From Sphingobium sp. (GTDB taxonomy: Bacteria > Pseudomonadota > Alphaproteobacteria > Sphingomonadales > Sphingomonadaceae), in assembly GCA_020446425.1 (NCBI GenBank), contig JAGRES010000013.1:124001-188000 (forward strand): 64,000 bases of DNA, read 5' to 3'. A program made the translations under genes and the position numbers. The stretch's first letter is position 1. Every line of letters starts with the position of its first letter. Below the pieces are notes generated by a model. The model was not told the DNA's origin. It worked only from the letters and a program-made list of their open reading frames with translations, and ran no database searches. This document shows positions 1 to 64,000 of this stretch, in pieces.

Positions 1-606
1 CAGTTCCGGCGCAAAGATGAACTCGGGCACATAGCCCGTCAGGCTGTGGCCGCGCAGATCGTCCACGCAGGATGGTGTACCATTTTCTTCAAGATAGCTA
101 TGCGAGGCATAGAGGCGCAGCGTATAATCTCCCAGTTTCCGCACCATCAGCCTGCCTCGCTGTGGGCGTGCGAGCATGACCGCCATGTCGGCTTCACGCC
201 GTGAAGGGTTGAGAAAACCCGATGCGGTAATGATGTCGAGACCGATATGAGGATGGCGTGCGTGGAAATCGGCGATCCGGGGCGCGAGCACCCATGTACC
301 GAAACCCTCGGCCACCGACAGGCGAACCTGCCCCGATAGGGCATGCTGCTCACCGGTCACTTCCTCCATCGCTGCCAGGGCCGCGCTTTCGGCACTCTCG
401 GCATGCCGCATCAGCGCCTGTCCATGTGGGGTCAACCGGCGGTCATTACCGCCACCCTCGAACAAATCCGCCTCCAGCGCGCTGGACAGGCGCGTCAGCC
501 TGCGCCCTATCGTAGTGGCGTCAACTCCAAGCGTGCGCGCCGCCGGCGCAATTTTCCGCGTGCGCGCGACAGCGAGAAAGATGCGCAGATCGTCCCAGTC
601 GAGCAT
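1..606 (-). CDS. LysR-family transcriptional regulator (partial, C-terminus beyond left edge)
   Basis: The reading frame is open from an ATG at 604-606 to the left edge, giving the first 202 residues. It starts MLDWDDLRIFLAVA and continues into a winged helix-turn-helix (about residues 3-60) with the LysR pattern APAARTLGVDATTIGRRLTRLS. The start of the effector-binding domain follows (VRLSVAEGFGTWVLAPRI). LysR proteins are about 300 residues, so roughly 100 are missing. The gene diverges from the valine-degradation operon across a 118 bp gap with nested inverted repeats, so it is a plausible regulator of that operon. That link is inference from position only. Confidence 0.85.
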   Translation of the reverse strand, partial: MLDWDDLRIFLAVARTRKIAPAARTLGVDATTIGRRLTRLSSALEADLFEGGGNDRRLTPHGQALMRHAESAESAALAAMEEVTGEQHALSGQVRLSVAEGFGTWVLAPRIADFHARHPHIGLDIITASGFLNPSRREADMAVMLARPQRGRLMVRKLGDYTLRLYASHSYLEENGTPSCVDDLRGHSLTGYVPEFIFAPEL

Positions 607-616
607 ATTGCCTGCC

Positions 617-656
617 TATTTATGCTGCAAAAATGCAGCTTTGATATGCATAAATA
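617..656. promoter_or_regulatory. Nested inverted repeats in the lysR-mmsA divergent promoter gap
   Basis: TATTTATGC (617-625) and GCATAAATA (648-656) are a perfect 9-bp inverted pair. Inside them GCTGCA-AAAA-TGCAGC (624-639) is a second perfect inverted repeat with a 4-base spacer. The gap separates the divergent lysR-type gene and mmsA, where LysR proteins usually bind dyads of the T-N11-A kind. The binding protein is inferred. Confidence 0.5.
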
Positions 657-724
657 CGCAATTGAAGGCAAAAGTGCAAAGGTTCTATAGTCGCTGCAGA
701 TAGAGAATCACAGGATGCCTAATC

Positions 725-2230
725 ATGCGCGAAATAACCCACCTCCTCGCCAATGACGTTACCATGCCCGGTGCCGTATCCGGGCGCATCGGCGACGTGT
801 TCGACCCAAATAACGGCGTTGTGCAAGCACAGGTTACGCTCGGAGACAAAGCGCTGCTCGACAGGGCTGTAGCCGTGGCCAAGGCCGCGCAGCCTGCATG
901 GGCCGCAACCAACCCGCAACGCCGCGCACGCATCATGTTCGCATTCAAGGCGCTGGTCGAAAAGAACATGGACGAACTGGCGCACATGCTCAGCTCCGAG
1001 CATGGCAAGGTGATCGCAGACGCTAAAGGCGACATCCAGCGCGGCCTTGAGGTGATCGAATTCTGCTGCGGCATCCCGCATGCATTGAAGGGCGAATATA
1101 CCTATGGCGCGGGCCCGGGCATCGACGTCTATTCCATGCGCATGCCACTCGGTATTGGCGCGGGTATCACCCCTTTCAACTTCCCGGCGATGATCCCGAT
1201 GTGGATGTTCGGCCCTGCTATCGCCACAGGCAACGCTTTCATCCTCAAACCCTCCGAGCGCGACCCCAGCGTGCCGGTGCGCCTCGCCGAGCTGATGCTA
1301 GAGGCGGGTCTGCCCGAGGGCATCCTTCAGGTGCTGCATGGCGACAAGGAAATGGTCGACGCGATCCTCGACCATCCGGACATTAAGGGCGTCAGCTTCG
1401 TCGGCTCGTCCGATATCGCGCATTATGTCTACAAGCGTGGCGTCGACGCGGGCAAGCGTGTGCAGGCTATGGGCGGCGCGAAGAACCACGGCATCGTCAT
1501 GCCGGACGCCGATCTCGACCAGGTGGTGAACGACCTTTCCGGCGCAGCCTTCGGCTCGGCGGGTGAGCGCTGCATGGCGCTTCCGGTCGTGACGCCGGTG
1601 GGCGAGAAGACCGCCAACGCACTGCGCGAGAAGCTGATCCCGGCCATCGAGGGCCTGCGTGTCGGCATATCGACCGACGAGGAAGCGCATTATGGCCCCG
1701 TCGTCACCGCCTCGCACAAGGCAAAGGTCGAGCAGTGGATCCAGACCGGCGTCGATGAAGGCGCGGAGCTGGTCGTCGACGGGCGCGGCTTCAAGCTGCA
1801 GGGGCATGAGGACGGTTTCTTCGTCGGCCCGAGCCTGTTCGATCATGTGAAGCCGACGATGCAATCCTACAAGGAAGAGATATTCGGCCCCGTGCTTCAG
1901 ATGGTGCGCGCCGAAAGCTTTGAGGAAGCGCTCGCCCTGCCCAGCCAGCACCAATATGGCAATGGCGTCGCCATCTTCACCCGCAATGGCCATGCGGCGC
2001 GCGAATTTGCGGCGCGGGTCGATGTCGGCATGGTAGGCATCAACGTGCCGATCCCCGTTCCGGTCGCCTACCACACCTTTGGCGGCTGGAAGCGCTCGGC
2101 GTTCGGCGACACCAATCAGCACGGCATGGAAGGCGTCAAGTTCTGGACCAAGGTCAAGACCATTACCCAGCGCTGGCCCGACGGTTCACCGGATGGTAGC
2201 AACGCCTTTGTCATTCCGACGATGGGGTAA
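725..2230 (+). CDS. mmsA: Methylmalonate-semialdehyde dehydrogenase (CoA-acylating)
   Basis: A 501-residue protein of the aldehyde dehydrogenase superfamily. The family member MmsA oxidises methylmalonate semialdehyde with NAD and CoA to propionyl-CoA, the last step of distal valine degradation. Visible marks are the N-terminal MmsA pattern (GRIGDVFDPNNG), the cofactor-region segment ITPFNFPAMIPMWM, and the catalytic loop FGSAGERCMALPVV with the nucleophile at Cys283. Length is normal for MmsA. The start is preceded by an AGGATG-like ribosome site. It is the first of five consecutive genes that together cover the route from isobutyryl-CoA to propionyl-CoA. Confidence 0.95.
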   Translation: MREITHLLANDVTMPGAVSGRIGDVFDPNNGVVQAQVTLGDKALLDRAVAVAKAAQPAWAATNPQRRARIMFAFKALVEKNMDELAHMLSSEHGKVIADAKGDIQRGLEVIEFCCGIPHALKGEYTYGAGPGIDVYSMRMPLGIGAGITPFNFPAMIPMWMFGPAIATGNAFILKPSERDPSVPVRLAELMLEAGLPEGILQVLHGDKEMVDAILDHPDIKGVSFVGSSDIAHYVYKRGVDAGKRVQAMGGAKNHGIVMPDADLDQVVNDLSGAAFGSAGERCMALPVVTPVGEKTANALREKLIPAIEGLRVGISTDEEAHYGPVVTASHKAKVEQWIQTGVDEGAELVVDGRGFKLQGHEDGFFVGPSLFDHVKPTMQSYKEEIFGPVLQMVRAESFEEALALPSQHQYGNGVAIFTRNGHAAREFAARVDVGMVGINVPIPVPVAYHTFGGWKRSAFGDTNQHGMEGVKFWTKVKTITQRWPDGSPDGSNAFVIPTMG

Positions 2231-2239
2231 GCACCGACT

Positions 2240-3382
2240 ATGACCGGCCAATTCGAGCTTTCGGACGACCAGCGCGCGATACAGGAGATGGCGCACCGCT
2301 TCACAGCGGACGCCATCACCCAGCATGCGGGCGAATGGGATGAGAAACATATCTTCCCGCGCGATGTGGTGAAGGCGGCAGCCGAGCTGGGCTTTGGCGG
2401 CATCTATGTGAGTGAGGAATCGGGCGGCATCGGTCTCGGGCGGCTGGAGGCGGCGCTGATCATGGAGGCGATGGCCTATGGCTGTCCCTCGACCAGCGCC
2501 TTCATCTCGATCCACAACATGTCGGCCTGGATGATCGACCGTTTCGGCGGCGATGCGGTGAAGAGCAAATATGTGGCGCCGCTTGTCTCCGCCGATCTGC
2601 TCGCCAGCTATTGCCTCACGGAAGCGGGCGCGGGTTCGGACGCGGCCAGCCTCAAGACCAAGGCGGTCAGGGATGGCGACCACTATGTCGTCACCGGCTC
2701 GAAGCAGTTCATCTCCGGCGGCGGCGAAAACGACCTTTACGTAACGATGGTGCGCACCGGCGAGGATGGGCCCAAGGGCATCAGCTGCCTCGTCATCGAA
2801 AAGGATATGGAAGGCGTCAGCTTCGGCGCGCAGGAACGCAAGCTGGGCTGGCATTCACAGCCTACCGCGCAAGTCAATTTCGACAGTGTGCGCGTACCGG
2901 TCGAAAATCTGGTGGGCACAGAAGGCCAGGGATTCAGCATCGCCATGGCGGGTCTGGACGGTGGACGGCTGAACATCGGCGCCTGCTCGCTGGGCGGCGC
3001 GCAGCGCTGCCTCGATGAAGCAGTCACCTATACCAAAGACCGCAAACAGTTCGGCAAAGCGATTGCCGATTTCCAGAACACGCAGTTCACGCTGGCGGAC
3101 ATGGCGACCGAGCTGGAGGCCGCGCGCGCGCTACTGTATATGGCGGCCGTCAAGGTGACGGAGAACGCACCGGACAAGACCCGCTTCGCCGCCATGGCCA
3201 AACGGCTGGCGACTGATACAGGCAGCGCTGTGGCGGACCGGGCGCTACAGCTGCATGGCGGCTATGGCTATCTGATGGACTATCCCATCGAGCGCTTCTG
3301 GCGCGATCTGCGCGTGCACTCGATCCTTGAAGGCACAAATCAGGTCATGCGCATGATCGTGGGCAGGGATATGCTGAAATAA
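2240..3382 (+). CDS. Acyl-CoA dehydrogenase, probably isobutyryl-CoA dehydrogenase
   Basis: A 380-residue flavoprotein of the acyl-CoA dehydrogenase family. Seen are the FAD-binding segment YCLTEAGAGSDAASLKT, the substrate-loop segment ITGSKQFIS-like VTGSKQFISGGGE, and the C-terminal ILEGTNQVMRMIVGRDML, with Glu364 in the position of the catalytic base used by the short-chain and isobutyryl enzymes. In this operon the likely substrate is isobutyryl-CoA, which would be converted to methacrylyl-CoA. Other branched or short-chain acyl-CoAs cannot be excluded from sequence. The stop overlaps the next start in a TAATG, so the two are translationally coupled. Confidence 0.9.
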   Translation: MTGQFELSDDQRAIQEMAHRFTADAITQHAGEWDEKHIFPRDVVKAAAELGFGGIYVSEESGGIGLGRLEAALIMEAMAYGCPSTSAFISIHNMSAWMIDRFGGDAVKSKYVAPLVSADLLASYCLTEAGAGSDAASLKTKAVRDGDHYVVTGSKQFISGGGENDLYVTMVRTGEDGPKGISCLVIEKDMEGVSFGAQERKLGWHSQPTAQVNFDSVRVPVENLVGTEGQGFSIAMAGLDGGRLNIGACSLGGAQRCLDEAVTYTKDRKQFGKAIADFQNTQFTLADMATELEAARALLYMAAVKVTENAPDKTRFAAMAKRLATDTGSAVADRALQLHGGYGYLMDYPIERFWRDLRVHSILEGTNQVMRMIVGRDMLK

Positions 3383-4428
3383 TGAGCGACGAGGTTCTGA
3401 TTTCCGCTGAAAATGGCGTTGGCCGCATCCGGCTGAATCGGCCGAAGGCGATCCATTCGCTGACACTTGGCATGTGCGACACGATTAATGCCGCACTGGC
3501 GGACTGGAAGCGTGATGACGCCGTCACACTGCTGATGATCGACCATAGCGAAGGGCGCGGCTTTTGCGCGGGTGGCGATGTGCTGGCCCTGCATCGCAGC
3601 GGCACCAGCGACGGCAAGGAAGCGCGCGCTTTCTTCCACAGCGAATATCGCATGAACCACAGCCTGTTCACCTATCCCAAGCCGACGGTGGCGTTCATGG
3701 ACGGCATTGTCATGGGTGGCGGCGTGGGCATCTCACAGCCTTGCCGCTACCGCGTGGCGACCGAGAACACCAAATTCGCTATGCCGGAGGGCACGATCGG
3801 TCTGTTCCCCGATGTCGGTGGCGGCTGGTATCTCTCACGCCTGCCCGGCCAGATCGGCAAATATTTAGCGCTCAGCGCCGCGCGAGCCGATGGCGCGGAT
3901 TGCATGGCTGTTGGCCTCGCGACCCATTATATCCCCTCGGAAAAACTGGAAGCGGTCAAGGCTGAGCTGATCGCGCGGCCCAGCGAGGTTGAGGCCATCC
4001 TCGACGCAGCATCCACTACCCCTCCCCCCTCAGCCCTGATGGAACAGCGCACCGAGATCGACCGGCTGTTTGCCGCCGACACGCTCGAAGAGATCATTGC
4101 CGCGCTGGCCGCTGACGGTGGCGAATGGGCGGAGAAGCAGCACGGCATCGTCCTCGCCAAATCGCCGCAGACCGGTAAGGTCTCGCTGCGCCAGCTGCGC
4201 GAGGCTGCCGCCATGACCGACTTCGCCGACGAAATGCGTCAGGAATATGCCATCGGTTCCCGCATCGTAATGTCGCACGATTTTGCCGAAGGTGTGCGTG
4301 CCCTGTTGATCGACAAGGATAATGCGCCCAAATGGAGCCCAGCCACAGCCGAGGGCGTGACGGAGTCGATGATCGACGCCATCTTTGCCCCTCTTGCACC
4401 GGATGAGGCCTGGACCCCGGCACCTTGA
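3382..4428 (+). CDS. 3-hydroxyisobutyryl-CoA hydrolase (ECH_2 family)
   Basis: A 348-residue crotonase-fold protein. The oxyanion-hole segment [13 protein letters not shown] and the hydrolase signature [22 protein letters not shown], with acidic residues in the HIBCH positions, separate it from the true hydratase that follows. The C-terminal half carries the ECH_2 extension ([38 protein letters not shown]). The enzyme would hydrolyse 3-hydroxyisobutyryl-CoA to the free acid, feeding MmsB. The start codon overlaps the upstream stop by one base. Confidence 0.9.
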
Positions 4429-4444
4429 AACAAGGATTTTACGC

Positions 4445-5224
4445 ATGAGCTATGAAACGATTTTGGTTGAGAAACGCGACGCGGTAACGCTGATCACGCT
4501 CAACCGCCCCAAAGCCCTCAACGCCCTCAATCAGCAAGTCCTGGCGGACCTCATCGACGCATTTGCGGCCTATGACGCCGACCCTTCGCAGCGCTGCGCC
4601 GTTATCACCGGCAGCGGCGACAAGGCCTTCGCGGCAGGTGCGGACATCAAGGAGATGTCCGAGAAGCAAGCCGCCGACTTTTATCTCGAAGACTTTTTTT
4701 CGGGCTGGACCAGTCATGTGTGCGCCACACGCAAACCATGGATCGCGGCTGTCAACGGCTTCGCGCTGGGCGGCGGATGCGAGCTGGCGATGATGGCGGA
4801 TTTCATCATTGCCGCCGACACCGCGAAATTCGGTCAGCCGGAAATCAAGCTGGGTGTTGCGCCTGGCATGGGCGGCTCGCAGCGCCTTACCAAAGCCGTA
4901 GGCAAAGCCAAGGCGATGGAAATGTGCCTCACAGGGCGCATGATGGGCGCCGAAGAAGCCGAGCGTTCAGGATTGGTGACGCGTATCGTTCCTGCGGCGG
5001 AGCTTCTCGATGACGCGCTCAAGACAGCAGCAACTATCGCATCCATGCCCCCCATGGCAGCGATGGTGAACAAGGAAATGGTCGATCTCGCCTTCGAGAC
5101 GAGTCTGGCGCAAGGCCTCGTCGGCGAGCGCCGGATGTTCCAGATTCTAGCAGCTACCGAAGACAAGAAGGAAGGCATGGCCGCCTTTGTCGAAAAGCGC
5201 GAGGGCGTCTGGAAGGGCCGCTGA
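4445..5224 (+). CDS. Enoyl-CoA hydratase
   Basis: A 259-residue crotonase family member. It has the oxyanion-hole stretch [12 protein letters not shown] and the two catalytic glutamates of classical hydratases, Glu113 in [12 protein letters not shown] and Glu133 in FGQPEIKLG. The start at 4445 ([10 protein letters not shown]) is preferred over an upstream in-frame ATG at 4385, because it sits behind CAAGGATTTTACGC and matches the usual N-terminus. In the pathway it would hydrate methacrylyl-CoA to 3-hydroxyisobutyryl-CoA. The family is broad, so a wider substrate range is possible. Confidence 0.92.
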
Positions 5225-5250
5225 TCCACACAAATATAGGGAGAGGTTTC

Positions 5251-6126
5251 ATGAGCACTATCGCCTTTATAGGTCTCGGCAATATGGGCGGCGGCATGGC
5301 CGCCAACCTGGTGAAGGCCGGGCATCGGGTGCTGGGTTTTGACCTCTCCCAGGAAGCGCTGGCGCGCGCCGTAGAAGCCGGGTGCGAAAGCTGCGAGACT
5401 ATTGAGGCAGCCGTCGCCAGCGCTGATGCGGTGGTGACGATGCTGCCCAATGGCGCGATCATGCGCGATGTCTATGAGACGAGCGTGTTTGGCCATGCGC
5501 CAGCGGGCTGCCTGTTGCTCGATTGTTCGACCATCGACGTCGCCACCGCCCGTGCGGTGGCGGCCGACGCAGCCGCCAAGGGCTATGCCATGGTCGATGC
5601 GCCGGTATCAGGCGGCATTGCTGCGGCCAATGGCGGCACGCTCACCTTCATGGTCGGCGGCCCGGATGGCGATTTCGCCAAAGCCGAACCGATTCTCGCC
5701 ACCATGGGCAAGGCCGTCATTCATGCGGGTGCGGCGGGCAATGGACAGGCCGCCAAGATCTGCAACAACATGCTGCTCGGCGCGTCGATGGTCGCCACCT
5801 GCGAAACCTTCGCCATGGCACAGAAGCTGGGCCTCGACCCGCAAACCTTCTATGACATCTCCAGCGTGTCGTCCGGCCAGTGCTGGTCGATGACGAGTTA
5901 TTGCCCGCTGCCCGGCGTCGGCCCGCAAAGTCCGGCCGACAATGGCTATCAGGGCGGCTTCGCCACCGCGCTGATGCTCAAGGACCTCAAGCTGGCGATG
6001 GAGGCCGCACAAGCCGCCAATGCCGCCGTACCCATGGGGCATGCCGCCGAGGCTCTCTTTCAGGTACACGCCAATGCCGGACAAGGCGGCACGGACTTCT
6101 CGTCCATCATCAAGATGCTGGGCTGA
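5251..6126 (+). CDS. mmsB: 3-hydroxyisobutyrate dehydrogenase
   Basis: A 291-residue beta-hydroxyacid dehydrogenase that would oxidise 3-hydroxyisobutyrate to methylmalonate semialdehyde with NAD. The N-terminal Rossmann motif IAFIGLGNMGGGMAANL is followed by the substrate-site segment DAPVSGGIAAANGGTL. The catalytic lysine is in GNGQAAKICNNMLLG (Lys169). The C-terminal QGGFATALMLKDLKLA helix is typical of the family. The ribosome site is GGGAGAGG just before the ATG. It closes the valine operon and its product is the substrate of MmsA, the first gene. Confidence 0.95.
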   Translation: MSTIAFIGLGNMGGGMAANLVKAGHRVLGFDLSQEALARAVEAGCESCETIEAAVASADAVVTMLPNGAIMRDVYETSVFGHAPAGCLLLDCSTIDVATARAVAADAAAKGYAMVDAPVSGGIAAANGGTLTFMVGGPDGDFAKAEPILATMGKAVIHAGAAGNGQAAKICNNMLLGASMVATCETFAMAQKLGLDPQTFYDISSVSSGQCWSMTSYCPLPGVGPQSPADNGYQGGFATALMLKDLKLAMEAAQAANAAVPMGHAAEALFQVHANAGQGGTDFSSIIKMLG

Positions 6127-6297
6127 ATTTTCCCGGCCGGCGCCGCTGTCCGCACAGGGCATGGCGGACAAGCGAGTGCCGCAATCTGCCGGAATGTTCC
6201 CAAAATGGGACAGATAGTGCAATCCGTCGCAACCCTATTTGACATCTCCGCATTGGATGGGGAGGGTAACGGAAAGCACAAAGGGGAGTCCGGATAC

Positions 6298-6885
6298 GTG
6301 AAAAGCACCATTGGCGCATTGATGGTAATGGGTGCGGTGACCGCAACTATTCCTGCCTCCGCACAGGCCGCAACCGTCATTAACAGCGGGTCCTATATCA
6401 ATGGAGACTTTGTTCAGGTATCCGGTAGCACCAGCCTGGGGCCCGGTCGCTATCAGTTCACGGTCGACACCAGCGCGCCGGTCAATTTCTTCTATGGCTA
6501 TGTTGAAAAGCAGATTAGCTCCAATTTCTATTGCACCGACCCCGGTATTCCGGGAGGCGAATTTTACTGCGGCGGAAATGACGTGCCCTTCGGCTATGAC
6601 TTCATGCCCGTCACGCCGACCCGCTATCAGGCGACGGTAACGGTCAATGCGCCGACCACCACCTTATTCCCCGGCAGCTTCACCTCGCGCATCGAGGATA
6701 GTGAGAGCTGCTGCTCCTATTATTTCGATTTCGACGCACCGTCCGATGGCCGTTTCGCCTTGTCGGTGAGCGCCATTCCCGAACCGGCGAGCTGGGCGCT
6801 GATGATATTGGGTTTTGGCGCAGTTGGCGCGGCCATGCGGCGGCGTGAGCGCGCCGTACTGCGTCCAGCGCGGGCAAATATCTAA
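6298..6885 (+). CDS. Exported PEPxxWA-CTERM sorting-domain protein
   Basis: The chosen start is GTG at 6298, behind AAGGGGAG, giving 195 residues. An upstream in-frame ATG at 6205 would add 31 residues before the signal peptide and is unlikely. Visible parts are a signal peptide (STIGALMVMGAVTATIPASAQA), a beta-rich middle with six cysteines, and the C-terminal tripartite anchor: PEPASWALM, a hydrophobic stretch ILGFGAVGAAM, then MRRRER. This tail is the PEPxxWA variant common in sphingomonads and is recognised by an exosortase-type system for surface sorting or exopolysaccharide association. No exosortase lies in the window. The function of the middle domain is unknown. Confidence 0.85.
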   Translation: MKSTIGALMVMGAVTATIPASAQAATVINSGSYINGDFVQVSGSTSLGPGRYQFTVDTSAPVNFFYGYVEKQISSNFYCTDPGIPGGEFYCGGNDVPFGYDFMPVTPTRYQATVTVNAPTTTLFPGSFTSRIEDSESCCSYYFDFDAPSDGRFALSVSAIPEPASWALMILGFGAVGAAMRRRERAVLRPARANI

Positions 6886-6889
6886 GAAA

Positions 6890-8221
6890 TCAGGCGAATT
6901 CCGTCGCCTCGAAACGCACCGGCTCGCCGATGGCGTCATTGGCAAGGCTGTCCTCCCACATCACGCGATGACCGCGCACAATGGTGCCGATCGCCTTGCC
7001 GGTGAGCGTATCGCCCTCAAACGGGGACCAATCGCAACGCGACGCCAGCCAGCCCGGCCCGACGGTCCAGCGCTTCTTGAGATCGACGACGGTGAAATCG
7101 GCATCATAACCGAGCGCAATGCGCCCCTTACCGGCAAGGCCGAATATACGCTGCGGCCCTGCGCTGGTCATGTCGATAAAGCGTTGCAGCGTCAGGCGCC
7201 CTTCGGCCACATGGTTGAGGAAGAGGGGAACAAGTGTCTGCACACCGGGCATGCCGCTGGGTGAAGCGGGATAAGCCTTCGCTTTCTCTTCCCTGGTGTG
7301 CGGCGCATGATCGGAACCGATGACATCAGGCACGCCCTGATTGAGCCAGTACCACAGCCCTTCGCGGTGCGCGGTGCTGCGAATAGGCGGGTTCATCTGC
7401 GCGTAGCTGCCCAAGCGCGGATAGGCATCCTCGGCGGCAAGCGTGAGATGCTGCGGCGTCACCTCGCAGGTGGCGATGTCCTTGTGCCCGGCAATATATT
7501 CCAGTTCTGCAGGCGTAGTGACATGCAATATGTGGATGCGTCGCCCCGCCCCGCGCGCCAAATCAATGATCCGCCGCGTTGCCAGCATCGCGCTTTCATC
7601 GTCGCGCCAGACCGGATGTGACGACGGGTCGTTTTCCACCCGCAAATCCTTGCGCGCGTTCATCCGCGCCTCGTCTTCGGCGTGGATGGCGACTCGCCTC
7701 CGCCCTGATGCCAGAACCCGCGCCAAAGCGGCATCGTCATCGACCAGCAGGCTGCCGGTTGACGCACCCATGAATATCTTCACGCCCGCCGTGCCGGGAA
7801 TACGCTCCAGCTCTTTCAACTTTTCCGCATTTTCGGCCGTCGCGCCGACATAAAAGGCGTGGTCGCACCACATGCGATGATGCGCGCGCTTCAGCTTGTC
7901 GGCAATGCGCTCTTCGCTGTCGGTATTGGGGTTAGTGTTGGGCATCTCGAACACCGCCGTCACACCGCCCAGCACGGCAGCGCGGCTGCCCGACTCGAGA
8001 TCTTCCTTATGCTCCAGCCCCGGCTCGCGGAAATGCACCTGGCTGTCGATCACGCCGGGCAGTACATCCAGGCCGCCGCAATCAATAATCTCTCCGGCAT
8101 CGCCCAATGCGCCACCTAACGCGGCAATCTTGCCGTCACGCACGCCGACATCGGTTTGCACAGGCCCGCCGGGCGTGTGGACAGTGCCATTTTTAAGGAT
8201 CAGATCGAATGGGCCAGACAT
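6890..8221 (-). CDS. pyrC: Dihydroorotase-like amidohydrolase (class I)
   Basis: A 443-residue amidohydrolase. The ATG at 8221 is chosen over a GTG at 8230 because AAGGTGA precedes it at good spacing. Motifs include VIDSQVHFREPGLEHKEDLE, VKIFMGASTGSLL (candidate carboxylated lysine), IHAEDE, ILHVTTPAE and GSDHAPHTREEK. Dihydroorotases close carbamoyl-aspartate to dihydroorotate in pyrimidine synthesis. In the metal motif, usually D-x-H-x-H, the first His is Gln here (DSQVH). From memory this variant recurs in alphaproteobacterial homologues, but it leaves the exact reaction less certain. No other pyr gene is adjacent. The gene is convergent with the PEP-CTERM gene. Confidence 0.8.
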   Translation of the reverse strand: MSGPFDLILKNGTVHTPGGPVQTDVGVRDGKIAALGGALGDAGEIIDCGGLDVLPGVIDSQVHFREPGLEHKEDLESGSRAAVLGGVTAVFEMPNTNPNTDSEERIADKLKRAHHRMWCDHAFYVGATAENAEKLKELERIPGTAGVKIFMGASTGSLLVDDDAALARVLASGRRRVAIHAEDEARMNARKDLRVENDPSSHPVWRDDESAMLATRRIIDLARGAGRRIHILHVTTPAELEYIAGHKDIATCEVTPQHLTLAAEDAYPRLGSYAQMNPPIRSTAHREGLWYWLNQGVPDVIGSDHAPHTREEKAKAYPASPSGMPGVQTLVPLFLNHVAEGRLTLQRFIDMTSAGPQRIFGLAGKGRIALGYDADFTVVDLKKRWTVGPGWLASRCDWSPFEGDTLTGKAIGTIVRGHRVMWEDSLANDAIGEPVRFEATEFA

Positions 8222-8260
8222 ATTAATCACCTTGGCGAATGCGTTGGCCTGTCCTACCTA

Positions 8261-9001
8261 ATGCGTATGACGAGCACCACCCTCAAAGACCGCGCGCTGT
8301 TACGAATTTCAGGCGAAGACGCCCGTCCTTTCCTGCAGGGACTGATCACGCAGGACGTTCTGCCCCTGAAAGTGGATCATCCGCGCTGGTCCGGCCTGCT
8401 AACCGCGCAGGGCAAAGCGCTATTCGATTTCATGTTGTGGGCCGACAATGGCCATGTGCTGGTCGATTGCGAAGCGGCGCAGGCCGACGCGCTGATGCGG
8501 CGCCTCAGCCTCTATCGCCTGCGCCGGAAGGTTGAGATCGCTCGAGACGAAACTTTCCATGTCCACTGGTCGCTGGACGCGCCGGACCGGCCGCACGATC
8601 CGCGTCTTGCCGCGCTGGGGCATCGCTGGCTAGCGCGGGAACAGGATGATGACGCGAGCGATGCCTTTCGCACGCACCGCCTGTCGCTCGGCGTGACAGA
8701 AGGCGTGGCCGAGCTGGGCAGCGACCAGACATTATGGCTGGAGGCCAATGCCGAAGAACTGAACGGCGTCGATTACAAAAAGGGCTGCTATGTCGGGCAG
8801 GAGAATACGGCCCGCATGCATTATCGCGCCAAGGTAAACCGACGGCTTGTCGTAGTACCTCTGACGCAGTCCGACCCGGCACGCCAGCGCGCGGTGTTCC
8901 CTGAACTCGGCCTCGCCATTGATCATCGCCGTACCGAGGATATGGCGGGCCTCGACCTGCCCGGATGGCTGGCAAACGCCATTGCCAAAGAGCAGGCGTG
9001 A
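8261..9001 (+). CDS. ygfZ: YgfZ/GcvT-domain folate-binding protein
   Basis: A protein of about 246 residues related to YgfZ and Iba57/CAF17, folate-dependent factors that help maintain certain [4Fe-4S] proteins. The diagnostic signature KGCYVGQENTARMHYR is present in the C-terminal third. The N-terminal ALLRISGEDARPFLQGLITQDV matches the family start. Either of two in-frame ATGs (8261 or 8267) could be the start. It diverges from the dihydroorotase gene with only 39 bp between starts. The downstream cyclotransferase start overlaps its stop by four bases (GTGA). Confidence 0.88.
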   Translation: MRMTSTTLKDRALLRISGEDARPFLQGLITQDVLPLKVDHPRWSGLLTAQGKALFDFMLWADNGHVLVDCEAAQADALMRRLSLYRLRRKVEIARDETFHVHWSLDAPDRPHDPRLAALGHRWLAREQDDDASDAFRTHRLSLGVTEGVAELGSDQTLWLEANAEELNGVDYKKGCYVGQENTARMHYRAKVNRRLVVVPLTQSDPARQRAVFPELGLAIDHRRTEDMAGLDLPGWLANAIAKEQA

Positions 9002-9753
9002 CCCGGCTATTCACCTTCATCATATTATTGCTGGCGGCGCTTTCCCCCGCACACGCAGACACGCGGTGGAAGCTGGTAAAAAGCTATCCGCATGACAGCA
9101 CGGCCTTCACCCAGGGGCTGATCTTTCTCGACGGCGCGCTCTATGAAAGCACTGGCCAATATGGCCGATCGCAAATCCGGGAAGTCCGCCTGAAAGACGG
9201 CAAGCCACTACGCACCTTGCCCCTCGACGCGCGTTATTTCAGCGAAGGCATGACGCATTGGGACGGGGAGTTGATCTCCATCACATGGCGTGCGCGCACC
9301 GGCTTTCGCTGGAAACGGGATGATTTCTCACAAATCGGCAGCTTTACCTATCCCGGCGAGGGGTGGGGCATCACGCAGGATGGCAAGCGCCTCATCATGA
9401 GCGACGGCACCGACCAGCTACGGTTTCTGGACCCGGAAACCTTCGAGGAATTCCGCCGCGTCAACGTGACCTGGAACGGTCGTCCTGTGCGCCTGCTCAA
9501 CGAGCTGGAGTTCGTAAAAGGCGAGATATTGGCCAATGTCTGGATGACAGACCGTATCGCCCGCATCGACCCGGCCAGCGGCGCCGTTATTGACTGGATT
9601 GACCTGTCGGCCCTGTCACGGCGCCTGAAGCGGCCCACCTATGATGCTGTACTCAATGGCATCGCCTATGACGCAGAGCGCGACCGGCTGTTCGTCACCG
9701 GCAAATACTGGCCCCGGCTGTATGAAATACGACTAAAACGCCGAATTGATTGA
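8998..9753 (+). CDS. Glutaminyl-peptide cyclotransferase (glutamine cyclotransferase)
   Basis: The start is GTG at 8998, overlapping the ygfZ stop, and gives 251 residues beginning with a signal peptide (LFTFIILLLAALSPAHA). The mature protein has the glutamine cyclotransferase beta-propeller repeats: YPHDSTAFTQGLIF, ESTGQYGRSQIREV, YFSEGMTHWDGELISITW, ISDG-type MSDGTDQLRFLD and LNELEFVKGEILANVW. The family converts N-terminal glutamine to pyroglutamate. Export to the periplasm is inferred from the signal peptide. It appears translationally coupled to ygfZ, although no functional link is obvious. Confidence 0.88.
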   Translation: MTRLFTFIILLLAALSPAHADTRWKLVKSYPHDSTAFTQGLIFLDGALYESTGQYGRSQIREVRLKDGKPLRTLPLDARYFSEGMTHWDGELISITWRARTGFRWKRDDFSQIGSFTYPGEGWGITQDGKRLIMSDGTDQLRFLDPETFEEFRRVNVTWNGRPVRLLNELEFVKGEILANVWMTDRIARIDPASGAVIDWIDLSALSRRLKRPTYDAVLNGIAYDAERDRLFVTGKYWPRLYEIRLKRRID

Positions 9754-9811
9754 GATCAAGGCGACGCGTTCCGGGAAGCATAGATTTCATGTGCAGAATA
9801 GGAGGGTTGCT

Positions 9812-10009
9812 ATGTTCAAAACCAATGTCGGCGCGATTGATCGTGCCCTGCGTATCGCGGTTGGAGTCGTGCTGATCGCGCTGGTCTTTATCGGGCCGAA
9901 AACGCCCTGGGGCTGGGTCGGCATCATACCGCTGGTGACAGGGCTTTTCCGTAGCTGCCCGCTGTACAGTCTGCTGGGCCTGAGCACCTGCCCGCTCGAC
10001 AAAAGCTGA
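9812..10009 (+). CDS. DUF2892-type small inner-membrane protein
   Basis: A 65-residue protein starting at an ATG behind a strong AGGAGG (about 9800-9805). It begins MFKTNVGAIDRALRIAVGV, followed by two hydrophobic segments (VVLIALVFIGP and WGWVGIIPLVTGLF) and ends RSCPLYSLLGLSTCPLD. This is the layout of the DUF2892/YgaP-type membrane domain, including the paired C-terminal cysteines. The function is not established. It is convergent with two small genes on the other strand. Confidence 0.82.
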   Translation: MFKTNVGAIDRALRIAVGVVLIALVFIGPKTPWGWVGIIPLVTGLFRSCPLYSLLGLSTCPLDKS

Positions 10010-10013
10010 CGGC

Positions 10014-10133
10014 TCAATCGCCGTCCTGCTGTGGGGATGGCATCTGGGCTCGTTTGATCTGTACCAGCGTGTAAAGCGCGATTGCACAATTGATGGCAAT
10101 GCCGACCATCCGGTTCCAGATAAGTGTGGTCAC
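10014..10133 (-). CDS. Small single-pass membrane protein, 39 residues
   Basis: A short frame starting with GTG at 10131-10133, whose first base is the last base of the upstream stop TAG (TAGTGA arrangement). It ends with TGA at 10014-10016. The translation begins MTTLIWNRMVGIAINCAIAL and continues YTLVQIKRAQ, so it has one hydrophobic helix followed by a basic then polar tail (positive-inside type). Tight coupling to the secreted Rap1a-like gene suggests it is translated. No family is recognised. Confidence 0.5.
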   Translation of the reverse strand: MTTLIWNRMVGIAINCAIALYTLVQIKRAQMPSPQQDGD

Positions 10134-10531
10134 TAATCTTGCGTGATGGGCTGCGCACCCTCGCAGGGAAAAGCTTCTGACAGCGCCTTGCGGATCGCCA
10201 GCGCGGGCGGCTGCGCGCCAAGCTCCTCATGCCTGCGCAAATAACCGGTCACCTCATTGATGACCTTGAGCGCATAATCGGGGCTGGACAGGCAAAATTG
10301 CTTGTCGATGGAGAGCTGGTCGGCGACGCCTAAAATATAGGTCGTGCAGGGCGTAAGCGACACGCTGCGCGCGCTGACCCCGCCCGGCGCATCGCTCCTG
10401 CACAGGCGCAGCAACTCCCTGTTGGTAAGGCTGCTGACATGCGCATAGTCCTGGGCCTGCGCCGCTGCGCCACCGAATGAAAACAACATCGCCGCCATCA
10501 AGAGGCGAATGATCGGCTTGTGAAGCGTCAA
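10133..10531 (-). CDS. Secreted Rap1a/Tai-immunity-like small protein
   Basis: About 132 residues from a TTG at 10531, or 121 from an ATG at 10498. The start is uncertain and the frame is open further upstream. A signal peptide (RLLMAAMLFSFGGAAAQA) precedes a mature part with cysteines in the pattern LLRLC...TPCTTYILGVADQL...FCLSS and a C-terminal VINEVTGYLRRHEE...IRKALSEAFPC. This spacing resembles the Rap1a/Tai immunity fold, which protects against type VI amidase effectors in Serratia. In alphaproteobacteria such proteins often stand alone, so immunity is only one possibility. No effector gene is next to it. Confidence 0.6.
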   Translation of the reverse strand: MTLHKPIIRLLMAAMLFSFGGAAAQAQDYAHVSSLTNRELLRLCRSDAPGGVSARSVSLTPCTTYILGVADQLSIDKQFCLSSPDYALKVINEVTGYLRRHEELGAQPPALAIRKALSEAFPCEGAQPITQD

Positions 10532-10707
10532 AACTTGCGTCCCGCTATTATGAATTGCTTGTATATGACCGATTGCGGTCAATAAGCGGCAACACAATAT
10601 GCTGAAGCCCGGATTGTCGCAAAATAGGGGCGCGGCGTCTCAGAAGCGGCTCAGATACCACCTCGCAGACCGGGCAAGCAGCATCAATCCGTTGAATGCA
10701 CAAGAAA

Positions 10708-10736
10708 CCCCGGCAATCGAATAACAATTGCCGGGG
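10708..10736 (-). terminator. Rho-independent terminator after acnA
   Basis: CCCCGGCAAT (10708-10717) and ATTGCCGGGG (10727-10736) form a perfect 10-bp stem with a 9-base loop. Read on the minus strand it lies just past the acnA stop and is followed by GTTTCTTG, a weak U-rich tail. Confidence 0.7.
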
Positions 10737-10764
10737 CGCTAATATTTGCTTCTGATGACTTAGG

Positions 10765-13440
<2,676 letters not shown>

Positions 13441-13653
13441 GTGGTGCTTCTCCGTGCAGTAGAGCCTGAGCCGGGCCGGATGGGGGAGGATGGCGAGGGT
13501 TTTGCGGTCACCGCCGCGCTGGCGCGGCTCTGGTTACCGTGTCGTCCCGTGCATCAACCGGCGGTCAAAGCAGATAATCCCAATGCCGCAGCGCAATAAC
13601 GAAACAGGGGCAGGAGTCAACGCATTCCCGCTTCGAAAACCGCCGCGCTATTT

Positions 13654-16272
<2,619 letters not shown>

Positions 16273-16309
16273 CTAATCATATGCGCACCGATGCAATGAG
16301 GTTCACAGC

Positions 16310-16591
16310 GTGCGCAGAACATTGTTGACAGCGATGCTGTTCCTAGCGGGCTGCGACGTACCTGGCATATCTGCTTGCGAGCAAGCATTAAAGAGCCAGC
16401 TAAATGATCCTAATTCATATAAGCAAGAGAAGATTAAAGAAGAATTTGGCCAAGGAAAGTCCACATCAACCTATATTATAACATACCATGTAAAAAATAA
16501 TTTAAATGAATACACATCGTATTCCGCAGTATGTACTTATGGAAATGAAAGCAGGAAGGTTTATATAAGAAATATGGGATCACTTAATTAG
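16310..16591 (+). CDS. Small putative lipoprotein of atypical composition
   Basis: A 93-residue frame from GTG at 16310. It has a short signal peptide ending in a lipobox (AMLFLAGCD), so Cys15 would be lipidated. The mature part is polar with EQALKSQLNDPNSYKQEKI and a final VCTYGNESRKVYIRNM, a pattern seen in small periplasmic proteins that start with a helix containing LKSPSTAK-like residues. The gene is far more AT-rich than its surroundings, which points to recent acquisition. Its last 12 bases overlap the end of the convergent downstream gene. No function is assigned. Confidence 0.6.
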   Translation: MRRTLLTAMLFLAGCDVPGISACEQALKSQLNDPNSYKQEKIKEEFGQGKSTSTYIITYHVKNNLNEYTSYSAVCTYGNESRKVYIRNMGSLN

Positions 16592-17584
16592 TTTTTTAAC
16601 TTTTGACCAATTCATTAGATAATCTCTGCCACTGTCAATTTTTGACATTATTTCTTTCCGACTTTGCTCTCGCCCAAACTTAAATCGCGTTGCGACCACG
16701 AGGAGCTGATCTCGGTTTAAGTCCTGCCCTGCCACGCCCGGAAAATCCTGATCTCGCAGGTCTGATAAATGCTTGGCCAGCATGAACGTAGCGGGTACGG
16801 GATCTTCGGACGTCGGCACCAGCCGCCGCCGAGCGGTTTCGGACATGGCGTTGATATCGCCATAGCCCAATATCTCAGCGGCGCGGCGCTGCTGGATATT
16901 ATAGGGGCCGAAGGATGTTTCCGCGCGCGGGCGGTTGAAGCGTCTGATTTCTTCTTTGCCGCGTTCAAAGACACCCAAGCTCTCTGGTATATCGCGTCCG
17001 CTTTCCGCTCTTATGGAATAAGCGATGTCATTCCACAAATTGTCATTGCCTACTTCTGAATATGCAACGGAGCCAACAAGTTCGGGCGGTAAATCATAAC
17101 GTTCGGCAGCGACTTTGATCACATCACGATAGCCGTGTACATATTGCGCCTTGAAAGCATTTTTATTTGGAAATTCTGAAGAATCCCACTTTGCCTTCGT
17201 ATCTGGTTTCGGCGCGTATTTATCCTTCTGAGATAGGAAGTCCCTATGCGTCCTCGACAGAGAAATGCCAGAGACATGGCTCGCTTCTGGCCGGGATTGG
17301 CTATTCACCTCAACGCTAGAGGGCGAGGGTTCCAGCTCCGTTTTGGGTTTCACCGCCCTGGACTTGTACTTGCCCCAGGATGTCACGACGCTGCGGCGCG
17401 ATTGCGGGCCGCCCGGCGCAAAGGTGAAGCGGCCATTTTCGGGGTCGTGATAGGGGTTGAACTTGGTTTCAAGCGCGGCCTGATCTGCCGGTTCGGCCTT
17501 CACCTCCGGCGCGATGAACCCGGTGCGCAGATAATAGGAAAAGCGCTCTCGTTCGGTGAGGCGCAGGGCTTTCTTCTGGGACAT
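16580..17584 (-). CDS. Possible lysozyme-like protein with phage-type N-terminal motif
   Basis: A 334-residue protein of uncertain role. The N-terminus contains KFNPYHDPENGRFTFAPGG. FNPxHDPxxGRFT segments are common in phage-derived and effector-type proteins. A basic, Ser/Pro-rich linker follows to about residue 140. The C-terminal half contains VAAERYDLPPELVGSVAYSE and later ETSFGPYNIQQRRAAEILGYG. The combination of an early Glu after a helix and a later SFGPYNIQ resembles lysozyme-like folds (compare SxGxxQI in goose-type and SLT enzymes). No signal peptide is seen. The AT-rich end, palindromic promoter region and neighbouring odd lipoprotein suggest a small acquired module. Hydrolase activity is inference. 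Confidence 0.5.
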   Translation of the reverse strand: MSQKKALRLTERERFSYYLRTGFIAPEVKAEPADQAALETKFNPYHDPENGRFTFAPGGPQSRRSVVTSWGKYKSRAVKPKTELEPSPSSVEVNSQSRPEASHVSGISLSRTHRDFLSQKDKYAPKPDTKAKWDSSEFPNKNAFKAQYVHGYRDVIKVAAERYDLPPELVGSVAYSEVGNDNLWNDIAYSIRAESGRDIPESLGVFERGKEEIRRFNRPRAETSFGPYNIQQRRAAEILGYGDINAMSETARRRLVPTSEDPVPATFMLAKHLSDLRDQDFPGVAGQDLNRDQLLVVATRFKFGREQSRKEIMSKIDSGRDYLMNWSKVKKLIK

Positions 17585-17626
17585 GACAGAGACTCTCCTT
17601 GGGGCGGAGAAACGCTGCGAAACGAA

Positions 17627-17716
17627 ATCCTATATTGCAAGTATTTATAACCAAAATGGTTATAAATGAGGATAGGAAAAATCCTATTTAATTCCTAGAC
17701 CGTCCTATATTTTCCT
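17627..17716. promoter_or_regulatory. Cluster of TCCTA boxes and a perfect inverted repeat upstream of 17584
   Basis: ATTTATAACC (17643-17652) and GGTTATAAAT (17658-17667) form a perfect 10-bp dyad with a 5-base loop. It is followed by TAGGA-AAAA-TCCTA (17673-17686). TCCTA or TCCTAT recurs about five times between 17627 and 17716. The block lies immediately 5' of the minus-strand gene starting at 17584. It looks like a multi-site operator; the binding protein is unknown. Confidence 0.5.
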
Positions 17717-17717
17717 A

Positions 17718-17815
17718 GAGCGCGTTCCGGAAAAGCGGGAACCGGTTTTCTGTCAGAAAGCGCGGAAAACATTCAATCTAGAGCATTCCCGACACAATCT
17801 AAGCGGGAAATGCTC
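17718..17815. repeat. Intergenic palindromic repeat of alphaproteobacterial type
   Basis: GAGCATTCCCG (17781-17791) and CGGGAAATGCTC (17804-17815) form a near-perfect stem with one unmatched base. It is preceded by GTTCCGGAAAAGCGGGAAC (from 17725), another short dyad. The wording (AGAGCATTT...GGAAATGCTC, AAAAGCGGGAACCGG) resembles dispersed intergenic repeats that I recall from rhizobia and sphingomonads. Copy number cannot be judged from this window. Confidence 0.55.
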
Positions 17816-17832
17816 CAGAAATCGCTCTGGAT

Positions 17833-19437
17833 TCACCGCATCAACCCGCCCATCAGGTTGCGCGCGAAGCGCCCGACGATGCTGCCCATACCGCCCAGAC
17901 CGAACTGTTTGCCGATCTCGGTCGCGAAGGTACCTGCCGCCGCGCTAGCGGCTGAAGCCTGCGGGTTGGCGCGGGATTTCTTGCCGCTCAGCTTGCCCGC
18001 GATGATCGCGCCTGCTGACGATGCCGCCGCGCCTGCCGCCGCCTTCGCTACCTTGCCCCAGATCGAGGTCGTCTTGCGCGGGCGCTTGCCGACCTCTTCC
18101 TTACCCTTTTCCTCGACTTCCTCGGCGGTCGCGGCGGCATCGGCCGCCTTTTGCGCCAGCACTTCTTCCGCACTTTCGCGATCCACCACATCGTCATATT
18201 TGCCGTCGACCGGCGAGATCGACTGAATGATCGCGCGTTCCTTCTTGTCGACCGGGCCGAGGCGCGAACGCGGCGGCGCGATCAACGTACGCTGCACGAC
18301 GCTGGGCGCGCCATCTTCCATCAGTACGGAAACCAGCGCCTCACCCACTTTCAGTTCGGTGATGACGGTCTTGATGTCGAGGTCGGGATTGATGCGGAAG
18401 GTCTCGGCAGCAGCCTTCACCGCCTTCTGGTCGCGCGGCGTGAAAGCGCGCAGCGCATGCTGCACCCGGTTGCCGAGCTGCCCCGCGACTTCTTCCGGTA
18501 TATCGATCGGGTTCTGCGTCACGAAATAGACGCCCACACCCTTGGAGCGGATCAGGCGCACCACCTGCTCGATCTTGTCGACCAGCGCCTTGGGCGCATC
18601 GTCGAACAACAGATGCGCCTCGTCGAAGAAGAAGACGAGCTTGGGCTTTTCCGGGTCACCCACTTCGGGCAACGTCTCGAACAGTTCCGACAGCAGCCAG
18701 AGCAGGAAGGTGGAATAGAGCTTGGGGCTCTGCATCAGCTTGTCGGCGGCAAGCACATTGATATAGCCGCGCCCCTTTTCATCCACCTGGAAGAAATCGT
18801 CGATCTCCAGCGCCGGTTCGCCGAAGAACATGCCGCCGCCCTGGCTGTCCAGCGTCAGGAGTTGGCGCTGGATCGCACCGACGCTGGCCTTGGTGACATT
18901 GCCATATTTGGCGCTGAGCTCCGATGCGTTCTCCGCGCAATAGGCGAGCATGGATTGCAAATCGCCGAGATCGAGCAGCAGCAGCCCTTCCTCATCGGCA
19001 AACCGAAAAGCGATGTTGAGCACGCCCTCCTGCGTCTCGTTGAGATCCATCAGCCGCGATAGCAGCAGCGGCCCCATTTCCGAGACAGTGGTGCGGATCG
19101 GATGCCCCTGCTCGCCATAGAGGTCCCAGAAAATTGCCGGATTATCGGCATATTCATAGGGGTCGAGGCCGATATCCTTCGCCCGCCTCTCCAGCTTGTC
19201 GGCATGTTTGAAGCTGGGCGAACCAGCCATCGACACGCCGCTCAGGTCCCCCTTCACGTCCGCGACGAACACCGGCACGCCAAGCAGCGAAAAATTCTCT
19301 GCCAGCCCTTGCAAGGTGACGGTCTTGCCCGTGCCGGTCGCGCCCGCGATCAGGCCGTGACGATTGGCACGCTTCAGGTTGAGATATTGCGCTTCGCCGC
19401 CAATGCCCGCCGCGCCCAGAAATATGCCGTCCGCCAT
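17833..19437 (-). CDS. HerA-like ATPase (DUF853, YjgR type)
   Basis: A 534-residue P-loop ATPase. Walker A is [16 protein letters not shown] near residue 35, and the Walker B-like strand is [15 protein letters not shown]. The arginine and sensor segment [22 protein letters not shown] is of the VirB4/HerA branch. The C-terminal tail is rich in Ala and basic residues, ending in a Gly-rich segment. The ribosome site GGGAGG precedes the start. DUF853 proteins are widespread but their role is unproven; an ATP-driven DNA or protein motor is the usual suggestion. It is a single gene on this strand, upstream of a phage-like patch. Confidence 0.85.
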
Positions 19438-19514
19438 CGCCTGCCTCCCACTTCGGTTCCGTCATGGGGATAGCGGCGACAGGCGGCGCTGAAAAGGGCG
19501 AATAGGGCAGAAAA

Positions 19515-19535
19515 GGCGGGCGCAGATAGCCCGCC
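19515..19535 (-). terminator. Rho-independent terminator after the HtrA gene
   Basis: GGCGGGC (19515-19521) and GCCCGCC (19529-19535) make a 7-bp GC stem with a 7-base loop. On the minus strand it is followed by TTTT, and it lies 25 bases past the htrA stop. Confidence 0.75.
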
Positions 19536-19560
19536 CTTTCCTATCCGGCTACCTGCCGCA

Positions 19561-21075
19561 TCATTGATCGCGCAGGCGCACCGGGATGAAGGCAGCCGGC
19601 TGGCCGGAGCGGAGTACCTGCAGCAACACGGCGCCGCGTCCTGCTTTCTTCACACCACCGATAACGGCATTGAGCTCGGCTTCGCTGGTAACCGCCTGAT
19701 TGTTGGCGGAAAGGATAACATCGCCGCGACGCAGGCCCTTGGTCGCTGCATCGCTAGACCCGTCGACCGCCGAAATCACCACGCCGCGCGTATCCGCAGG
19801 GATGCGCAACTGGCGGATGATGTTGCCGTTGAGTGCGAGCACGGCAAGGCCGAGGTCCTGCTGCGCCGCCTGTGCGCTGTCTTCTTCGCCGGGCTGCGAG
19901 AAATCCTCGTCGGGATTCTGGCCGAACTGCGCCAACTGTTCTTCCGAAGGCCGCTCACCCACGATAGCGTTCACAGTCTGACGCTTGCCGCCGCGAATGA
20001 TCTCGATCGGCACCTTGGAACCGATGGGCAGGTTGGACACGATGAACGACAGGGTTTCGTCAGGCGTCACTTCCTTGCCTTTAACGCGTACGATGACGTC
20101 GCCCGGCTTAATGCCCGCCTTGTCGGCACCGCCCTTGGGCTCGACACCCTGGACGAACTCGCCGCGATTCTTGGCGAGGCCGAGGGATTCGGCCATGTCA
20201 TCGCTCAGCGCGCTGATCTGCACGCCCAGATAACCGCGCTTGACCGACTTGCCGCTACGCAGCGTCTCGATGATCGGCACCGCCTGCTCGGAAGGAATGG
20301 CGAAACCGATGCCGACATTGCCGCCTGAGGGCGAAAGGATCTGGCTGTTGATGCCGATGACATTACCGTTCATGTCGAACATCGGGCCGCCGCTGTTGCC
20401 CTGGTTGATCGACGCATCCGTCTGGATGAAACGGTCATAGGTGCCGCCGGTATTGCGATGAACGGCCGAGATGATGCCCGCCGTCACCGTGCCGGAGAGA
20501 GCATAGGGGTTACCGATGGCGACAACCCAGTCGCCGACGCGTGCCTTGGTGCTGTCGCCGAACTTGACGAAGGGTAGTGCTTTCTTCGCCTTGATCTTGA
20601 GTACCGCGAGGTCGGTCGCCGCGTCGCGGCCCACCAGTTCGGCTTCATATTCCTCGCGGTTGGTCAGCGTCACTGTGATGCTGTCCACGCTGGCGCCGCG
20701 TGCACCGGGCGAAACCACGTGATTATTGGTGACGATGTAGCCGTCCGCCGAAACCAGGAAACCGGACCCCAGCGATTGCGCCTGCCGGGTTTGCGGACGA
20801 CCGCCGCCGAACATATCGCCAAAGGGCGTACCAGCGAACGGGTTTTGAACCTGTACGCGCTGCCGGGTCGAAATGTTAACGACCGCAGGCTGAAGCCGCT
20901 CGACCATGTCGGCGAGGCTGGCTGGGGCGCCATGCGGGGCCGCCGCCTGCAACCCTTCATTCTGGGCGGTCTGTGCACCGAGCGGCTGATGTGTGCTGAT
21001 TGCAAGGGCAGTGCCGCCCAGCAACAGGGCGGCGGTAGTGGCATAAGCGTAACGCACGTCTTTACTTCCTCTCAT
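19561..21075 (-). CDS. degP: Periplasmic serine protease of the Do/HtrA (DegP) family
   Basis: From the ATG at 21075 the protein is 504 residues. A TTG at 21123 would add 16 residues without a better ribosome site. A signal or anchor segment (YAYATTAALLLGGTALA) is followed by the trypsin-like domain with His119 (TNNHVVS), Asp155 (AATDLAVLKI) and Ser228 (GNSGGPMFD). Two PDZ domains follow (about residues 285-370 and 400-500, with RGYLGVQIS and GVVISAVDGSSDAATKGLRRGDVI). This is the DegP/MucD layout for envelope quality control. The gene lies downstream of hflK-hflC on the same strand, an order common in proteobacteria. Confidence 0.93.
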   Translation of the reverse strand: MRGSKDVRYAYATTAALLLGGTALAISTHQPLGAQTAQNEGLQAAAPHGAPASLADMVERLQPAVVNISTRQRVQVQNPFAGTPFGDMFGGGRPQTRQAQSLGSGFLVSADGYIVTNNHVVSPGARGASVDSITVTLTNREEYEAELVGRDAATDLAVLKIKAKKALPFVKFGDSTKARVGDWVVAIGNPYALSGTVTAGIISAVHRNTGGTYDRFIQTDASINQGNSGGPMFDMNGNVIGINSQILSPSGGNVGIGFAIPSEQAVPIIETLRSGKSVKRGYLGVQISALSDDMAESLGLAKNRGEFVQGVEPKGGADKAGIKPGDVIVRVKGKEVTPDETLSFIVSNLPIGSKVPIEIIRGGKRQTVNAIVGERPSEEQLAQFGQNPDEDFSQPGEEDSAQAAQQDLGLAVLALNGNIIRQLRIPADTRGVVISAVDGSSDAATKGLRRGDVILSANNQAVTSEAELNAVIGGVKKAGRGAVLLQVLRSGQPAAFIPVRLRDQ

Positions 21076-21173
21076 GTCTCTACGGACAGAATTGACCTCA
21101 TAATACTGGGCCTGCTTTGCCAAAAAGCGCCTGAACGCAAATTGAATGAAGGGCCTCAGGCGGTGCCGAGCAG

Positions 21174-22022
21174 CTATCGTCCCCTGAATTCCCGCAGGAA
21201 GTCATTATCGGGCGACAATATGATGCTGGTCTCCCCGCCATTCTGGCTGGCGAAGGTCCGGCGATAGGCCTGCATGGCGCGATAAAAATCGTAGAAATTC
21301 TCGTCCTTGCCGAAACTGGCCGCATAAATCTGCGCCGCCGACGCATCGGCCTCCGCGCGGATGATCTGCGCCTGCTTCTCGCCCTGCGCTCGTATTGTCA
21401 GCGCCTCTTGCTGGCGGGCGGTGCGCATGCGCTGGAACGCGCTCTGCAATGGCGTACCGTCGGGCAGGTCAGCGCGCTTGATACGCACGTCGATCACTTC
21501 GGCGCCATATTGACGCGCGATGCGATTGAGGCCTGCCTCGATATTGTTCATCACCTGACCGCGCTCTGGGCTCAGCAGCGCAGCAAAGGGCCGCTTACCC
21601 AGTTCGTTGCGAAGGGCTGAACCCAATATGGGGCGCAGCGCGTCCTTCACCCGCTCTTCATTGCCCGCGGTAATATACATGCGTAACGGATTGGTAATGC
21701 GATACCGGGCGAAAGCGTCAACCTGAAGCCGCAACTGGTCGGTCGAAAGCACCTGCTGCCGCTCCATCTCGACAGACTGGATGCGCTTGTCGATCCAGAC
21801 AAGCTGCTCGGCGAAGGGAATGCGCATGGCCAAGCCCGCGCCGGTAGCGCCGAAATTTTCATCTGTCTTGTAACGGTTGATGATGCGCACCGGCTCACCG
21901 AAGCGGACGACAACAGCCTGCTGCGTTTCCGGCACGATGGCCAGCGTGCTGCCCATGAATATGACCGCCGCCAATATGGCGAGTGCGAGCGTGACCGGAT
22001 TTTTGATACCGTCTCCCATCAT
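21174..22022 (-). CDS. hflC: FtsH-protease modulator HflC
   Basis: A 282-residue membrane protein. One N-terminal transmembrane helix (VTLALAILAAVIFMGSTLAIV) is followed by a SPFH/band-7 domain: ETQQAVVVRFGEPVRI, KDALRPILGSALRNELGKRPF, and the helix with QQEALTIRAQGEKQAQIIRAEADASAAQIYA. HflC forms a complex with HflK that surrounds FtsH and restricts its proteolysis of membrane proteins. Its start overlaps the hflK stop by four bases. Confidence 0.94.
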   Translation of the reverse strand: MMGDGIKNPVTLALAILAAVIFMGSTLAIVPETQQAVVVRFGEPVRIINRYKTDENFGATGAGLAMRIPFAEQLVWIDKRIQSVEMERQQVLSTDQLRLQVDAFARYRITNPLRMYITAGNEERVKDALRPILGSALRNELGKRPFAALLSPERGQVMNNIEAGLNRIARQYGAEVIDVRIKRADLPDGTPLQSAFQRMRTARQQEALTIRAQGEKQAQIIRAEADASAAQIYAASFGKDENFYDFYRAMQAYRRTFASQNGGETSIILSPDNDFLREFRGR

Positions 22023-23206
22023 TCGCCTCCCTGTTTGGAGGAGGAATCGGACGCGCCAGCATTTGAGCGGCGTTTAATCTCCGGCAGCGGCAGGTAGGGC
22101 GTAACGCCCTTGGCTTCCACCACGGTCTTGTCGACATCGGACAGGACCGATTCCATCGTTTCATAATACATGCGGCGGCGCGTCACATCTGGCGCCAGCC
22201 TGTATTGCTCATATACCTTGTCGAACGCTGCCGCTTCACCCTGCGCCCGCGCCGTGAGCTGCTGCGCATAGGCGCGCGCCTGGTTGAGATAGGTCGTCGC
22301 GTCCTGCTTCGCCGCCGACACTTCCTTGAACGCATCGTTGACAGCGCTTGGCGGATCGGCCTGCTTGATCGCAATGCCCCGCAGACGGATGCCGGAGCGA
22401 TATCCATCCAATATGTCCTGCATACGCTGCTCGACCTGCTGCTCTATGGTCGTGCGGCCCGCACCCAGCGCATCTGTCAAAGATACCGTCGCCACGACCG
22501 CGCGCATCGCCGCCTCCGCGACTTCTCTTATGGTCGAATCCGGGTCGGCGAGCTGGAATTTGTACAGCTCCGCATCCTTGATGTTCCAGCGGACCGAATA
22601 GGCCAGGTCGATGATATTCTGGTCACCGGTCAAAACGAGGTTTTCGTCGTTGGCGGCAACCGAACCGATATCAATGGTGCGAATTTCCTCGACGTCGACC
22701 GTCTCCACCGTTTCCAGCGGCGCGGGCAGCGTCAACCCGATACCCGGCGTCAGCGTGCGGCTATATTTGCCGAGCATCAGTACAACGCCGCGTTCCTGCG
22801 GGCCGATGCGGTGAAAGCTGGTGAGAGCGACCCACAGGATCGCCACAATCGCCAGCGCGATGGGCCAGAGCGAGCGGGCCTCCGCGCCGCCGGGAAAACC
22901 GCCCGATCCGCCACCGCCATTGCCGCCGCCGAAACCGCCACGGCCGCGCCGGAGCAAATCCTCGATCAGCGACGCGCGCGATTGCCCCGCACGATCGCCC
23001 GTTGGCCTGCGTCCGCCGGGCTGCGTCCATGGATTGCGCGGGCCAGATCCGCTTGCATCCTCTGCGTCACCACCATCGCCACCGGTCGGCGGCTCTCCGT
23101 CGCCTGCGTTGCCGCCACCGCCCCATGGCCCCTGAGCCATGGCCGCAATGGGAGCACCAATGAGGGAACGAACACGAGCGACGAACTTATTCCGTTTTTT
23201 CATCAT
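22019..23206 (-). CDS. hflK: FtsH-protease modulator HflK
   Basis: The family start is ambiguous. ATG at 23206 gives 395 residues, while ATG at 23140 (MAQGPWGGGGN) matches the usual HflK beginning more closely. The N-terminus is Gly-rich and cytoplasmic. A transmembrane helix follows (LWPIALAIVAILWVALTSF), then a band-7 domain with GVVLMLGKYSRTLTPGIGL and AMRAVVATVSLTDALGAGRTTIEQQVEQRMQ. The C-terminus is KRRSNAGASDSSSKQGGE. It is the partner of HflC and is translationally coupled to it. It diverges from the mrp gene. Confidence 0.92.
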   Translation of the reverse strand: MMKKRNKFVARVRSLIGAPIAAMAQGPWGGGGNAGDGEPPTGGDGGDAEDASGSGPRNPWTQPGGRRPTGDRAGQSRASLIEDLLRRGRGGFGGGNGGGGSGGFPGGAEARSLWPIALAIVAILWVALTSFHRIGPQERGVVLMLGKYSRTLTPGIGLTLPAPLETVETVDVEEIRTIDIGSVAANDENLVLTGDQNIIDLAYSVRWNIKDAELYKFQLADPDSTIREVAEAAMRAVVATVSLTDALGAGRTTIEQQVEQRMQDILDGYRSGIRLRGIAIKQADPPSAVNDAFKEVSAAKQDATTYLNQARAYAQQLTARAQGEAAAFDKVYEQYRLAPDVTRRRMYYETMESVLSDVDKTVVEAKGVTPYLPLPEIKRRSNAGASDSSSKQGGE

Positions 23207-23266
23207 GAGATACTCTATAGGTAGCCGCAGCACGGAAAAACAGTGTCTTTGCCAAGATAATCGCAT

Positions 23267-24244
23267 ATGGCCCCGGCCATGACCGACATTGACACCTTAT
23301 CCCGGCGATTTTCCGACCTGTCCTCCGGCCGCGCAAGCGGCCTGCGCCTGCGCGATACTATATTGTCGCTGGTTCTTGATGTCACCGGCCTTGGGCCGGA
23401 AGAACGCCAGGCCATGGTCAACATTCTTGAGCAGGAAGCGCGCGCACTGCCTGATATTTCGGACGTCCGCATCGCCCAAACCGCCGAGAAGCAGAGTGTA
23501 ACCATCATCGCCGTTGCGTCCGGCAAGGGCGGTGTCGGCAAATCCACCGTTTCGGCCAACCTCGCCATTGCCCTGTCACGCCTTGGCGTGCGCACCGGCC
23601 TTGTCGATGCCGATATTTACGGCCCGTCCCAGCCGCGCCTGCTCGCCAGCGAAGGCCAGCGCCCCGCCGCCGAGGACAAACGCATGATCCCGATCCGGGG
23701 TGCGGGCGGCATCCCGATGCTGTCCATGGGACATCTGGTCGACCCGGGTCAGGCGATTGCGTGGCGCGGACCGATGGCCGCCAATGCACTGGGTCAGCTT
23801 GTCGATGCCCGGTGGGACGGAGTCGACGTGCTGATCGTCGACATGCCCCCCGGTACCGGCGACATTCAGCTCTCCATGGTACAAAAGCACAAGCCTGCGG
23901 GCGCCGTGATCGTTTCCACGCCTCAGGACCTTGCCCTGATAGACGCCGCGCGTGCCATCAGCCTGTTCGAACAGGCTGGCGTGCCGATAATCGGACTGGT
24001 CGAGAATATGGCGGGCTATGCCTGCCCCCATTGCGGAGAAGTTTCTGATCCTTTCGGGTCGGGTGGAGCAGAAAGTGCCGCGTCGGAAAAAAACATTTTC
24101 TTCCTGGGCCGCATCCCGCTTGCCATCGAAATTCGTGCCGCGTCCGATGCCGGCACACCGCCCGCCGCGAGCGATGGCATATATGCAGAGAGCTTTTCCG
24201 CTATCGCCAGCCGGATACAAGACTGGCTCCAAAATCGAAATTAA
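23267..24244 (+). CDS. apbC: Mrp/ApbC-type iron-sulfur cluster carrier ATPase
   Basis: Up to 325 residues; a second ATG at 23279 may be the true start. The N-terminal DUF59-like half (about 90 residues) is short and diverged. The deviant Walker A is SGKGGVGKSTVSANLAIAL, with switch motif VDMPPGTGDIQLSMVQ. The paired cysteines YACPHCGEV are those that bridge a [4Fe-4S] cluster in the Mrp dimer. These proteins hand Fe-S clusters to apo-enzymes such as aconitase. The last residues lie just before an unexplained structured intergenic element. Confidence 0.9.
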   Translation: MAPAMTDIDTLSRRFSDLSSGRASGLRLRDTILSLVLDVTGLGPEERQAMVNILEQEARALPDISDVRIAQTAEKQSVTIIAVASGKGGVGKSTVSANLAIALSRLGVRTGLVDADIYGPSQPRLLASEGQRPAAEDKRMIPIRGAGGIPMLSMGHLVDPGQAIAWRGPMAANALGQLVDARWDGVDVLIVDMPPGTGDIQLSMVQKHKPAGAVIVSTPQDLALIDAARAISLFEQAGVPIIGLVENMAGYACPHCGEVSDPFGSGGAESAASEKNIFFLGRIPLAIEIRAASDAGTPPAASDGIYAESFSAIASRIQDWLQNRN

Positions 24245-24282
24245 AGGGCTATTTTCAATAGTATAAGCCTATCCCGATATCA

Positions 24283-24356
24283 TGGGGCAGATATAGGAGC
24301 GGCTACCCAGCACCGGCATGAACCCATACCTGTTCTGCCCCACAGCAGGCCGCTCC
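24283..24356. ncRNA. Interleaved complementary segments: candidate pseudoknot RNA
   Basis: Two perfect complementary pairs are interleaved in the order A-B-A'-B'. A is TGGGGCAGA (24283-24291) with A' TCTGCCCCA (24334-24342). B is GGAGCGGC (24296-24303) with B' GCCGCTCC (24349-24356). An RNA from either strand could form a pseudoknot with 9-bp and 8-bp stems, or switch between two stems. It lies in the 252-bp gap between apbC and the XRE gene. I recognise no Rfam family; strand and transcription are unknown. Confidence 0.4.
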
Positions 24357-24391
24357 CATTCTGCGTTTGTTATTTTTGTAACGCTGCATGT

Positions 24392-24459
24392 AGACGATAA
24401 GGGACGTTATGGATTAATTACTCCAAAATGGACCAAATAACCCTTGTCACTTATCGTCT
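24392..24459. promoter_or_regulatory. Paired operator candidate upstream of the XRE regulator
   Basis: AGACGATAAGGGAC (24392-24405) recurs inverted as GTCACTTATCGTCT (24446-24459), with 13 of 14 positions complementary. Midway lies a near-palindrome, TGGATTAATTACTCCA (24410-24425), matching its own complement at 14 of 16 positions. The sites flank a probable promoter directly before a helix-turn-helix gene, the usual place for autoregulation. Binding is inferred. Confidence 0.5.
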
Positions 24460-24496
24460 GTAGACTTGAACCTTGGACAACCGCGATGTCGCATCC

Positions 24497-24703
24497 ATGG
24501 ATGACATACGTTTCCGGTTCGGTACTAACCTCCGAAAATTACGCGAAGAACAAGGCCTTAGCCAGGAAGCTTTCGCGGAAGAGGCGGGCTTGCACCGAAC
24601 CTATGTCAGCGATATCGAACGCGGCGTGCGCAATCCCACAATCATGGTGGTGGACAGGATTGCCCGAGCATTGCGGGTTCCGCCGGGGCGCTTGCTCGAT
24701 TGA
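24497..24703 (+). CDS. XRE-family helix-turn-helix regulator (small)
   Basis: From ATG at 24497 the protein has 68 residues and is almost entirely one Cro/C1 domain: FGTNLRKLREEQGLSQEAFAEEAGLHRTYVSDIERG, then NPTIMVVDRIARALRVPPGRLL. A TTG at 24473 would add eight residues; neither start has a clear ribosome site. The LSQE...HRTYVSDIERG type resembles controller proteins of restriction systems and small stand-alone repressors, but no restriction genes are present. Flanking inverted sites suggest autoregulation. Confidence 0.75.
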   Translation: MDDIRFRFGTNLRKLREEQGLSQEAFAEEAGLHRTYVSDIERGVRNPTIMVVDRIARALRVPPGRLLD

Positions 24704-24761
24704 CGGCATTGCGGCACTAACGGGGCATATGACTTTTTGCTCTTCATGCCGGGAATAGTTG

Positions 24762-25184
24762 ATGACCTCAGACAGCGATATTGCCGAGCTGCTTCGTACC
24801 GTACGCACAATCGCATTGGTCGGCGCTTCCCAAAAGCCGGACCGGCCCAGCTATCGGGTGATGGGTAAATTGCTGGCGCACGGCTATCATGTGATCCCGG
24901 TCAATCCGGGACTGGCCGGACAGGAAATCCATGGACAGACGGTAGTCGCATCGCTCGCGGACATCGACGAGCCCATTGATATGGTCGACATTTTCCGCAA
25001 CAGCGAGGCTGCGGGTGACGTGGTGGACGAAGCAATTGCAGCAGGCGCCAGTGCGGTATGGATGCAACTCGGCGTCATCAACGAACCGGCGGCCCAGCGC
25101 GCAAGGGAAGCGGGCCTGAAAGTGGTGATGGACCACTGCCCGGCAATCGAGATCCCTCGCCTTGGACTGGCCCCTGTCGCCTGA
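24762..25184 (+). CDS. CoA-binding domain protein (YccU type)
   Basis: A 140-residue single-domain protein starting at ATG 24762. The Rossmann-like CoA-binding pattern is seen in [41 protein letters not shown], with [21 protein letters not shown] and [16 protein letters not shown] later. Stand-alone members of this family bind CoA or a nucleotide but have no fixed role. It lies between the XRE gene and the molybdenum-hydroxylase gene on the same strand. Confidence 0.85.
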
Positions 25185-25237
25185 GAAACGATTACCGCTT
25201 TGCCTTTGCGCGGCAGCTGGCTATCAGACGCAGGCAT

Positions 25238-27508
25238 ATGCCGCGATCATCGGAAACACGCGAGAGGAAGGCCTCGGCCATCGACCGGCGCAGCCTGCTG
25301 ATCGGCGGCGGCGCGGCGGCGGGTTTGATGATCGCATGGGGACTGTGGCCGCGCAGCTACCAGCCCAATCTGGCGGTTGCCAACAATGAACGGTTGATCA
25401 ACGCATTCCTGAAGATCGACACGGCGGGCCAGATCATCATCGTCGTGCCTCAGCTGGAAATGGGCCAGGGCGTCACCACCGTGCTGCCGCAGATATTGGC
25501 GGACGAGTTGGGCGCGGACTGGCGCACCGTCGCCGTGCAGGGCGCACCGGTCAATCCGCTTTACGCGAACAGCCTGCTGGCCCGGCAGTTCCTCACCAGT
25601 GACTGGAGCAAGCTGGCGGGCGATGCAGGCGACTGGGCGTTGCGCGAATATGCCAGCCGCGAGGCAATGATGCTGACCGGCGGATCGACATCGGTGCGCA
25701 TGTTCATGCGCGGCTATCGTGAAGCGGGCGCATCGGCGCGCATATTATTGTGCAAGGCAGCCGCGGCGCGCTGGGACGCCGACTGGGAAAGCTGCTATAT
25801 TGAAAACGGCATCATAACCGATGGCCAGAAAACCCTGCGCATCGGCGAGGTCGTGTCCGACGCGGTCGGCTTCACCTTGCCGGACGAGCTGCCGCTCAAG
25901 TCCGGCGACGGCGAGGAGGAAAGGTTATATGGCCGGGATATTCCGCGCATTGACCTGCCCTCCAAGATCGACGGCTCTCATAATTATGCAGCCGACATCC
26001 GCATCGCCGATATGGTGTTCGCCTCCATCCGGCAGGGCCCGATCGGGGCGACCGGCATAAAATCGCTGCAAGACGCGGAAGCGAAAAAGGTCACCGGCTT
26101 TCTCCAGCTCGTGCAACACGACCACTGGGTCGCAGCAGTCGGCACCAACTGGTGGGCGGCAAACAAGGCGCTCGACAGCCTTGATCCTGTATTCGATGTC
26201 GCCGGGCCACCGCTCGACACTTTGGCCATCGAAGAAGCGCTGCAAACCGCTTTTACGAGCGACGCGGGACGCAGGCTATATCAACAGGGCGAGCTGGCCA
26301 CGGCCTTCAATGGCGCGCGTCTGGTGCGCGCGGAATACCGCGTCGCCCCCGCCCTGCACCTTGCCGTCGAGCCACCCTGCGCCACCGCGCGGGTAACCAG
26401 TGACCTGGCCGAGATATGGACCGCGAGCCAGGCACCTGCCTTCTGCCGCCGCGCCGTCGCCGATGCGCTCGGCATGGACGAAGACCAGGTCATACTCTAT
26501 CCGATTTCCGCAGGCGGCTCGTTCGGGCGACGCATGGATCATGAACCCGCCGTGCAGGCCGCACTGATCGCGCAAGAGATAAAGCGGCCTGTACAATTGC
26601 TATGGTCGCGCGCCGAAGACATTATCACGGATCGTCCGCGCCCGCCCGCTCATGCACGCATGCACGCAAAGCTGGTCGCCGGTGGACGAATCGAGGCCTT
26701 GTCCGCCAAGGTCGCCGCTCCTGCCACCGACCGCGAAACATGGGACCGGATCGCGCGGAGCACATCTCCGGCAGAGGCAGCGGATAATGCAGGCAGAGTC
26801 GCCGACGCGCGCGCCCTTTCCGGCATGCCTTCGCTCTACGAAATACCCCATTATGCTATTGACCATTACCCTACACCAATCAGGCTGCCGACCGGGCGCT
26901 GGCGTGGCAATGCCGACAGCTATAGCTGCTTTTTTACCGAGAGCTTCATGGACGAACTGGCGCAGCAGGCGGGCATGGAGCCGCTATCCTTTCGCATGCA
27001 GCACCTCTCCGGGCAACCTCGCCTCGCGCAGTGTGTCACAACCGCTGCGGCGATTGGCGGCTGGCAGGGCGGCGTGATGTCGAGCGGGCAAGGCCTGGCC
27101 TGTCATGCGATGGACGGCGGTTATATCGCGATGCTGGTCGAGGCTTCCATGGAACGCGGATCAATTCGGGTGAAGAAGATCACAGCCGCCGCTGATATCG
27201 GCGCCCAGCCGCATCCTGATATCGCACGGCAACAGATTGAGGGCGGCATCATATTCGGTCTTGCCGCAGCCCTTGGCTGTGGCGCGGAATATGAAGGCGG
27301 GCTTCCTCTCCGTGCGATTATGGGCCGCATGGGCCTGCCGCGTCTGGCCGATATAGGCGATGTCACGATCGAGCTTCTGCCGAGCGAAGCCGAACCGGCT
27401 GGCGTCGGCCAGATCGGCGTACCCGCCGCCGCACCGGCGCTTGCGGGTGCACTCTATACATTGACCGGTCGCCGCTATCGCGACCTTCCTCTGGTAGCCG
27501 CATCATGA
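25238..27508 (+). CDS. Molybdopterin-binding subunit of an aldehyde/isoquinoline oxidoreductase-type enzyme
   Basis: From ATG 25238 the protein has 756 residues and begins with a twin-arginine signal (IDRRSLLIGGGAAAGLMIAWGL). The body matches the large subunit of periplasmic xanthine-dehydrogenase-family enzymes (IorB, AldH type): PQLEMGQGVTTVLPQILADELGADW, KIDGSHNYAADIRI, AGGSFGRRMDHEPAVQAALIAQ, and the C-terminal GVGQIGVPAAAPALAGALYTLTG with an acidic residue context near the cofactor. Such enzymes need a separate [2Fe-2S] subunit and usually a cytochrome, and neither is adjacent. The substrate is unknown. The ferrochelatase start overlaps its stop by four bases. Confidence 0.85.
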   Translation: MPRSSETRERKASAIDRRSLLIGGGAAAGLMIAWGLWPRSYQPNLAVANNERLINAFLKIDTAGQIIIVVPQLEMGQGVTTVLPQILADELGADWRTVAVQGAPVNPLYANSLLARQFLTSDWSKLAGDAGDWALREYASREAMMLTGGSTSVRMFMRGYREAGASARILLCKAAAARWDADWESCYIENGIITDGQKTLRIGEVVSDAVGFTLPDELPLKSGDGEEERLYGRDIPRIDLPSKIDGSHNYAADIRIADMVFASIRQGPIGATGIKSLQDAEAKKVTGFLQLVQHDHWVAAVGTNWWAANKALDSLDPVFDVAGPPLDTLAIEEALQTAFTSDAGRRLYQQGELATAFNGARLVRAEYRVAPALHLAVEPPCATARVTSDLAEIWTASQAPAFCRRAVADALGMDEDQVILYPISAGGSFGRRMDHEPAVQAALIAQEIKRPVQLLWSRAEDIITDRPRPPAHARMHAKLVAGGRIEALSAKVAAPATDRETWDRIARSTSPAEAADNAGRVADARALSGMPSLYEIPHYAIDHYPTPIRLPTGRWRGNADSYSCFFTESFMDELAQQAGMEPLSFRMQHLSGQPRLAQCVTTAAAIGGWQGGVMSSGQGLACHAMDGGYIAMLVEASMERGSIRVKKITAAADIGAQPHPDIARQQIEGGIIFGLAAALGCGAEYEGGLPLRAIMGRMGLPRLADIGDVTIELLPSEAEPAGVGQIGVPAAAPALAGALYTLTGRRYRDLPLVAAS

Positions 27509-28536
27509 GTAACCTGCTTCCCGCCCGCCCCACTGACCATCCACAGACCCCGCCACCGAAAACCGGCGTCCTGATCGTCAATCTCGGCACGCCCGACGCC
27601 CCGGAACCCAGCGCGGTGAAGCGCTATCTCAGGGAATTCCTGTCCGACCGCAGGGTGGTCGAAATCCCGCCTCTCCTCTGGCAGCCGATATTGCGCGGCA
27701 TCATCCTCAATACCCGGCCACGTAAATCCGCCCATGCCTATAGCCAGATCTGGACCAAAGACGGATCTCCGCTCGCCGTGCATACCCGCGCCGTGGCAGA
27801 CGCCATGGCCCAGCGATTCCACGAGGACGGCATAATCGTCGACTGGGCAATGCGGTATGGCAACCCTTCCATCGCCAGCCGTATTGCCGCGATGAAGGAG
27901 CAGGGGTGCGAACGCATCCTATTCGCGCCGCTTTATCCGCAATATAGCGGCGCGACGACCGCGAGCGCCAACGATGCATTGTTCGCCGCGCTCAAGGGCA
28001 TGCGCTGGCAACCCGCCATCCGCATATTGCCTCCCTATTATGATGACCCGGCCTATATCGAAGCACTTACCCAAAGCGCACGCCGTCATCTTGGTGCACT
28101 GAGCGAACAGCCCGATGTGCTGCTGCTGACATTTCATGGTATGCCGGAGCGCACGCTGCATCTGGGCGACCCTTATCATTGCCACTGCGTCAAGACCGCA
28201 CGCTTGCTCTCGGAGTCGCTGCGCGCCGATTTTTCGGGTCCTGTCGAGATCAGTTTCCAGTCCCGATTCGGTCGCGCCAAATGGCTGGAGCCGTCGACTG
28301 AAAAAAAACTGGAGCAGCTGGCTCGCAGCGGCACAAAACATATAGCCGTCATGGCGCCCGGTTTTTCTGCCGACTGTCTGGAGACGCTGGAAGAGATCAT
28401 GCTGCGCGGGCGAGATGTTTTTCTGCAGAATTCCGGGAAAAAATTCTCATATCTACCTTGTTTGAACGCGGAAGATGAGGCTATCACGCTTTATGAGGGA
28501 CTGCTTCGGAGAGAGTTTTCAGGATGGGCGAAATAA
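27505..28536 (+). CDS. hemH: Ferrochelatase
   Basis: A 343-residue enzyme that inserts Fe2+ into protoporphyrin IX, the last step of haem synthesis. Seen are GVLIVNLGTPDAPEPSAVKRYLREFLSD, LFAPLYPQYSGATTAS, the metal-site histidine in LLLTFHGMPERTLHLGDPY, and the acidic partner in SFQSRFGRAKWLEPSTE. Two further Cys-rich positions (HCHC and SADCLE) occur as in many alphaproteobacterial members. The start is coupled (ATGA) to the upstream molybdenum enzyme gene. Confidence 0.95.
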   Translation: MSNLLPARPTDHPQTPPPKTGVLIVNLGTPDAPEPSAVKRYLREFLSDRRVVEIPPLLWQPILRGIILNTRPRKSAHAYSQIWTKDGSPLAVHTRAVADAMAQRFHEDGIIVDWAMRYGNPSIASRIAAMKEQGCERILFAPLYPQYSGATTASANDALFAALKGMRWQPAIRILPPYYDDPAYIEALTQSARRHLGALSEQPDVLLLTFHGMPERTLHLGDPYHCHCVKTARLLSESLRADFSGPVEISFQSRFGRAKWLEPSTEKKLEQLARSGTKHIAVMAPGFSADCLETLEEIMLRGRDVFLQNSGKKFSYLPCLNAEDEAITLYEGLLRREFSGWAK

Positions 28537-28578
28537 TATGATGACAGTCCCCGCGTCTAATACAGGGAGGATGTCTAT

Positions 28579-29301
28579 ATGAGCAGAGTTGCGATTGTTA
28601 CGGGTGGCACACGGGGAATCGGCGAAGCGATCAGTCTCGCCTTGAAAGAAATGGGTATGACGGTCGTCGCCAACTATGCCGGCAACGAAGAAAAAGCGAA
28701 GGCATTTACAGACCGCACCGGTATCAAATCGTATAAATGGGATGTGGGCAATCATCAGGCCTGCCTTGACGGTTGTGCACAGGTGGTATCGGATGTCGGC
28801 CCGATTGACGTGGTGGTCAATAATGCGGGTATCACACGGGATGGCGTGCTCGCCAAGATGAGTTTCGACGACTGGAACGACGTGATGCGCATCAACCTGG
28901 GCGGCTGTTTCAACATGGCCAAGGCGACCTTTGGCAGCATGCGTGAACGCGGATGGGGCCGTATCGTCAATATCGGTTCGGTCAACGGACAGGCTGGCCA
29001 GTACGGCCAGGTGAACTACGCCGCCGCCAAGTCGGGCATTCACGGCTTTACCAAAGCGCTGGCGCAGGAAGGCGCGAAGTCGGGCATCACCGTCAACGCC
29101 ATTGCGCCCGGTTATATCGACACGGACATGGTGGCGGCTGTTCCCGCCCCCGTGCTTGAGAAAATCATCGCGAAAATCCCGGTGGGCCGTCTGGGCCATG
29201 CCGAAGAAATTGCACGCGGCGTCGCCTTTCTGTGCAGTGAGGAAGCAGGCTTTGTCACCGGATCGACTATGTCGATCAACGGTGGCCAGCATATGTACTG
29301 A
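28579..29301 (+). CDS. phaB: Acetoacetyl-CoA reductase
   Basis: A 240-residue short-chain dehydrogenase. The cofactor motif is VTGGTRGIGEAIS, the NNAG motif is VVNNAGITRDGVLAKM, and the catalytic Ser and Tyr-x3-Lys are in NIGSVNGQAGQYGQVNYAAAKSG. The combination NIGSVNGQAGQYGQ and the C-terminal MSINGGQHMY is specific for PhaB, which makes (R)-3-hydroxybutyryl-CoA for polyhydroxyalkanoate. phaA and phaC are not in the window. The ribosome site is AGGGAGG. Confidence 0.95.
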   Translation: MSRVAIVTGGTRGIGEAISLALKEMGMTVVANYAGNEEKAKAFTDRTGIKSYKWDVGNHQACLDGCAQVVSDVGPIDVVVNNAGITRDGVLAKMSFDDWNDVMRINLGGCFNMAKATFGSMRERGWGRIVNIGSVNGQAGQYGQVNYAAAKSGIHGFTKALAQEGAKSGITVNAIAPGYIDTDMVAAVPAPVLEKIIAKIPVGRLGHAEEIARGVAFLCSEEAGFVTGSTMSINGGQHMY

Positions 29302-29330
29302 TACTGACCATGTGGCCGGAGGGCGAATCC

Positions 29331-29606
29331 ATGCGCTACTCCGGCCCAGTCAAACACAGCATCACCATTGAAGGTCATCAGACCTCGATCAGCCTGGAAC
29401 CGGTGTTCTGGGACGCTTTGAAACGTGCGGCGCGCGAAGAAGGTCTGGCGCTGAACGCCCTGGTTGCGCACATTGACGAACAGCGAATCGCGAGCTTTAC
29501 GGCCGGGCAGAACCCGCCAACCCCATCCACAAACACCACGCAAGCGACATCGGCAAATCTGGCCAGCGCCATTCGCAGCTGGCTCTGGGAACGATATTGC
29601 AAATAA
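29331..29606 (+). CDS. Ribbon-helix-helix domain protein
   Basis: From ATG 29331, behind GGAGGG, the protein has 91 residues. The N-terminal half, KHSITIEGHQTSISLEPVFWDALKRAAREEGLALNALVAHID, is the ribbon-helix-helix family common in alphaproteobacteria. The tail is Thr/Pro-rich and ends SAIRSWLWERYCK. These proteins may bind DNA, but no target is known. It follows phaB by 29 bp and may share its transcript. Confidence 0.82.
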   Translation: MRYSGPVKHSITIEGHQTSISLEPVFWDALKRAAREEGLALNALVAHIDEQRIASFTAGQNPPTPSTNTTQATSANLASAIRSWLWERYCK

Positions 29607-29627
29607 TTATCATCCGCGATTGACTCT

Positions 29628-29646
29628 GAGAATGATTATCAATAAC
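29628..29646 (+). promoter_or_regulatory. Probable Fur box before the TonB-dependent receptor
   Basis: GAGAATGATTATCAATAAC matches the 19-bp Fur consensus (GATAATGATAATCATTATC) at 15 of 19 positions. A second partial match, AAATAATTATCAT, lies at 29601-29613. Both are within 80 bp of the receptor start, so iron repression is expected. Confidence 0.7.
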
Positions 29647-29681
29647 AGCACCTCTATACGAACAATAGGGGAAGCTGTTCA

Positions 29682-32078
29682 ATGCCGTTACGTCGTTCCA
29701 CCAACAATCAAGTCATTCAAAACAAGAGCGAGACATCTAGGGGTGGGATGTTGTCGGCGCTGGCCATGGCCGCGCTTCCAGTCATTGGGTTTCCGGTCGC
29801 CGCACATGCGGACGAAGCCGATGCAGGCGATCAGCGCAACATCTATGTCGACGGGCGCCGCACCGCAGACGTAAACCCCAATGCCAACCCGGAAGCGCCC
29901 TATAAGGTCGAGAAGTCTGCGGATGGCAAATTCACCGAGCCACTGCGCGATACACCCAAGACGATCACCGCCATTCCCAAGGAAGTGATCGAGGATATCG
30001 GCGCGACCAGCTTCCGCGAAGTCGTGCGATCGACACCGGGCGTGACATTGGGCACGGGCGAAGGCGGCAATGCTTTCGGTGACCGCATCTTCATTCGCGG
30101 CTTCGACGCGCGCGGCGATGTCTATATCGACGGCCTGCGCGATCCCGGCGTCACCAGCCGCGAGATTTTCGCGGTCGAGCAGATCGAGGTGGTCAAGGGA
30201 CCGTCCGGCAGCTTCGGCGGACGCGGCACAACCGGCGGTCTCGTCAGCCTGCAATCCAAGCAGCCCCAGTTCGGCAATGATTTCGTCGTCGCCGAGGGAG
30301 GTATCGGCACGGAGAATTATTTCCGCGCTACCCTCGGCGCCAATCATGCGCTGAGCGACCGCTTCGCCATCCGCGTCAACGGCCTGTACCACAGTGCCGA
30401 CACGCCAGGCCGCGACTATGTCGATTCCGAACGCTGGGGTATTGCGGCGGCGGCCACGCTGAAAGTCACAGACACGCTGACGGTGATGGCGGATTATTAT
30501 GGTTATCGCCTCGACGGCATGTCCGATTATGGCCACCCGTTTGAAAGCGACGATTATAACGACGGCGACGCCGGCGGTCTGCCCAACGAACCCGCCCAGG
30601 TAAATCTCGACAATTTCTATGGCGCTGTGGGGCGTGACTTTATCGAAAACGGGTCGGATATCGGCACGCTGACGGTCAAGTTCGAACCCAATGACCAGAT
30701 CGCATTGCGTTCCACCGTCCGCTATGGCGAGACATGGAACTATTATGTTGTCAGCGTACCGCGCAGCCCACGCGCCGTCACGCCCCCTGCCGCAGGCGCA
30801 TCGCAGCGCGAAATCGACGGATACGACGCTGCTATCGCGGCTGGCTTCATGGATGGAGATCTGGTCGTCGACACCGGCGCCCCGCAGCGCCACGCGGATA
30901 ACGAAACCTTCGCGATGCTGACCGACGCCACCGCGCGTTTCGATACGGGCAGCATCGGCCATACGCTGGTGGGCGGCGTCGAAATCACGCGTGAGAAGAT
31001 CGACAACAAGCGCTACACCTTCCCCGACTTCGTCGAGGATGCCAATGGCAATCCTCAATCTACGGATCAGATCCCGCCGCGCGATCTGTTCAATCCCGAT
31101 CCGGTGCTGGGCTTCAAAATTCCGACAATCATCGACACCAGTGTTCCGTCAACGATCGTGAAAGTCGAAACCATGTCGGCCTATCTGATCGACACGGTAA
31201 AATTCTCACCCAAGCTGCAAGCAACGCTGGGCCTGCGATACGACATGTTCGATATCAATGTGAACGGCTTCGACCGCCGGTCCAATGCACCTTATTCCCG
31301 CCAGCAGTCGATCGACTTCCTGAACGGTCAGGTCAGCCTGCTCTACAAGCCGGTGGAACCGGTGAGCATCTATGCCTCGTTCAGCACATCGTCCAACCCA
31401 TCGGGAGAACAGCTCGACAGCACCAGCGCCACCTATGGCGGTCTGGGCGACGGAACGGAAACCATCGACCCGGAACGCAACAAAGCTTATGAGCTGGGCG
31501 TCAAATATGAGCTGAACAAGAATCTGCTTGTCACCGCCGCAGTATTCCAGATCGACAAGGAAAACGCGCGTGAGGCCGACCCGGTTTCCGGCGGTTTCAA
31601 TCTGGTAGGTGAGCTGCGGTCCCGCGGTGCGGAAATAGGCGTCAACGGCAATCTGACATCCCGCTGGTCGGTGTTCGGTGGCTTCACCTATCTCGACGCG
31701 GAGATCGTCGACTCCAGCGACGCGCTTGAAATCGGCTCGCGTTTCCCCAACGTACCGAAATATAACTTCTCCCTGCTCTCAACCTATGCTCTGACCGACT
31801 GGCTGATGGTCGGTGGACAGGCCTATTATCAGAGCCGCATCTTCGGCGGCACATATGGCCTCACCACGACGGACGACAATATCAACCCGAGCGTACCGGG
31901 TTACTGGCGCTTCGACGCGGTGGCGCGGGTGAGGCCTACGCAGAATACCGAATTGCGGCTCAACGTGATGAACCTGACGGACAAGCGTTATTATGACGCG
32001 ATCTACCGTTCATCGGCGCCGTTCGCCTATGTCGCCCCCGGCCGGAGCGCGACATTGACCGCGAGCATCATTTTCTAA
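29682..32078 (+). CDS. TonB-dependent siderophore receptor (catecholate type)
   Basis: A 798-residue outer-membrane receptor. A long signal region (MLSALAMAALPVIGFPVAAHA, about residues 23-43) precedes the plug domain KTITAIPKEVIEDIGATSF to GDRIFIRGFDARGDVYIDGLRD. The barrel is of about 22 strands, ends in a C-terminal Phe (SATLTASIIF), and includes TLGLRYDMFDINVNG and ERNKAYELGVKYEL. Overall layout resembles Fiu, which imports ferric catecholates. The Fur box upstream and the PKHD hydroxylase downstream (the PiuA-PiuC type pairing) support iron uptake. Confidence 0.92.
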   Translation: MPLRRSTNNQVIQNKSETSRGGMLSALAMAALPVIGFPVAAHADEADAGDQRNIYVDGRRTADVNPNANPEAPYKVEKSADGKFTEPLRDTPKTITAIPKEVIEDIGATSFREVVRSTPGVTLGTGEGGNAFGDRIFIRGFDARGDVYIDGLRDPGVTSREIFAVEQIEVVKGPSGSFGGRGTTGGLVSLQSKQPQFGNDFVVAEGGIGTENYFRATLGANHALSDRFAIRVNGLYHSADTPGRDYVDSERWGIAAAATLKVTDTLTVMADYYGYRLDGMSDYGHPFESDDYNDGDAGGLPNEPAQVNLDNFYGAVGRDFIENGSDIGTLTVKFEPNDQIALRSTVRYGETWNYYVVSVPRSPRAVTPPAAGASQREIDGYDAAIAAGFMDGDLVVDTGAPQRHADNETFAMLTDATARFDTGSIGHTLVGGVEITREKIDNKRYTFPDFVEDANGNPQSTDQIPPRDLFNPDPVLGFKIPTIIDTSVPSTIVKVETMSAYLIDTVKFSPKLQATLGLRYDMFDINVNGFDRRSNAPYSRQQSIDFLNGQVSLLYKPVEPVSIYASFSTSSNPSGEQLDSTSATYGGLGDGTETIDPERNKAYELGVKYELNKNLLVTAAVFQIDKENAREADPVSGGFNLVGELRSRGAEIGVNGNLTSRWSVFGGFTYLDAEIVDSSDALEIGSRFPNVPKYNFSLLSTYALTDWLMVGGQAYYQSRIFGGTYGLTTTDDNINPSVPGYWRFDAVARVRPTQNTELRLNVMNLTDKRYYDAIYRSSAPFAYVAPGRSATLTASIIF

Positions 32079-32208
32079 GGAGCCGTAACCAGTTGCGATG
32101 CCCCCCCAGGGTGTATCGCCCCACCCGTCCGCCGCACTATTCGCCACCCCACCTGGAGGATAGTCCCGGCGGGCGGGCTGGGTTATCAAGGGCCAAGAGT
32201 GATTTCGA

Positions 32209-32285
32209 GTGAAATGGAACATTTCACGGCTCGGAAATCGCGACAAACTAACCAACTAGGCCACGATTTTGATTTCGTTGAAATC
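32209..32285. promoter_or_regulatory. Two short dyads between the receptor and PKHD hydroxylase genes
   Basis: GTGAAAT-GGAAC-ATTTCAC (32209-32227) is a perfect 7-bp dyad, and GATTTC-GTT-GAAATC (32271-32285) is a 6-bp dyad sharing the core GAAAT. They lie in the 229-bp gap before the hydroxylase. The first could be a weak attenuator or operator. No U-tract follows, so it is not called a terminator. Confidence 0.35.
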
Positions 32286-32307
32286 GAACAGGGCCTACGG
32301 GGATAGC

Positions 32308-32991
32308 ATGCTGATCATAATACCGGATATGATAAGCCGCGAGGCAGCACTCGAACTGCGGGCGCAGATATTGAACGCCGAGTGGGTGGACGGCAACGCG
32401 ACCAGCGGGCCCGGATCGGCGCTCAAGAAGAAGAACCGGCAATTACCAGAAGCCAGCCCCGCCGCACAAACCGCGCAGGCTATCGTCGCCAAGGCGCTGG
32501 GCAATAACGAGCTGTTCCTCTCCGCCGCCCTGCCCCACACCATATTCCCACCGCTGTTCAACCGTTATGGGCCAGGCGAAACCTTCGGCACCCATGTCGA
32601 CAATGCCGTGCGCATTCATGGCGGCAGCGGCACGCGCATCCGCACCGATTTGTCCGCCACATTATTCCTTACCGACCCGGACGATTATGACGGCGGCGCA
32701 CTGGAAATCGAAGGGCCGTTTGGCGATGTGTCCTACAAGCTGCCCGCCGGGCATACGGTGCTATACCCCAGCTCCAGCCTGCACCGCGTGACACCTGTGA
32801 CGCGCGGCGAGCGTATCAGCTGCTTCTTCTGGATGCAGTCACTGGTCGCGAGCACCGAGCATCGCTCGATGCTGTTCGAACTCGACCAGTCGATTCAGGC
32901 GCTCACCGTGCGCCACGGCAGCACCGATGAAGAGGTGCTGCGCCTCACCAACGTCTATCATAATATGATGCGGCACTGGGCAGCCTGCTAA
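32308..32991 (+). CDS. PKHD-type Fe(II)/2-oxoglutarate hydroxylase (PiuC/YbiX)
   Basis: A 227-residue non-haem iron dioxygenase starting at ATG 32308 behind GGGGAT. The iron triad is His96 and Asp98 (GTHVDNAVRIH) plus His159 (SSSLHRVTPV), with Arg169 in the position that binds 2-oxoglutarate. The tail with RLTNVYHNMMRHWA is typical of PiuC/YbiX proteins. They accompany iron-siderophore receptors such as the one upstream, though their substrate is unknown. Overall length agrees with the family. Confidence 0.9.
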   Translation: MLIIIPDMISREAALELRAQILNAEWVDGNATSGPGSALKKKNRQLPEASPAAQTAQAIVAKALGNNELFLSAALPHTIFPPLFNRYGPGETFGTHVDNAVRIHGGSGTRIRTDLSATLFLTDPDDYDGGALEIEGPFGDVSYKLPAGHTVLYPSSSLHRVTPVTRGERISCFFWMQSLVASTEHRSMLFELDQSIQALTVRHGSTDEEVLRLTNVYHNMMRHWAAC

Positions 32992-33022
32992 TCTCGCAGC
33001 GCCGCCCATCATCAGTGTGAAT

Positions 33023-36000
33023 TTATCGCGACATTAGCCCACGCGCCTGACCGGTCAGCTCGGCCAGCATCGCAACATGCGGAGCCGGAGCGGCCTTGGC
33101 CCGTTCGAACTGATGCAGGAACTGGTCGATACGCGGTTTATGCTTGCCCAACCATGCTTCGACATTCTCCAGCGCGTTTTTCGTGCCAAGCCTGCCGAGC
33201 AGATCGAGCCGCATTTGCTGCGTATCCCGCTCGATACCCGACAATAGCTGGCGCTCCCACGGGTCGCTGGGGTCCAGTTTTGCTAGAGCCGTCTGTAGCC
33301 AGTGAACGCCGGTCGCATCGCCCAGGCGGACGAAAGCCCGCGCGGTCTCCAGCATATCTCCGCCCAGTTTCTGGTTGAGATTGGCGAGCCCCAGGGCACC
33401 GTCCATCTTGAACAGCATGGACACACGCTGCGCCAGGTCGCCGGGCACGCCAAGAAGCTCGAGATCGTCTTCCATCAATGCGGCGCGCGCCAGCAATATC
33501 TCGGTGAGTATCGCGTCGACCTCGCCCGAAAGCTGCTCCACGCCGTCACGCAGGGCAGCTACCGCTTCACCCGGAACAAAGCCCGGCGGCGTGATACGAA
33601 CAATGGACGCCATCTGCGAACGCATCGCTTTGGCGATCAGGCCGAGAAGCTCGATACGCCCTTTCTCTGGCATCTCCGCCGTATCAATATCCTGCCACAG
33701 GGCTTTGACGCCGAATATGCGATCCGCCACCACGAACGCACTGGCTATGTCGGCGAGCGAACAGCCTTCCTCTTCGACCATCTCATAAGGATGGATAAGG
33801 CCAAGGCGGTTGATGATGCGGTTTGCCAGCTCCGTCGCAATAATTTCCCGCCGCAGCTGATGGCTGGCGATGGCATCCGCCTCGCGCTCCTGCATCTGTT
33901 GCGGGAAGGAAGCCGCCAGATCGGCCCCCATGCTGGGATCATCGGCCAGCGTGCCCCGCTCTATCGCGTCCTGCAGTGTCAGTTTCGCGGTCGAGAGCAG
34001 CACAGCCAGTTCGGGCCGGGTCAGTCCCTTGCTGTCCTGCACACGGCGCAGCAACTGGTCGTTATTCGCCAGCCCCTCAACCCGCCTGTCCAGCGTGCCG
34101 CTGTCCTCGAACGTCTCGATCAGGCGCACATAGCTGGGCAATGCTTCGCTTCCGCCCGCCTCCGCGATGGAAAGGCCCAGCGCCTGCAAACGATTATCTT
34201 CCAGCACCAGATGCGCGACATTGTCTGTCATTTCGACCAGAAGCGCGTTGCGGTCATCCAGCGCAAGCCGCCCTTCCGCCATCTCACGGTTGAGCGCGAT
34301 CTTGATATTGACCTCGTTATCCGAGCAATCGACGCCCGCGCTATTGTCGATAAAGTCGGTGTTGATGCGGCCACCATTCAGCGCATAGGCGATACGCCCG
34401 GCCTGGGTCACACCCAGATTGGCACCCTCGCCTATCACCTTGACGCGCAGGTCCTCGGCATTGACACGTAGCGCATCGTTCGCCGTATCGCCGGCATCGC
34501 CGTTGCTTTGCGCCGCCGCCTTTATGTATGTGCCGATGCCGCCAAACCAGAGCAGGTCGTTGGGCGACTGCAATATGGCGGAGATCAGCGACGCCGGGTC
34601 CATCTCGTCATGGCCGACATCCAGCAGCGCCTTCATCTCAGGCGAGAGCGGGATGCTCTTCATCGAACGCGGGAAAACGCCTCCGCCTTCGGAAATGAGC
34701 GACTTGTCATAATCGTCCCAGCTCGACCGCGGCAGCTTGAATAGCCGGTCGCGCTCCGCCCAGCTTTTCGCCGGGTCGGGATCGGGGTCGATGAAGATAT
34801 GACGATGGTCGAACGCGGCGACCAGCTTGATAGCCTTGCTGAGCAGCATGCCGTTGCCGAACACGTCGCCCGACATATCGCCGCAGCCGATCACCTTGAC
34901 GCTCTGGCTCTGGACGTCGATGCCCATCTCGGCGAAATGCCGCTGCACCGATACCCAGGCGCCGCGCGCAGTGATGCCCATCGCCTTGTGATCATAGCCA
35001 TTGGAGCCGCCGCTGGCGAACGCATCGCCCAGCCAGAAATCGCGCTCCAGCGCAATCGCGTTGGCAACATCCGAGAAAGTCGCGGTACCCTTGTCGGCGG
35101 CGACCACGAAATAGGGATCGTCGTCATCGCGCACTACCAACCCTTTGGGGTGCACCACCTTGCCGCTGACGATGTTGTCCGTGATGGAAAGCAGCGAACG
35201 GATGAATATGCGGTAGCTTTCCGTTCCCTCGGCCAGCCAGGCATCGCGATCCATAGCAGGGTTCGGCAATTGCTTGGGATAGAAACCACCTTTCGCGCCC
35301 GCAGGAACGATGACGGCGTTCTTCACACGCTGCGCCTTCATCAGCCCCAATATCTCTGTGCGGAAATCGTCGCGCCGGTCGGACCAGCGCAAACCGCCGC
35401 GCGCCACCGGACCGGAGCGCAAATGGATACCTTCGACACGGGGACTGTAGACCCAGATTTCACGCCAGGGCAACGGCTTGGGCAAGCCCGGCACCTTCGT
35501 GCTCTCGATCTTGAAGGCCAGCGCCAGACGCCCGCTCTCGACATAGAAATTGGTGCGCAGGCAAGCATGAATTACCGCTTGGATGAGGCGCAATATGCGG
35601 TCCTCGTCGATTGCGGACACACTAGCGAGACCCGTCATAATCGCTTCGTCGCCAGCCTTGATGGCCTTGTTGCGATCTCCCTTGAAGGCGGGATCATGCA
35701 TCGCTCCGAACAGGCCGGTCAGCGCATGGGCGATATGCTGTTCCCGGCGTAACGTGTCGACGACGGTAGCCATGCCATAATGCATCCCGGTCTGACGCAG
35801 ATAGCGGAAAATGGCGCGCATCAATATCACCGCGGATGGCTCCATCCCAGCCGAAACGATAAGTTCGTTGAAGCGGTCGTCCTCCGCCAAGCCTGTCAGA
35901 ACGGCGGCCAGCGTGTCCTGCAAGATATTGGCGCGCTCCAGCAGGGGAACGGCGTCACCTCCGTCGTGGCGCGCAAGCAGGAAGCGGTGCATATGTCCCT

Positions 36001-37699
36001 TGCGGCCGCGATCGAGCGGGGTGGAGATTTCCTCAATCGCCTTGAACCCGAAATTTTCCAGCGCGGGCACCGCGTCGGACAGAGTGACATTTGTCTGGCT
36101 GTAAAGCTTGAGGCGCAGCTGATCCGGCTTGTCGTCACTATTGCGATAGAGGCGCACGCGGCGATCCGCCTCGCCTTCCAGCTTGGACATTTCGATAATA
36201 TCTATCGCGGCCTCTTCCGGCCCCGCACCAAGGCGGTATCCGGGCGGGAAGCTTTCGGCATATTCCTCGGTAAGCGTTTCCGCGCCGCCATTGTCGAGTA
36301 GCTCCGCCAGCGCCGCCTCGACGCCGGGCACCCAGCCGCGCACCATGTGCTTGACCTGTTTGTCGAGCACATTTTCATCGGGCGTGCGGCCACCCGCACG
36401 AATATCGAGCGTGATGCGCAGCAGCGCCATGCCGCCTTCTTCCAGCGCAATCGACCAGCTGAGCAGCGGTGCGTTCGCCGCCTGCGCCAGCATCTCCTGA
36501 ATCGCAACGCGGCGCGCCGTGGACACATCGTCGCGCGGCAGCCAGATGAAAGCGTAAAGATGTCGCTGCAACGCTGAGGTCGCCAGAACCAGTTTCGGCC
36601 TTGGCCTGTCGTTGAGCGACATGAAGGTCAGCGCCAGCCGCTCCAGCGTAGCGCGGTCGAAACCGATGATGATATCATGCGGCAATGTCGTGAGTGCATG
36701 GAACAACGCCTTGCCTGCATGGCCCGCCGGATCGAAATGATATTTCTCCATCAGCGCCGTCAGTGCGGCCCGCAGCATCGGCACCTTGTCTGGCGCGGTA
36801 GCCAGCGCCGCGCTGGTCCACATGCCCGCATGGATGGACAGCGCCGTGATCTTTTTCCCTTCGCGGATGGGAATGATGAACAAGTCGATCAGACTGGAGC
36901 GGTGTACGCGCGATGCCTGGTTGCTCTTGATGATCAGTGGGCTACGGCCGCCTTCCTCGAACCAATCGAAAGCCGCCTTGATGCTGCCGGCCGCGAGTAA
37001 CGGCTCATTGTCCGGCAATGCGCATATGCCCAGCATCTCGTCGCATGCTTTACCGCGATAGCAGATCCGATGCCCGATCTGCGTCAGATTGCGGGCGAGC
37101 AGCCAGCGAAGCAGCGCAGCGCCTTCGTCCTCGTTCAGCCTGTCCGCATCCGCCGCCAGAGCTTCCTGCATGCGGCCCCAGTCATTCACTGCCGCGCGAA
37201 CATGCGCCAGCGTTGCCGCGATTTCCGCCTCCAGGCTCTTGCGCTGTTTGGCGGTCGCCCGGTCAACCTCGATATAGACCACCGACTCTCGCCGGGCACC
37301 GGCACTGTCATCGGGCAGGATATCGACCAGCTTGCCCCGTGAATCGCGTTCCACGCTAAGCACGGGATGAACCAGTTGCTGGATCACCATTCCCTGTTGC
37401 GAAAGGCAATTGGCGATGCTGTCGACCAGGAACGGCATGTCGTCATTGACAATGGCGATGCGGGCGGGATGGGACGATGCCGATCTGTCGCGCTTCCCCG
37501 GCGCGGCGCTCAGGCTTTCGATGGTGATCGACGGCGTTCCGGGTGCGCGCGTTGCAGCAGCCTTCATCAGGAACGCGGCGGCGGCCTCGACCGCCTTGTC
37601 ATCAAAACTCTCGCTGGAGCCGGGCAAGGCGCCATGACGTAGCGCCTCTCGAAAGGCATTTTCTATATTATCGGCCTTATCTTTATCGCCTCTGGCCAT
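33023..37699 (-). CDS. gdhB: NAD-dependent glutamate dehydrogenase, large (about 180-kDa) type
   Basis: A 1558-residue enzyme that oxidatively deaminates glutamate to 2-oxoglutarate. The long N-terminal regulatory region holds ACT-like segments, including HPARIAIVNDDMPFLVDSIANCL. The catalytic core (about residues 700-1150) has GPVARGGLRWSDRRDDFRTEILGLMKAQRVKNAVIVPAGAKGGF and the NAD-fold KVIGCGDMSGDVFGNGMLLS. The C-terminal domain of the family ends AMLAELTGQARGLMSR. GGAG precedes the start. It is a stand-alone gene with a dyad in its promoter. Its activity would oppose the nitrogen assimilation encoded further right. Confidence 0.95.
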   Translation of the reverse strand: MARGDKDKADNIENAFREALRHGALPGSSESFDDKAVEAAAAFLMKAAATRAPGTPSITIESLSAAPGKRDRSASSHPARIAIVNDDMPFLVDSIANCLSQQGMVIQQLVHPVLSVERDSRGKLVDILPDDSAGARRESVVYIEVDRATAKQRKSLEAEIAATLAHVRAAVNDWGRMQEALAADADRLNEDEGAALLRWLLARNLTQIGHRICYRGKACDEMLGICALPDNEPLLAAGSIKAAFDWFEEGGRSPLIIKSNQASRVHRSSLIDLFIIPIREGKKITALSIHAGMWTSAALATAPDKVPMLRAALTALMEKYHFDPAGHAGKALFHALTTLPHDIIIGFDRATLERLALTFMSLNDRPRPKLVLATSALQRHLYAFIWLPRDDVSTARRVAIQEMLAQAANAPLLSWSIALEEGGMALLRITLDIRAGGRTPDENVLDKQVKHMVRGWVPGVEAALAELLDNGGAETLTEEYAESFPPGYRLGAGPEEAAIDIIEMSKLEGEADRRVRLYRNSDDKPDQLRLKLYSQTNVTLSDAVPALENFGFKAIEEISTPLDRGRKGHMHRFLLARHDGGDAVPLLERANILQDTLAAVLTGLAEDDRFNELIVSAGMEPSAVILMRAIFRYLRQTGMHYGMATVVDTLRREQHIAHALTGLFGAMHDPAFKGDRNKAIKAGDEAIMTGLASVSAIDEDRILRLIQAVIHACLRTNFYVESGRLALAFKIESTKVPGLPKPLPWREIWVYSPRVEGIHLRSGPVARGGLRWSDRRDDFRTEILGLMKAQRVKNAVIVPAGAKGGFYPKQLPNPAMDRDAWLAEGTESYRIFIRSLLSITDNIVSGKVVHPKGLVVRDDDDPYFVVAADKGTATFSDVANAIALERDFWLGDAFASGGSNGYDHKAMGITARGAWVSVQRHFAEMGIDVQSQSVKVIGCGDMSGDVFGNGMLLSKAIKLVAAFDHRHIFIDPDPDPAKSWAERDRLFKLPRSSWDDYDKSLISEGGGVFPRSMKSIPLSPEMKALLDVGHDEMDPASLISAILQSPNDLLWFGGIGTYIKAAAQSNGDAGDTANDALRVNAEDLRVKVIGEGANLGVTQAGRIAYALNGGRINTDFIDNSAGVDCSDNEVNIKIALNREMAEGRLALDDRNALLVEMTDNVAHLVLEDNRLQALGLSIAEAGGSEALPSYVRLIETFEDSGTLDRRVEGLANNDQLLRRVQDSKGLTRPELAVLLSTAKLTLQDAIERGTLADDPSMGADLAASFPQQMQEREADAIASHQLRREIIATELANRIINRLGLIHPYEMVEEEGCSLADIASAFVVADRIFGVKALWQDIDTAEMPEKGRIELLGLIAKAMRSQMASIVRITPPGFVPGEAVAALRDGVEQLSGEVDAILTEILLARAALMEDDLELLGVPGDLAQRVSMLFKMDGALGLANLNQKLGGDMLETARAFVRLGDATGVHWLQTALAKLDPSDPWERQLLSGIERDTQQMRLDLLGRLGTKNALENVEAWLGKHKPRIDQFLHQFERAKAAPAPHVAMLAELTGQARGLMSR

Positions 37700-37732
37700 A
37701 CTGTCTCCTGCATCTTCTATTATTATAGAGTG

Positions 37733-37755
37733 TAATCATGACACCGCCATGATTA
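37733..37755. promoter_or_regulatory. Perfect dyad upstream of the glutamate dehydrogenase gene
   Basis: TAATCATG (37733-37740) and CATGATTA (37748-37755) are a perfect 8-bp inverted pair separated by 7 bases, about 35 bp before the gdhB start on the minus strand. It is a candidate operator; the regulator is unknown. Confidence 0.45.
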
Positions 37756-37785
37756 GGAACCTCTTATTTACCATATAAGTAAAAA

Positions 37786-37821
37786 CGCGCCAGCGAGCAG
37801 AATGTTCTGCTAGCCGGCGCG
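37786..37821 (-). terminator. Strong Rho-independent terminator after the PAS protein gene
   Basis: A long hairpin whose arms are CGCGCCAGCGAGCAGAA (37786-37802) and TTCTGCTAGCCGGCGCG (37805-37821). They are complementary apart from two mismatches, with a 2-base tip. On the minus strand TTTTT follows at once (37781-37785). It ends the transcript of the gene at 37865-39982. Confidence 0.85.
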
Positions 37822-37864
37822 CCAAATTTGCAATGCTCGGGCATGTCACCAGGCCCTTACGGCA

Positions 37865-39982
37865 TCAGATTTTTTTGCTTGCGGCGATCAGAACCTTCTG
37901 CGCCGCCTTGTCCTGCGTGTCGACGCTGGCGATAAAGGACACGCTGCCGTCCGGCTCCTGCCGCGCGACGATCAGCGCAACACCCTGCTCGTCGAATGTC
38001 AGCGCACCGGCATCGAGACGCTGGGCCCGGCCGATCTTGCGATAGGCACGCTCCAGACGGCGGACACCGCGCGGCGGCTCGCCTGCCTTGCGCGCGGCGC
38101 GGACATCGCTGACCAGCCCCTTGAGGCCGCCCTCATAGAAACCCAGCTGCCCGGCAAACGCGCCTTTTTCCACGCCTTCGGACAGCGCATATTCCAGTGC
38201 AAGCGCATATTCCGCGACGCGGGTCTTGTCATAATCGGCGCCGAAAACCAGTTTGACCACGGCGGTCATCGGGCTGCGGTCCTGTACGACAATGCCTGCT
38301 TCTTCGAGCATGGCCGCATAACCGGCAGGCTCCTCACGCGTGGCGAGCGCAAAATCATAGGCATGGCCGATGGCGCAGTACAGCGCCGTGCGACTGCGCG
38401 CATCGGCATCGAGCGCTTCCGCGGCACTCTGGCGTGCAATATCGAGCGCCCCGGCCAGACCGTCTGCCACTTCGGCGGGGTCGAGCACGGCCATTATGTC
38501 CGCGCTGTCTGTAGGTGCGGCGTCGACGGCGGCAAGGGCCGGAGCCATATCTTCCGTCATGTCCGCAAAATCATCATCATCCTCGTCGTCACTGAGGCCA
38601 ATCTCACCGATGCTGGCCAAAATGCTGGCACCTGCGGCGACTGCCTGATCGTCACCGTCCACTTCCATATCGGAAAGGACATCATCCTCCAGCGCCGTTT
38701 CCGCCTCATCCTGTGTTTCGGACGTGGCATTTTCGTCTTCTACGGCCAGCTCGGGCTCAACCGCGTCATCAGAAACTGCATCAAGACCAACTTCATCGAG
38801 GCCAATGTCGTCAATGTCGAAATCGAGGTCGCTCGATACGGAGTCATCCGCGGCTTCCTCAGAGTCGACTTCATCAAGGCCGACCTCGTCCAGCCCGATA
38901 TCATCATCGGCCTGGTCATTTACCTCGGCGGCTTCGGGTTGCTCATTGATCCCAAGCTCCCCGAGCAGGTCGTCAATGTCGGGCAAGTCGCCCATCGCAT
39001 CGGCCACAACATGGTCCTGGTCGGCGGCCATGAACTCCGAGAGATCAAGCTCATCCATCACGCCATCGCTGCTGGCGTCCGGTGTCTCTACCTCTGCAAT
39101 CGCGCTGGTGGCATCATCCGCCGTACCCTCATCGACGCTGTCGAATTCCGTAAGATCGGCAATCAGGTCGTCCAGTTCCAGCTCTGTGTCCGGCATGGAA
39201 TCGGACTCGGGCTGGGGCTGGGGCGCTTCGCTCGTCTCGGCTTCAGCGGAAGGGCTGCTGGCGGACATGTCCTCAAACCCGAAATCGTCAGCTTCCAGCT
39301 CGGCGATGTCGACGGGCTGCTTGGCGGTTTCCGCCTCATCCTCATCATCGAAATCGGCCGTCGCCGACGGGCCGTCGGCCCAGATCGGCGCGGGATCCGA
39401 AGCAGCGGGCGCGCTCGACATGGCGGCCATCACCTCTTCGCCCAGTTCATCAAGCATGTTCTGGCTGGCCACCTCTTTCCAGCTGATGACGCCATAGATG
39501 AAATCAATGGTTTCATCGTCCGAGGAGAAAGGCATCAATATGCCGCGATACATGATCTCGGCGCCGCGCTGGTTGGTGAATTCCGCTTCAAAGCCAACAG
39601 GGGCAGCGTTGGCGATAATCTGAAGATAATGGTCGGTCAGGCGGGTGAGAAGCGAGCGATTGGGGACTTCCTCCACACGCTCAACCATCTCCGTAATGCC
39701 GCACTCCTCGCGCAGGGCGGAACCCAGATAGATGATCGCGGGATTTTCCATACCCATCGAGAAATCGAGCAATACGCTGTTCGCGCCGAAATCTTCCAGC
39801 TCCTCGGGGTTGAGGTCCTCGATCGAGGGAAGCGCGCGATTACCGAGCAGCGACACCCAGTAATTATAGGCGCGCACATGCATGCGCCGTTCCTGGTTAC
39901 CGATCGACGGCGGCGCCTCTATCGCACCGTTATCCAGTGCCTCTTCTCTCTCGATATCGTCCTGGCCGCGTAGACTATCCAT
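37865..39982 (-). CDS. Acidic PAS_5-domain protein with long disordered middle
   Basis: From ATG 39982 (AGGTGAG upstream) the protein has 705 residues; a TTG at 40024 would add 14. Three parts are visible. Residues about 25-160 match the alphaproteobacterial PAS_5 domain (YWVSLLGNRALPSIEDLNPEELEDF through IIYLGSALREECG to FIYGVISWKE). About 170-500 is highly acidic, probably disordered, with the near-exact repeat DIGLDEVGLDEV. About 510-705 is a compact Ala/Arg-rich domain (ALYCAIGHAYDFALATREEPAGYAAMLEEAGIV, VSDVRAARKAGEPPRGVRRLERAYRKIGRAQRLDAG). A regulatory or scaffold role is guessed; no catalytic motif is seen. Confidence 0.7.
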   Translation of the reverse strand: MDSLRGQDDIEREEALDNGAIEAPPSIGNQERRMHVRAYNYWVSLLGNRALPSIEDLNPEELEDFGANSVLLDFSMGMENPAIIYLGSALREECGITEMVERVEEVPNRSLLTRLTDHYLQIIANAAPVGFEAEFTNQRGAEIMYRGILMPFSSDDETIDFIYGVISWKEVASQNMLDELGEEVMAAMSSAPAASDPAPIWADGPSATADFDDEDEAETAKQPVDIAELEADDFGFEDMSASSPSAEAETSEAPQPQPESDSMPDTELELDDLIADLTEFDSVDEGTADDATSAIAEVETPDASSDGVMDELDLSEFMAADQDHVVADAMGDLPDIDDLLGELGINEQPEAAEVNDQADDDIGLDEVGLDEVDSEEAADDSVSSDLDFDIDDIGLDEVGLDAVSDDAVEPELAVEDENATSETQDEAETALEDDVLSDMEVDGDDQAVAAGASILASIGEIGLSDDEDDDDFADMTEDMAPALAAVDAAPTDSADIMAVLDPAEVADGLAGALDIARQSAAEALDADARSRTALYCAIGHAYDFALATREEPAGYAAMLEEAGIVVQDRSPMTAVVKLVFGADYDKTRVAEYALALEYALSEGVEKGAFAGQLGFYEGGLKGLVSDVRAARKAGEPPRGVRRLERAYRKIGRAQRLDAGALTFDEQGVALIVARQEPDGSVSFIASVDTQDKAAQKVLIAASKKI

Positions 39983-40186
39983 GCTACTCACCTGCTTCTC
40001 ATTCTGAGCGCCCCTCTGGCTCAATGCGGGACCTTGGCACGGACATGGTTAACAACGTCTAAAAATGCAGGATAAGTGATGGAAAGAGCGTGGTGCGGAC
40101 GGCCGAGAGCACACTAAGCTGCTTGCCAGCACCCATGCTTGTTGATATGCGCAGCGCCGATATGAGGCCACGCGCCCTGTATCCAT

Positions 40187-40262
40187 GCCGCTTTAGCTCA
40201 GTTGGTAGAGCATCGCATTCGTAATGCGGGGGTCACGTGTTCGAGTCACGTAAGCGGCACCA
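40187..40262 (+). tRNA. tRNA-Thr, anticodon CGT
   Basis: A 76-base cloverleaf including the encoded CCA. The acceptor GCCGCTT pairs with AAGCGGC followed by ACCA. The D arm is GCTC...GAGC, the anticodon loop TTCGTAA gives CGT (reads ACG, threonine), and the T arm is ACGTG-TTCGAGT-CACGT. The sequence after it is atypical in composition, and tRNA 3' ends are common integration sites. Confidence 0.95.
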
Positions 40263-40848
40263 CCTTCCTAAAGACCGTTCAGCAAGGAAAAGCGCGGGCT
40301 ACTGCCGAAAGGGCGTTCGCCTTTGGGTCTGGCTTGGGTGCATGATTGTGGTCCATCCACAGGGGAATCAGGCGCGACCCACGGTATGTGCTGCTGTAGA
40401 GTCAGGCCATCGCGGTCATCAACAAACTGCCTCGCCGTGAGAAACGGTAATCGCGACTGATCGACTCACTCCGGGTCCGGGTCTCTACTCTCTTGATTTC
40501 AGGAGGTCAGGGGCTCAGGTCGGGGGCACCTGGCTTCTTGTCTCTGCATCAAAGCCTTTGGCAATTTGGATAAGCACTTGAGCAAGTGCAACTTTCTGCT
40601 TCGCTATTGCCACCAATATTTTCCCGATTCCTAAATCAAGTAATATATACGCAAAATCGTGGAAATTTATCTAATAATAAATTACATTTTATTATAAATA
40701 ATACGCATTTTTTACCGACATATATCAATAATATATATTCAATTTTATTTTACTACACTTGCGCCAATCTTGATTATTTTGATTTTAATAACCCGTTTAT
40801 ATTCTATCTATAATAGATAATTTACTGATAGGGATTGGGAATTGTCTG
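40263..40848. other. 586-bp gap without a recognised gene, strongly AT-rich in its right half
   Basis: From 40263 to about 40600 the gap has ordinary composition. It holds one small hairpin, GCACTT-GAGC-AAGTGC (40574-40589), and no supported frame. From about 40610 to 40835 it is extremely AT-rich (runs such as AATAATATATATTC), unlike the rest of the window. An 75-codon frame at 40586-40813 has no ribosome site and a composition expected of AT-rich noise. The stretch may carry the promoter of the pilin gene or mark acquired DNA. Confidence 0.6.
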
Positions 40849-41493
40849 ATGAAGAAGCAGCTTATGTCACTCGCAACTCACAATTGCGGGGCGGCTATCG
40901 TGGAATATGGTCTGATAGCTGCGCTGATCTCCAGTGCTGCCATCCTCACCATGACCGATGTGGGGACAGGTATTTCGTCGGTCTTCAGCGAGACTGCCGA
41001 AGGTCTATCCCATGCCCCTTCGAGCGGTACAGGTGGCGGGTCTTCATCCAGTGGGGGCTCCGCGTCGTCGGGGGGCTCTTCTTCCTCTGGTGGCAGTTCT
41101 TCATCGAGCAGCGGCGGCTCTTCGGGGGGCGAAAGCAGTTCGTCTTCCAGTTCCGGCGGAGGCGGGTCTTCTTCGGGCGGCGGAAGCTCGTCATCAACGA
41201 GCAGCTCAGGCGGCGGGTCTTCTTCGGGCGGCAGCTCTTCATCCTCGTCCAGCGGCGGCTCTCCGGGAGGCGGAAGCAGCTCGTCTTCCAGCTCTGGCGG
41301 AGGCGGGTCTTCTTCGGGCGGCGGAGGCTCGTCATCAACGAGCAGCTCAGGCGGCGGCTCTTCTTCGGGTAGCAGCTCTTCATCCTCATCCGGCGGCGGC
41401 GGAAGCCTCTTTGGGTCGAGTGGCGGCAGTACCACGTGCGGCAAGAGCCAAAAGAAAAGCAAAGGTAGTTGCAAGAAGAACAAGAAGAAATGA
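40849..41493 (+). CDS. Flp/Fap-type pilin fused to a Ser/Gly-repeat tail with Lys-rich end
   Basis: A 214-residue protein. Residues 1-52 form a Flp-type pilin N-terminus: a basic start, GAAIVEYGLIAALISSAAILTM with the Gly-x4-Glu-Tyr processing pattern, and TDVGTGISSVFSE. Normal Flp pilins end soon after this. Here about 135 residues of almost only Ser and Gly follow, encoded by a tandem duplication. The last 20 residues contain two Cys and many Lys (TTCGKSQKKSKGSCKKNKKK). No tad assembly genes are in the window. The tail could be a surface-exposed spacer or adhesive segment; that is inference. Confidence 0.75.
   Translation: MKKQLMSLATHNCGAAIVEYGLIAALISSAAILTMTDVGTGISSVFSETAEGLSHAPSSGTGGGSSSSGGSASSGGSSSSGGSSSSSSGGSSGGESSSSSSSGGGGSSSGGGSSSSTSSSGGGSSSGGSSSSSSSGGSPGGGSSSSSSSGGGGSSSGGGGSSSTSSSGGGSSSGSSSSSSSGGGGSLFGSSGGSTTCGKSQKKSKGSCKKNKKK
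41134..41415 (+). repeat. Two tandem 141-bp units inside the pilin gene
   Basis: Unit 1 (41134-41274) and unit 2 (41275-41415) are nearly identical in DNA and encode 47 residues each, starting SSSSSSSGGGGSSSGGG and including the only Thr (STSSSGGG). The period is a multiple of three, so copy changes keep the frame. Shorter degenerate Ser/Gly units precede unit 1. Confidence 0.85.
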
Positions 41494-41636
41494 TGGCTCA
41501 AGGATACTGCGCGTATCTCTCTGTTGCCATGAACCGCAAAGTATAAAAAAGGTCACAAGGACTATTCCACCAGCATTGGCTCTTAAGGAAAATGAATTGG
41601 CCTGCTGCCGGTTTGGTGGGCACCGGGATAGGCTCA

Positions 41637-41751
41637 TTCGGGCCACCCAAGCTTCCCGTTCGAAGTCGATAGGGTTGAGGCAACCCAGGGTCGAGTAATA
41701 GCGGGTCGGGATGTAGAAGCATTCGATATAATCGAGCGCATTTGCTGACAA
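41637..41751 (-). pseudogene. Remnant of an IS3-family transposase (OrfB C-terminus)
   Basis: The minus strand encodes ALDYIECFYIPTRYYSTLG followed by CLNPIDFEREA. This is the end of the IS3-family integrase, normally like YIECFYNPxRRHSTLGYLSPxEFE. Nothing of the catalytic DDE core is found upstream, and the frame runs on past the usual end. It is a decayed fragment in the gap between the pilin and nasT genes. Confidence 0.7.
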
Positions 41752-41812
41752 CTGATTGACTTCCGCGATAAATAGGCGTCATTTATGCCGCAGTGCAGCA
41801 AAGCGGGGTCGC

Positions 41813-42394
41813 GTGCGAATAGCGGTTATAGATGAAAGCGCTGCCCGCGCGGCAGTAATTGAGGAAGGCCTGCGTGAAGCAGGCCTGACCGACCTGCACA
41901 TCTTTCTTGAGCGTCAGGGGCTTGCGGCCCAGCTGGAAGCCTGTTCGCCCGATGTTGTTCTGATGAACCTCGAAAACCCGAGCCGTGACATGCTGGAGGA
42001 AACATTTGCGCTATCCCGGGCGCTGGCGCGTCCTATCGCGATGTTCGTCGATCACTCCGACGAAAATACCATTGCCGATGCCGTCGACGCCGGGATTTCC
42101 GCCTATGTCGTCGATGGCCTGCGCAAGGAACGTATCAAGCCGGTGCTTGACCTTGCGGTGCGGCGGTTTCAGGCGTTCAACCGGTTGCAGACCGAGCTGA
42201 CCGAAGCGAAAACGCAGCTGGCAGAACGCAAGGTGGTCGATGAAGCCAAGCGCATATTGATGACAAAGCGCGGTCTTTCCGAACCGGATGCGTACAAGCT
42301 GCTGCGCACCCACGCCATGCAATCCAATCGCCGTATCGCCGACGTCGCGCAGGCGCTGATTACCGCCGAAAACATGCTGGGAGGAGGTTTGTGA
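41813..42394 (+). CDS. nasT: ANTAR-domain nitrate response antiterminator NasT
   Basis: From GTG 41813 the protein has 193 residues. The receiver-like N-terminal domain (RIAVIDESAARAAVIEEGLREAGL) has a receiver fold, but DVVLMNLENPS has Asn where most receivers have the phosphoacceptor Asp region, as in other NasT proteins. A helical linker precedes the C-terminal ANTAR RNA-binding domain (DEAKRILMTKRGLSEPDAYKLLRTHAMQSNRRIADVAQALI). NasT binds hairpins in leader RNAs of nitrate genes and prevents termination. Without nitrate it is held by NasS. The nasS start overlaps its stop (GTGA). Confidence 0.92.
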   Translation: MRIAVIDESAARAAVIEEGLREAGLTDLHIFLERQGLAAQLEACSPDVVLMNLENPSRDMLEETFALSRALARPIAMFVDHSDENTIADAVDAGISAYVVDGLRKERIKPVLDLAVRRFQAFNRLQTELTEAKTQLAERKVVDEAKRILMTKRGLSEPDAYKLLRTHAMQSNRRIADVAQALITAENMLGGGL

Positions 42395-43605
42395 CACAGG
42401 ATCGTTTCCGTATCGGTTTCCTCCCTCTGGTCGATGCCGCCTTGCCAATATTGGCGCGCGAACTGGGCTTTGCGGAGCAGGAAGGCATAGACCTTGAACT
42501 CGTACGCGACACCAGCTGGGCGACGGTGCGGGACAGGCTGATCTATGGGCATAGCGACGCGGCACATCTGCTTGCTCCGCTCGCCATAGCCACGACCTTG
42601 GGGCTGGATCGACCGGCAGTTTCGATGGCTGTGCCCTTTGTGCTGGGATTGAACGGCAATGCCGTCACGCTCGCGCCTTCGCTGGCCGAGGCCCTGGGCG
42701 GCAAGGGGCAGCTGCTCGATTCGCGCACCTCCGGCCAGCGCCTCGCCGAGCTTATCCACCTGCGTGCGCAGGAAGGCGCCAAGCTGCGCTTCGGAGTCGT
42801 TCACCGCTATTCCAGCCATAATTACATGCTGCAATATTGGCTGCGCGCCAGCGGCGTGGACATTGCCCGAGATACAGAAATCTTCACCATTGCGCCTCCT
42901 TTTGCCACCGATGCCCTGGCGGCAGGCGAGGTGGACGGGATTTGCGTTGGCGAACCGTGGAACAGCGTCGCCGTAGAGCGTGGGGTTGGCGTTATCGTCA
43001 ATGTGACATCGCACATATGGCTGCGCGGCGTGGAAAAGGTCCTGGCGATGCCGGCCAGCCGGGTCGAGCAAGAGCCCGAACTGGTCCATCGGCTGATCCG
43101 GGCTTTATATGCTGCGGGCAAGGCATTCGTCGATCCAGAGCGTTCTGGCGCCAATGCAGCGCTATTGGCGCGCGCAGATTATCTCGACGGTTCAGCCGAT
43201 TTGATCGAGCGGGCCATTGCCGACAAGATCAAGCTGGCGGCTGGACAGGAGCCGGTCAGCATACCCGACTTCATGTTCCAGCATCGCGAGGCGGCCAACT
43301 TCCCATGGGTTAGCCAGGCGGCATGGCTGTATGCGCAAATGGTGCTGGCGGGACATACCGACAAAGCGGATGACGACTATGCTGCAGCGCAACGCGTTTT
43401 CCGTCCCGATGTCTATCGCGCGGCCTTTGCCGGCACGAATGTCCCTCTGCCGGGGGCCAGTGCAAAACTGGAAGGCGGGATTGCCAACCCTATGGGAGTC
43501 GGCACGATTCAAGGGCGTTTGACGCTAGGGCCGGACAGCTTTTTCGATGGCCGCCTGTTCGATCCGGAACAGCTTGATAGTTACCTGGACGCAACATCTG
43601 ATTAA
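42391..43605 (+). CDS. nasS: Nitrate-sensing NrtA-like protein NasS
   Basis: A 404-residue member of the NrtA/CmpA family that starts at GTG 42391 behind GGAGGAGG and has no signal peptide. It should therefore be cytoplasmic, as NasS is. Family motifs are FRIGFLPLVDAALPILARELGFAEQEGIDLELVRDTSWATVRDRLIYG, VHRYSSHNYMLQYWLRASGVD and DGICVGEPWNSVAVERG. NasS binds nitrate and nitrite and then releases NasT. Coupling to nasT supports this over a transporter role. Confidence 0.9.
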   Translation: MTQDRFRIGFLPLVDAALPILARELGFAEQEGIDLELVRDTSWATVRDRLIYGHSDAAHLLAPLAIATTLGLDRPAVSMAVPFVLGLNGNAVTLAPSLAEALGGKGQLLDSRTSGQRLAELIHLRAQEGAKLRFGVVHRYSSHNYMLQYWLRASGVDIARDTEIFTIAPPFATDALAAGEVDGICVGEPWNSVAVERGVGVIVNVTSHIWLRGVEKVLAMPASRVEQEPELVHRLIRALYAAGKAFVDPERSGANAALLARADYLDGSADLIERAIADKIKLAAGQEPVSIPDFMFQHREAANFPWVSQAAWLYAQMVLAGHTDKADDDYAAAQRVFRPDVYRAAFAGTNVPLPGASAKLEGGIANPMGVGTIQGRLTLGPDSFFDGRLFDPEQLDSYLDATSD

Positions 43606-43700
43606 CTTTTCTTTCCGCGTTGCAAAAATTGGGCTTGTCGAAAAATGCGAATCATGACATCTTTAAGACATCGGGCGAGGTTGTCCGATGAGATATTCCG

Positions 43701-43813
43701 GCTCTGTCCATCGGGGGGCAGAGCGCAGGTTGGCACTCCGTAAGGAATAAGCCCAAGGCAATGATGCCGCCCCGAGGAAGCATGAGAGGCTGTCCGTCAG
43801 GGCGGCTTTTTTT
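43701..43813 (+). promoter_or_regulatory. Candidate ANTAR (NasT) antitermination leader before nrtA
   Basis: Hairpin P1 is GCTCTGTCC-ATCGGG-GGGCAGAGC (43701-43724), a 9-bp stem with a hexaloop having A at position 1 and G at position 4. Hairpin P2 is GGC-AATGAT-GCC (43757-43768), again with A1 and G4 but a short stem. The 3' arm of P2 is the beginning of the terminator 5' arm, so NasT bound at P2 would block termination. P1 and P2 are 32 bases apart, longer than many known cases. P1 and the terminator are clear, while P2 is weaker on stem length. Confidence 0.7.
43766..43813 (+). terminator. Leader terminator upstream of nrtA
   Basis: GCCGCCC (43766-43772) pairs with GGGCGGC (43800-43806), followed by seven T (43807-43813). 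It lies 49 bases before the nrtA start, so it can only act as an attenuator for that operon. Confidence 0.85.
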
Positions 43814-43862
43814 ATGCCCAGCTTATCCGCCGGATGCCTCCAAAAAATGAAAAGGGGCTGGC

Positions 43863-45290
43863 ATGTTGGACAAACGTAATTTTCTGAAGACTGGTGGCAA
43901 GTGGATGGCTTCGGCGTGCGCCGTGGCGATGCTTTCCGCCTGTGGTGGTGGCAATAGCGAGAAGGCCGAGGCACCTGCTGCTGGCGCAGCAGCCGCTGGC
44001 GCTGTTGAAAAGCCGGTGCTGAAGTTCGGCTTCATCAAGCTGACGGACATGGCGCCGCTCGCTATTGCGAAGGAAAAAGGCTTCTTCGCCGAAGAGGGCC
44101 TGAACGTCACGCTGGAGCCGCAAGCGAACTGGAAAGTCCTGCTCGACGGTGTGATCGGCGGACAGCTTGACGGCGCGCATATGCTGGCTGGTCAGCCCAT
44201 CGCTGCAACCATCGGCTATGGCACCAAGGCCGATCTGATTGCGCCGCTCAGCCTCGACCTCAATGGCAACGCCATCACGGTCTCGAACAAGATCTGGTCG
44301 CAGATTAAGGACGGGCTGCCCAAGGGCGCAGACGGCAAACCCACCCATCCCATTTCTGCATCGGCGCTGAAGCCGGTCCTCGCGTCCTACAAGGCGCAGG
44401 GCAAGCCGCTGAAATTCGGTATGGTTTTCCCGGTTTCGACCCACAATTACGAGCTGCGCTACTGGCTGGCGGCTGGTGGCATCAACCCGGGCTATTATCT
44501 GCCGGGTGACGTCGCGGGCACGACCGCTGCCGACATCCAGCTTTCGGTGACGCCGCCGCCGCAGATGCCGGCGACGATGGAAGCGGGCACGATCGAAGGT
44601 TATTGCGTTGGCGAGCCATGGAACCAGGCCGCTGTGCAGAAGAAGATCGGTGTACCGGTCGTGACCGACGAGCAGATCTGGCACCTCAACCCGGAGAAAG
44701 TCTTCGGCCTGCGCAAGGACTTTGCCGAGAAATATCCGAAGACGACAGCAGCATTGCTCCGCGCGATCATCAAGGCCCAGCAATGGCTGGATGCCGACAA
44801 TGGTGCGAATCGTGTGGAGGCTGTAAAAATCCTGTCGCAGCCCAATTATGTGGGTGCGGACGAGGCCGTGATTGCGGCGTCGATGACCGGTAACTTCACG
44901 TTCGAGCCGGGCGACACCCGCCCTGCCCCGGATTTCAACATCTTCTTCAACCATTATGCGGGCTACCCCTATTATTCGGACGCCATCTGGTACCTGACCC
45001 AGATGCGCCGTTGGGGGCAGATCGCCGAGGAGAAGTCCGACCAGTGGTATTTCGATACGGCCAAGGCGGTCTATCGTCCGGACCTCTATCTCTCGGCCGC
45101 AAAATCCCTGGCTGAAGCGGGCGTAATCCCGGCGGACTCCATCCCGGAAACCGATGGCTTCAAGCCGGCGACCAGCGAGTTCATCGACGGCAAGGCATAT
45201 GATGGCCACAAGCCCAACGCCTATCTCAGCCAGTTTGAAATCGGCCTCAAGGGTAAGGCCACGGTGACGGCGGCGGGCGTCGTCAACTGA
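43863..45290 (+). CDS. nrtA: Nitrate ABC transporter substrate-binding lipoprotein
   Basis: A 475-residue protein that starts behind AAGGGG. The signal has a KR pair ([10 protein letters not shown]) and a lipobox (AMLSACGGG), then an Ala-rich linker. The binding domain carries [44 protein letters not shown], the NrtA motifs [16 protein letters not shown] and [17 protein letters not shown]. It should deliver nitrate to NrtB. It is the first gene after the NasT-type leader. Confidence 0.92.
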
Positions 45291-45319
45291 ACACACCAGG
45301 ACGGACGGAGACTGAAACC

Positions 45320-46414
45320 ATGAGCAATGTTGCTGCGCTTCGACCAAATACAGAGGAAGAAACAATGTCAACGCTGGGTAACCAGGCCGCCGTCAATGAA
45401 ATACCCCCGGCGCGGTCCGCCGCGCCAACGGTGCCGGAGGAGGATAAACCCCTTCTCACGCCTCCTCCGGTTTCTTCTTCGTCGCGCTTCCTGCCTTCGG
45501 CGGATAAAATCCTAGCGGGCCTGAAAGGTCTGCTGGCGCCGATAGCGGGCATCGCCTGCTTCATTCTGATGTGGGCGGTGTTGGCGCCGCAGGTGGATAC
45601 ATCTCTTGGTAGCCTGCCTGGCCCGCTTGAAGTCGCGGAACAGGGCGTGGCGCTGTATGACGATTTCCAGGCAACGGCGGACACCAAGGCGCAATTCTAC
45701 GCCGATCAGGATGCACGCAACGCCACCCTGCCGGAGGCGCAGCGTCAATATTTTGAATATGCGGGCGCGCCGACCTTTCTCGACCAGATTTTCACGTCGC
45801 TGGAAACCGTCGCATTGGGTTTTGTACTGGCTACTCTGGTGGCGGTGCCGCTGGGTCTGGTATGTGGCCTGTCCAAGCGCGTGAACGCAGCGATCAACCC
45901 GCTGATCCAGATCTTCAAGCCGGTGAGCCCGCTCGCCTGGCTGCCCATCGTGACGATGGTGATTTCCGCGACGATGAGCGGACCCGACCCGATGCTCCCC
46001 AAAAGCTTCGTGATTTCCGCACTCGTGGTGACGCTGTGCTCGCTGTGGCCGACGCTGATCAACACGTCCGTTGGCGCGGCGTCCATCGACAAGGACCTTC
46101 TCAATGTGGGTAAGGTTCTGCGTCTCGGCTTCTTCCAGCGCCTGACCAAGCTCGTTCTGCCAAGCGCGCTGCCCTACATCTTCACCGGCATGCGCCTGTC
46201 GCTAGGCGTTGGCTGGATGGTGCTGATCGCAGCCGAAATGCTCGCGCAGAACCCCGGTCTCGGCAAGTTCGTATGGGACGAATTCCAGAACGGTTCTTCC
46301 CAGTCGCTGGCCCGCATCATGTTCGCGGTGATCGTGATCGGCATTATCGGCTTCCTGCTCGACCGGCTGATGGCATCGCTCCAGTCGCTCGCCAGCCGCA
46401 ACCACAGCGTGTGA
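45320..46414 (+). CDS. nrtB: Nitrate ABC transporter permease
   Basis: A 364-residue inner-membrane protein. The first 70 residues are Pro/Ser-rich and probably cytoplasmic. A first helix (GLLAPIAGIACFILMWAVL) is followed by a periplasmic segment, then five or six helices of the BPD_transp family. The ATPase-contact (EAA) loop is in GMRLSLGVGWMVLIAAEMLAQNPGLGKFV. An inner ATG at 45365 is a possible alternative start. It lies between the binding protein and the ATPase genes. Confidence 0.92.
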   Translation: MSNVAALRPNTEEETMSTLGNQAAVNEIPPARSAAPTVPEEDKPLLTPPPVSSSSRFLPSADKILAGLKGLLAPIAGIACFILMWAVLAPQVDTSLGSLPGPLEVAEQGVALYDDFQATADTKAQFYADQDARNATLPEAQRQYFEYAGAPTFLDQIFTSLETVALGFVLATLVAVPLGLVCGLSKRVNAAINPLIQIFKPVSPLAWLPIVTMVISATMSGPDPMLPKSFVISALVVTLCSLWPTLINTSVGAASIDKDLLNVGKVLRLGFFQRLTKLVLPSALPYIFTGMRLSLGVGWMVLIAAEMLAQNPGLGKFVWDEFQNGSSQSLARIMFAVIVIGIIGFLLDRLMASLQSLASRNHSV

Positions 46415-46418
46415 GGGC

Positions 46419-48113
46419 ATGACAATGACCGCATCCGCACCCATCCTTTCCCTGCGCGGCATCAGCAAAGCCTATGTCGACGCCACGGGGGCCCGTACCG
46501 AAGTACTCGAAGGCATCGACCTCGATGTCTCCGAAGGTGAGTTCATCGCGATCCTCGGCTTCTCCGGGTCGGGCAAGACGACGCTGATCTCGACCATTGC
46601 CGGGCTGCTGGAGCCTGACAGCGGCGAAATCATCGTCAAGGGTCAGCCCAGCTCCGGACCTGGTGCGGATCGTGGTCTGGTGTTCCAGAGCTACTCGCTG
46701 TTCCCATGGTTGACGGTAGAGGGCAATGTGCGCCTCGCGGTGGAAGCCGTGCACAAGGGCCTGTCCAAGGCTGACCAGACCGCGCTGATCAAAGAAAAGA
46801 TCGAGCTGGTTGGCCTGGGCCATGCCATGGACCGCAAACCCGCTCAGTTGTCGGGCGGCATGCGCCAGCGCGTTGCCGTTGCCCGCGCGCTCGCCATGAG
46901 GCCGGAGATATTGCTGCTCGACGAGCCGCTTTCCGCGCTCGATGCTCTCACCCGCGCCAAGCTGCAGGACGAGATCGAGCGTATCCGCGGCGTCGAGAAG
47001 CGCACCATCATCCTCATCACCAACGATGTGGACGAGGCGCTGTTGCTGGCCGATCGCGTGGCCGTGCTCGAACCCGCGCCGCGTGCGAAGATCGGCCGTA
47101 TTTTCGATGTCGGCATCGCCCGCCCGCGTGAGCGCACCGCGCTCAATCATGACGCGTCCTATCAGCATCTGCGCAACGAGATCGTGCATTATCTCGGCCA
47201 GCTCAATCAGGAGCAGAAGTCGGCCGAGGGTGATGAGCGCGAGCTGCCCAAGGTGACGCCGATCAGCCTGCTGACGCCCCCCAAGGCCTATCAGGATGCG
47301 GCGCGCACCAATATGGAAACCCGCTTCCTCGAATTCTTCAACCTGAAGAAGATATACCCAACGCCCAAGGGTCCGCTCACCGTTGTGCAGGATTTCAACT
47401 TGCTGATGGACAAGGGCGACTTCATTTCGCTGATCGGTCACTCGGGGTGCGGTAAATCAACGGTGCTGTCCATGGCAGCCGGCCTGAACGAGATCAGCGG
47501 CGGCGGTATCATCCTCGACGGGCGCGAAATCGACGTAGCCGGACCCGACAAGGCAGTGGTGTTTCAGGCGCCCAGCCTGATGCCCTGGCTTTCCGCGCGG
47601 CAGAATGTGTCGATCGGTGTCGAGCGCGTCTACCCGCACGCCAGCAAGGCCGAGCGCAAGGACATAGTCGAATATTATCTCGCGCGCGTTGGTCTTGGCG
47701 ATGCGATGGACAAGCTCGCCGCCGATATGTCGAACGGCATGCGTCAGCGTGTCGGCATCGCCCGCGCGTTCGCGCTTAGCCCCAAGCTTCTGCTGCTCGA
47801 CGAGCCTTTCGGCATGCTCGACAGCCTGACCCGCTGGGACCTGCAGGACGTGCTGATGGAGGTGTGGGAACGTACCCATGTGACGTCCATCTGCGTCACC
47901 CATGATGTCGATGAGGCGATCCTGCTCGCCGACAAGGTCGTGATGATGACCAATGGGCCGGAAGCCACCATCGGCAAGATATTGGAGGTCGACCTGCCGC
48001 GTCCGCGCGACCGCAAGGCGCTGCTCGAGCATCCGAAATTCTATGCTTACCGCGAGGAGGTGCTGCAGTTCCTCGCCGATTACGAACATGGGGTGAAGGC
48101 CCACGCGGCCTGA
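46419..48113 (+). CDS. Nitrate ABC transporter ATPase, two fused nucleotide-binding domains
   Basis: A 564-residue protein with two complete ABC ATPase domains in one chain. Domain 1 (about 8-240) has Walker A GFSGSGKTT near residue 47, signature LSGGMRQRVAVARAL and ILLLDEPLSALDALTR. Domain 2 (about 300-555) has GHSGCGKST near residue 339, a degenerate signature MSNGMRQRVGIARAF and LLLLDEPFGMLDSLTR. In cyanobacteria these correspond to NrtC and NrtD, which are separate and where NrtC carries a binding-protein-like tail. Here that tail is absent. The fusion would supply both ATPases in 1:1 ratio. Confidence 0.9.
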   Translation: MTMTASAPILSLRGISKAYVDATGARTEVLEGIDLDVSEGEFIAILGFSGSGKTTLISTIAGLLEPDSGEIIVKGQPSSGPGADRGLVFQSYSLFPWLTVEGNVRLAVEAVHKGLSKADQTALIKEKIELVGLGHAMDRKPAQLSGGMRQRVAVARALAMRPEILLLDEPLSALDALTRAKLQDEIERIRGVEKRTIILITNDVDEALLLADRVAVLEPAPRAKIGRIFDVGIARPRERTALNHDASYQHLRNEIVHYLGQLNQEQKSAEGDERELPKVTPISLLTPPKAYQDAARTNMETRFLEFFNLKKIYPTPKGPLTVVQDFNLLMDKGDFISLIGHSGCGKSTVLSMAAGLNEISGGGIILDGREIDVAGPDKAVVFQAPSLMPWLSARQNVSIGVERVYPHASKAERKDIVEYYLARVGLGDAMDKLAADMSNGMRQRVGIARAFALSPKLLLLDEPFGMLDSLTRWDLQDVLMEVWERTHVTSICVTHDVDEAILLADKVVMMTNGPEATIGKILEVDLPRPRDRKALLEHPKFYAYREEVLQFLADYEHGVKAHAA

Positions 48114-48176
48114 CCCTCGCAACAGACGTCCCCCCCAAAAAAGACGCAACCAGAGCATGACAGGGAAGAGACATAT

Positions 48177-49364
48177 ATGAAAAAGACACTGATATTGGGG
48201 ACCAGCGCATTCGCGGCCGCTTTGGCTGCCGTTCCGGCGCAGGCACAGGCGGATGAGGGCTTCACGCTCAAGCCCAGCATCAATGCGCGTTTGCGCTATG
48301 AAATGGTGGATCAACCGGCAACCGATGCCGACGCGCTCACCCTGCGGGTGCGGCCCGGCATCACCGCAAGCAAGGGCGGCATATCGCTCCTCGTAGAGCC
48401 GGAAGCCACGCTTGCCATAGTCGAAGATTATAACAGCACCACCAACGGCAAAGGCGGATATTCCGTGGTCGCAGACCCGGAGAATATCGAGCTGAACCGC
48501 TTTCAGCTCGAATATAAATCCGATGCGATTACCGCGACCCTGGGCCGCCAGCGCATCAATATCGACGACCAGCGTTTCGTCGGTTCGGTCGGCTGGCGTC
48601 AGAATGAGCAGACCTTCGACGCGGTGACCGGCGAAGCCAAGCTGGGACCGGTTGCATTGAATGGCACCTACGCTTGGTCGCGGCGCACGATCTTCGGCGT
48701 CGATTCCGGCCCGCGTCAGGCATTCAGCGGCACCTATTTCTTCCTGGGTGCTGGCGCTGGCCTTGGCCCGGTCAAGATCAAGGCGTTCAGCTATCTGCTC
48801 GATCTTGATGCCAAGGAACCAATCGCGCTGAGCTCGACCCAGACATACGGCGCGCGCGCAACGGTGGATTTCAAGCTGCCTGGCACGGTCTCGCTCGGTC
48901 TGGCCGCAAGCTATGCGAAGCAGATGGATTATCAGGCCAACCCGTCCGACTATTCGGCGGACTATATCGCCGCAGAAGCAAATGCCGGTTTCGGCATGTT
49001 CTCGGCAACCGTCGGATATGAAAAGCTGGGCGAAGACAATGGCAGCTCGTTCCAGACGCCGCTCGCCACGCTGCACAAGTTCAATGGCTGGGCCGACATA
49101 TTCCTCTCCACGCCGCCTGCCGGTCTTGAGGACTTGTATGCCGGTATCGGCGTCAGCCCGCTGCCTGGGCTGAAAGCGGGTGTCACCTATCATGACTTCA
49201 GCAGCGACGCAGGCAGCGTCGACTATGGCTCCGAATGGGATGTCGTGGTCGGCTACAAAATCAACAAGATGCTCGGTCTCACCGCGAAATACGCCAATTA
49301 CGATGCGGACGGTTTTGCCGTGGATACCGAGAAATTCTGGCTGCAGCTCGACTTCAGCCTCTGA
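48177..49364 (+). CDS. Outer-membrane channel of the alginate-export porin family
   Basis: A 395-residue protein with a clear signal peptide (ILGTSAFAAALAAVPAQAQA). The mature part is a beta-barrel with alternating strands (SINARLRYEMVDQPATDADALTLRVRPGI, ELNRFQLEYKSDAITATLGRQRINIDDQRFVG) and a C-terminal Phe-x-Leu (KFWLQLDFSL). The QRINIDDQRFVG stretch is characteristic of the alginate_exp domain. Within this operon, passage of nitrate or nitrite across the outer membrane is a reasonable inference. Confidence 0.85.
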   Translation: MKKTLILGTSAFAAALAAVPAQAQADEGFTLKPSINARLRYEMVDQPATDADALTLRVRPGITASKGGISLLVEPEATLAIVEDYNSTTNGKGGYSVVADPENIELNRFQLEYKSDAITATLGRQRINIDDQRFVGSVGWRQNEQTFDAVTGEAKLGPVALNGTYAWSRRTIFGVDSGPRQAFSGTYFFLGAGAGLGPVKIKAFSYLLDLDAKEPIALSSTQTYGARATVDFKLPGTVSLGLAASYAKQMDYQANPSDYSADYIAAEANAGFGMFSATVGYEKLGEDNGSSFQTPLATLHKFNGWADIFLSTPPAGLEDLYAGIGVSPLPGLKAGVTYHDFSSDAGSVDYGSEWDVVVGYKINKMLGLTAKYANYDADGFAVDTEKFWLQLDFSL

Positions 49365-49393
49365 ACGCAAACAGGAACGACAGGGTCAGGACC

Positions 49394-51859
49394 ATGACAG
49401 ATACCCCCCCTCATTTGGTAGTTATCGGCAATGGCATGGCGGGATGCCGTGCGGTTGAGGAAATATTGGCGCGCGATCCGGGCAAATACCGGATCACGAT
49501 TTTCGGTGCCGAACCGCGTGTCAATTACAACCGCATCATGCTCTCACCCGTCCTTGCCGGTGAAAAAACCTATGAGGAAATTATCATCAATGGTCAGGAC
49601 TGGTACGATGATAACGGCATAGAGCTGATATCCGGCGATCCGGTCGCCGGCATCGACCGGGCGGCCAAAACGGTCACCAGCCGTTCGGGCCGTGCCATCA
49701 GCTATGACAAGCTGATGATCGCGACCGGGTCCGACCCGTTCATCATTCCGGTTCCGGGCAAGGACCTGCCCGGTGTCGTGACATTCCGTGATCTCGACGA
49801 TGTCGAGAAAATGTTGGCGGCCGCAGACCTGGGGGGGAATGCGGTCGTCATCGGCGGTGGCCTGCTTGGCCTCGAAGCGGCTCATGGGCTCTCGCTTCGC
49901 GGCATGCAGGTCACCGTCCTGCACCTGATGCCGACGCTGATGGAACGCCAGCTCGACGAGGCGGCGGGATGGCTGCTCAAAACAGCATTAGAGGGTCGCG
50001 GGCAGACCATCCTGACCGGCGCGGATACGGCAGAAATCGTCGGCGACGGCAAGGTGGAGGCCGTGCGTCTGAAAGATGGCACGGAAATCCCTGCCGATAT
50101 CGTCGTCATGGCCGTTGGTATCCGGCCCAATGTCGCGCTGGCCAAGGAGGCGGGTCTCGCCGTAGGCCGGGGCATCCAGGTCGATGACGATATGGTGACC
50201 AGCGACGCGGACATTCTCGCGGTTGGCGAATGTGTCGAGCATGACGGCAATGTCTACGGCCTTGTCGCGCCGCTCTGGGAGATGTGCCGCAGCCTGGCCG
50301 ATGGGCTGGTTGCGCAGCCCAATGGCTATCGCGGTTCGGTCACCTCGACGAAGCTCAAGGTCAGTGGCATCGACGTCTTTTCGGCAGGCGATTTCTCCGG
50401 CGGCGAAGGGTGCGAGGATATCGTGCTCCGCGACGCGACGCGCGGCGTTTACAAGCGCGTAATCGTGAAAGACAACAAGATCGTCGGCGCGGTGCTCTAT
50501 GGCGATACCGCTGACGGCAACTGGTATTTCGACCTGCTGAAAAAAGGTGAGGACATTGCCGAAATTCGCGACGCGCTGATCTTCGGACAGGCGTTCGCGA
50601 GCGGAGGCGGCGCTGCGCTAAACCCTATTGATGCCGTTGCGGCGCTTTCCGACGATGCGGAAATCTGTGGCTGCAACGGCGTTTCCAAGGGCACGGTCAT
50701 GGCCTGCATCGGTGGTGGTGCGCAAACGCTCGACGCTGTGCGTTCGGGCTGCAAGGCATCGGGAAGCTGCGGCAGCTGCACCGGCCTTGTCGAGAACCTG
50801 CTCGCGCTGTCATTGGGCGACGACTATGCAGGTGAGCGCGATGTGAAGCCAATGTGCAAATGCACCAGCTTCACGCATGAAGATGTCCGCGCCGCAATCC
50901 TCGAGAAGGAACTCAAGGAAATCCCGCAGGTGATGCAGGAGCTGAGCTGGTCCACGCCGGACGGCTGTGCCTCATGCCGCCCCGCGCTCAACTATTATCT
51001 GCTGTGCGCATGGCCTGCCGAGCATAAGGAAGACCCGCAGAGCCGCTTCGTCAACGAGCGCATGCACGCCAATATCCAGAAAGACGGCACCTACAGCGTT
51101 GTGCCGCGCATGTTCGGCGGAATTACTACACCGAACGAGCTGCGGGCGATTGCCGACGCTGCCGATAAATATAAAGCGCGGACCGTCAAGGTGACCGGTG
51201 GCCAGCGCATCGACTTGTTCGGCATCAAGAAGGAAGACCTGCCCGACATATGGGCAGATCTCAATGCCGCAGGGATGGTCTCTGGCCATGCTTATGGCAA
51301 GGCGCTGCGCACGGTCAAAACCTGCGTCGGCTCCGAATGGTGCCGCTTCGGTACGCAGGACAGCACAGGTCTCGGTATCATGATCGAGCAGATGACTTGG
51401 GGCAGCTGGATGCCGCACAAGTTCAAGATCGCCGTGTCCGGTTGTCCGCGCAACTGCGCCGAGGCAACGATCAAGGATTTCGGCGTGGTCTGCGTCGACA
51501 GCGGCTATGAGCTGCACATTGGCGGCAATGGCGGCATTCACCTGCGCGGCACGGACCTGCTGTGCAAAGTCGCAACTGAGGAAGAGACGCTCGAATATTG
51601 CGCGGCCTTCATCCAGCTCTATCGCGAGGAAGCGCGCTACCTTGACCGCACTGCGCCCTGGGTGGAACGCGTAGGCCTCGATTATGTGAAAAGCCGTGTC
51701 GTCGATGACGACGAAGGCCGTCGTGCCCTGCGCGCGCGCTTCCTGCATTCGCAGAAAATCCTGCAGAAAGACCCGTGGGCTGAGCGCGCATCGGGCAAGG
51801 AAGCCCATCTTCATCAACATCTGGCCGAAATCCGGCCCTTTGCAGTCGTTGGAGCCTGA
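49394..51859 (+). CDS. nirB: Assimilatory nitrite reductase [NAD(P)H], large subunit
   Basis: An 821-residue enzyme from ATG 49394. The N-terminal FAD/NAD domains have LVVIGNGMAGCRAVEEIL and AVVIGGGLLGLEAAHGL. A [2Fe-2S] BFD-like domain follows (EICGCNGVSKGTVMACI...GSCGSCTGL), with a further Cys cluster (CKCTSF, DGCASCRP). The sirohaem-[4Fe-4S] half ends with CVGSEWCRFGTQDS and SGCPRNCAEATIKDFG. It reduces nitrite to ammonium with six electrons and requires sirohaem, for which the SUMT at 58620 supplies the first step. Confidence 0.96.
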   Translation: MTDTPPHLVVIGNGMAGCRAVEEILARDPGKYRITIFGAEPRVNYNRIMLSPVLAGEKTYEEIIINGQDWYDDNGIELISGDPVAGIDRAAKTVTSRSGRAISYDKLMIATGSDPFIIPVPGKDLPGVVTFRDLDDVEKMLAAADLGGNAVVIGGGLLGLEAAHGLSLRGMQVTVLHLMPTLMERQLDEAAGWLLKTALEGRGQTILTGADTAEIVGDGKVEAVRLKDGTEIPADIVVMAVGIRPNVALAKEAGLAVGRGIQVDDDMVTSDADILAVGECVEHDGNVYGLVAPLWEMCRSLADGLVAQPNGYRGSVTSTKLKVSGIDVFSAGDFSGGEGCEDIVLRDATRGVYKRVIVKDNKIVGAVLYGDTADGNWYFDLLKKGEDIAEIRDALIFGQAFASGGGAALNPIDAVAALSDDAEICGCNGVSKGTVMACIGGGAQTLDAVRSGCKASGSCGSCTGLVENLLALSLGDDYAGERDVKPMCKCTSFTHEDVRAAILEKELKEIPQVMQELSWSTPDGCASCRPALNYYLLCAWPAEHKEDPQSRFVNERMHANIQKDGTYSVVPRMFGGITTPNELRAIADAADKYKARTVKVTGGQRIDLFGIKKEDLPDIWADLNAAGMVSGHAYGKALRTVKTCVGSEWCRFGTQDSTGLGIMIEQMTWGSWMPHKFKIAVSGCPRNCAEATIKDFGVVCVDSGYELHIGGNGGIHLRGTDLLCKVATEEETLEYCAAFIQLYREEARYLDRTAPWVERVGLDYVKSRVVDDDEGRRALRARFLHSQKILQKDPWAERASGKEAHLHQHLAEIRPFAVVGA

Positions 51860-51862
51860 ACC

Positions 51863-52207
51863 ATGCCACATTCCGCACTTTGGCTCGATGTCGGCCCGGT
51901 CGAACAGCTCCCGGCATTGGGAGCCCGCACGCTCCCCGTTCAGGGCGGCGAGGAGATCGCCATTTTCCGCACCGCGAACGGCGACGTCTACGCGCTTAAC
52001 AATAAATGTCCCCACAAACAGGGGCCGCTCAGTCAGGGCATCGTGCACGACAATACCGTGACCTGCCCCCTTCACAATTGGCGGATCAGCCTGGCGACCG
52101 GCCAGGCACTGGGCGACGATGTGGGCTGCGTGCCCACCATACCGGTCAAGATCGACGGCGGCCGTATTCTCATCGGCCGCAAGGAAGCATTGGCCAACGC
52201 CGCATAA
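51863..52207 (+). CDS. nirD: Nitrite reductase small subunit (Rieske-type)
   Basis: A 114-residue Rieske-fold protein, three bases after nirB. The two half-sites are CPHKQGPLSQG and CPLHNWRISLATG. In this alignment both Cys-x-His pairs, Cys-Pro-His and Cys-Pro-Leu-His, are present, so a [2Fe-2S] cluster is possible, although some NirD proteins lack it. It forms the complex with NirB. Confidence 0.94.
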   Translation: MPHSALWLDVGPVEQLPALGARTLPVQGGEEIAIFRTANGDVYALNNKCPHKQGPLSQGIVHDNTVTCPLHNWRISLATGQALGDDVGCVPTIPVKIDGGRILIGRKEALANAA

Positions 52208-52286
52208 GCGGCAGGCCCAAGTACATTCATAACAGCAACGAGGAACACGAACGGCAGGAAAGCAATCGAACAGGGAAGGAAATAAT

Positions 52287-53117
52287 ATGTCCTATTTAGC
52301 ACCATCGGAGTTTGTACCTAAGCTCATCGACGCAGGTGAGTCCAAGATAATGATGTCGACCAAGGATACCTTGGTCCGCGCCTATATGGCGGGCGCCACT
52401 CTGGCTCTTGCCGCCGCGTTCGCGGTAACCATCAACGTCCAGACCGGCCAGCCGCTCGCGGGTGCGATCCTGTTCCCGGTTGGCTTCTGCATGCTCTATC
52501 TGCTGGGCTATGACCTGTTGACCGGCGTGTTCGTGCTCTGCCCGCTTGCGGTATGGGACAAGCGGCCCGGCTGTACCTGGGGTGGCGTATTCCGCAACTG
52601 GGGCCTTGTGTTCTGCGGCAACTTTGCCGGGGCACTAACAACCGCCGTGATGATGGCAATATACTGGACCTATGGCTTTGCGGCAGAGACCAATCCGGTC
52701 GGGATGAAGTTCGCCACGATGGGTGAAGCGCGTACCGTTGGCTACGCGGCCTTTGGTGCGGCAGGCTGGCTGACCATCTTCGTGCGCGCCATGCTGTGCA
52801 ACTGGATGGTATCCACCGGCGTTGTCGGCGCGACCATTTCGACCAGCGTATCGGGCAAGATCCTCGCCATGTGGATGCCGATCATGCTCTTCTTCTACAT
52901 GGTGTTTGAGCACTCGATCGTGAACATGTTCCTGTTCCCGAGCGGCCTGATGATGGGTGGCAATTTCAGCATCGCCGATTACCTGATCTGGAACGAAATT
53001 CCGGTTGTGCTGGGTAATCTGGTGGGCGGTCTGACCTTCACCGGCCTGATGCTCTACACCACGCACTATCGCACCAATCCGAAGCGTACTCCGGCCGACA
53101 TCAAGCTGGCCGCATAA
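52287..53117 (+). CDS. nirC: Formate/nitrite transporter family channel
   Basis: A 276-residue membrane protein with about six helices. It begins SYLAPSEFVPKLIDAGESKIMMSTKDTLVRAYMAGATLALAA and contains the FNT family segments GAILFPVGFCMLYLLGYDLLTGVFVLCPLA and GNFAGALTTAVMM, and an ending VLGNLVGGLTFTGLMLYTTHY. Nitrite passage fits its place behind nirBD. The gene has GGGAAGGAAA as ribosome site. Members can also carry formate, so the substrate is inferred. Confidence 0.9.
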   Translation: MSYLAPSEFVPKLIDAGESKIMMSTKDTLVRAYMAGATLALAAAFAVTINVQTGQPLAGAILFPVGFCMLYLLGYDLLTGVFVLCPLAVWDKRPGCTWGGVFRNWGLVFCGNFAGALTTAVMMAIYWTYGFAAETNPVGMKFATMGEARTVGYAAFGAAGWLTIFVRAMLCNWMVSTGVVGATISTSVSGKILAMWMPIMLFFYMVFEHSIVNMFLFPSGLMMGGNFSIADYLIWNEIPVVLGNLVGGLTFTGLMLYTTHYRTNPKRTPADIKLAA

Positions 53118-53138
53118 GAAATGGAGACGGAGGCGGCC

Positions 53139-54962
53139 ATGGCAACAACCAGCCGCCTCCCTTCTGCTGCGCCGGAAAGGCGCGACGCACTGAATATCGC
53201 GATCGGCCACTATTCGACGGCCGGGCGCAAATCCGAAAATCAGGATTTCCACGGCAGCCTTATACCCGAAGGTGGGACACTAACCAGCAAGGGTATCGCC
53301 ATCGCGCTGGCCGACGGGATCAGCACCAGCAGGCTGGGCGCAACCGCTGCTGAAACGGCGGTCAAAAGTTTCCTGACAGATTATTACGCCACGCCGGATA
53401 GCTGGACCGTACAGAACTCCAGCGAACGCGTGATCTCCGCCACCAATAGCTGGATGCATGCGCAAAACGCACGTGGCCGCCCGCGCGAAGAAGGCGCAGA
53501 CACCGAAGCCAATGCGCTGATCTGTACTTTTTCAGCTCTCGTTCTCAAGTCGCGCAGCGCGCATATCTTCCACATTGGCGATGCGCAAATTGCCCGCATA
53601 TCGGGCAATGGCCTCGAGCCGCTCACCCAGCCACATCGGATTTCCATAGGCGGCGGGCAGAGCTATCTGGGCCGCGCCATGGGCGTCAATCGCTCGGTCG
53701 AAATCGACTATCGCATCGTTCCGCTTCAGCCGGGCGATCTGTTCCTGCTGATGACGGACGGCGTGTATGAATATCTCAGCGGCGCGGACATCGCTTCCAT
53801 TCTGGCGGGCGAGAGCGACCTCGATGCTGCTGCTAGGGCTCTGGCTGATAAGGCCTATGCAGCGGGCAGCGGCGATAATCTAACCGTTCAGATCGTCCGT
53901 ATCGACGCCCTGCCGCAGGGTCAGATCGAGGATCTGGTCGGACCGGATCTGCGCCTGCCTGTGCCGCAGGACATCAAAGCGGGCGACAGTTTTGAAGGCT
54001 ATGCCATATTGCGCCGGATTCACAGCGGCAGCCGCAGCCATGTTTTCCTGGCGCGTGACGAAGCGACGGACGAGAAGGTTGCGATCAAGATACCCTCGAC
54101 GGAGCATGCACAGAACGAGACGGAGCTCTCTGCGCTGTTACTCGAAGACTGGGTGATGCGCCGCATATCGCACCAGAATATATTGGGCGGCGCGCCGCAT
54201 CATCGTACGCGCCGCTATCTCTATTCTGTTTCCCAATATGTCGAAGGCCAGACACTGGATGAATGGATGCACGATCATCCCGAACCCGACCTGCCCACGG
54301 TTCGCGACATCGTGCGGCAGATCGCCAGCGGCTTGCTCGCGCTCCACCGACGGGAGATGATCCACCGCGACGTGCGGCCCAAAAACATCCTGATCGACGC
54401 GGATGGCACGGTGAAGCTGATCGACTTCGGGTCGGTGCACGTGGCCGGTATCGAGGAACTGGCGCCGCGCGAAACGGAAGACGCCGCCTATGCCGGGACA
54501 ATGCAATATAGCGGGCCTGAGGTATATCTGGGCTACCCCGCTACGGCGCAGAGCGACCTTTTTTCGCTCGGTGTGATCGCATACCAGATGCTGACCGGCG
54601 ACCTGCCCTATGGGCCGCGCGTTGCCGCATCGCGCACGGCGGCGCAGCAAAGGCGGCTGCGTTATATATCGGCATCGGCGCGCAACCCGGCAGTACCCGA
54701 CTGGATGGATGCCGCGCTGGCCAGAGCCGTCGCGATTGACCCTGCCAAACGTTATGGTGAGTTGAGCGAGTTCACCTACGATCTGGCGCATCCCAATCAT
54801 GGTCTTGCGCGGCCCGAGCCGCCGCCGCTGATCCAGCGCGGCTCGACAGGGCTATGGCGCGCCATCGCGCTGCTGCTCGCGCTGGCCCTCGCAATCTCGA
54901 TCCTCACACGGCCCGATATCGGGCGAACTTTCAACTCAGGGAAACAGGAGACAACGCGATGA
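53139..54962 (+). CDS. PP2C phosphatase and Ser/Thr kinase fusion protein
   Basis: From ATG 53139 (GGAGGCGG before it) 607 residues; an ATG at 53121 is possible. The PP2C half (about 20-260) has RKSENQD, ALADGISTS, HIGDAQIARI and LLMTDGVYEYL. The kinase half (about 285-570) has KVAIKIPS (Lys), MIHRDVRPKNILID and KLIDFGS. A final helix (WRAIALLLALALAISIL) anchors it in the membrane. Both enzyme halves look intact. Such fusions recur in nitrate-assimilation loci of proteobacteria, but the substrate is not known. The cyanase start overlaps its stop. Confidence 0.9.
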   Translation: MATTSRLPSAAPERRDALNIAIGHYSTAGRKSENQDFHGSLIPEGGTLTSKGIAIALADGISTSRLGATAAETAVKSFLTDYYATPDSWTVQNSSERVISATNSWMHAQNARGRPREEGADTEANALICTFSALVLKSRSAHIFHIGDAQIARISGNGLEPLTQPHRISIGGGQSYLGRAMGVNRSVEIDYRIVPLQPGDLFLLMTDGVYEYLSGADIASILAGESDLDAAARALADKAYAAGSGDNLTVQIVRIDALPQGQIEDLVGPDLRLPVPQDIKAGDSFEGYAILRRIHSGSRSHVFLARDEATDEKVAIKIPSTEHAQNETELSALLLEDWVMRRISHQNILGGAPHHRTRRYLYSVSQYVEGQTLDEWMHDHPEPDLPTVRDIVRQIASGLLALHRREMIHRDVRPKNILIDADGTVKLIDFGSVHVAGIEELAPRETEDAAYAGTMQYSGPEVYLGYPATAQSDLFSLGVIAYQMLTGDLPYGPRVAASRTAAQQRRLRYISASARNPAVPDWMDAALARAVAIDPAKRYGELSEFTYDLAHPNHGLARPEPPPLIQRGSTGLWRAIALLLALALAISILTRPDIGRTFNSGKQETTR

Positions 54963-55402
54963 TGACCAAAGCTGACGTGACCACAATGATCCGTGCAAAA
55001 AAACGCGAGAAGCAAATCAAATGGGCGGATATCGCGGCAGCGGCGGGTCTCTCCGAGGTGTTCACCACATCCGCATGCCTGGGGATGAACAGCCTGCTGC
55101 CCGAAGCTGCCGGGAAAGTTGCCGATTTTCTGGGCCTGCCCGCCGAGGCGGCTGTGGTTCTGGCCGAATATCCGACCAAGGATTTTGACCGTGTCGTGCC
55201 CACCGACCCATGCATCTACCGATGGTACGAAATCACCGGCGTGTTCGGCGAAGCGTTCAAGGAACTGGTTCAGGAAAAGGCTGGTGACGGCATCATGAGT
55301 GCCATTGATTTCGATATGGATATTGAGAAGGTACCGCATGAAAAGGGCGACCGCATCAAGGTCACGATGAGCGGCAAGTTCCTGCCCTATAAGAGCTGGT
55401 GA
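54959..55402 (+). CDS. cynS: Cyanate hydratase (cyanase)
   Basis: A 147-residue enzyme converting cyanate and bicarbonate to ammonia and CO2. The catalytic residues are visible: Arg and Glu in CIYRWYEITGVFG and Ser in GDGIMSAIDFDMDIEK. The N-terminal helical domain is DVTTMIRAKKREKQIKWADIAAAAGLSEVF. ATG 54959 overlaps the kinase stop (ATGA), with CAGGAG upstream. It adds a second ammonium-producing route to the locus. Confidence 0.96.
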   Translation: MMTKADVTTMIRAKKREKQIKWADIAAAAGLSEVFTTSACLGMNSLLPEAAGKVADFLGLPAEAAVVLAEYPTKDFDRVVPTDPCIYRWYEITGVFGEAFKELVQEKAGDGIMSAIDFDMDIEKVPHEKGDRIKVTMSGKFLPYKSW

Positions 55403-55492
55403 GATGAGCGGGCGGAAAGCTTTTGCTGCGGTGCAAAAAGGGCTTGCCGCCCGCCCGTCATCATGTAATATTTCGACTCGAAAGCGAGATGC

Positions 55493-55591
55493 CTTCCAAG
55501 GGTGGAAGCCGCATTTCGGCAATATCTGTAAATTGCGTGGCAATGACGCCGCCAGCCTGGTTCCTCCATGGGACGGCTTGGCGGTTTTTTT
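55493..55591 (+). promoter_or_regulatory. Candidate ANTAR (NasT) antitermination leader before nasA
   Basis: P1 is CTTCC-AAGGGT-GGAAG (55493-55508), a 5-bp stem with a hexaloop having A1 and G4. P2 is GTGGC-AATGAC-GCCGC (55537-55552), a 5-bp stem including one G-T pair, with A1 and G4. P2 shares the core GGCAATGAYGCCGCC with the leader before nrtA. The 3' arm of P2 overlaps the terminator 5' arm (55549-55554), so the two folds exclude each other. Confidence 0.75.
55549..55591 (+). terminator. Leader terminator upstream of nasA
   Basis: CCGCCA-GCC (55549-55557) pairs with GGC-T-TGGCGG (55575-55584, one bulged T), followed by seven T (55585-55591). It ends 27 bases before the nasA start. It serves both as end of the cynS transcript and as attenuator for nasA. 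Confidence 0.85.
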
Positions 55592-55618
55592 GCGTGCGCT
55601 TCATGAGGCTGGAGCCCG

Positions 55619-58213
55619 GTGGTAAAAACGACGTGCCCTTATTGCGGAGTAGGTTGCGGAATAACCGCAACGCGAACGGGTGCGCGATCGGTCGAAATTC
55701 GCGGTGACGATGTGCACCCGGCCAATATGGGGCGGCTCTGCTCCAAGGGTACGCATCTGGGTGAGACGGTCGGGCTGGAAGGCCGCCTGCTGAAACCGAT
55801 GATCGGGGATACTCAAGCCAGCTGGGACAATGCGCTCGATCTGGTGGCGCAGCGCTTTTCGGAAACTGTTGCGAAGCATGGCCCGGATAGCGCCGCCTTC
55901 TATGTGTCGGGCCAGCTGCTGACCGAAGATTATTATGTCGCCAACAAGCTGATGAAGGGCTTCATCGGCTCGGCCAATATCGACACCAACAGCCGGTTGT
56001 GCATGGCGAGCGCGGTTGCCGCCCATAACCGCGCCTTTGGCGAAGATATCGTACCCTGCTCCTACAGTGACCTCGACGAGGCTGATCTCATCATCCTCGT
56101 CGGGTCCAACACCGCCTGGTGCCACCCTGTTATATGGCAGCGGATCGAGGCGGCGAGAGAGAAGCGTGGCACATTACTGGTCGTCATCGACCCGCGCCGC
56201 ACCGAAACCGCCGAGCGTGCCGATCTGCACCTGCAAATCCGGCCGGACGGTGATGTCGCACTGTTCACGGCCTTGCTGGCGACGATGCGCAATCGCGGAA
56301 AGCTGGACGAAGATTATCTACGCGATCATGTAAATGTGTCAGAGGATTTCTGGGACTCTATCTGCTGCTGCGACGCAGCCGGCGACACCGGACTTGAGTC
56401 CGACATATTGGCCGAGTTCTTCACCCTGTTTGAGGATTTTCCGCGCACGGTTACGCTGTTCAGCCAGGGCGCGAACCAGTCCGCCTGCGGCACGGATAAA
56501 GGCAATGCGATTATCAATGCGCACCTTGCGACCGGACGCATCGGCAAGCCCGGCATGGGCCCGTTCAGCATTACCGGCCAGCCCAATGCCATGGGCGGGC
56601 GCGAGGTCGGCGGCCTCGCCAATATGCTCGCCGCCCATATGGGCTTTTCCGATGACGAATGCGCCGCCGCGCAGGATTTCTGGGCCAGCCCCGCCGTCGC
56701 CCGCAAGCCGGGGCTGAAAGCGGTCGATATGTTCCGCGCCGTACATGACGGGCGCATCAAGGCATTGTGGATCATGGCAACCAACCCGGCGGTCTCTATG
56801 CCGGACGCCGGGTTCGTGCGCGAAGCGCTGGAGCGGTGCGAGTTCGTCGTGGTGTCCGACGTGATCGCCAATACCGATACCGCGCGCTTTGCCGATGTGC
56901 GCCTGCCCGCTCTCGCATGGGGCGAAAAGGACGGCACCGTCACCAACAGCGAGCGTGTGATCAGCCGCCAGCGCGCCATTTTCGATGCGCCGGGCCAGAC
57001 GCGCGCAGATTGGGACATCATCGCCGATGTGGCGCGGCGCATGTGGCATGAAGACGCCTTCGCCTATGACAGCCCGGCGGCTGTCTTCCGCGAATATGCG
57101 GCGCAAACCGGCTTCCGCAATGAAGGCAAGCGGTTGCTGGACCTGTCCCGCTGGTCGTCGATCAGCGACGCCGAATATGACACACTGCGCCCGTGGCAGT
57201 GGGGCGGACCGTCGCCGCTGGCGAAGGGACGCTGCTCCACCCGGGACGGCAAGGCCCGTCTCGTTCCTGTCTCTCTACCCTCTGTCAATGTGCGGGGCCG
57301 CAAATTCCCGCTGCGCCTCAACACCGGGCGGTATCGCGATCAGTGGCATACGATGACGCGCACGGGCCTGTCGCCGCGTCTGTCGCGGCATCGCAGTGAA
57401 CCACTGGCCGAAGTGCACCCCGCCGATGCACGCAAATATGAACTGACAGAAGGCGGTCTTGCCCGCGTTGCGACGGCGCAGGGCAGCGCGATCTACCGCG
57501 TGGCGCTGTCAAAAGGACAAAGGCGCGGTGAGATCTTTGCGCCGATCCATTGGACAGATCAGATATCAAGCGGCGGGCGTACCGGCAGACTTCCTCCCCA
57601 GAACGTCGATCCCGTTTCCGGCCAGCCCGCGTTCAAGAACAGTGCTGCTTCGATTGCACCGGCTGCGGTTGATTGGCGCGCTTTCCTGGTATCGGCGGAA
57701 AAGCCCAATATCGCACTGGATTGTTACTGGACGCAGGTGTGCGGCGAACATGGCTGGCTGGTCGAAATGGCGGGTGAAGGCGCAGTCGATATCGAGGCCC
57801 TGTTGCCCGAGGGCCAGCGTATCGAGGTGCAGGATGGTGCGCGCGGCACCTTGCGCATTGCCGTGCGTGACGATGAAGGAAGGCTGTCCGCAGCGCTGTT
57901 CGTCACCCGCTCCGGCACTCTGCCGCCGCGCGAATGGATATTGGCGCAGCTAGGCGAGGAAAAACCGGGTCATGCCGCTGAACTCCTCGCCGGCCGTGCC
58001 GCCAATCCCGCGCCGGACGATGGGCCGGTTGTATGCGTCTGCTTCGATATCGGCATGTATGCGATCATGCGCGCCATCACCGCGCAGTCGCTCACCAGCG
58101 TAGAGGCCGTCGGCAAGGCGATCAACGCAGGCACCAATTGCGGCAGCTGCCGTCCGGCCATCGCAAAACTGGTCGAAGAAACGAAACACCCTGTACAGGA
58201 GGCTGCGGAATGA
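55619..58213 (+). CDS. nasA: Assimilatory nitrate reductase catalytic subunit with C-terminal [2Fe-2S] domain
   Basis: An 864-residue molybdopterin enzyme from GTG 55619, with GGAG five bases before. The N-terminal [4Fe-4S] motif is CPYCGVGCGI with the fourth Cys in GRLCSKG. The molybdopterin body has NSRLCMASAV, GSNTAWCHPV, GTDKGNAIINAHLATGRIGKPGMGPFSITGQPNAMGGREVGG. The C-terminal BFD-like domain has VVCVCFDIG and GTNCGSCRPAI. It reduces nitrate to nitrite for NirB. No separate NADH-reductase subunit is in the window, so the electron donor is open. The globin start overlaps its stop. Confidence 0.95.
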   Translation: MVKTTCPYCGVGCGITATRTGARSVEIRGDDVHPANMGRLCSKGTHLGETVGLEGRLLKPMIGDTQASWDNALDLVAQRFSETVAKHGPDSAAFYVSGQLLTEDYYVANKLMKGFIGSANIDTNSRLCMASAVAAHNRAFGEDIVPCSYSDLDEADLIILVGSNTAWCHPVIWQRIEAAREKRGTLLVVIDPRRTETAERADLHLQIRPDGDVALFTALLATMRNRGKLDEDYLRDHVNVSEDFWDSICCCDAAGDTGLESDILAEFFTLFEDFPRTVTLFSQGANQSACGTDKGNAIINAHLATGRIGKPGMGPFSITGQPNAMGGREVGGLANMLAAHMGFSDDECAAAQDFWASPAVARKPGLKAVDMFRAVHDGRIKALWIMATNPAVSMPDAGFVREALERCEFVVVSDVIANTDTARFADVRLPALAWGEKDGTVTNSERVISRQRAIFDAPGQTRADWDIIADVARRMWHEDAFAYDSPAAVFREYAAQTGFRNEGKRLLDLSRWSSISDAEYDTLRPWQWGGPSPLAKGRCSTRDGKARLVPVSLPSVNVRGRKFPLRLNTGRYRDQWHTMTRTGLSPRLSRHRSEPLAEVHPADARKYELTEGGLARVATAQGSAIYRVALSKGQRRGEIFAPIHWTDQISSGGRTGRLPPQNVDPVSGQPAFKNSAASIAPAAVDWRAFLVSAEKPNIALDCYWTQVCGEHGWLVEMAGEGAVDIEALLPEGQRIEVQDGARGTLRIAVRDDEGRLSAALFVTRSGTLPPREWILAQLGEEKPGHAAELLAGRAANPAPDDGPVVCVCFDIGMYAIMRAITAQSLTSVEAVGKAINAGTNCGSCRPAIAKLVEETKHPVQEAAE

Positions 58214-58623
58214 CCCCCGAGCAAATCGCACTCGTCCAATCCAGTTTCGCCAAGGTCGAGCCCATAGCGCAGACCGCCGCCGACCTGTTTTATAACAGGC
58301 TGTTTGAGCTAGAACCCGGCTATCGCAGCCTGTTCCCCGACGACATATCCGAGCAGAAACAGAAGCTGATGGCGATGCTGGCCGTGGCGGTAAAGGGCCT
58401 TGGCCAGATAGAAGCGATTGTCCCCGCCGTCATGAAGCTGGGTGAGCGCCACGCAGGCTATGGCGTGACGCCAGATCAATATCCGACAGTGGGCAGTGCT
58501 TTGCTCTGGACCCTGGATCAAGGGTTGGGCGACGATTTCACGCCCGATGTCGAGGCCGCCTGGATCGCTGCCTATACGGTGCTCGCCGACACCATGGTCG
58601 CGGGCAAGGACAAGGCAGCATGA
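58210..58623 (+). CDS. Single-domain globin in the nitrate operon
   Basis: A 137-residue globin. It begins MTPEQIALVQSSFAKVEPIA, with a DLFYNRLFELEPGYRSLFPDD segment (B-C helices) and the proximal His expected in KLGERHAGYGVTPDQY. The fold matches bacterial haemoglobins without the flavin domain of Hmp. Lying between nasA and cobA with four-base overlaps on both sides, it probably handles nitric oxide or supplies redox protection during nitrate use; that role is inferred. Confidence 0.88.
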   Translation: MTPEQIALVQSSFAKVEPIAQTAADLFYNRLFELEPGYRSLFPDDISEQKQKLMAMLAVAVKGLGQIEAIVPAVMKLGERHAGYGVTPDQYPTVGSALLWTLDQGLGDDFTPDVEAAWIAAYTVLADTMVAGKDKAA

Positions 58624-59399
58624 TCGCGCCGGGCTCTGTATGGCTGGTCGGCGCGGGACCGGGCGATCCCGATCTGCTGACCCGCAAGGCGGAGAAGTTG
58701 CTGCGATCGGCCAGCGTCGTTTTCTATGACGCACTTGTGGGGCCCGGCGTACTGGCGCTGGTTCCCGACGATGTGCGCCTCGTTCCCGTTGGCAAGCGGT
58801 CCGGGCGTCACTCGAAGGATCAGGACAGCATCAACGATCTGCTCGTACGCGCGGCTTTAGCAGGGGAACGTGTGGTGCGCCTGAAGGGCGGCGATCCTTC
58901 CGTATTCGGACGTTCGGCGGAGGAAATGACGGAACTGGCCACACATGGCGTGTCCGTTCATATCTGCCCCGGCATCACGGCGGCATCCGCGGCGGCGGCG
59001 AGCGCGAGCATTTCGCTCACGCTACGCGGGCTGGCGCGCAAGTTGACCCTTGTGACGGCGCACGCCCGTGCTGGCGAAACGCTTGATCTGGAATGGAATG
59101 CGCTCGCTGACCCGAAGGCAACACTCGCCATTTATATGGGCAAGGCCGCTGCCAAGGAGGTCTCGGACCAGCTCGTCCGCTCAGGGCTGGCGGGGGAGAC
59201 GCCGGTGCTGGTTGCGGAAAATGTCAGCCTTCCCGATGAGCGCCTTGTCCATACCCGGCTCGATCTGTTGCCGATTGCGGCGAACGCCATTGGGGATGGT
59301 CCCGCCCTGCTGCTCATTGGCGAGGCCGTGCGTCCAAACGGTGCACATGGTGCAAATGGAGCCTCTGCCATCCGGAACAGACAGACCATCAGGACCTGA
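58620..59399 (+). CDS. cobA: Uroporphyrinogen-III C-methyltransferase (SUMT)
   Basis: A 259-residue enzyme that makes precorrin-2, the first step to sirohaem. Motifs are SVWLVGAGPGDPDLLTRKAEKLL, VRLKGGDPSVFGRSAEE, VHICPGITAASAAAA and ETPVLVAENVS. The oxidase/chelatase part of CysG is absent, so those steps need another gene. It is coupled to the globin gene by an ATGA overlap. Sirohaem is needed by NirB. Confidence 0.94.
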   Translation: MIAPGSVWLVGAGPGDPDLLTRKAEKLLRSASVVFYDALVGPGVLALVPDDVRLVPVGKRSGRHSKDQDSINDLLVRAALAGERVVRLKGGDPSVFGRSAEEMTELATHGVSVHICPGITAASAAAASASISLTLRGLARKLTLVTAHARAGETLDLEWNALADPKATLAIYMGKAAAKEVSDQLVRSGLAGETPVLVAENVSLPDERLVHTRLDLLPIAANAIGDGPALLLIGEAVRPNGAHGANGASAIRNRQTIRT

Positions 59400-59418
59400 T
59401 GCTTTGCCCGATTATCAA

Positions 59419-59985
59419 TCAGATAATATCTGCCACGAGGCCAAGCGCTTTTGCTTCTTGAGCTTCTAGGTACCAGTTTTCGCTGACTTTTCCCTGCAGC
59501 TCTTCCAATGTTATCGAAGAGCCCAGAACCAGATTGGCGAAGCCCTCATTCTGGATCGAAATGGATGCTTCGATTTCATTGATCGCGGCGCGCAATGGCG
59601 CCAGGCAGGTCGAAAGCGGTCCCTCTAGGTGGACCGTTTTGTTGATCAGGCGCTCATGGATCATCAGCCGCGTGCCACGCGCGAGGAAGCGATTGGGCAC
59701 AGCGAAAAAGCTCATGAAGGTGGCGCCCGCCGAATATACTGCGGCCTTGCCGATGAAGACGATTCGACGCTCGGGATGCAGGTCGCTGTGGAAGCGGACG
59801 TCCTCGCCCATCATCCGTGCGACCTCTGGATCTCCGCCCAGCGTTGAAAGCTCAATCGTACATGTACCGGACTGGGGAAGCTGGCCCAGGCGCCCCTTGA
59901 AATAGACATACATGTTCTGGTCCACAGTCCCGGACAGGGAAATGTTGGGAAATTCAATGAGCTGCGGGTCTATAGGGTCCGGCAT
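59419..59985 (-). CDS. ClpP-like serine peptidase homologue
   Basis: A 188-residue protein of the ClpP/crotonase-like fold from ATG 59985 (AGAAG upstream). Candidate catalytic residues are Ser in KAAVYSAGATFMSFF and His in RLMIHERLIN, in the order and context of ClpP (SMGA, MIHQP). The third residue is not obvious, and the oligomerisation handle of ClpP is shortened. There is no signal peptide. It is convergent with cobA and diverges from the transglutaminase gene across a palindrome. Confidence 0.75.
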   Translation of the reverse strand: MPDPIDPQLIEFPNISLSGTVDQNMYVYFKGRLGQLPQSGTCTIELSTLGGDPEVARMMGEDVRFHSDLHPERRIVFIGKAAVYSAGATFMSFFAVPNRFLARGTRLMIHERLINKTVHLEGPLSTCLAPLRAAINEIEASISIQNEGFANLVLGSSITLEELQGKVSENWYLEAQEAKALGLVADII

Positions 59986-60069
59986 GGTTCTTCTGGTCTG
60001 ATAAAGAGATAGCCACGCAACTACGCATCGGCATGGATGATGTTCCGCCTTTGGAGGCCAGTCACGCAA

Positions 60070-60090
60070 TTTTGTTGCAATGCAACAAAA
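60070..60090. promoter_or_regulatory. Perfect palindrome between divergent ClpP-like and transglutaminase genes
   Basis: TTTTGTTGCA (60070-60079) and TGCAACAAAA (60081-60090) are perfectly inverted around one A. The site lies 85 bp before the ClpP-like start and 20 bp before ATG 60110 of the transglutaminase gene. GCAA-containing palindromes of this kind are bound by several repressors, including PhaR-like regulators. The actual binder is unknown. Confidence 0.55.
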
Positions 60091-60109
60091 AACATCGTTT
60101 CATACTGCT

Positions 60110-63100
60110 ATGATCAAGGCGGCACTGCATCACCTCACGCGATATAATTACAACCGGCCCATCAAGCTTGGCCCTCAGGTTGTAAGGCTCCGCCCCGCTC
60201 CGCACAGTCGTACCGATGTGCCCAATTATTCGCTGAAGATCAGCCCTTCCGAGCATTTCCTCAACTGGCAGCAGGACCCGCACGGCAACTGGCAGGCGCG
60301 CATTGTATTCCCCGAAAAGGTCGACCATTTCTCTATCGAGGTCGACCTGCTCGCCGATCTGGTTGTCGTCAATCCGTTCGACTTTTTCGTCGACCCTTAT
60401 GCCGAAGATGTGCCGTTCACCTATGACGCGGCCCTGAAGGAAGACCTTGCCGCCTATTTCGAGACCGAGCCGCAGGGCAAACACTTTGAGGCTCTGGTAG
60501 AAGAATTCAAAGCCCTTGAAGAAGGCCGTACTATCGACTTTCTGGTGGCGATGAACCAGGCGCTGGAACAGCGTGTCAGCTATGTCATCCGCATGGAGGC
60601 AGGCGTGCAGACGCCCGAGGATACGCTGACACTGGGCACCGGTTCGTGCCGCGACAGCGCGTGGCTGCAGGTTCAGCTGCTGCGGCGTCTCGGTTATGCG
60701 GCGCGTTTTGTGTCGGGCTATCTCATCCAGATGAAGGCCGATGTCGAACCCAAGGTCGGACCAAAAGGACCAGAAGAGGATTTCACCGATCTGCATGCCT
60801 GGACCGAGGTCTATCTGCCGGGTGCAGGCTGGGTCGGGCTTGATCCCACATCGGGCCTGTTTGCGGGCGAAGGGCATATCCCGCTCGCCGCGACACCGCA
60901 TTATCGCTCGGCAGCACCGGTCAGCGGCATGGCCGAACCCGCCGAGGTCGATTTCCATTTCGAGATGGACATTTCGCGCATCGCCGAAGCGGTGCGCATC
61001 ACCAAACCATTCACCGAGACGCGCTGGAACGCGCTGCTCGATCTGGGCGAACGGGTGGATGCGGACCTGCAGGCACAGGATGTGCGCCTCACTATCGGTG
61101 GCGAGCCGACCTTCATTGCCGATGGCGACTTCGAGGCGCCGGAATGGAATGCCGAGGCCGTAGGGCCAACCAAGGCCGCCTATGCGGACACACTGATCCG
61201 CATGCTGCGCGAGAAATTCGCGCCGGGGTCACTGCTGCATCATGGGCAGGGCAAATGGTATCCGGGCGAAAGCCTGCCGCGCTGGGGCTATTCCATCTAT
61301 TGGCGCACGGACGGCGTGCCCATCTGGCGCGATGAGAGCCTGATCGCGCGCAACCCGGCGGTCGACGATGGCACCATGCCCACTGGCGAGGATGCGACCG
61401 TAACCGCCGATAGCGCGGAAACCTTCCTGACCGCTGCGGCGGGGCGCTTTGGCATCGACAGCGAGTATATAACCCCTGTTTACGAGGACGCAGTTGCGTG
61501 GATCGTCAAGGAGGCCGAGCTCCCGGACAATACGTCGCCCGATGATCCCAAGATCGACAATCCCGAGGAACGCACGCGCATCATGCGCACTTTCCAGCGC
61601 GGATTATCCAAGCCGGTCGGCTATGTGCTGCCGATCCAGCGGTGGAACGCGGCGCCCGCCAAGGCGGCGCGCTGGAAGAGCGAAAAATGGACTGTGCGGC
61701 GGGGCGTGCTCTTCGCCGTTCCGGGCGACAGCGCTCTGGGCTATCGCTTGCCACTCGGTTCGCTGCCCTATGTACCGCCCGCCAACTACCCCTATATCCA
61801 CCCGCGCGATACCAGCGAGCCGCGCGAGCCTCTTGCCGACTATCGCGCGCAAGAAGTCGAGCATGGGGCCGAGACGCGTGAGGCGCTGACGCCCAAGACG
61901 CCGGACAAGCACCCCGAACAGCGCTCCCAGCATGTCGAAACTCTGGCGGCTGAGCATCAGGAAAGGGTCGAGCAGCAGATCATCGAGGGTGCGGTTCGCA
62001 CCGCGCTGACCATCGAGCCGCGCGGCGACCATCTCTCCGTCTTCATTCCGCCGGTCGAAACGCTGGAAGATTATCTCGCCATGATCGCCGAGGTCGAGGC
62101 AGTGGCGGAGGAAACACGCATACCTGTGCGGATCGAGGGCTATCCGCCGCCGCCCGACCCGCGCCTGATGGTCCTGAAGGTAACGCCCGACCCCGGCGTG
62201 ATCGAGGTCAACATCCAGCCAGCCAAAAGCTGGGCCGAGGCGGTCGAGATAACCGAAACTCTCTATGACTGCGCACGCGAATGCGGGCTGACTGCCGACA
62301 AGTTCATGGTCGACGGCCGCGCCATCGGCACAGGCGGCGGCAATCATATCGTGCTGGGCGGCCCAAGCCTCAACGACAGCCCCTTCATCCGCCGCCCGGA
62401 CCTGCTCAAGAGCTTTGTCCTGTACTGGCAGCGGCACCCGTCGCTGAGCTATCTCTTCTCCGGCCTGTTCATAGGTCCAACCAGCCAGGCTCCGCGGATT
62501 GACGAGGCGCGCCATGACAGCCTCTATGAGCTGGAAATAGCGCTGTCTCAGGTGCCCGGCCCATCGGAGGAGCAACCCGCGCCCTGGCTGGTCGACCGGC
62601 TGTTCCGCAACCTGCTGGTCGATGTCACCGGTAACACCCACCGTACCGAAATCTGCATCGACAAGCTGTTCTCGCCCGATGGGCCTACAGGGCGCCTTGG
62701 GCTTGTCGAGTTTCGTGGTTTTGAAATGCCGCCAGATGCGAAGATGAGCCTCGCGCAGCAATTACTCTTGCGCGCGATGGTCGCCTGGTTCTGGCGCGAA
62801 CCGCAAAATGGCGGACTGGTACGCTGGGGCACGGCGCTGCATGACCGCTTCCTGTTACCGGATGCCGTATGGGCTGATTTCCTCTCGGTGCTCGATGACC
62901 TGCGCGGTGCGGGCTATGATTTCGATCCCAACTGGTTCGAGGCACAGCGGCAGTTCCGTTTTCCGGTGCATGGCGAGGTCGAGGGCGGCGGCGTCAGCCT
63001 CGAAATTGCCCACGCGCTGGAACCCTGGAATGTGCTTGGCGAAACCGGCGCGATTGGCGGGACGGTGCGCTATGTCGACAGCTCGACCGAACGGTTGCAG

Positions 63101-63538
63101 GTAAAGGCGAGCGGCCTCATTTCCGGCCGTCATATCATCACCTGCAATGGCCGCCGCGTGCCCATGAACCCCACGGGTGTTCCCGGCGAAGGTGTGGGTG
63201 GCGTCCGATACAAGGCATGGGCTCCCGCCAACTGCCTGCATCCGGTGATGCCGGCCCATGCGCCGCTCACTTTTGACATATTCGATCTTTGGAACAGCAG
63301 ATCGCTGGGCGGATGTGTATATAATGTAGCGCATCCGGGCGGGCGCTCCTATGATGATGTACCGGTCAACAGCTATGAGGCCGAATCGCGCCGCAAGGCA
63401 CGGTTTCAGGCGCATGGTCATTCGCCGGGGCCGGTAGAGATGCCGGATGAGGAATTACCGGGGGAGTTTCCGATGACACTCGATCTGAGACGTCCGGCAC
63501 GAAGGAGCCGGTCTGACACGTCAGGTTCCAGCCGCTGA
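60110..63538 (+). CDS. Transglutaminase-like protein with DUF2126 domain
   Basis: 1142 residues from ATG 60110 ([17 protein letters not shown]), the family's usual beginning. An in-frame ATG at 60080 sits inside the palindrome and is less likely. The N-terminal transglutaminase-like domain has Cys in [20 protein letters not shown], His in [12 protein letters not shown] and Asp in GLDPTSG. The long DUF2126 region follows ([54 protein letters not shown]). The family is always found with circularly permuted ATP-grasp proteins, one of which follows. A peptide-forming or modifying pathway is suspected, but the product is unknown. Confidence 0.9.
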
Positions 63539-63573
63539 GGGAACATGCCGCCACAACGCCGCAGGATCTTGAT

Positions 63574-64000
63574 TTGCTGAGCGGCTATGCTGCAGAAGGT
63601 GCATTGAGCGACCTTTATGGCGGCGCTTCCCCCAATGTCGCCGAAAAATGGCATATCATGGCGGCAGGGCTCGCCCGGATGTGCAATCATGGCGGAAGCC
63701 AGTTGCATGAAGATGTCGGCCGCCAGATTCAGGATCTTGGCCTCAGCTTTCGTATCACTGGCGATGAGGAGGAGCGTAACTGGCCGCTGAACCCAATGCC
63801 GCTGATCATCGGATCGGGCGAATGGTCGCAAATCGCGTCCGGCCTGATGCAAAGAGCGGGGCTGCTCGAACAGATCATTGCCGATATTTACGGGGAACAG
63901 CGGCTGGTAACCGACGGCCATCTTCCCGCCGCGCTGATTGCGGGCAGCCGGAACTTCACGCGCTCCATGACTGGTCTGGCTCCCGGTGGCGGCCATTATC
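63574..64000 (+). CDS. Circularly permuted ATP-grasp protein (partial, runs off right edge)
   Basis: The frame is open from 63517 to the edge. It contains no ATG or GTG before the conserved part, so TTG 63574, behind AGGA at seven bases, is the best start. The 142 residues seen include WHIMAAGLARMCNHGGSQLH, MPLIIGSGEWSQIASGLMQRAGLLEQIIADIYGEQRL and GHLPAALIAGSRNFTRSMTG. These match the N-terminus of the fused ATP-grasp/DUF403 proteins. These co-occur with the transglutaminase family encoded just upstream. The ATP site lies beyond the edge. Confidence 0.8.
   Translation, partial: MLSGYAAEGALSDLYGGASPNVAEKWHIMAAGLARMCNHGGSQLHEDVGRQIQDLGLSFRITGDEEERNWPLNPMPLIIGSGEWSQIASGLMQRAGLLEQIIADIYGEQRLVTDGHLPAALIAGSRNFTRSMTGLAPGGGHY

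Follow-up and report, generated by a model that had tools for sequence, protein, structure and literature searches.

A probable NasT-controlled antiterminator before nasA, one of a pair of such leaders in a nitrate assimilation locus of Sphingobium sp.

The RNA targets of ANTAR regulators (EutV with the eut leaders, NasR with nasF, and AmiR) are described in the accessible parts of PMC3369931 and PMC8934654 as two short stems with hexaloops that carry A at position 1 and G at position 4 (A1/G4), the second stem, P2, overlapping an intrinsic terminator. The leaders reported here share all of these features. ANTAR regulons with several targets were predicted as early as 2012 (PMC3369931, in part). 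In Paracoccus denitrificans, as predicted here, nasA is preceded by two hairpins and placed under NasS/NasT control; the hairpins HI (at 137 bp) and HII (at 91 bp) are about 46 bp apart, an HI mutant showed no growth on nitrate, and mutation of HII had little effect on nitrate-grown expression (PMC5424462, accessible text). That species has one leader, located between nasS and nasA, and neither a second unit nor a PhaR-type box is described in the accessible text of PMC5424462. In Bradyrhizobium diazoefficiens, a single NasT has several targets, as it would here: binding to the nosR leader was reported, and NasT-type hairpins were predicted before nirA, narK, bjgb and a coxS gene (PMC6759348, available parts). 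The B. diazoefficiens targets are scattered and include denitrification genes, whereas the two leaders described below lie in one assimilation locus and share a conserved promoter-like module (PMC6759348, available parts). A literature search, with most subscription journals outside its coverage, returned no description of such leaders in sphingomonads.

The locus is contained in a stretch of 64,000 nucleotides of Sphingobium sp. DNA, hereafter the window, and all of its genes and leaders are on the forward strand. Gene names were assigned by reading Pfam families (NMT1_2 for nrtA, formate/nitrite transporter for FNT). The nasT gene (41756-42394) encodes a response-regulator-like domain and an ANTAR RNA-binding domain (PF03861, E = 6.8e-19), and it was the only ANTAR gene found in a search of the genome (one match). 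It adjoins nasS (42391-43605), an NMT1_2 family member (PF13379) taken as the nitrate/nitrite sensor partner of NasT, a role assigned from published NasS/NasT work. The first unit (43863-55402) comprises nrtA, nrtB, a nrtC/D-type double ATPase gene, a porin gene, nirB, a nirD-like ORF, FNT, a PP2C-Ser/Thr kinase gene and cynS, all by Pfam except the nirD-like ORF (51863-52207), which we take to be such from its place after nirB; ORFs following nirB in nine relatives match it at 51-93%. The second unit opens with nasA (55619-58213, GTG start; Pfam, ORF), a molybdopterin oxidoreductase gene taken to encode the assimilatory nitrate reductase, and continues with a globin-domain gene (ORF 58033-58623; Pfam) and a cobA-type tetrapyrrole methylase gene (58620-59399; Pfam). 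Because the globin domain occupies residues 86-188, the true start of its gene is expected further inside the ORF.

The original prediction placed two A1/G4 hexaloop stem-loops at 55493-55591, immediately before nasA, the second of them overlapping a terminator that ends in seven T residues. Read from the sequence, this observation is confirmed and correct to the base. In this leader (leader 2), P1 occupies 55493-55508 (cttcc-AAGGGT-ggaag, loop AAGGGT) and is backed by the sequence, by a covariance model built without the window leaders and by held-out covariation in relatives. A linker of 28 nt (55509-55536), in which no hairpin is conserved across relatives, separates it from the predicted antiterminator stem-loop P2 (55537-55552; gtggc-AATGAC-gccgc, loop AATGAC), supported by sequence, fold and covariance model. 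The terminator, identified by sequence and fold, spans 55548-55591, with arms at 55548-55557 and 55575-55584 and the T7 tract at 55585-55591, so that bases 55548-55552 belong both to the 3' arm of P2 and to the start of the 5' terminator arm. Folding of the whole leader yields the terminator without P2 (z -3.5, 0/200 shuffles as good), and the leader cut before the 3' terminator arm folds into P2 (z -3.3).

The leader before nrtA, at 43.7 kb (leader 1), has the same organization. Its P1 (43701-43724; gctctgtcc-ATCGGG-gggcagagc, loop ATCGGG) and P2 (43757-43768; ggc-AATGAT-gcc, 3 bp, loop AATGAT) are supported by sequence and covariance model, and the linker, measured between full stems, is 32 nt. 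A terminator read from the sequence (43766-43813, T7 tail 43807-43813) shares the 3' arm of P2. In the fold of the whole leader, the GGCGGC arm pairs in another hairpin (z -1.6, 15/200 shuffles as good); the 3' part alone (43755-43820) does form the GCCGCC/GGCGGC terminator stem (z -3.1), and P2 was not formed in the fold of the truncated leader. The claim that both leaders have the same P2 core also holds: GGCAAYGNNGCCGCC is found exactly at 43757 and 55539, its only two sites in 64 kb, with two further sites at one mismatch in the window.

The distribution of such leaders was evaluated at several levels. A first scan covered 30 nasA loci and 30 nrtA-type loci, with the own genome in each set and flanks of 1.5 kb where the contig allowed; a leader was present near nasS in many loci and directly before nasA in the own genome only. 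A covariance model, R1, was built from 18 leaders chosen for a P1 with A1/G4, and it leans on sequence and on these seeds. In the own genome, only the two leaders exceed noise with R1 (E = 2.5e-11 and 6e-11, next match 1.4). To avoid circularity, a second model, R2, was built without either window leader; it recovers both, at 52.4 and 49.3 bits (E = 1.2e-10 and 6.8e-10), with the next match at 9.7 bits. R2 also matches 26 of 40 related loci searched (40 of 80 found), which extend about 4 kb upstream of nasA and include Novosphingobium, Croceicoccus, Altererythrobacter and Alteraurantiacibacter. At gathering score, a tRNA was the sole Rfam match in the window, and 55390-55640 gave nothing at E up to 1. 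A plasmid origin was considered and rejected, as 55380-55700 had no match in a plasmid collection.

Among 397 genomes of the family, R1 finds a leader in 93 (E up to 0.01, the filters losing weak matches), 47 of which, counted by eye, contain two or three matches and one ANTAR match each. The expected presence of the shared core in sphingomonad relatives is thereby borne out. An ANTAR gene is present in 128 of the 397 genomes, and the R1 leader occurs in 90 of these 128 compared with 3 of the 269 ANTAR-negative genomes (Fisher p = 5e-54, the overlap being counted by eye and the genomes not being independent). One of the three exceptions, G231, has a weak match (E = 0.006); the other two, G270 and G300, are genomes of 78-79% completeness. 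Conversely, 38 of the 128 ANTAR-positive genomes have no R1 match. They include five genomes of the same genus (G144, G196, G303, G352 and G391), whose leaders may be too divergent or absent. In G035 (loci L132 and L042), nasT, nasS and a full operon accompany only a degenerate leader, which escapes the model. In a class-wide draw of 385 genomes, R1 matched four, all family members; given that R1 leans on sequence, divergent leaders elsewhere are possible.

Loop identity and covariation were examined in 107 leaders from 67 sources, a set that includes both window leaders and the seeds. The P1 loop has G4 in 107/107 leaders and A1 in 94, and the P2 loop has A1 in 107/107 and G4 in 106, one row being gapped there. 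The remaining 13 P1 loops have G at position 1 while P2 keeps A1 in all, so the first hexaloop may tolerate a purine at this position. In the 91 held-out leaders, that is those not recognised as seeds, P1 pairs 3 and 4 are formed in 88 and 84 leaders (shuffle maxima 73 and 59). For pair 5, which the model lacks, the figure is 82 (shuffle maximum 70). Pairs 6 and 7, formed in 46 and 43 leaders, exceed chance slightly but stay inside the shuffle range, and pairs 8 and 9 are at chance. In the 18 seeds, the core pairs of P2 are invariant and the outer two fail in 7, which makes P2 uninformative on covariation. Minimum-energy folds of the full leaders contain the terminator in 102/107 and the P1 closing pair in 84/107; in folds of the truncated leaders, P2 is formed in 74/107 and fails in 33/107.

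These data bear on a much simpler explanation, namely that 55493-55591 simply ends transcription of the preceding cynS unit as any terminator would, its hexaloops having arisen by chance. A terminator after cynS would be useful, and short hexaloops are common. However, a joint signature consisting of two A1/G4 hexaloops, a P2 3' arm complemented downstream and a T tract, devised after the leaders had been seen, occurs twice in the window and in 0/60 first-order Markov simulations of it, and chance hexaloops are difficult to reconcile with the conservation, the association with the ANTAR gene and the covariation of P1. We consider this explanation extremely improbable. The same anatomy, conservation, covariation and gene association support the reading of the element as a NasT-type leader, as originally proposed. 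Judged by its sequence, the leader RNA is of the ANTAR dual-hexaloop antiterminator kind, possessing the defining features that were tested, and is predicted to work like its members.

The distance between the stems deserves separate comment. Measured from the stem end set by the script to GGC, the linker is 29-43 nt in 106/107 leaders and 19 nt in one; a leader outside this set (L060) has a linker of 9 nt. The 28 and 32 nt of the window leaders contrast with 5-12 nt in the eut leaders of Enterococcus faecalis, in which a 14-nt linker hurt induction (PMC3369931, in part). Nevertheless, the 2012 ANTAR RNA model allowed a variable linker, and a short linker is not class-defining (PMC3369931, in part). 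Moreover, the spacing of about 46 bp in P. denitrificans is near the 44-51 nt from loop to loop in 7 of 8 pairs measured here, and long linkers may therefore be usual for NasT (PMC5424462, accessible text). A linker hairpin that would shorten the P1-P2 distance was rejected as a general feature (mean fold z 0.08, SE 0.09, 107 linkers). Six leaders lacking a GT prefix (L127, L128, L135, L091, L094 and L096) have a strong linker hairpin shortly before P2, unlike most others.

Each window leader is preceded by a PhaR-type box. Before leader 1, the box TTTCCGCGTTGCAAAAA (43612-43628) has the core CGCGTTGCA, which fits YGCRNYGCR and not the strict TGCRNYGCA; before leader 2, the box TTGCTGCGGTGCAAAAA (55423-55439) has the core TGCGGTGCA, which fits the strict form. 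A putative -35-like CTTGTC, recognised by eye, follows the first box at 43634-43639. Behind the second box are a promoter-like -35 element CTTGCC (55443-55448), whose position is conserved in relatives, and a candidate -10 element TAATAT (55466-55471). The exact sequence YGCRNYGCAAAAA is found in the window at the two leaders only (at 55427 for leader 2), with five one-mismatch sites elsewhere. Separately, TGCATTGCAACAA / TGCAATGCAACAA, on the two strands of 60072-60088 and one mismatch from the box, overlaps the start (60080) of a DUF2126 transglutaminase ORF.

A motif search in the 180 nt upstream of the 107 leaders returned TTGCTGCAnTGCAAAAA; by eye, CTTGCC or CTTTAC could be recognised a few bases further on, together with a less pronounced -10-like region. 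Of the 107 leaders, 90 have the strict core TGCRNYGCA at most 125 nt upstream, compared with 2.5% of 20,000 random windows of long loci, and 96 have the looser YGCRNYGCR there, compared with 12.5%. First leaders have the strict core in 48 of 54 cases (six being called first without a gene map) and the other leaders in 42 of 53. The distance separating the leader from the aligned end of the gene before it is 78-111 nt for 41 of 48 leaders that follow nasS, 90-134 nt for 10/10 that follow cynS and 66-106 nt for 17 of 24 that follow the porin gene. The conserved module and these gap lengths together make it likely, on sequence evidence, that the second unit initiates independently.

If leader 2 lacked a promoter, it would work as an attenuator inside a single long operon and adjust nasA expression relative to that of the genes before it. 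In keeping with this, nrtA through cobA are all encoded on one strand, the gap between cynS and P1 is 90 nt, and no promoter was listed in this gap by a generic promoter/terminator consensus scan. That scan, with totals at the level of shuffled sequence, returned no hit at the candidate promoters of the leaders or at their terminators. On the other hand, the gap contains the conserved box and promoter-like stretch just as first leaders do. In addition, second leaders in G036 and G051 head their own genes on the strand opposite the first unit, and in G013, G017, G168 and G372 leaders are found on other contigs or in far-off places. An internal attenuator is accordingly considered unlikely, independent initiation of the second unit being preferred.

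To place the two units among those of relatives, 100 leaders in 60 loci were typed on a gene map, drawn from 46 of the 47 genomes with at least two matches (G152 being left out) and eight others. Because genes were assigned solely by BLAST matches to window proteins, any others on the map are invisible. The leader lies between nasS and nrtA in 31 cases, porin and nirB in 21, cynS and nirB in 10, nasS and porin in 10, nasS and an opposite kinase gene in 6, an opposite kinase gene and nirB in 4, kinase and nirB in 3, and porin and nasA in 3; the other 12 are in rarer contexts or cut off. A leader directly before nasA was rejected as a common feature (3/100, compared with 39/100 before nirB); nasA directly follows a second leader in G290, G321 and G363, and the named counterparts are in Croceicoccus. 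The original proposal of two nitrate-controlled units gains support from the promoter-like module conserved before both leaders, with the amendment that the second leader of relatives mostly precedes nirB, not nasA. Three genomes have three leaders: G363 (L156), with one before cobA; G013 (L121), with one before FNT-kinase on a separate contig; and G098 (L120, L143), with one after nasS and two in a second locus. The globin gene between nasA and cobA is matched in only 2/60 mapped loci (G232, G230); its product may protect against NO from nitrate reduction.

Several observations concern the origin of the window copy. In a quick NasA tree of 62 rows, in which some genomes appear twice (L099/L189, L132/L165, L141/L196, L156/L198 and L157/L178), the window groups with Sphingobium fontiphilum (SH-aLRT 99). 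Of the 18 rows in the set around the window, 12 come from loci lacking a second leader and 5 from loci with two; a thirteenth locus of the former kind, L131, is placed elsewhere. Seven mapped near relatives have porin, nirB, nirD, nasA and cobA in succession and no R1 leader within their 4 kb flank, where the loci end, so that any first leader would fall outside. FNT, kinase and cynS are present in none of the 13 loci without a second leader, compared with 16, 20 and 12 of 55 two-leader loci (best identities 92%, 64% and 87%). Furthermore, cynS lies directly before the second leader in all ten mapped loci with a cynS match, preceded by FNT and kinase where the map reaches, as in the window. 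By comparison, the window copies of nirB, nirD, nasA, nasT and nasS resemble more closely those of loci lacking a second leader. The leaders themselves fall into two types: one with GT before GGC, having the box core 58-72 nt upstream of P1 in 76/85, and one lacking GT, with the core 82-98 nt upstream in 13/22. Leader 2 is of the GT type and leader 1 of the type without GT. As the simplest account, the second leader probably joined a one-leader operon together with the FNT-kinase-cynS block, between nirD and nasA. Against this mosaic account, nrtA is 82% identical to a two-leader locus compared with 78% to loci without a second leader.

As for the regulator reading the box, the core TGCRNYGCA constitutes the first nine letters of the B. 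diazoefficiens PhaR consensus TGCRNYGCASMA (PMC6201568, in part) and fits the S. meliloti PhaR consensus (PMC12542648, in part), so the nas box has the core of the PhaR/AniA box of alphaproteobacteria. Its arms are asymmetric, however, and the available text of these two papers includes no nas target; a PhaR link to nitrate assimilation was found neither there nor in a literature search (PMC6201568, PMC12542648). A phaR gene (PF07879) is present in 14/14 genomes searched, the own genome included. The strict core occurs at most 650 nt upstream of the domain match in 12/15 phasin loci and 9/14 phaR loci, against a background of about 0.15 cores per 650 nt in long loci, boxes included. In the own genome, phasin locus L307 has two cores, and none is present at the other phasin match (L319) or at phaR (L298). 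Two PhaR-type cores are spaced 46-49 nt apart in 10/15 phasin loci (L305, L307-L312, L316-L318). A general nitrogen-control site was rejected, the strict core being found in 6/30 P-II loci (30 of 34 matches), near background.

Other regulators could be envisaged, among them NtrC and a CRP/FNR-family protein reading TTGC-N6-GCAA, and nitrogen regulators are expected before nas genes. The arms point the same way: nas boxes have TTGC on the left and AAAA on the right, whereas phasin boxes of the same family often have TTTTG and CAAAA. The exact sequence TGCTGCRNYGCAAAAA occurs zero to four times per genome among 25 genomes, at least once in 22, and the other exact sites in the own and 24 other genomes revealed, by eye, no clear regulon or PhaR-like gene set. 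Conversely, the centre of the box, RNY flanked by TGC and GCA, is the published PhaR core (PMC6201568, PMC12542648, both in part), and the strict core is enriched before phasin and phaR loci while remaining near background before P-II loci. A regulator other than PhaR is given only slightly less than even weight. The PHB sensor PhaR is a good sequence-based candidate for reading the nas box; since nas and phasin box arms differ, it is a candidate and not a conclusion.

Taken together, the data make it very probable that nasA is preceded, at 55493-55591, by an antiterminator leader under NasT control, and that this leader is the downstream member of a pair in the locus. NasT binding, nitrate response and promoter activity of the leaders are what we infer in the following model. 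Transcription would start at an own promoter just upstream of leader 2 (-10 at about 55466), and P1 would fold first in the nascent leader. Without nitrate or nitrite, NasS would hold NasT and the terminator would capture the 3' arm of P2, leading to termination in the T7 tract at about 55591. With nitrate, NasS would free NasT, which would grip the P1 and P2 hexaloops; P2 would then exclude the terminator and RNA polymerase would read into nasA, the globin gene and cobA. The same switch at 43.7 kb would serve nrt, nirB, nirD, FNT, kinase and cynS. More tentatively, and with a probability judged well below even, each half-locus might operate as an AND gate on one transcript, with PhaR at the promoter and NasS/NasT at a terminator about 120-150 nt downstream, and the box-promoter-leader module might be duplicated and travel as a unit, so that new blocks such as FNT-kinase-cynS would bring nitrate control with them.

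As far as literature searches go, the two-leader layout in the sphingomonad family, the conserved box with its promoter-like stretch and the mosaic origin proposed for the window copy are new. They indicate that many genomes of this large environmental family employ a NasT-type switch at two places within a single assimilation locus. With two leaders and a conserved promoter-like module, the reason for controlling nitrate uptake and nitrate reduction separately can be put to the test. Should PhaR prove to be the regulator that reads the box, storage of carbon as PHB would be tied to nitrate use at the DNA level, ahead of a nitrate check made on the RNA.
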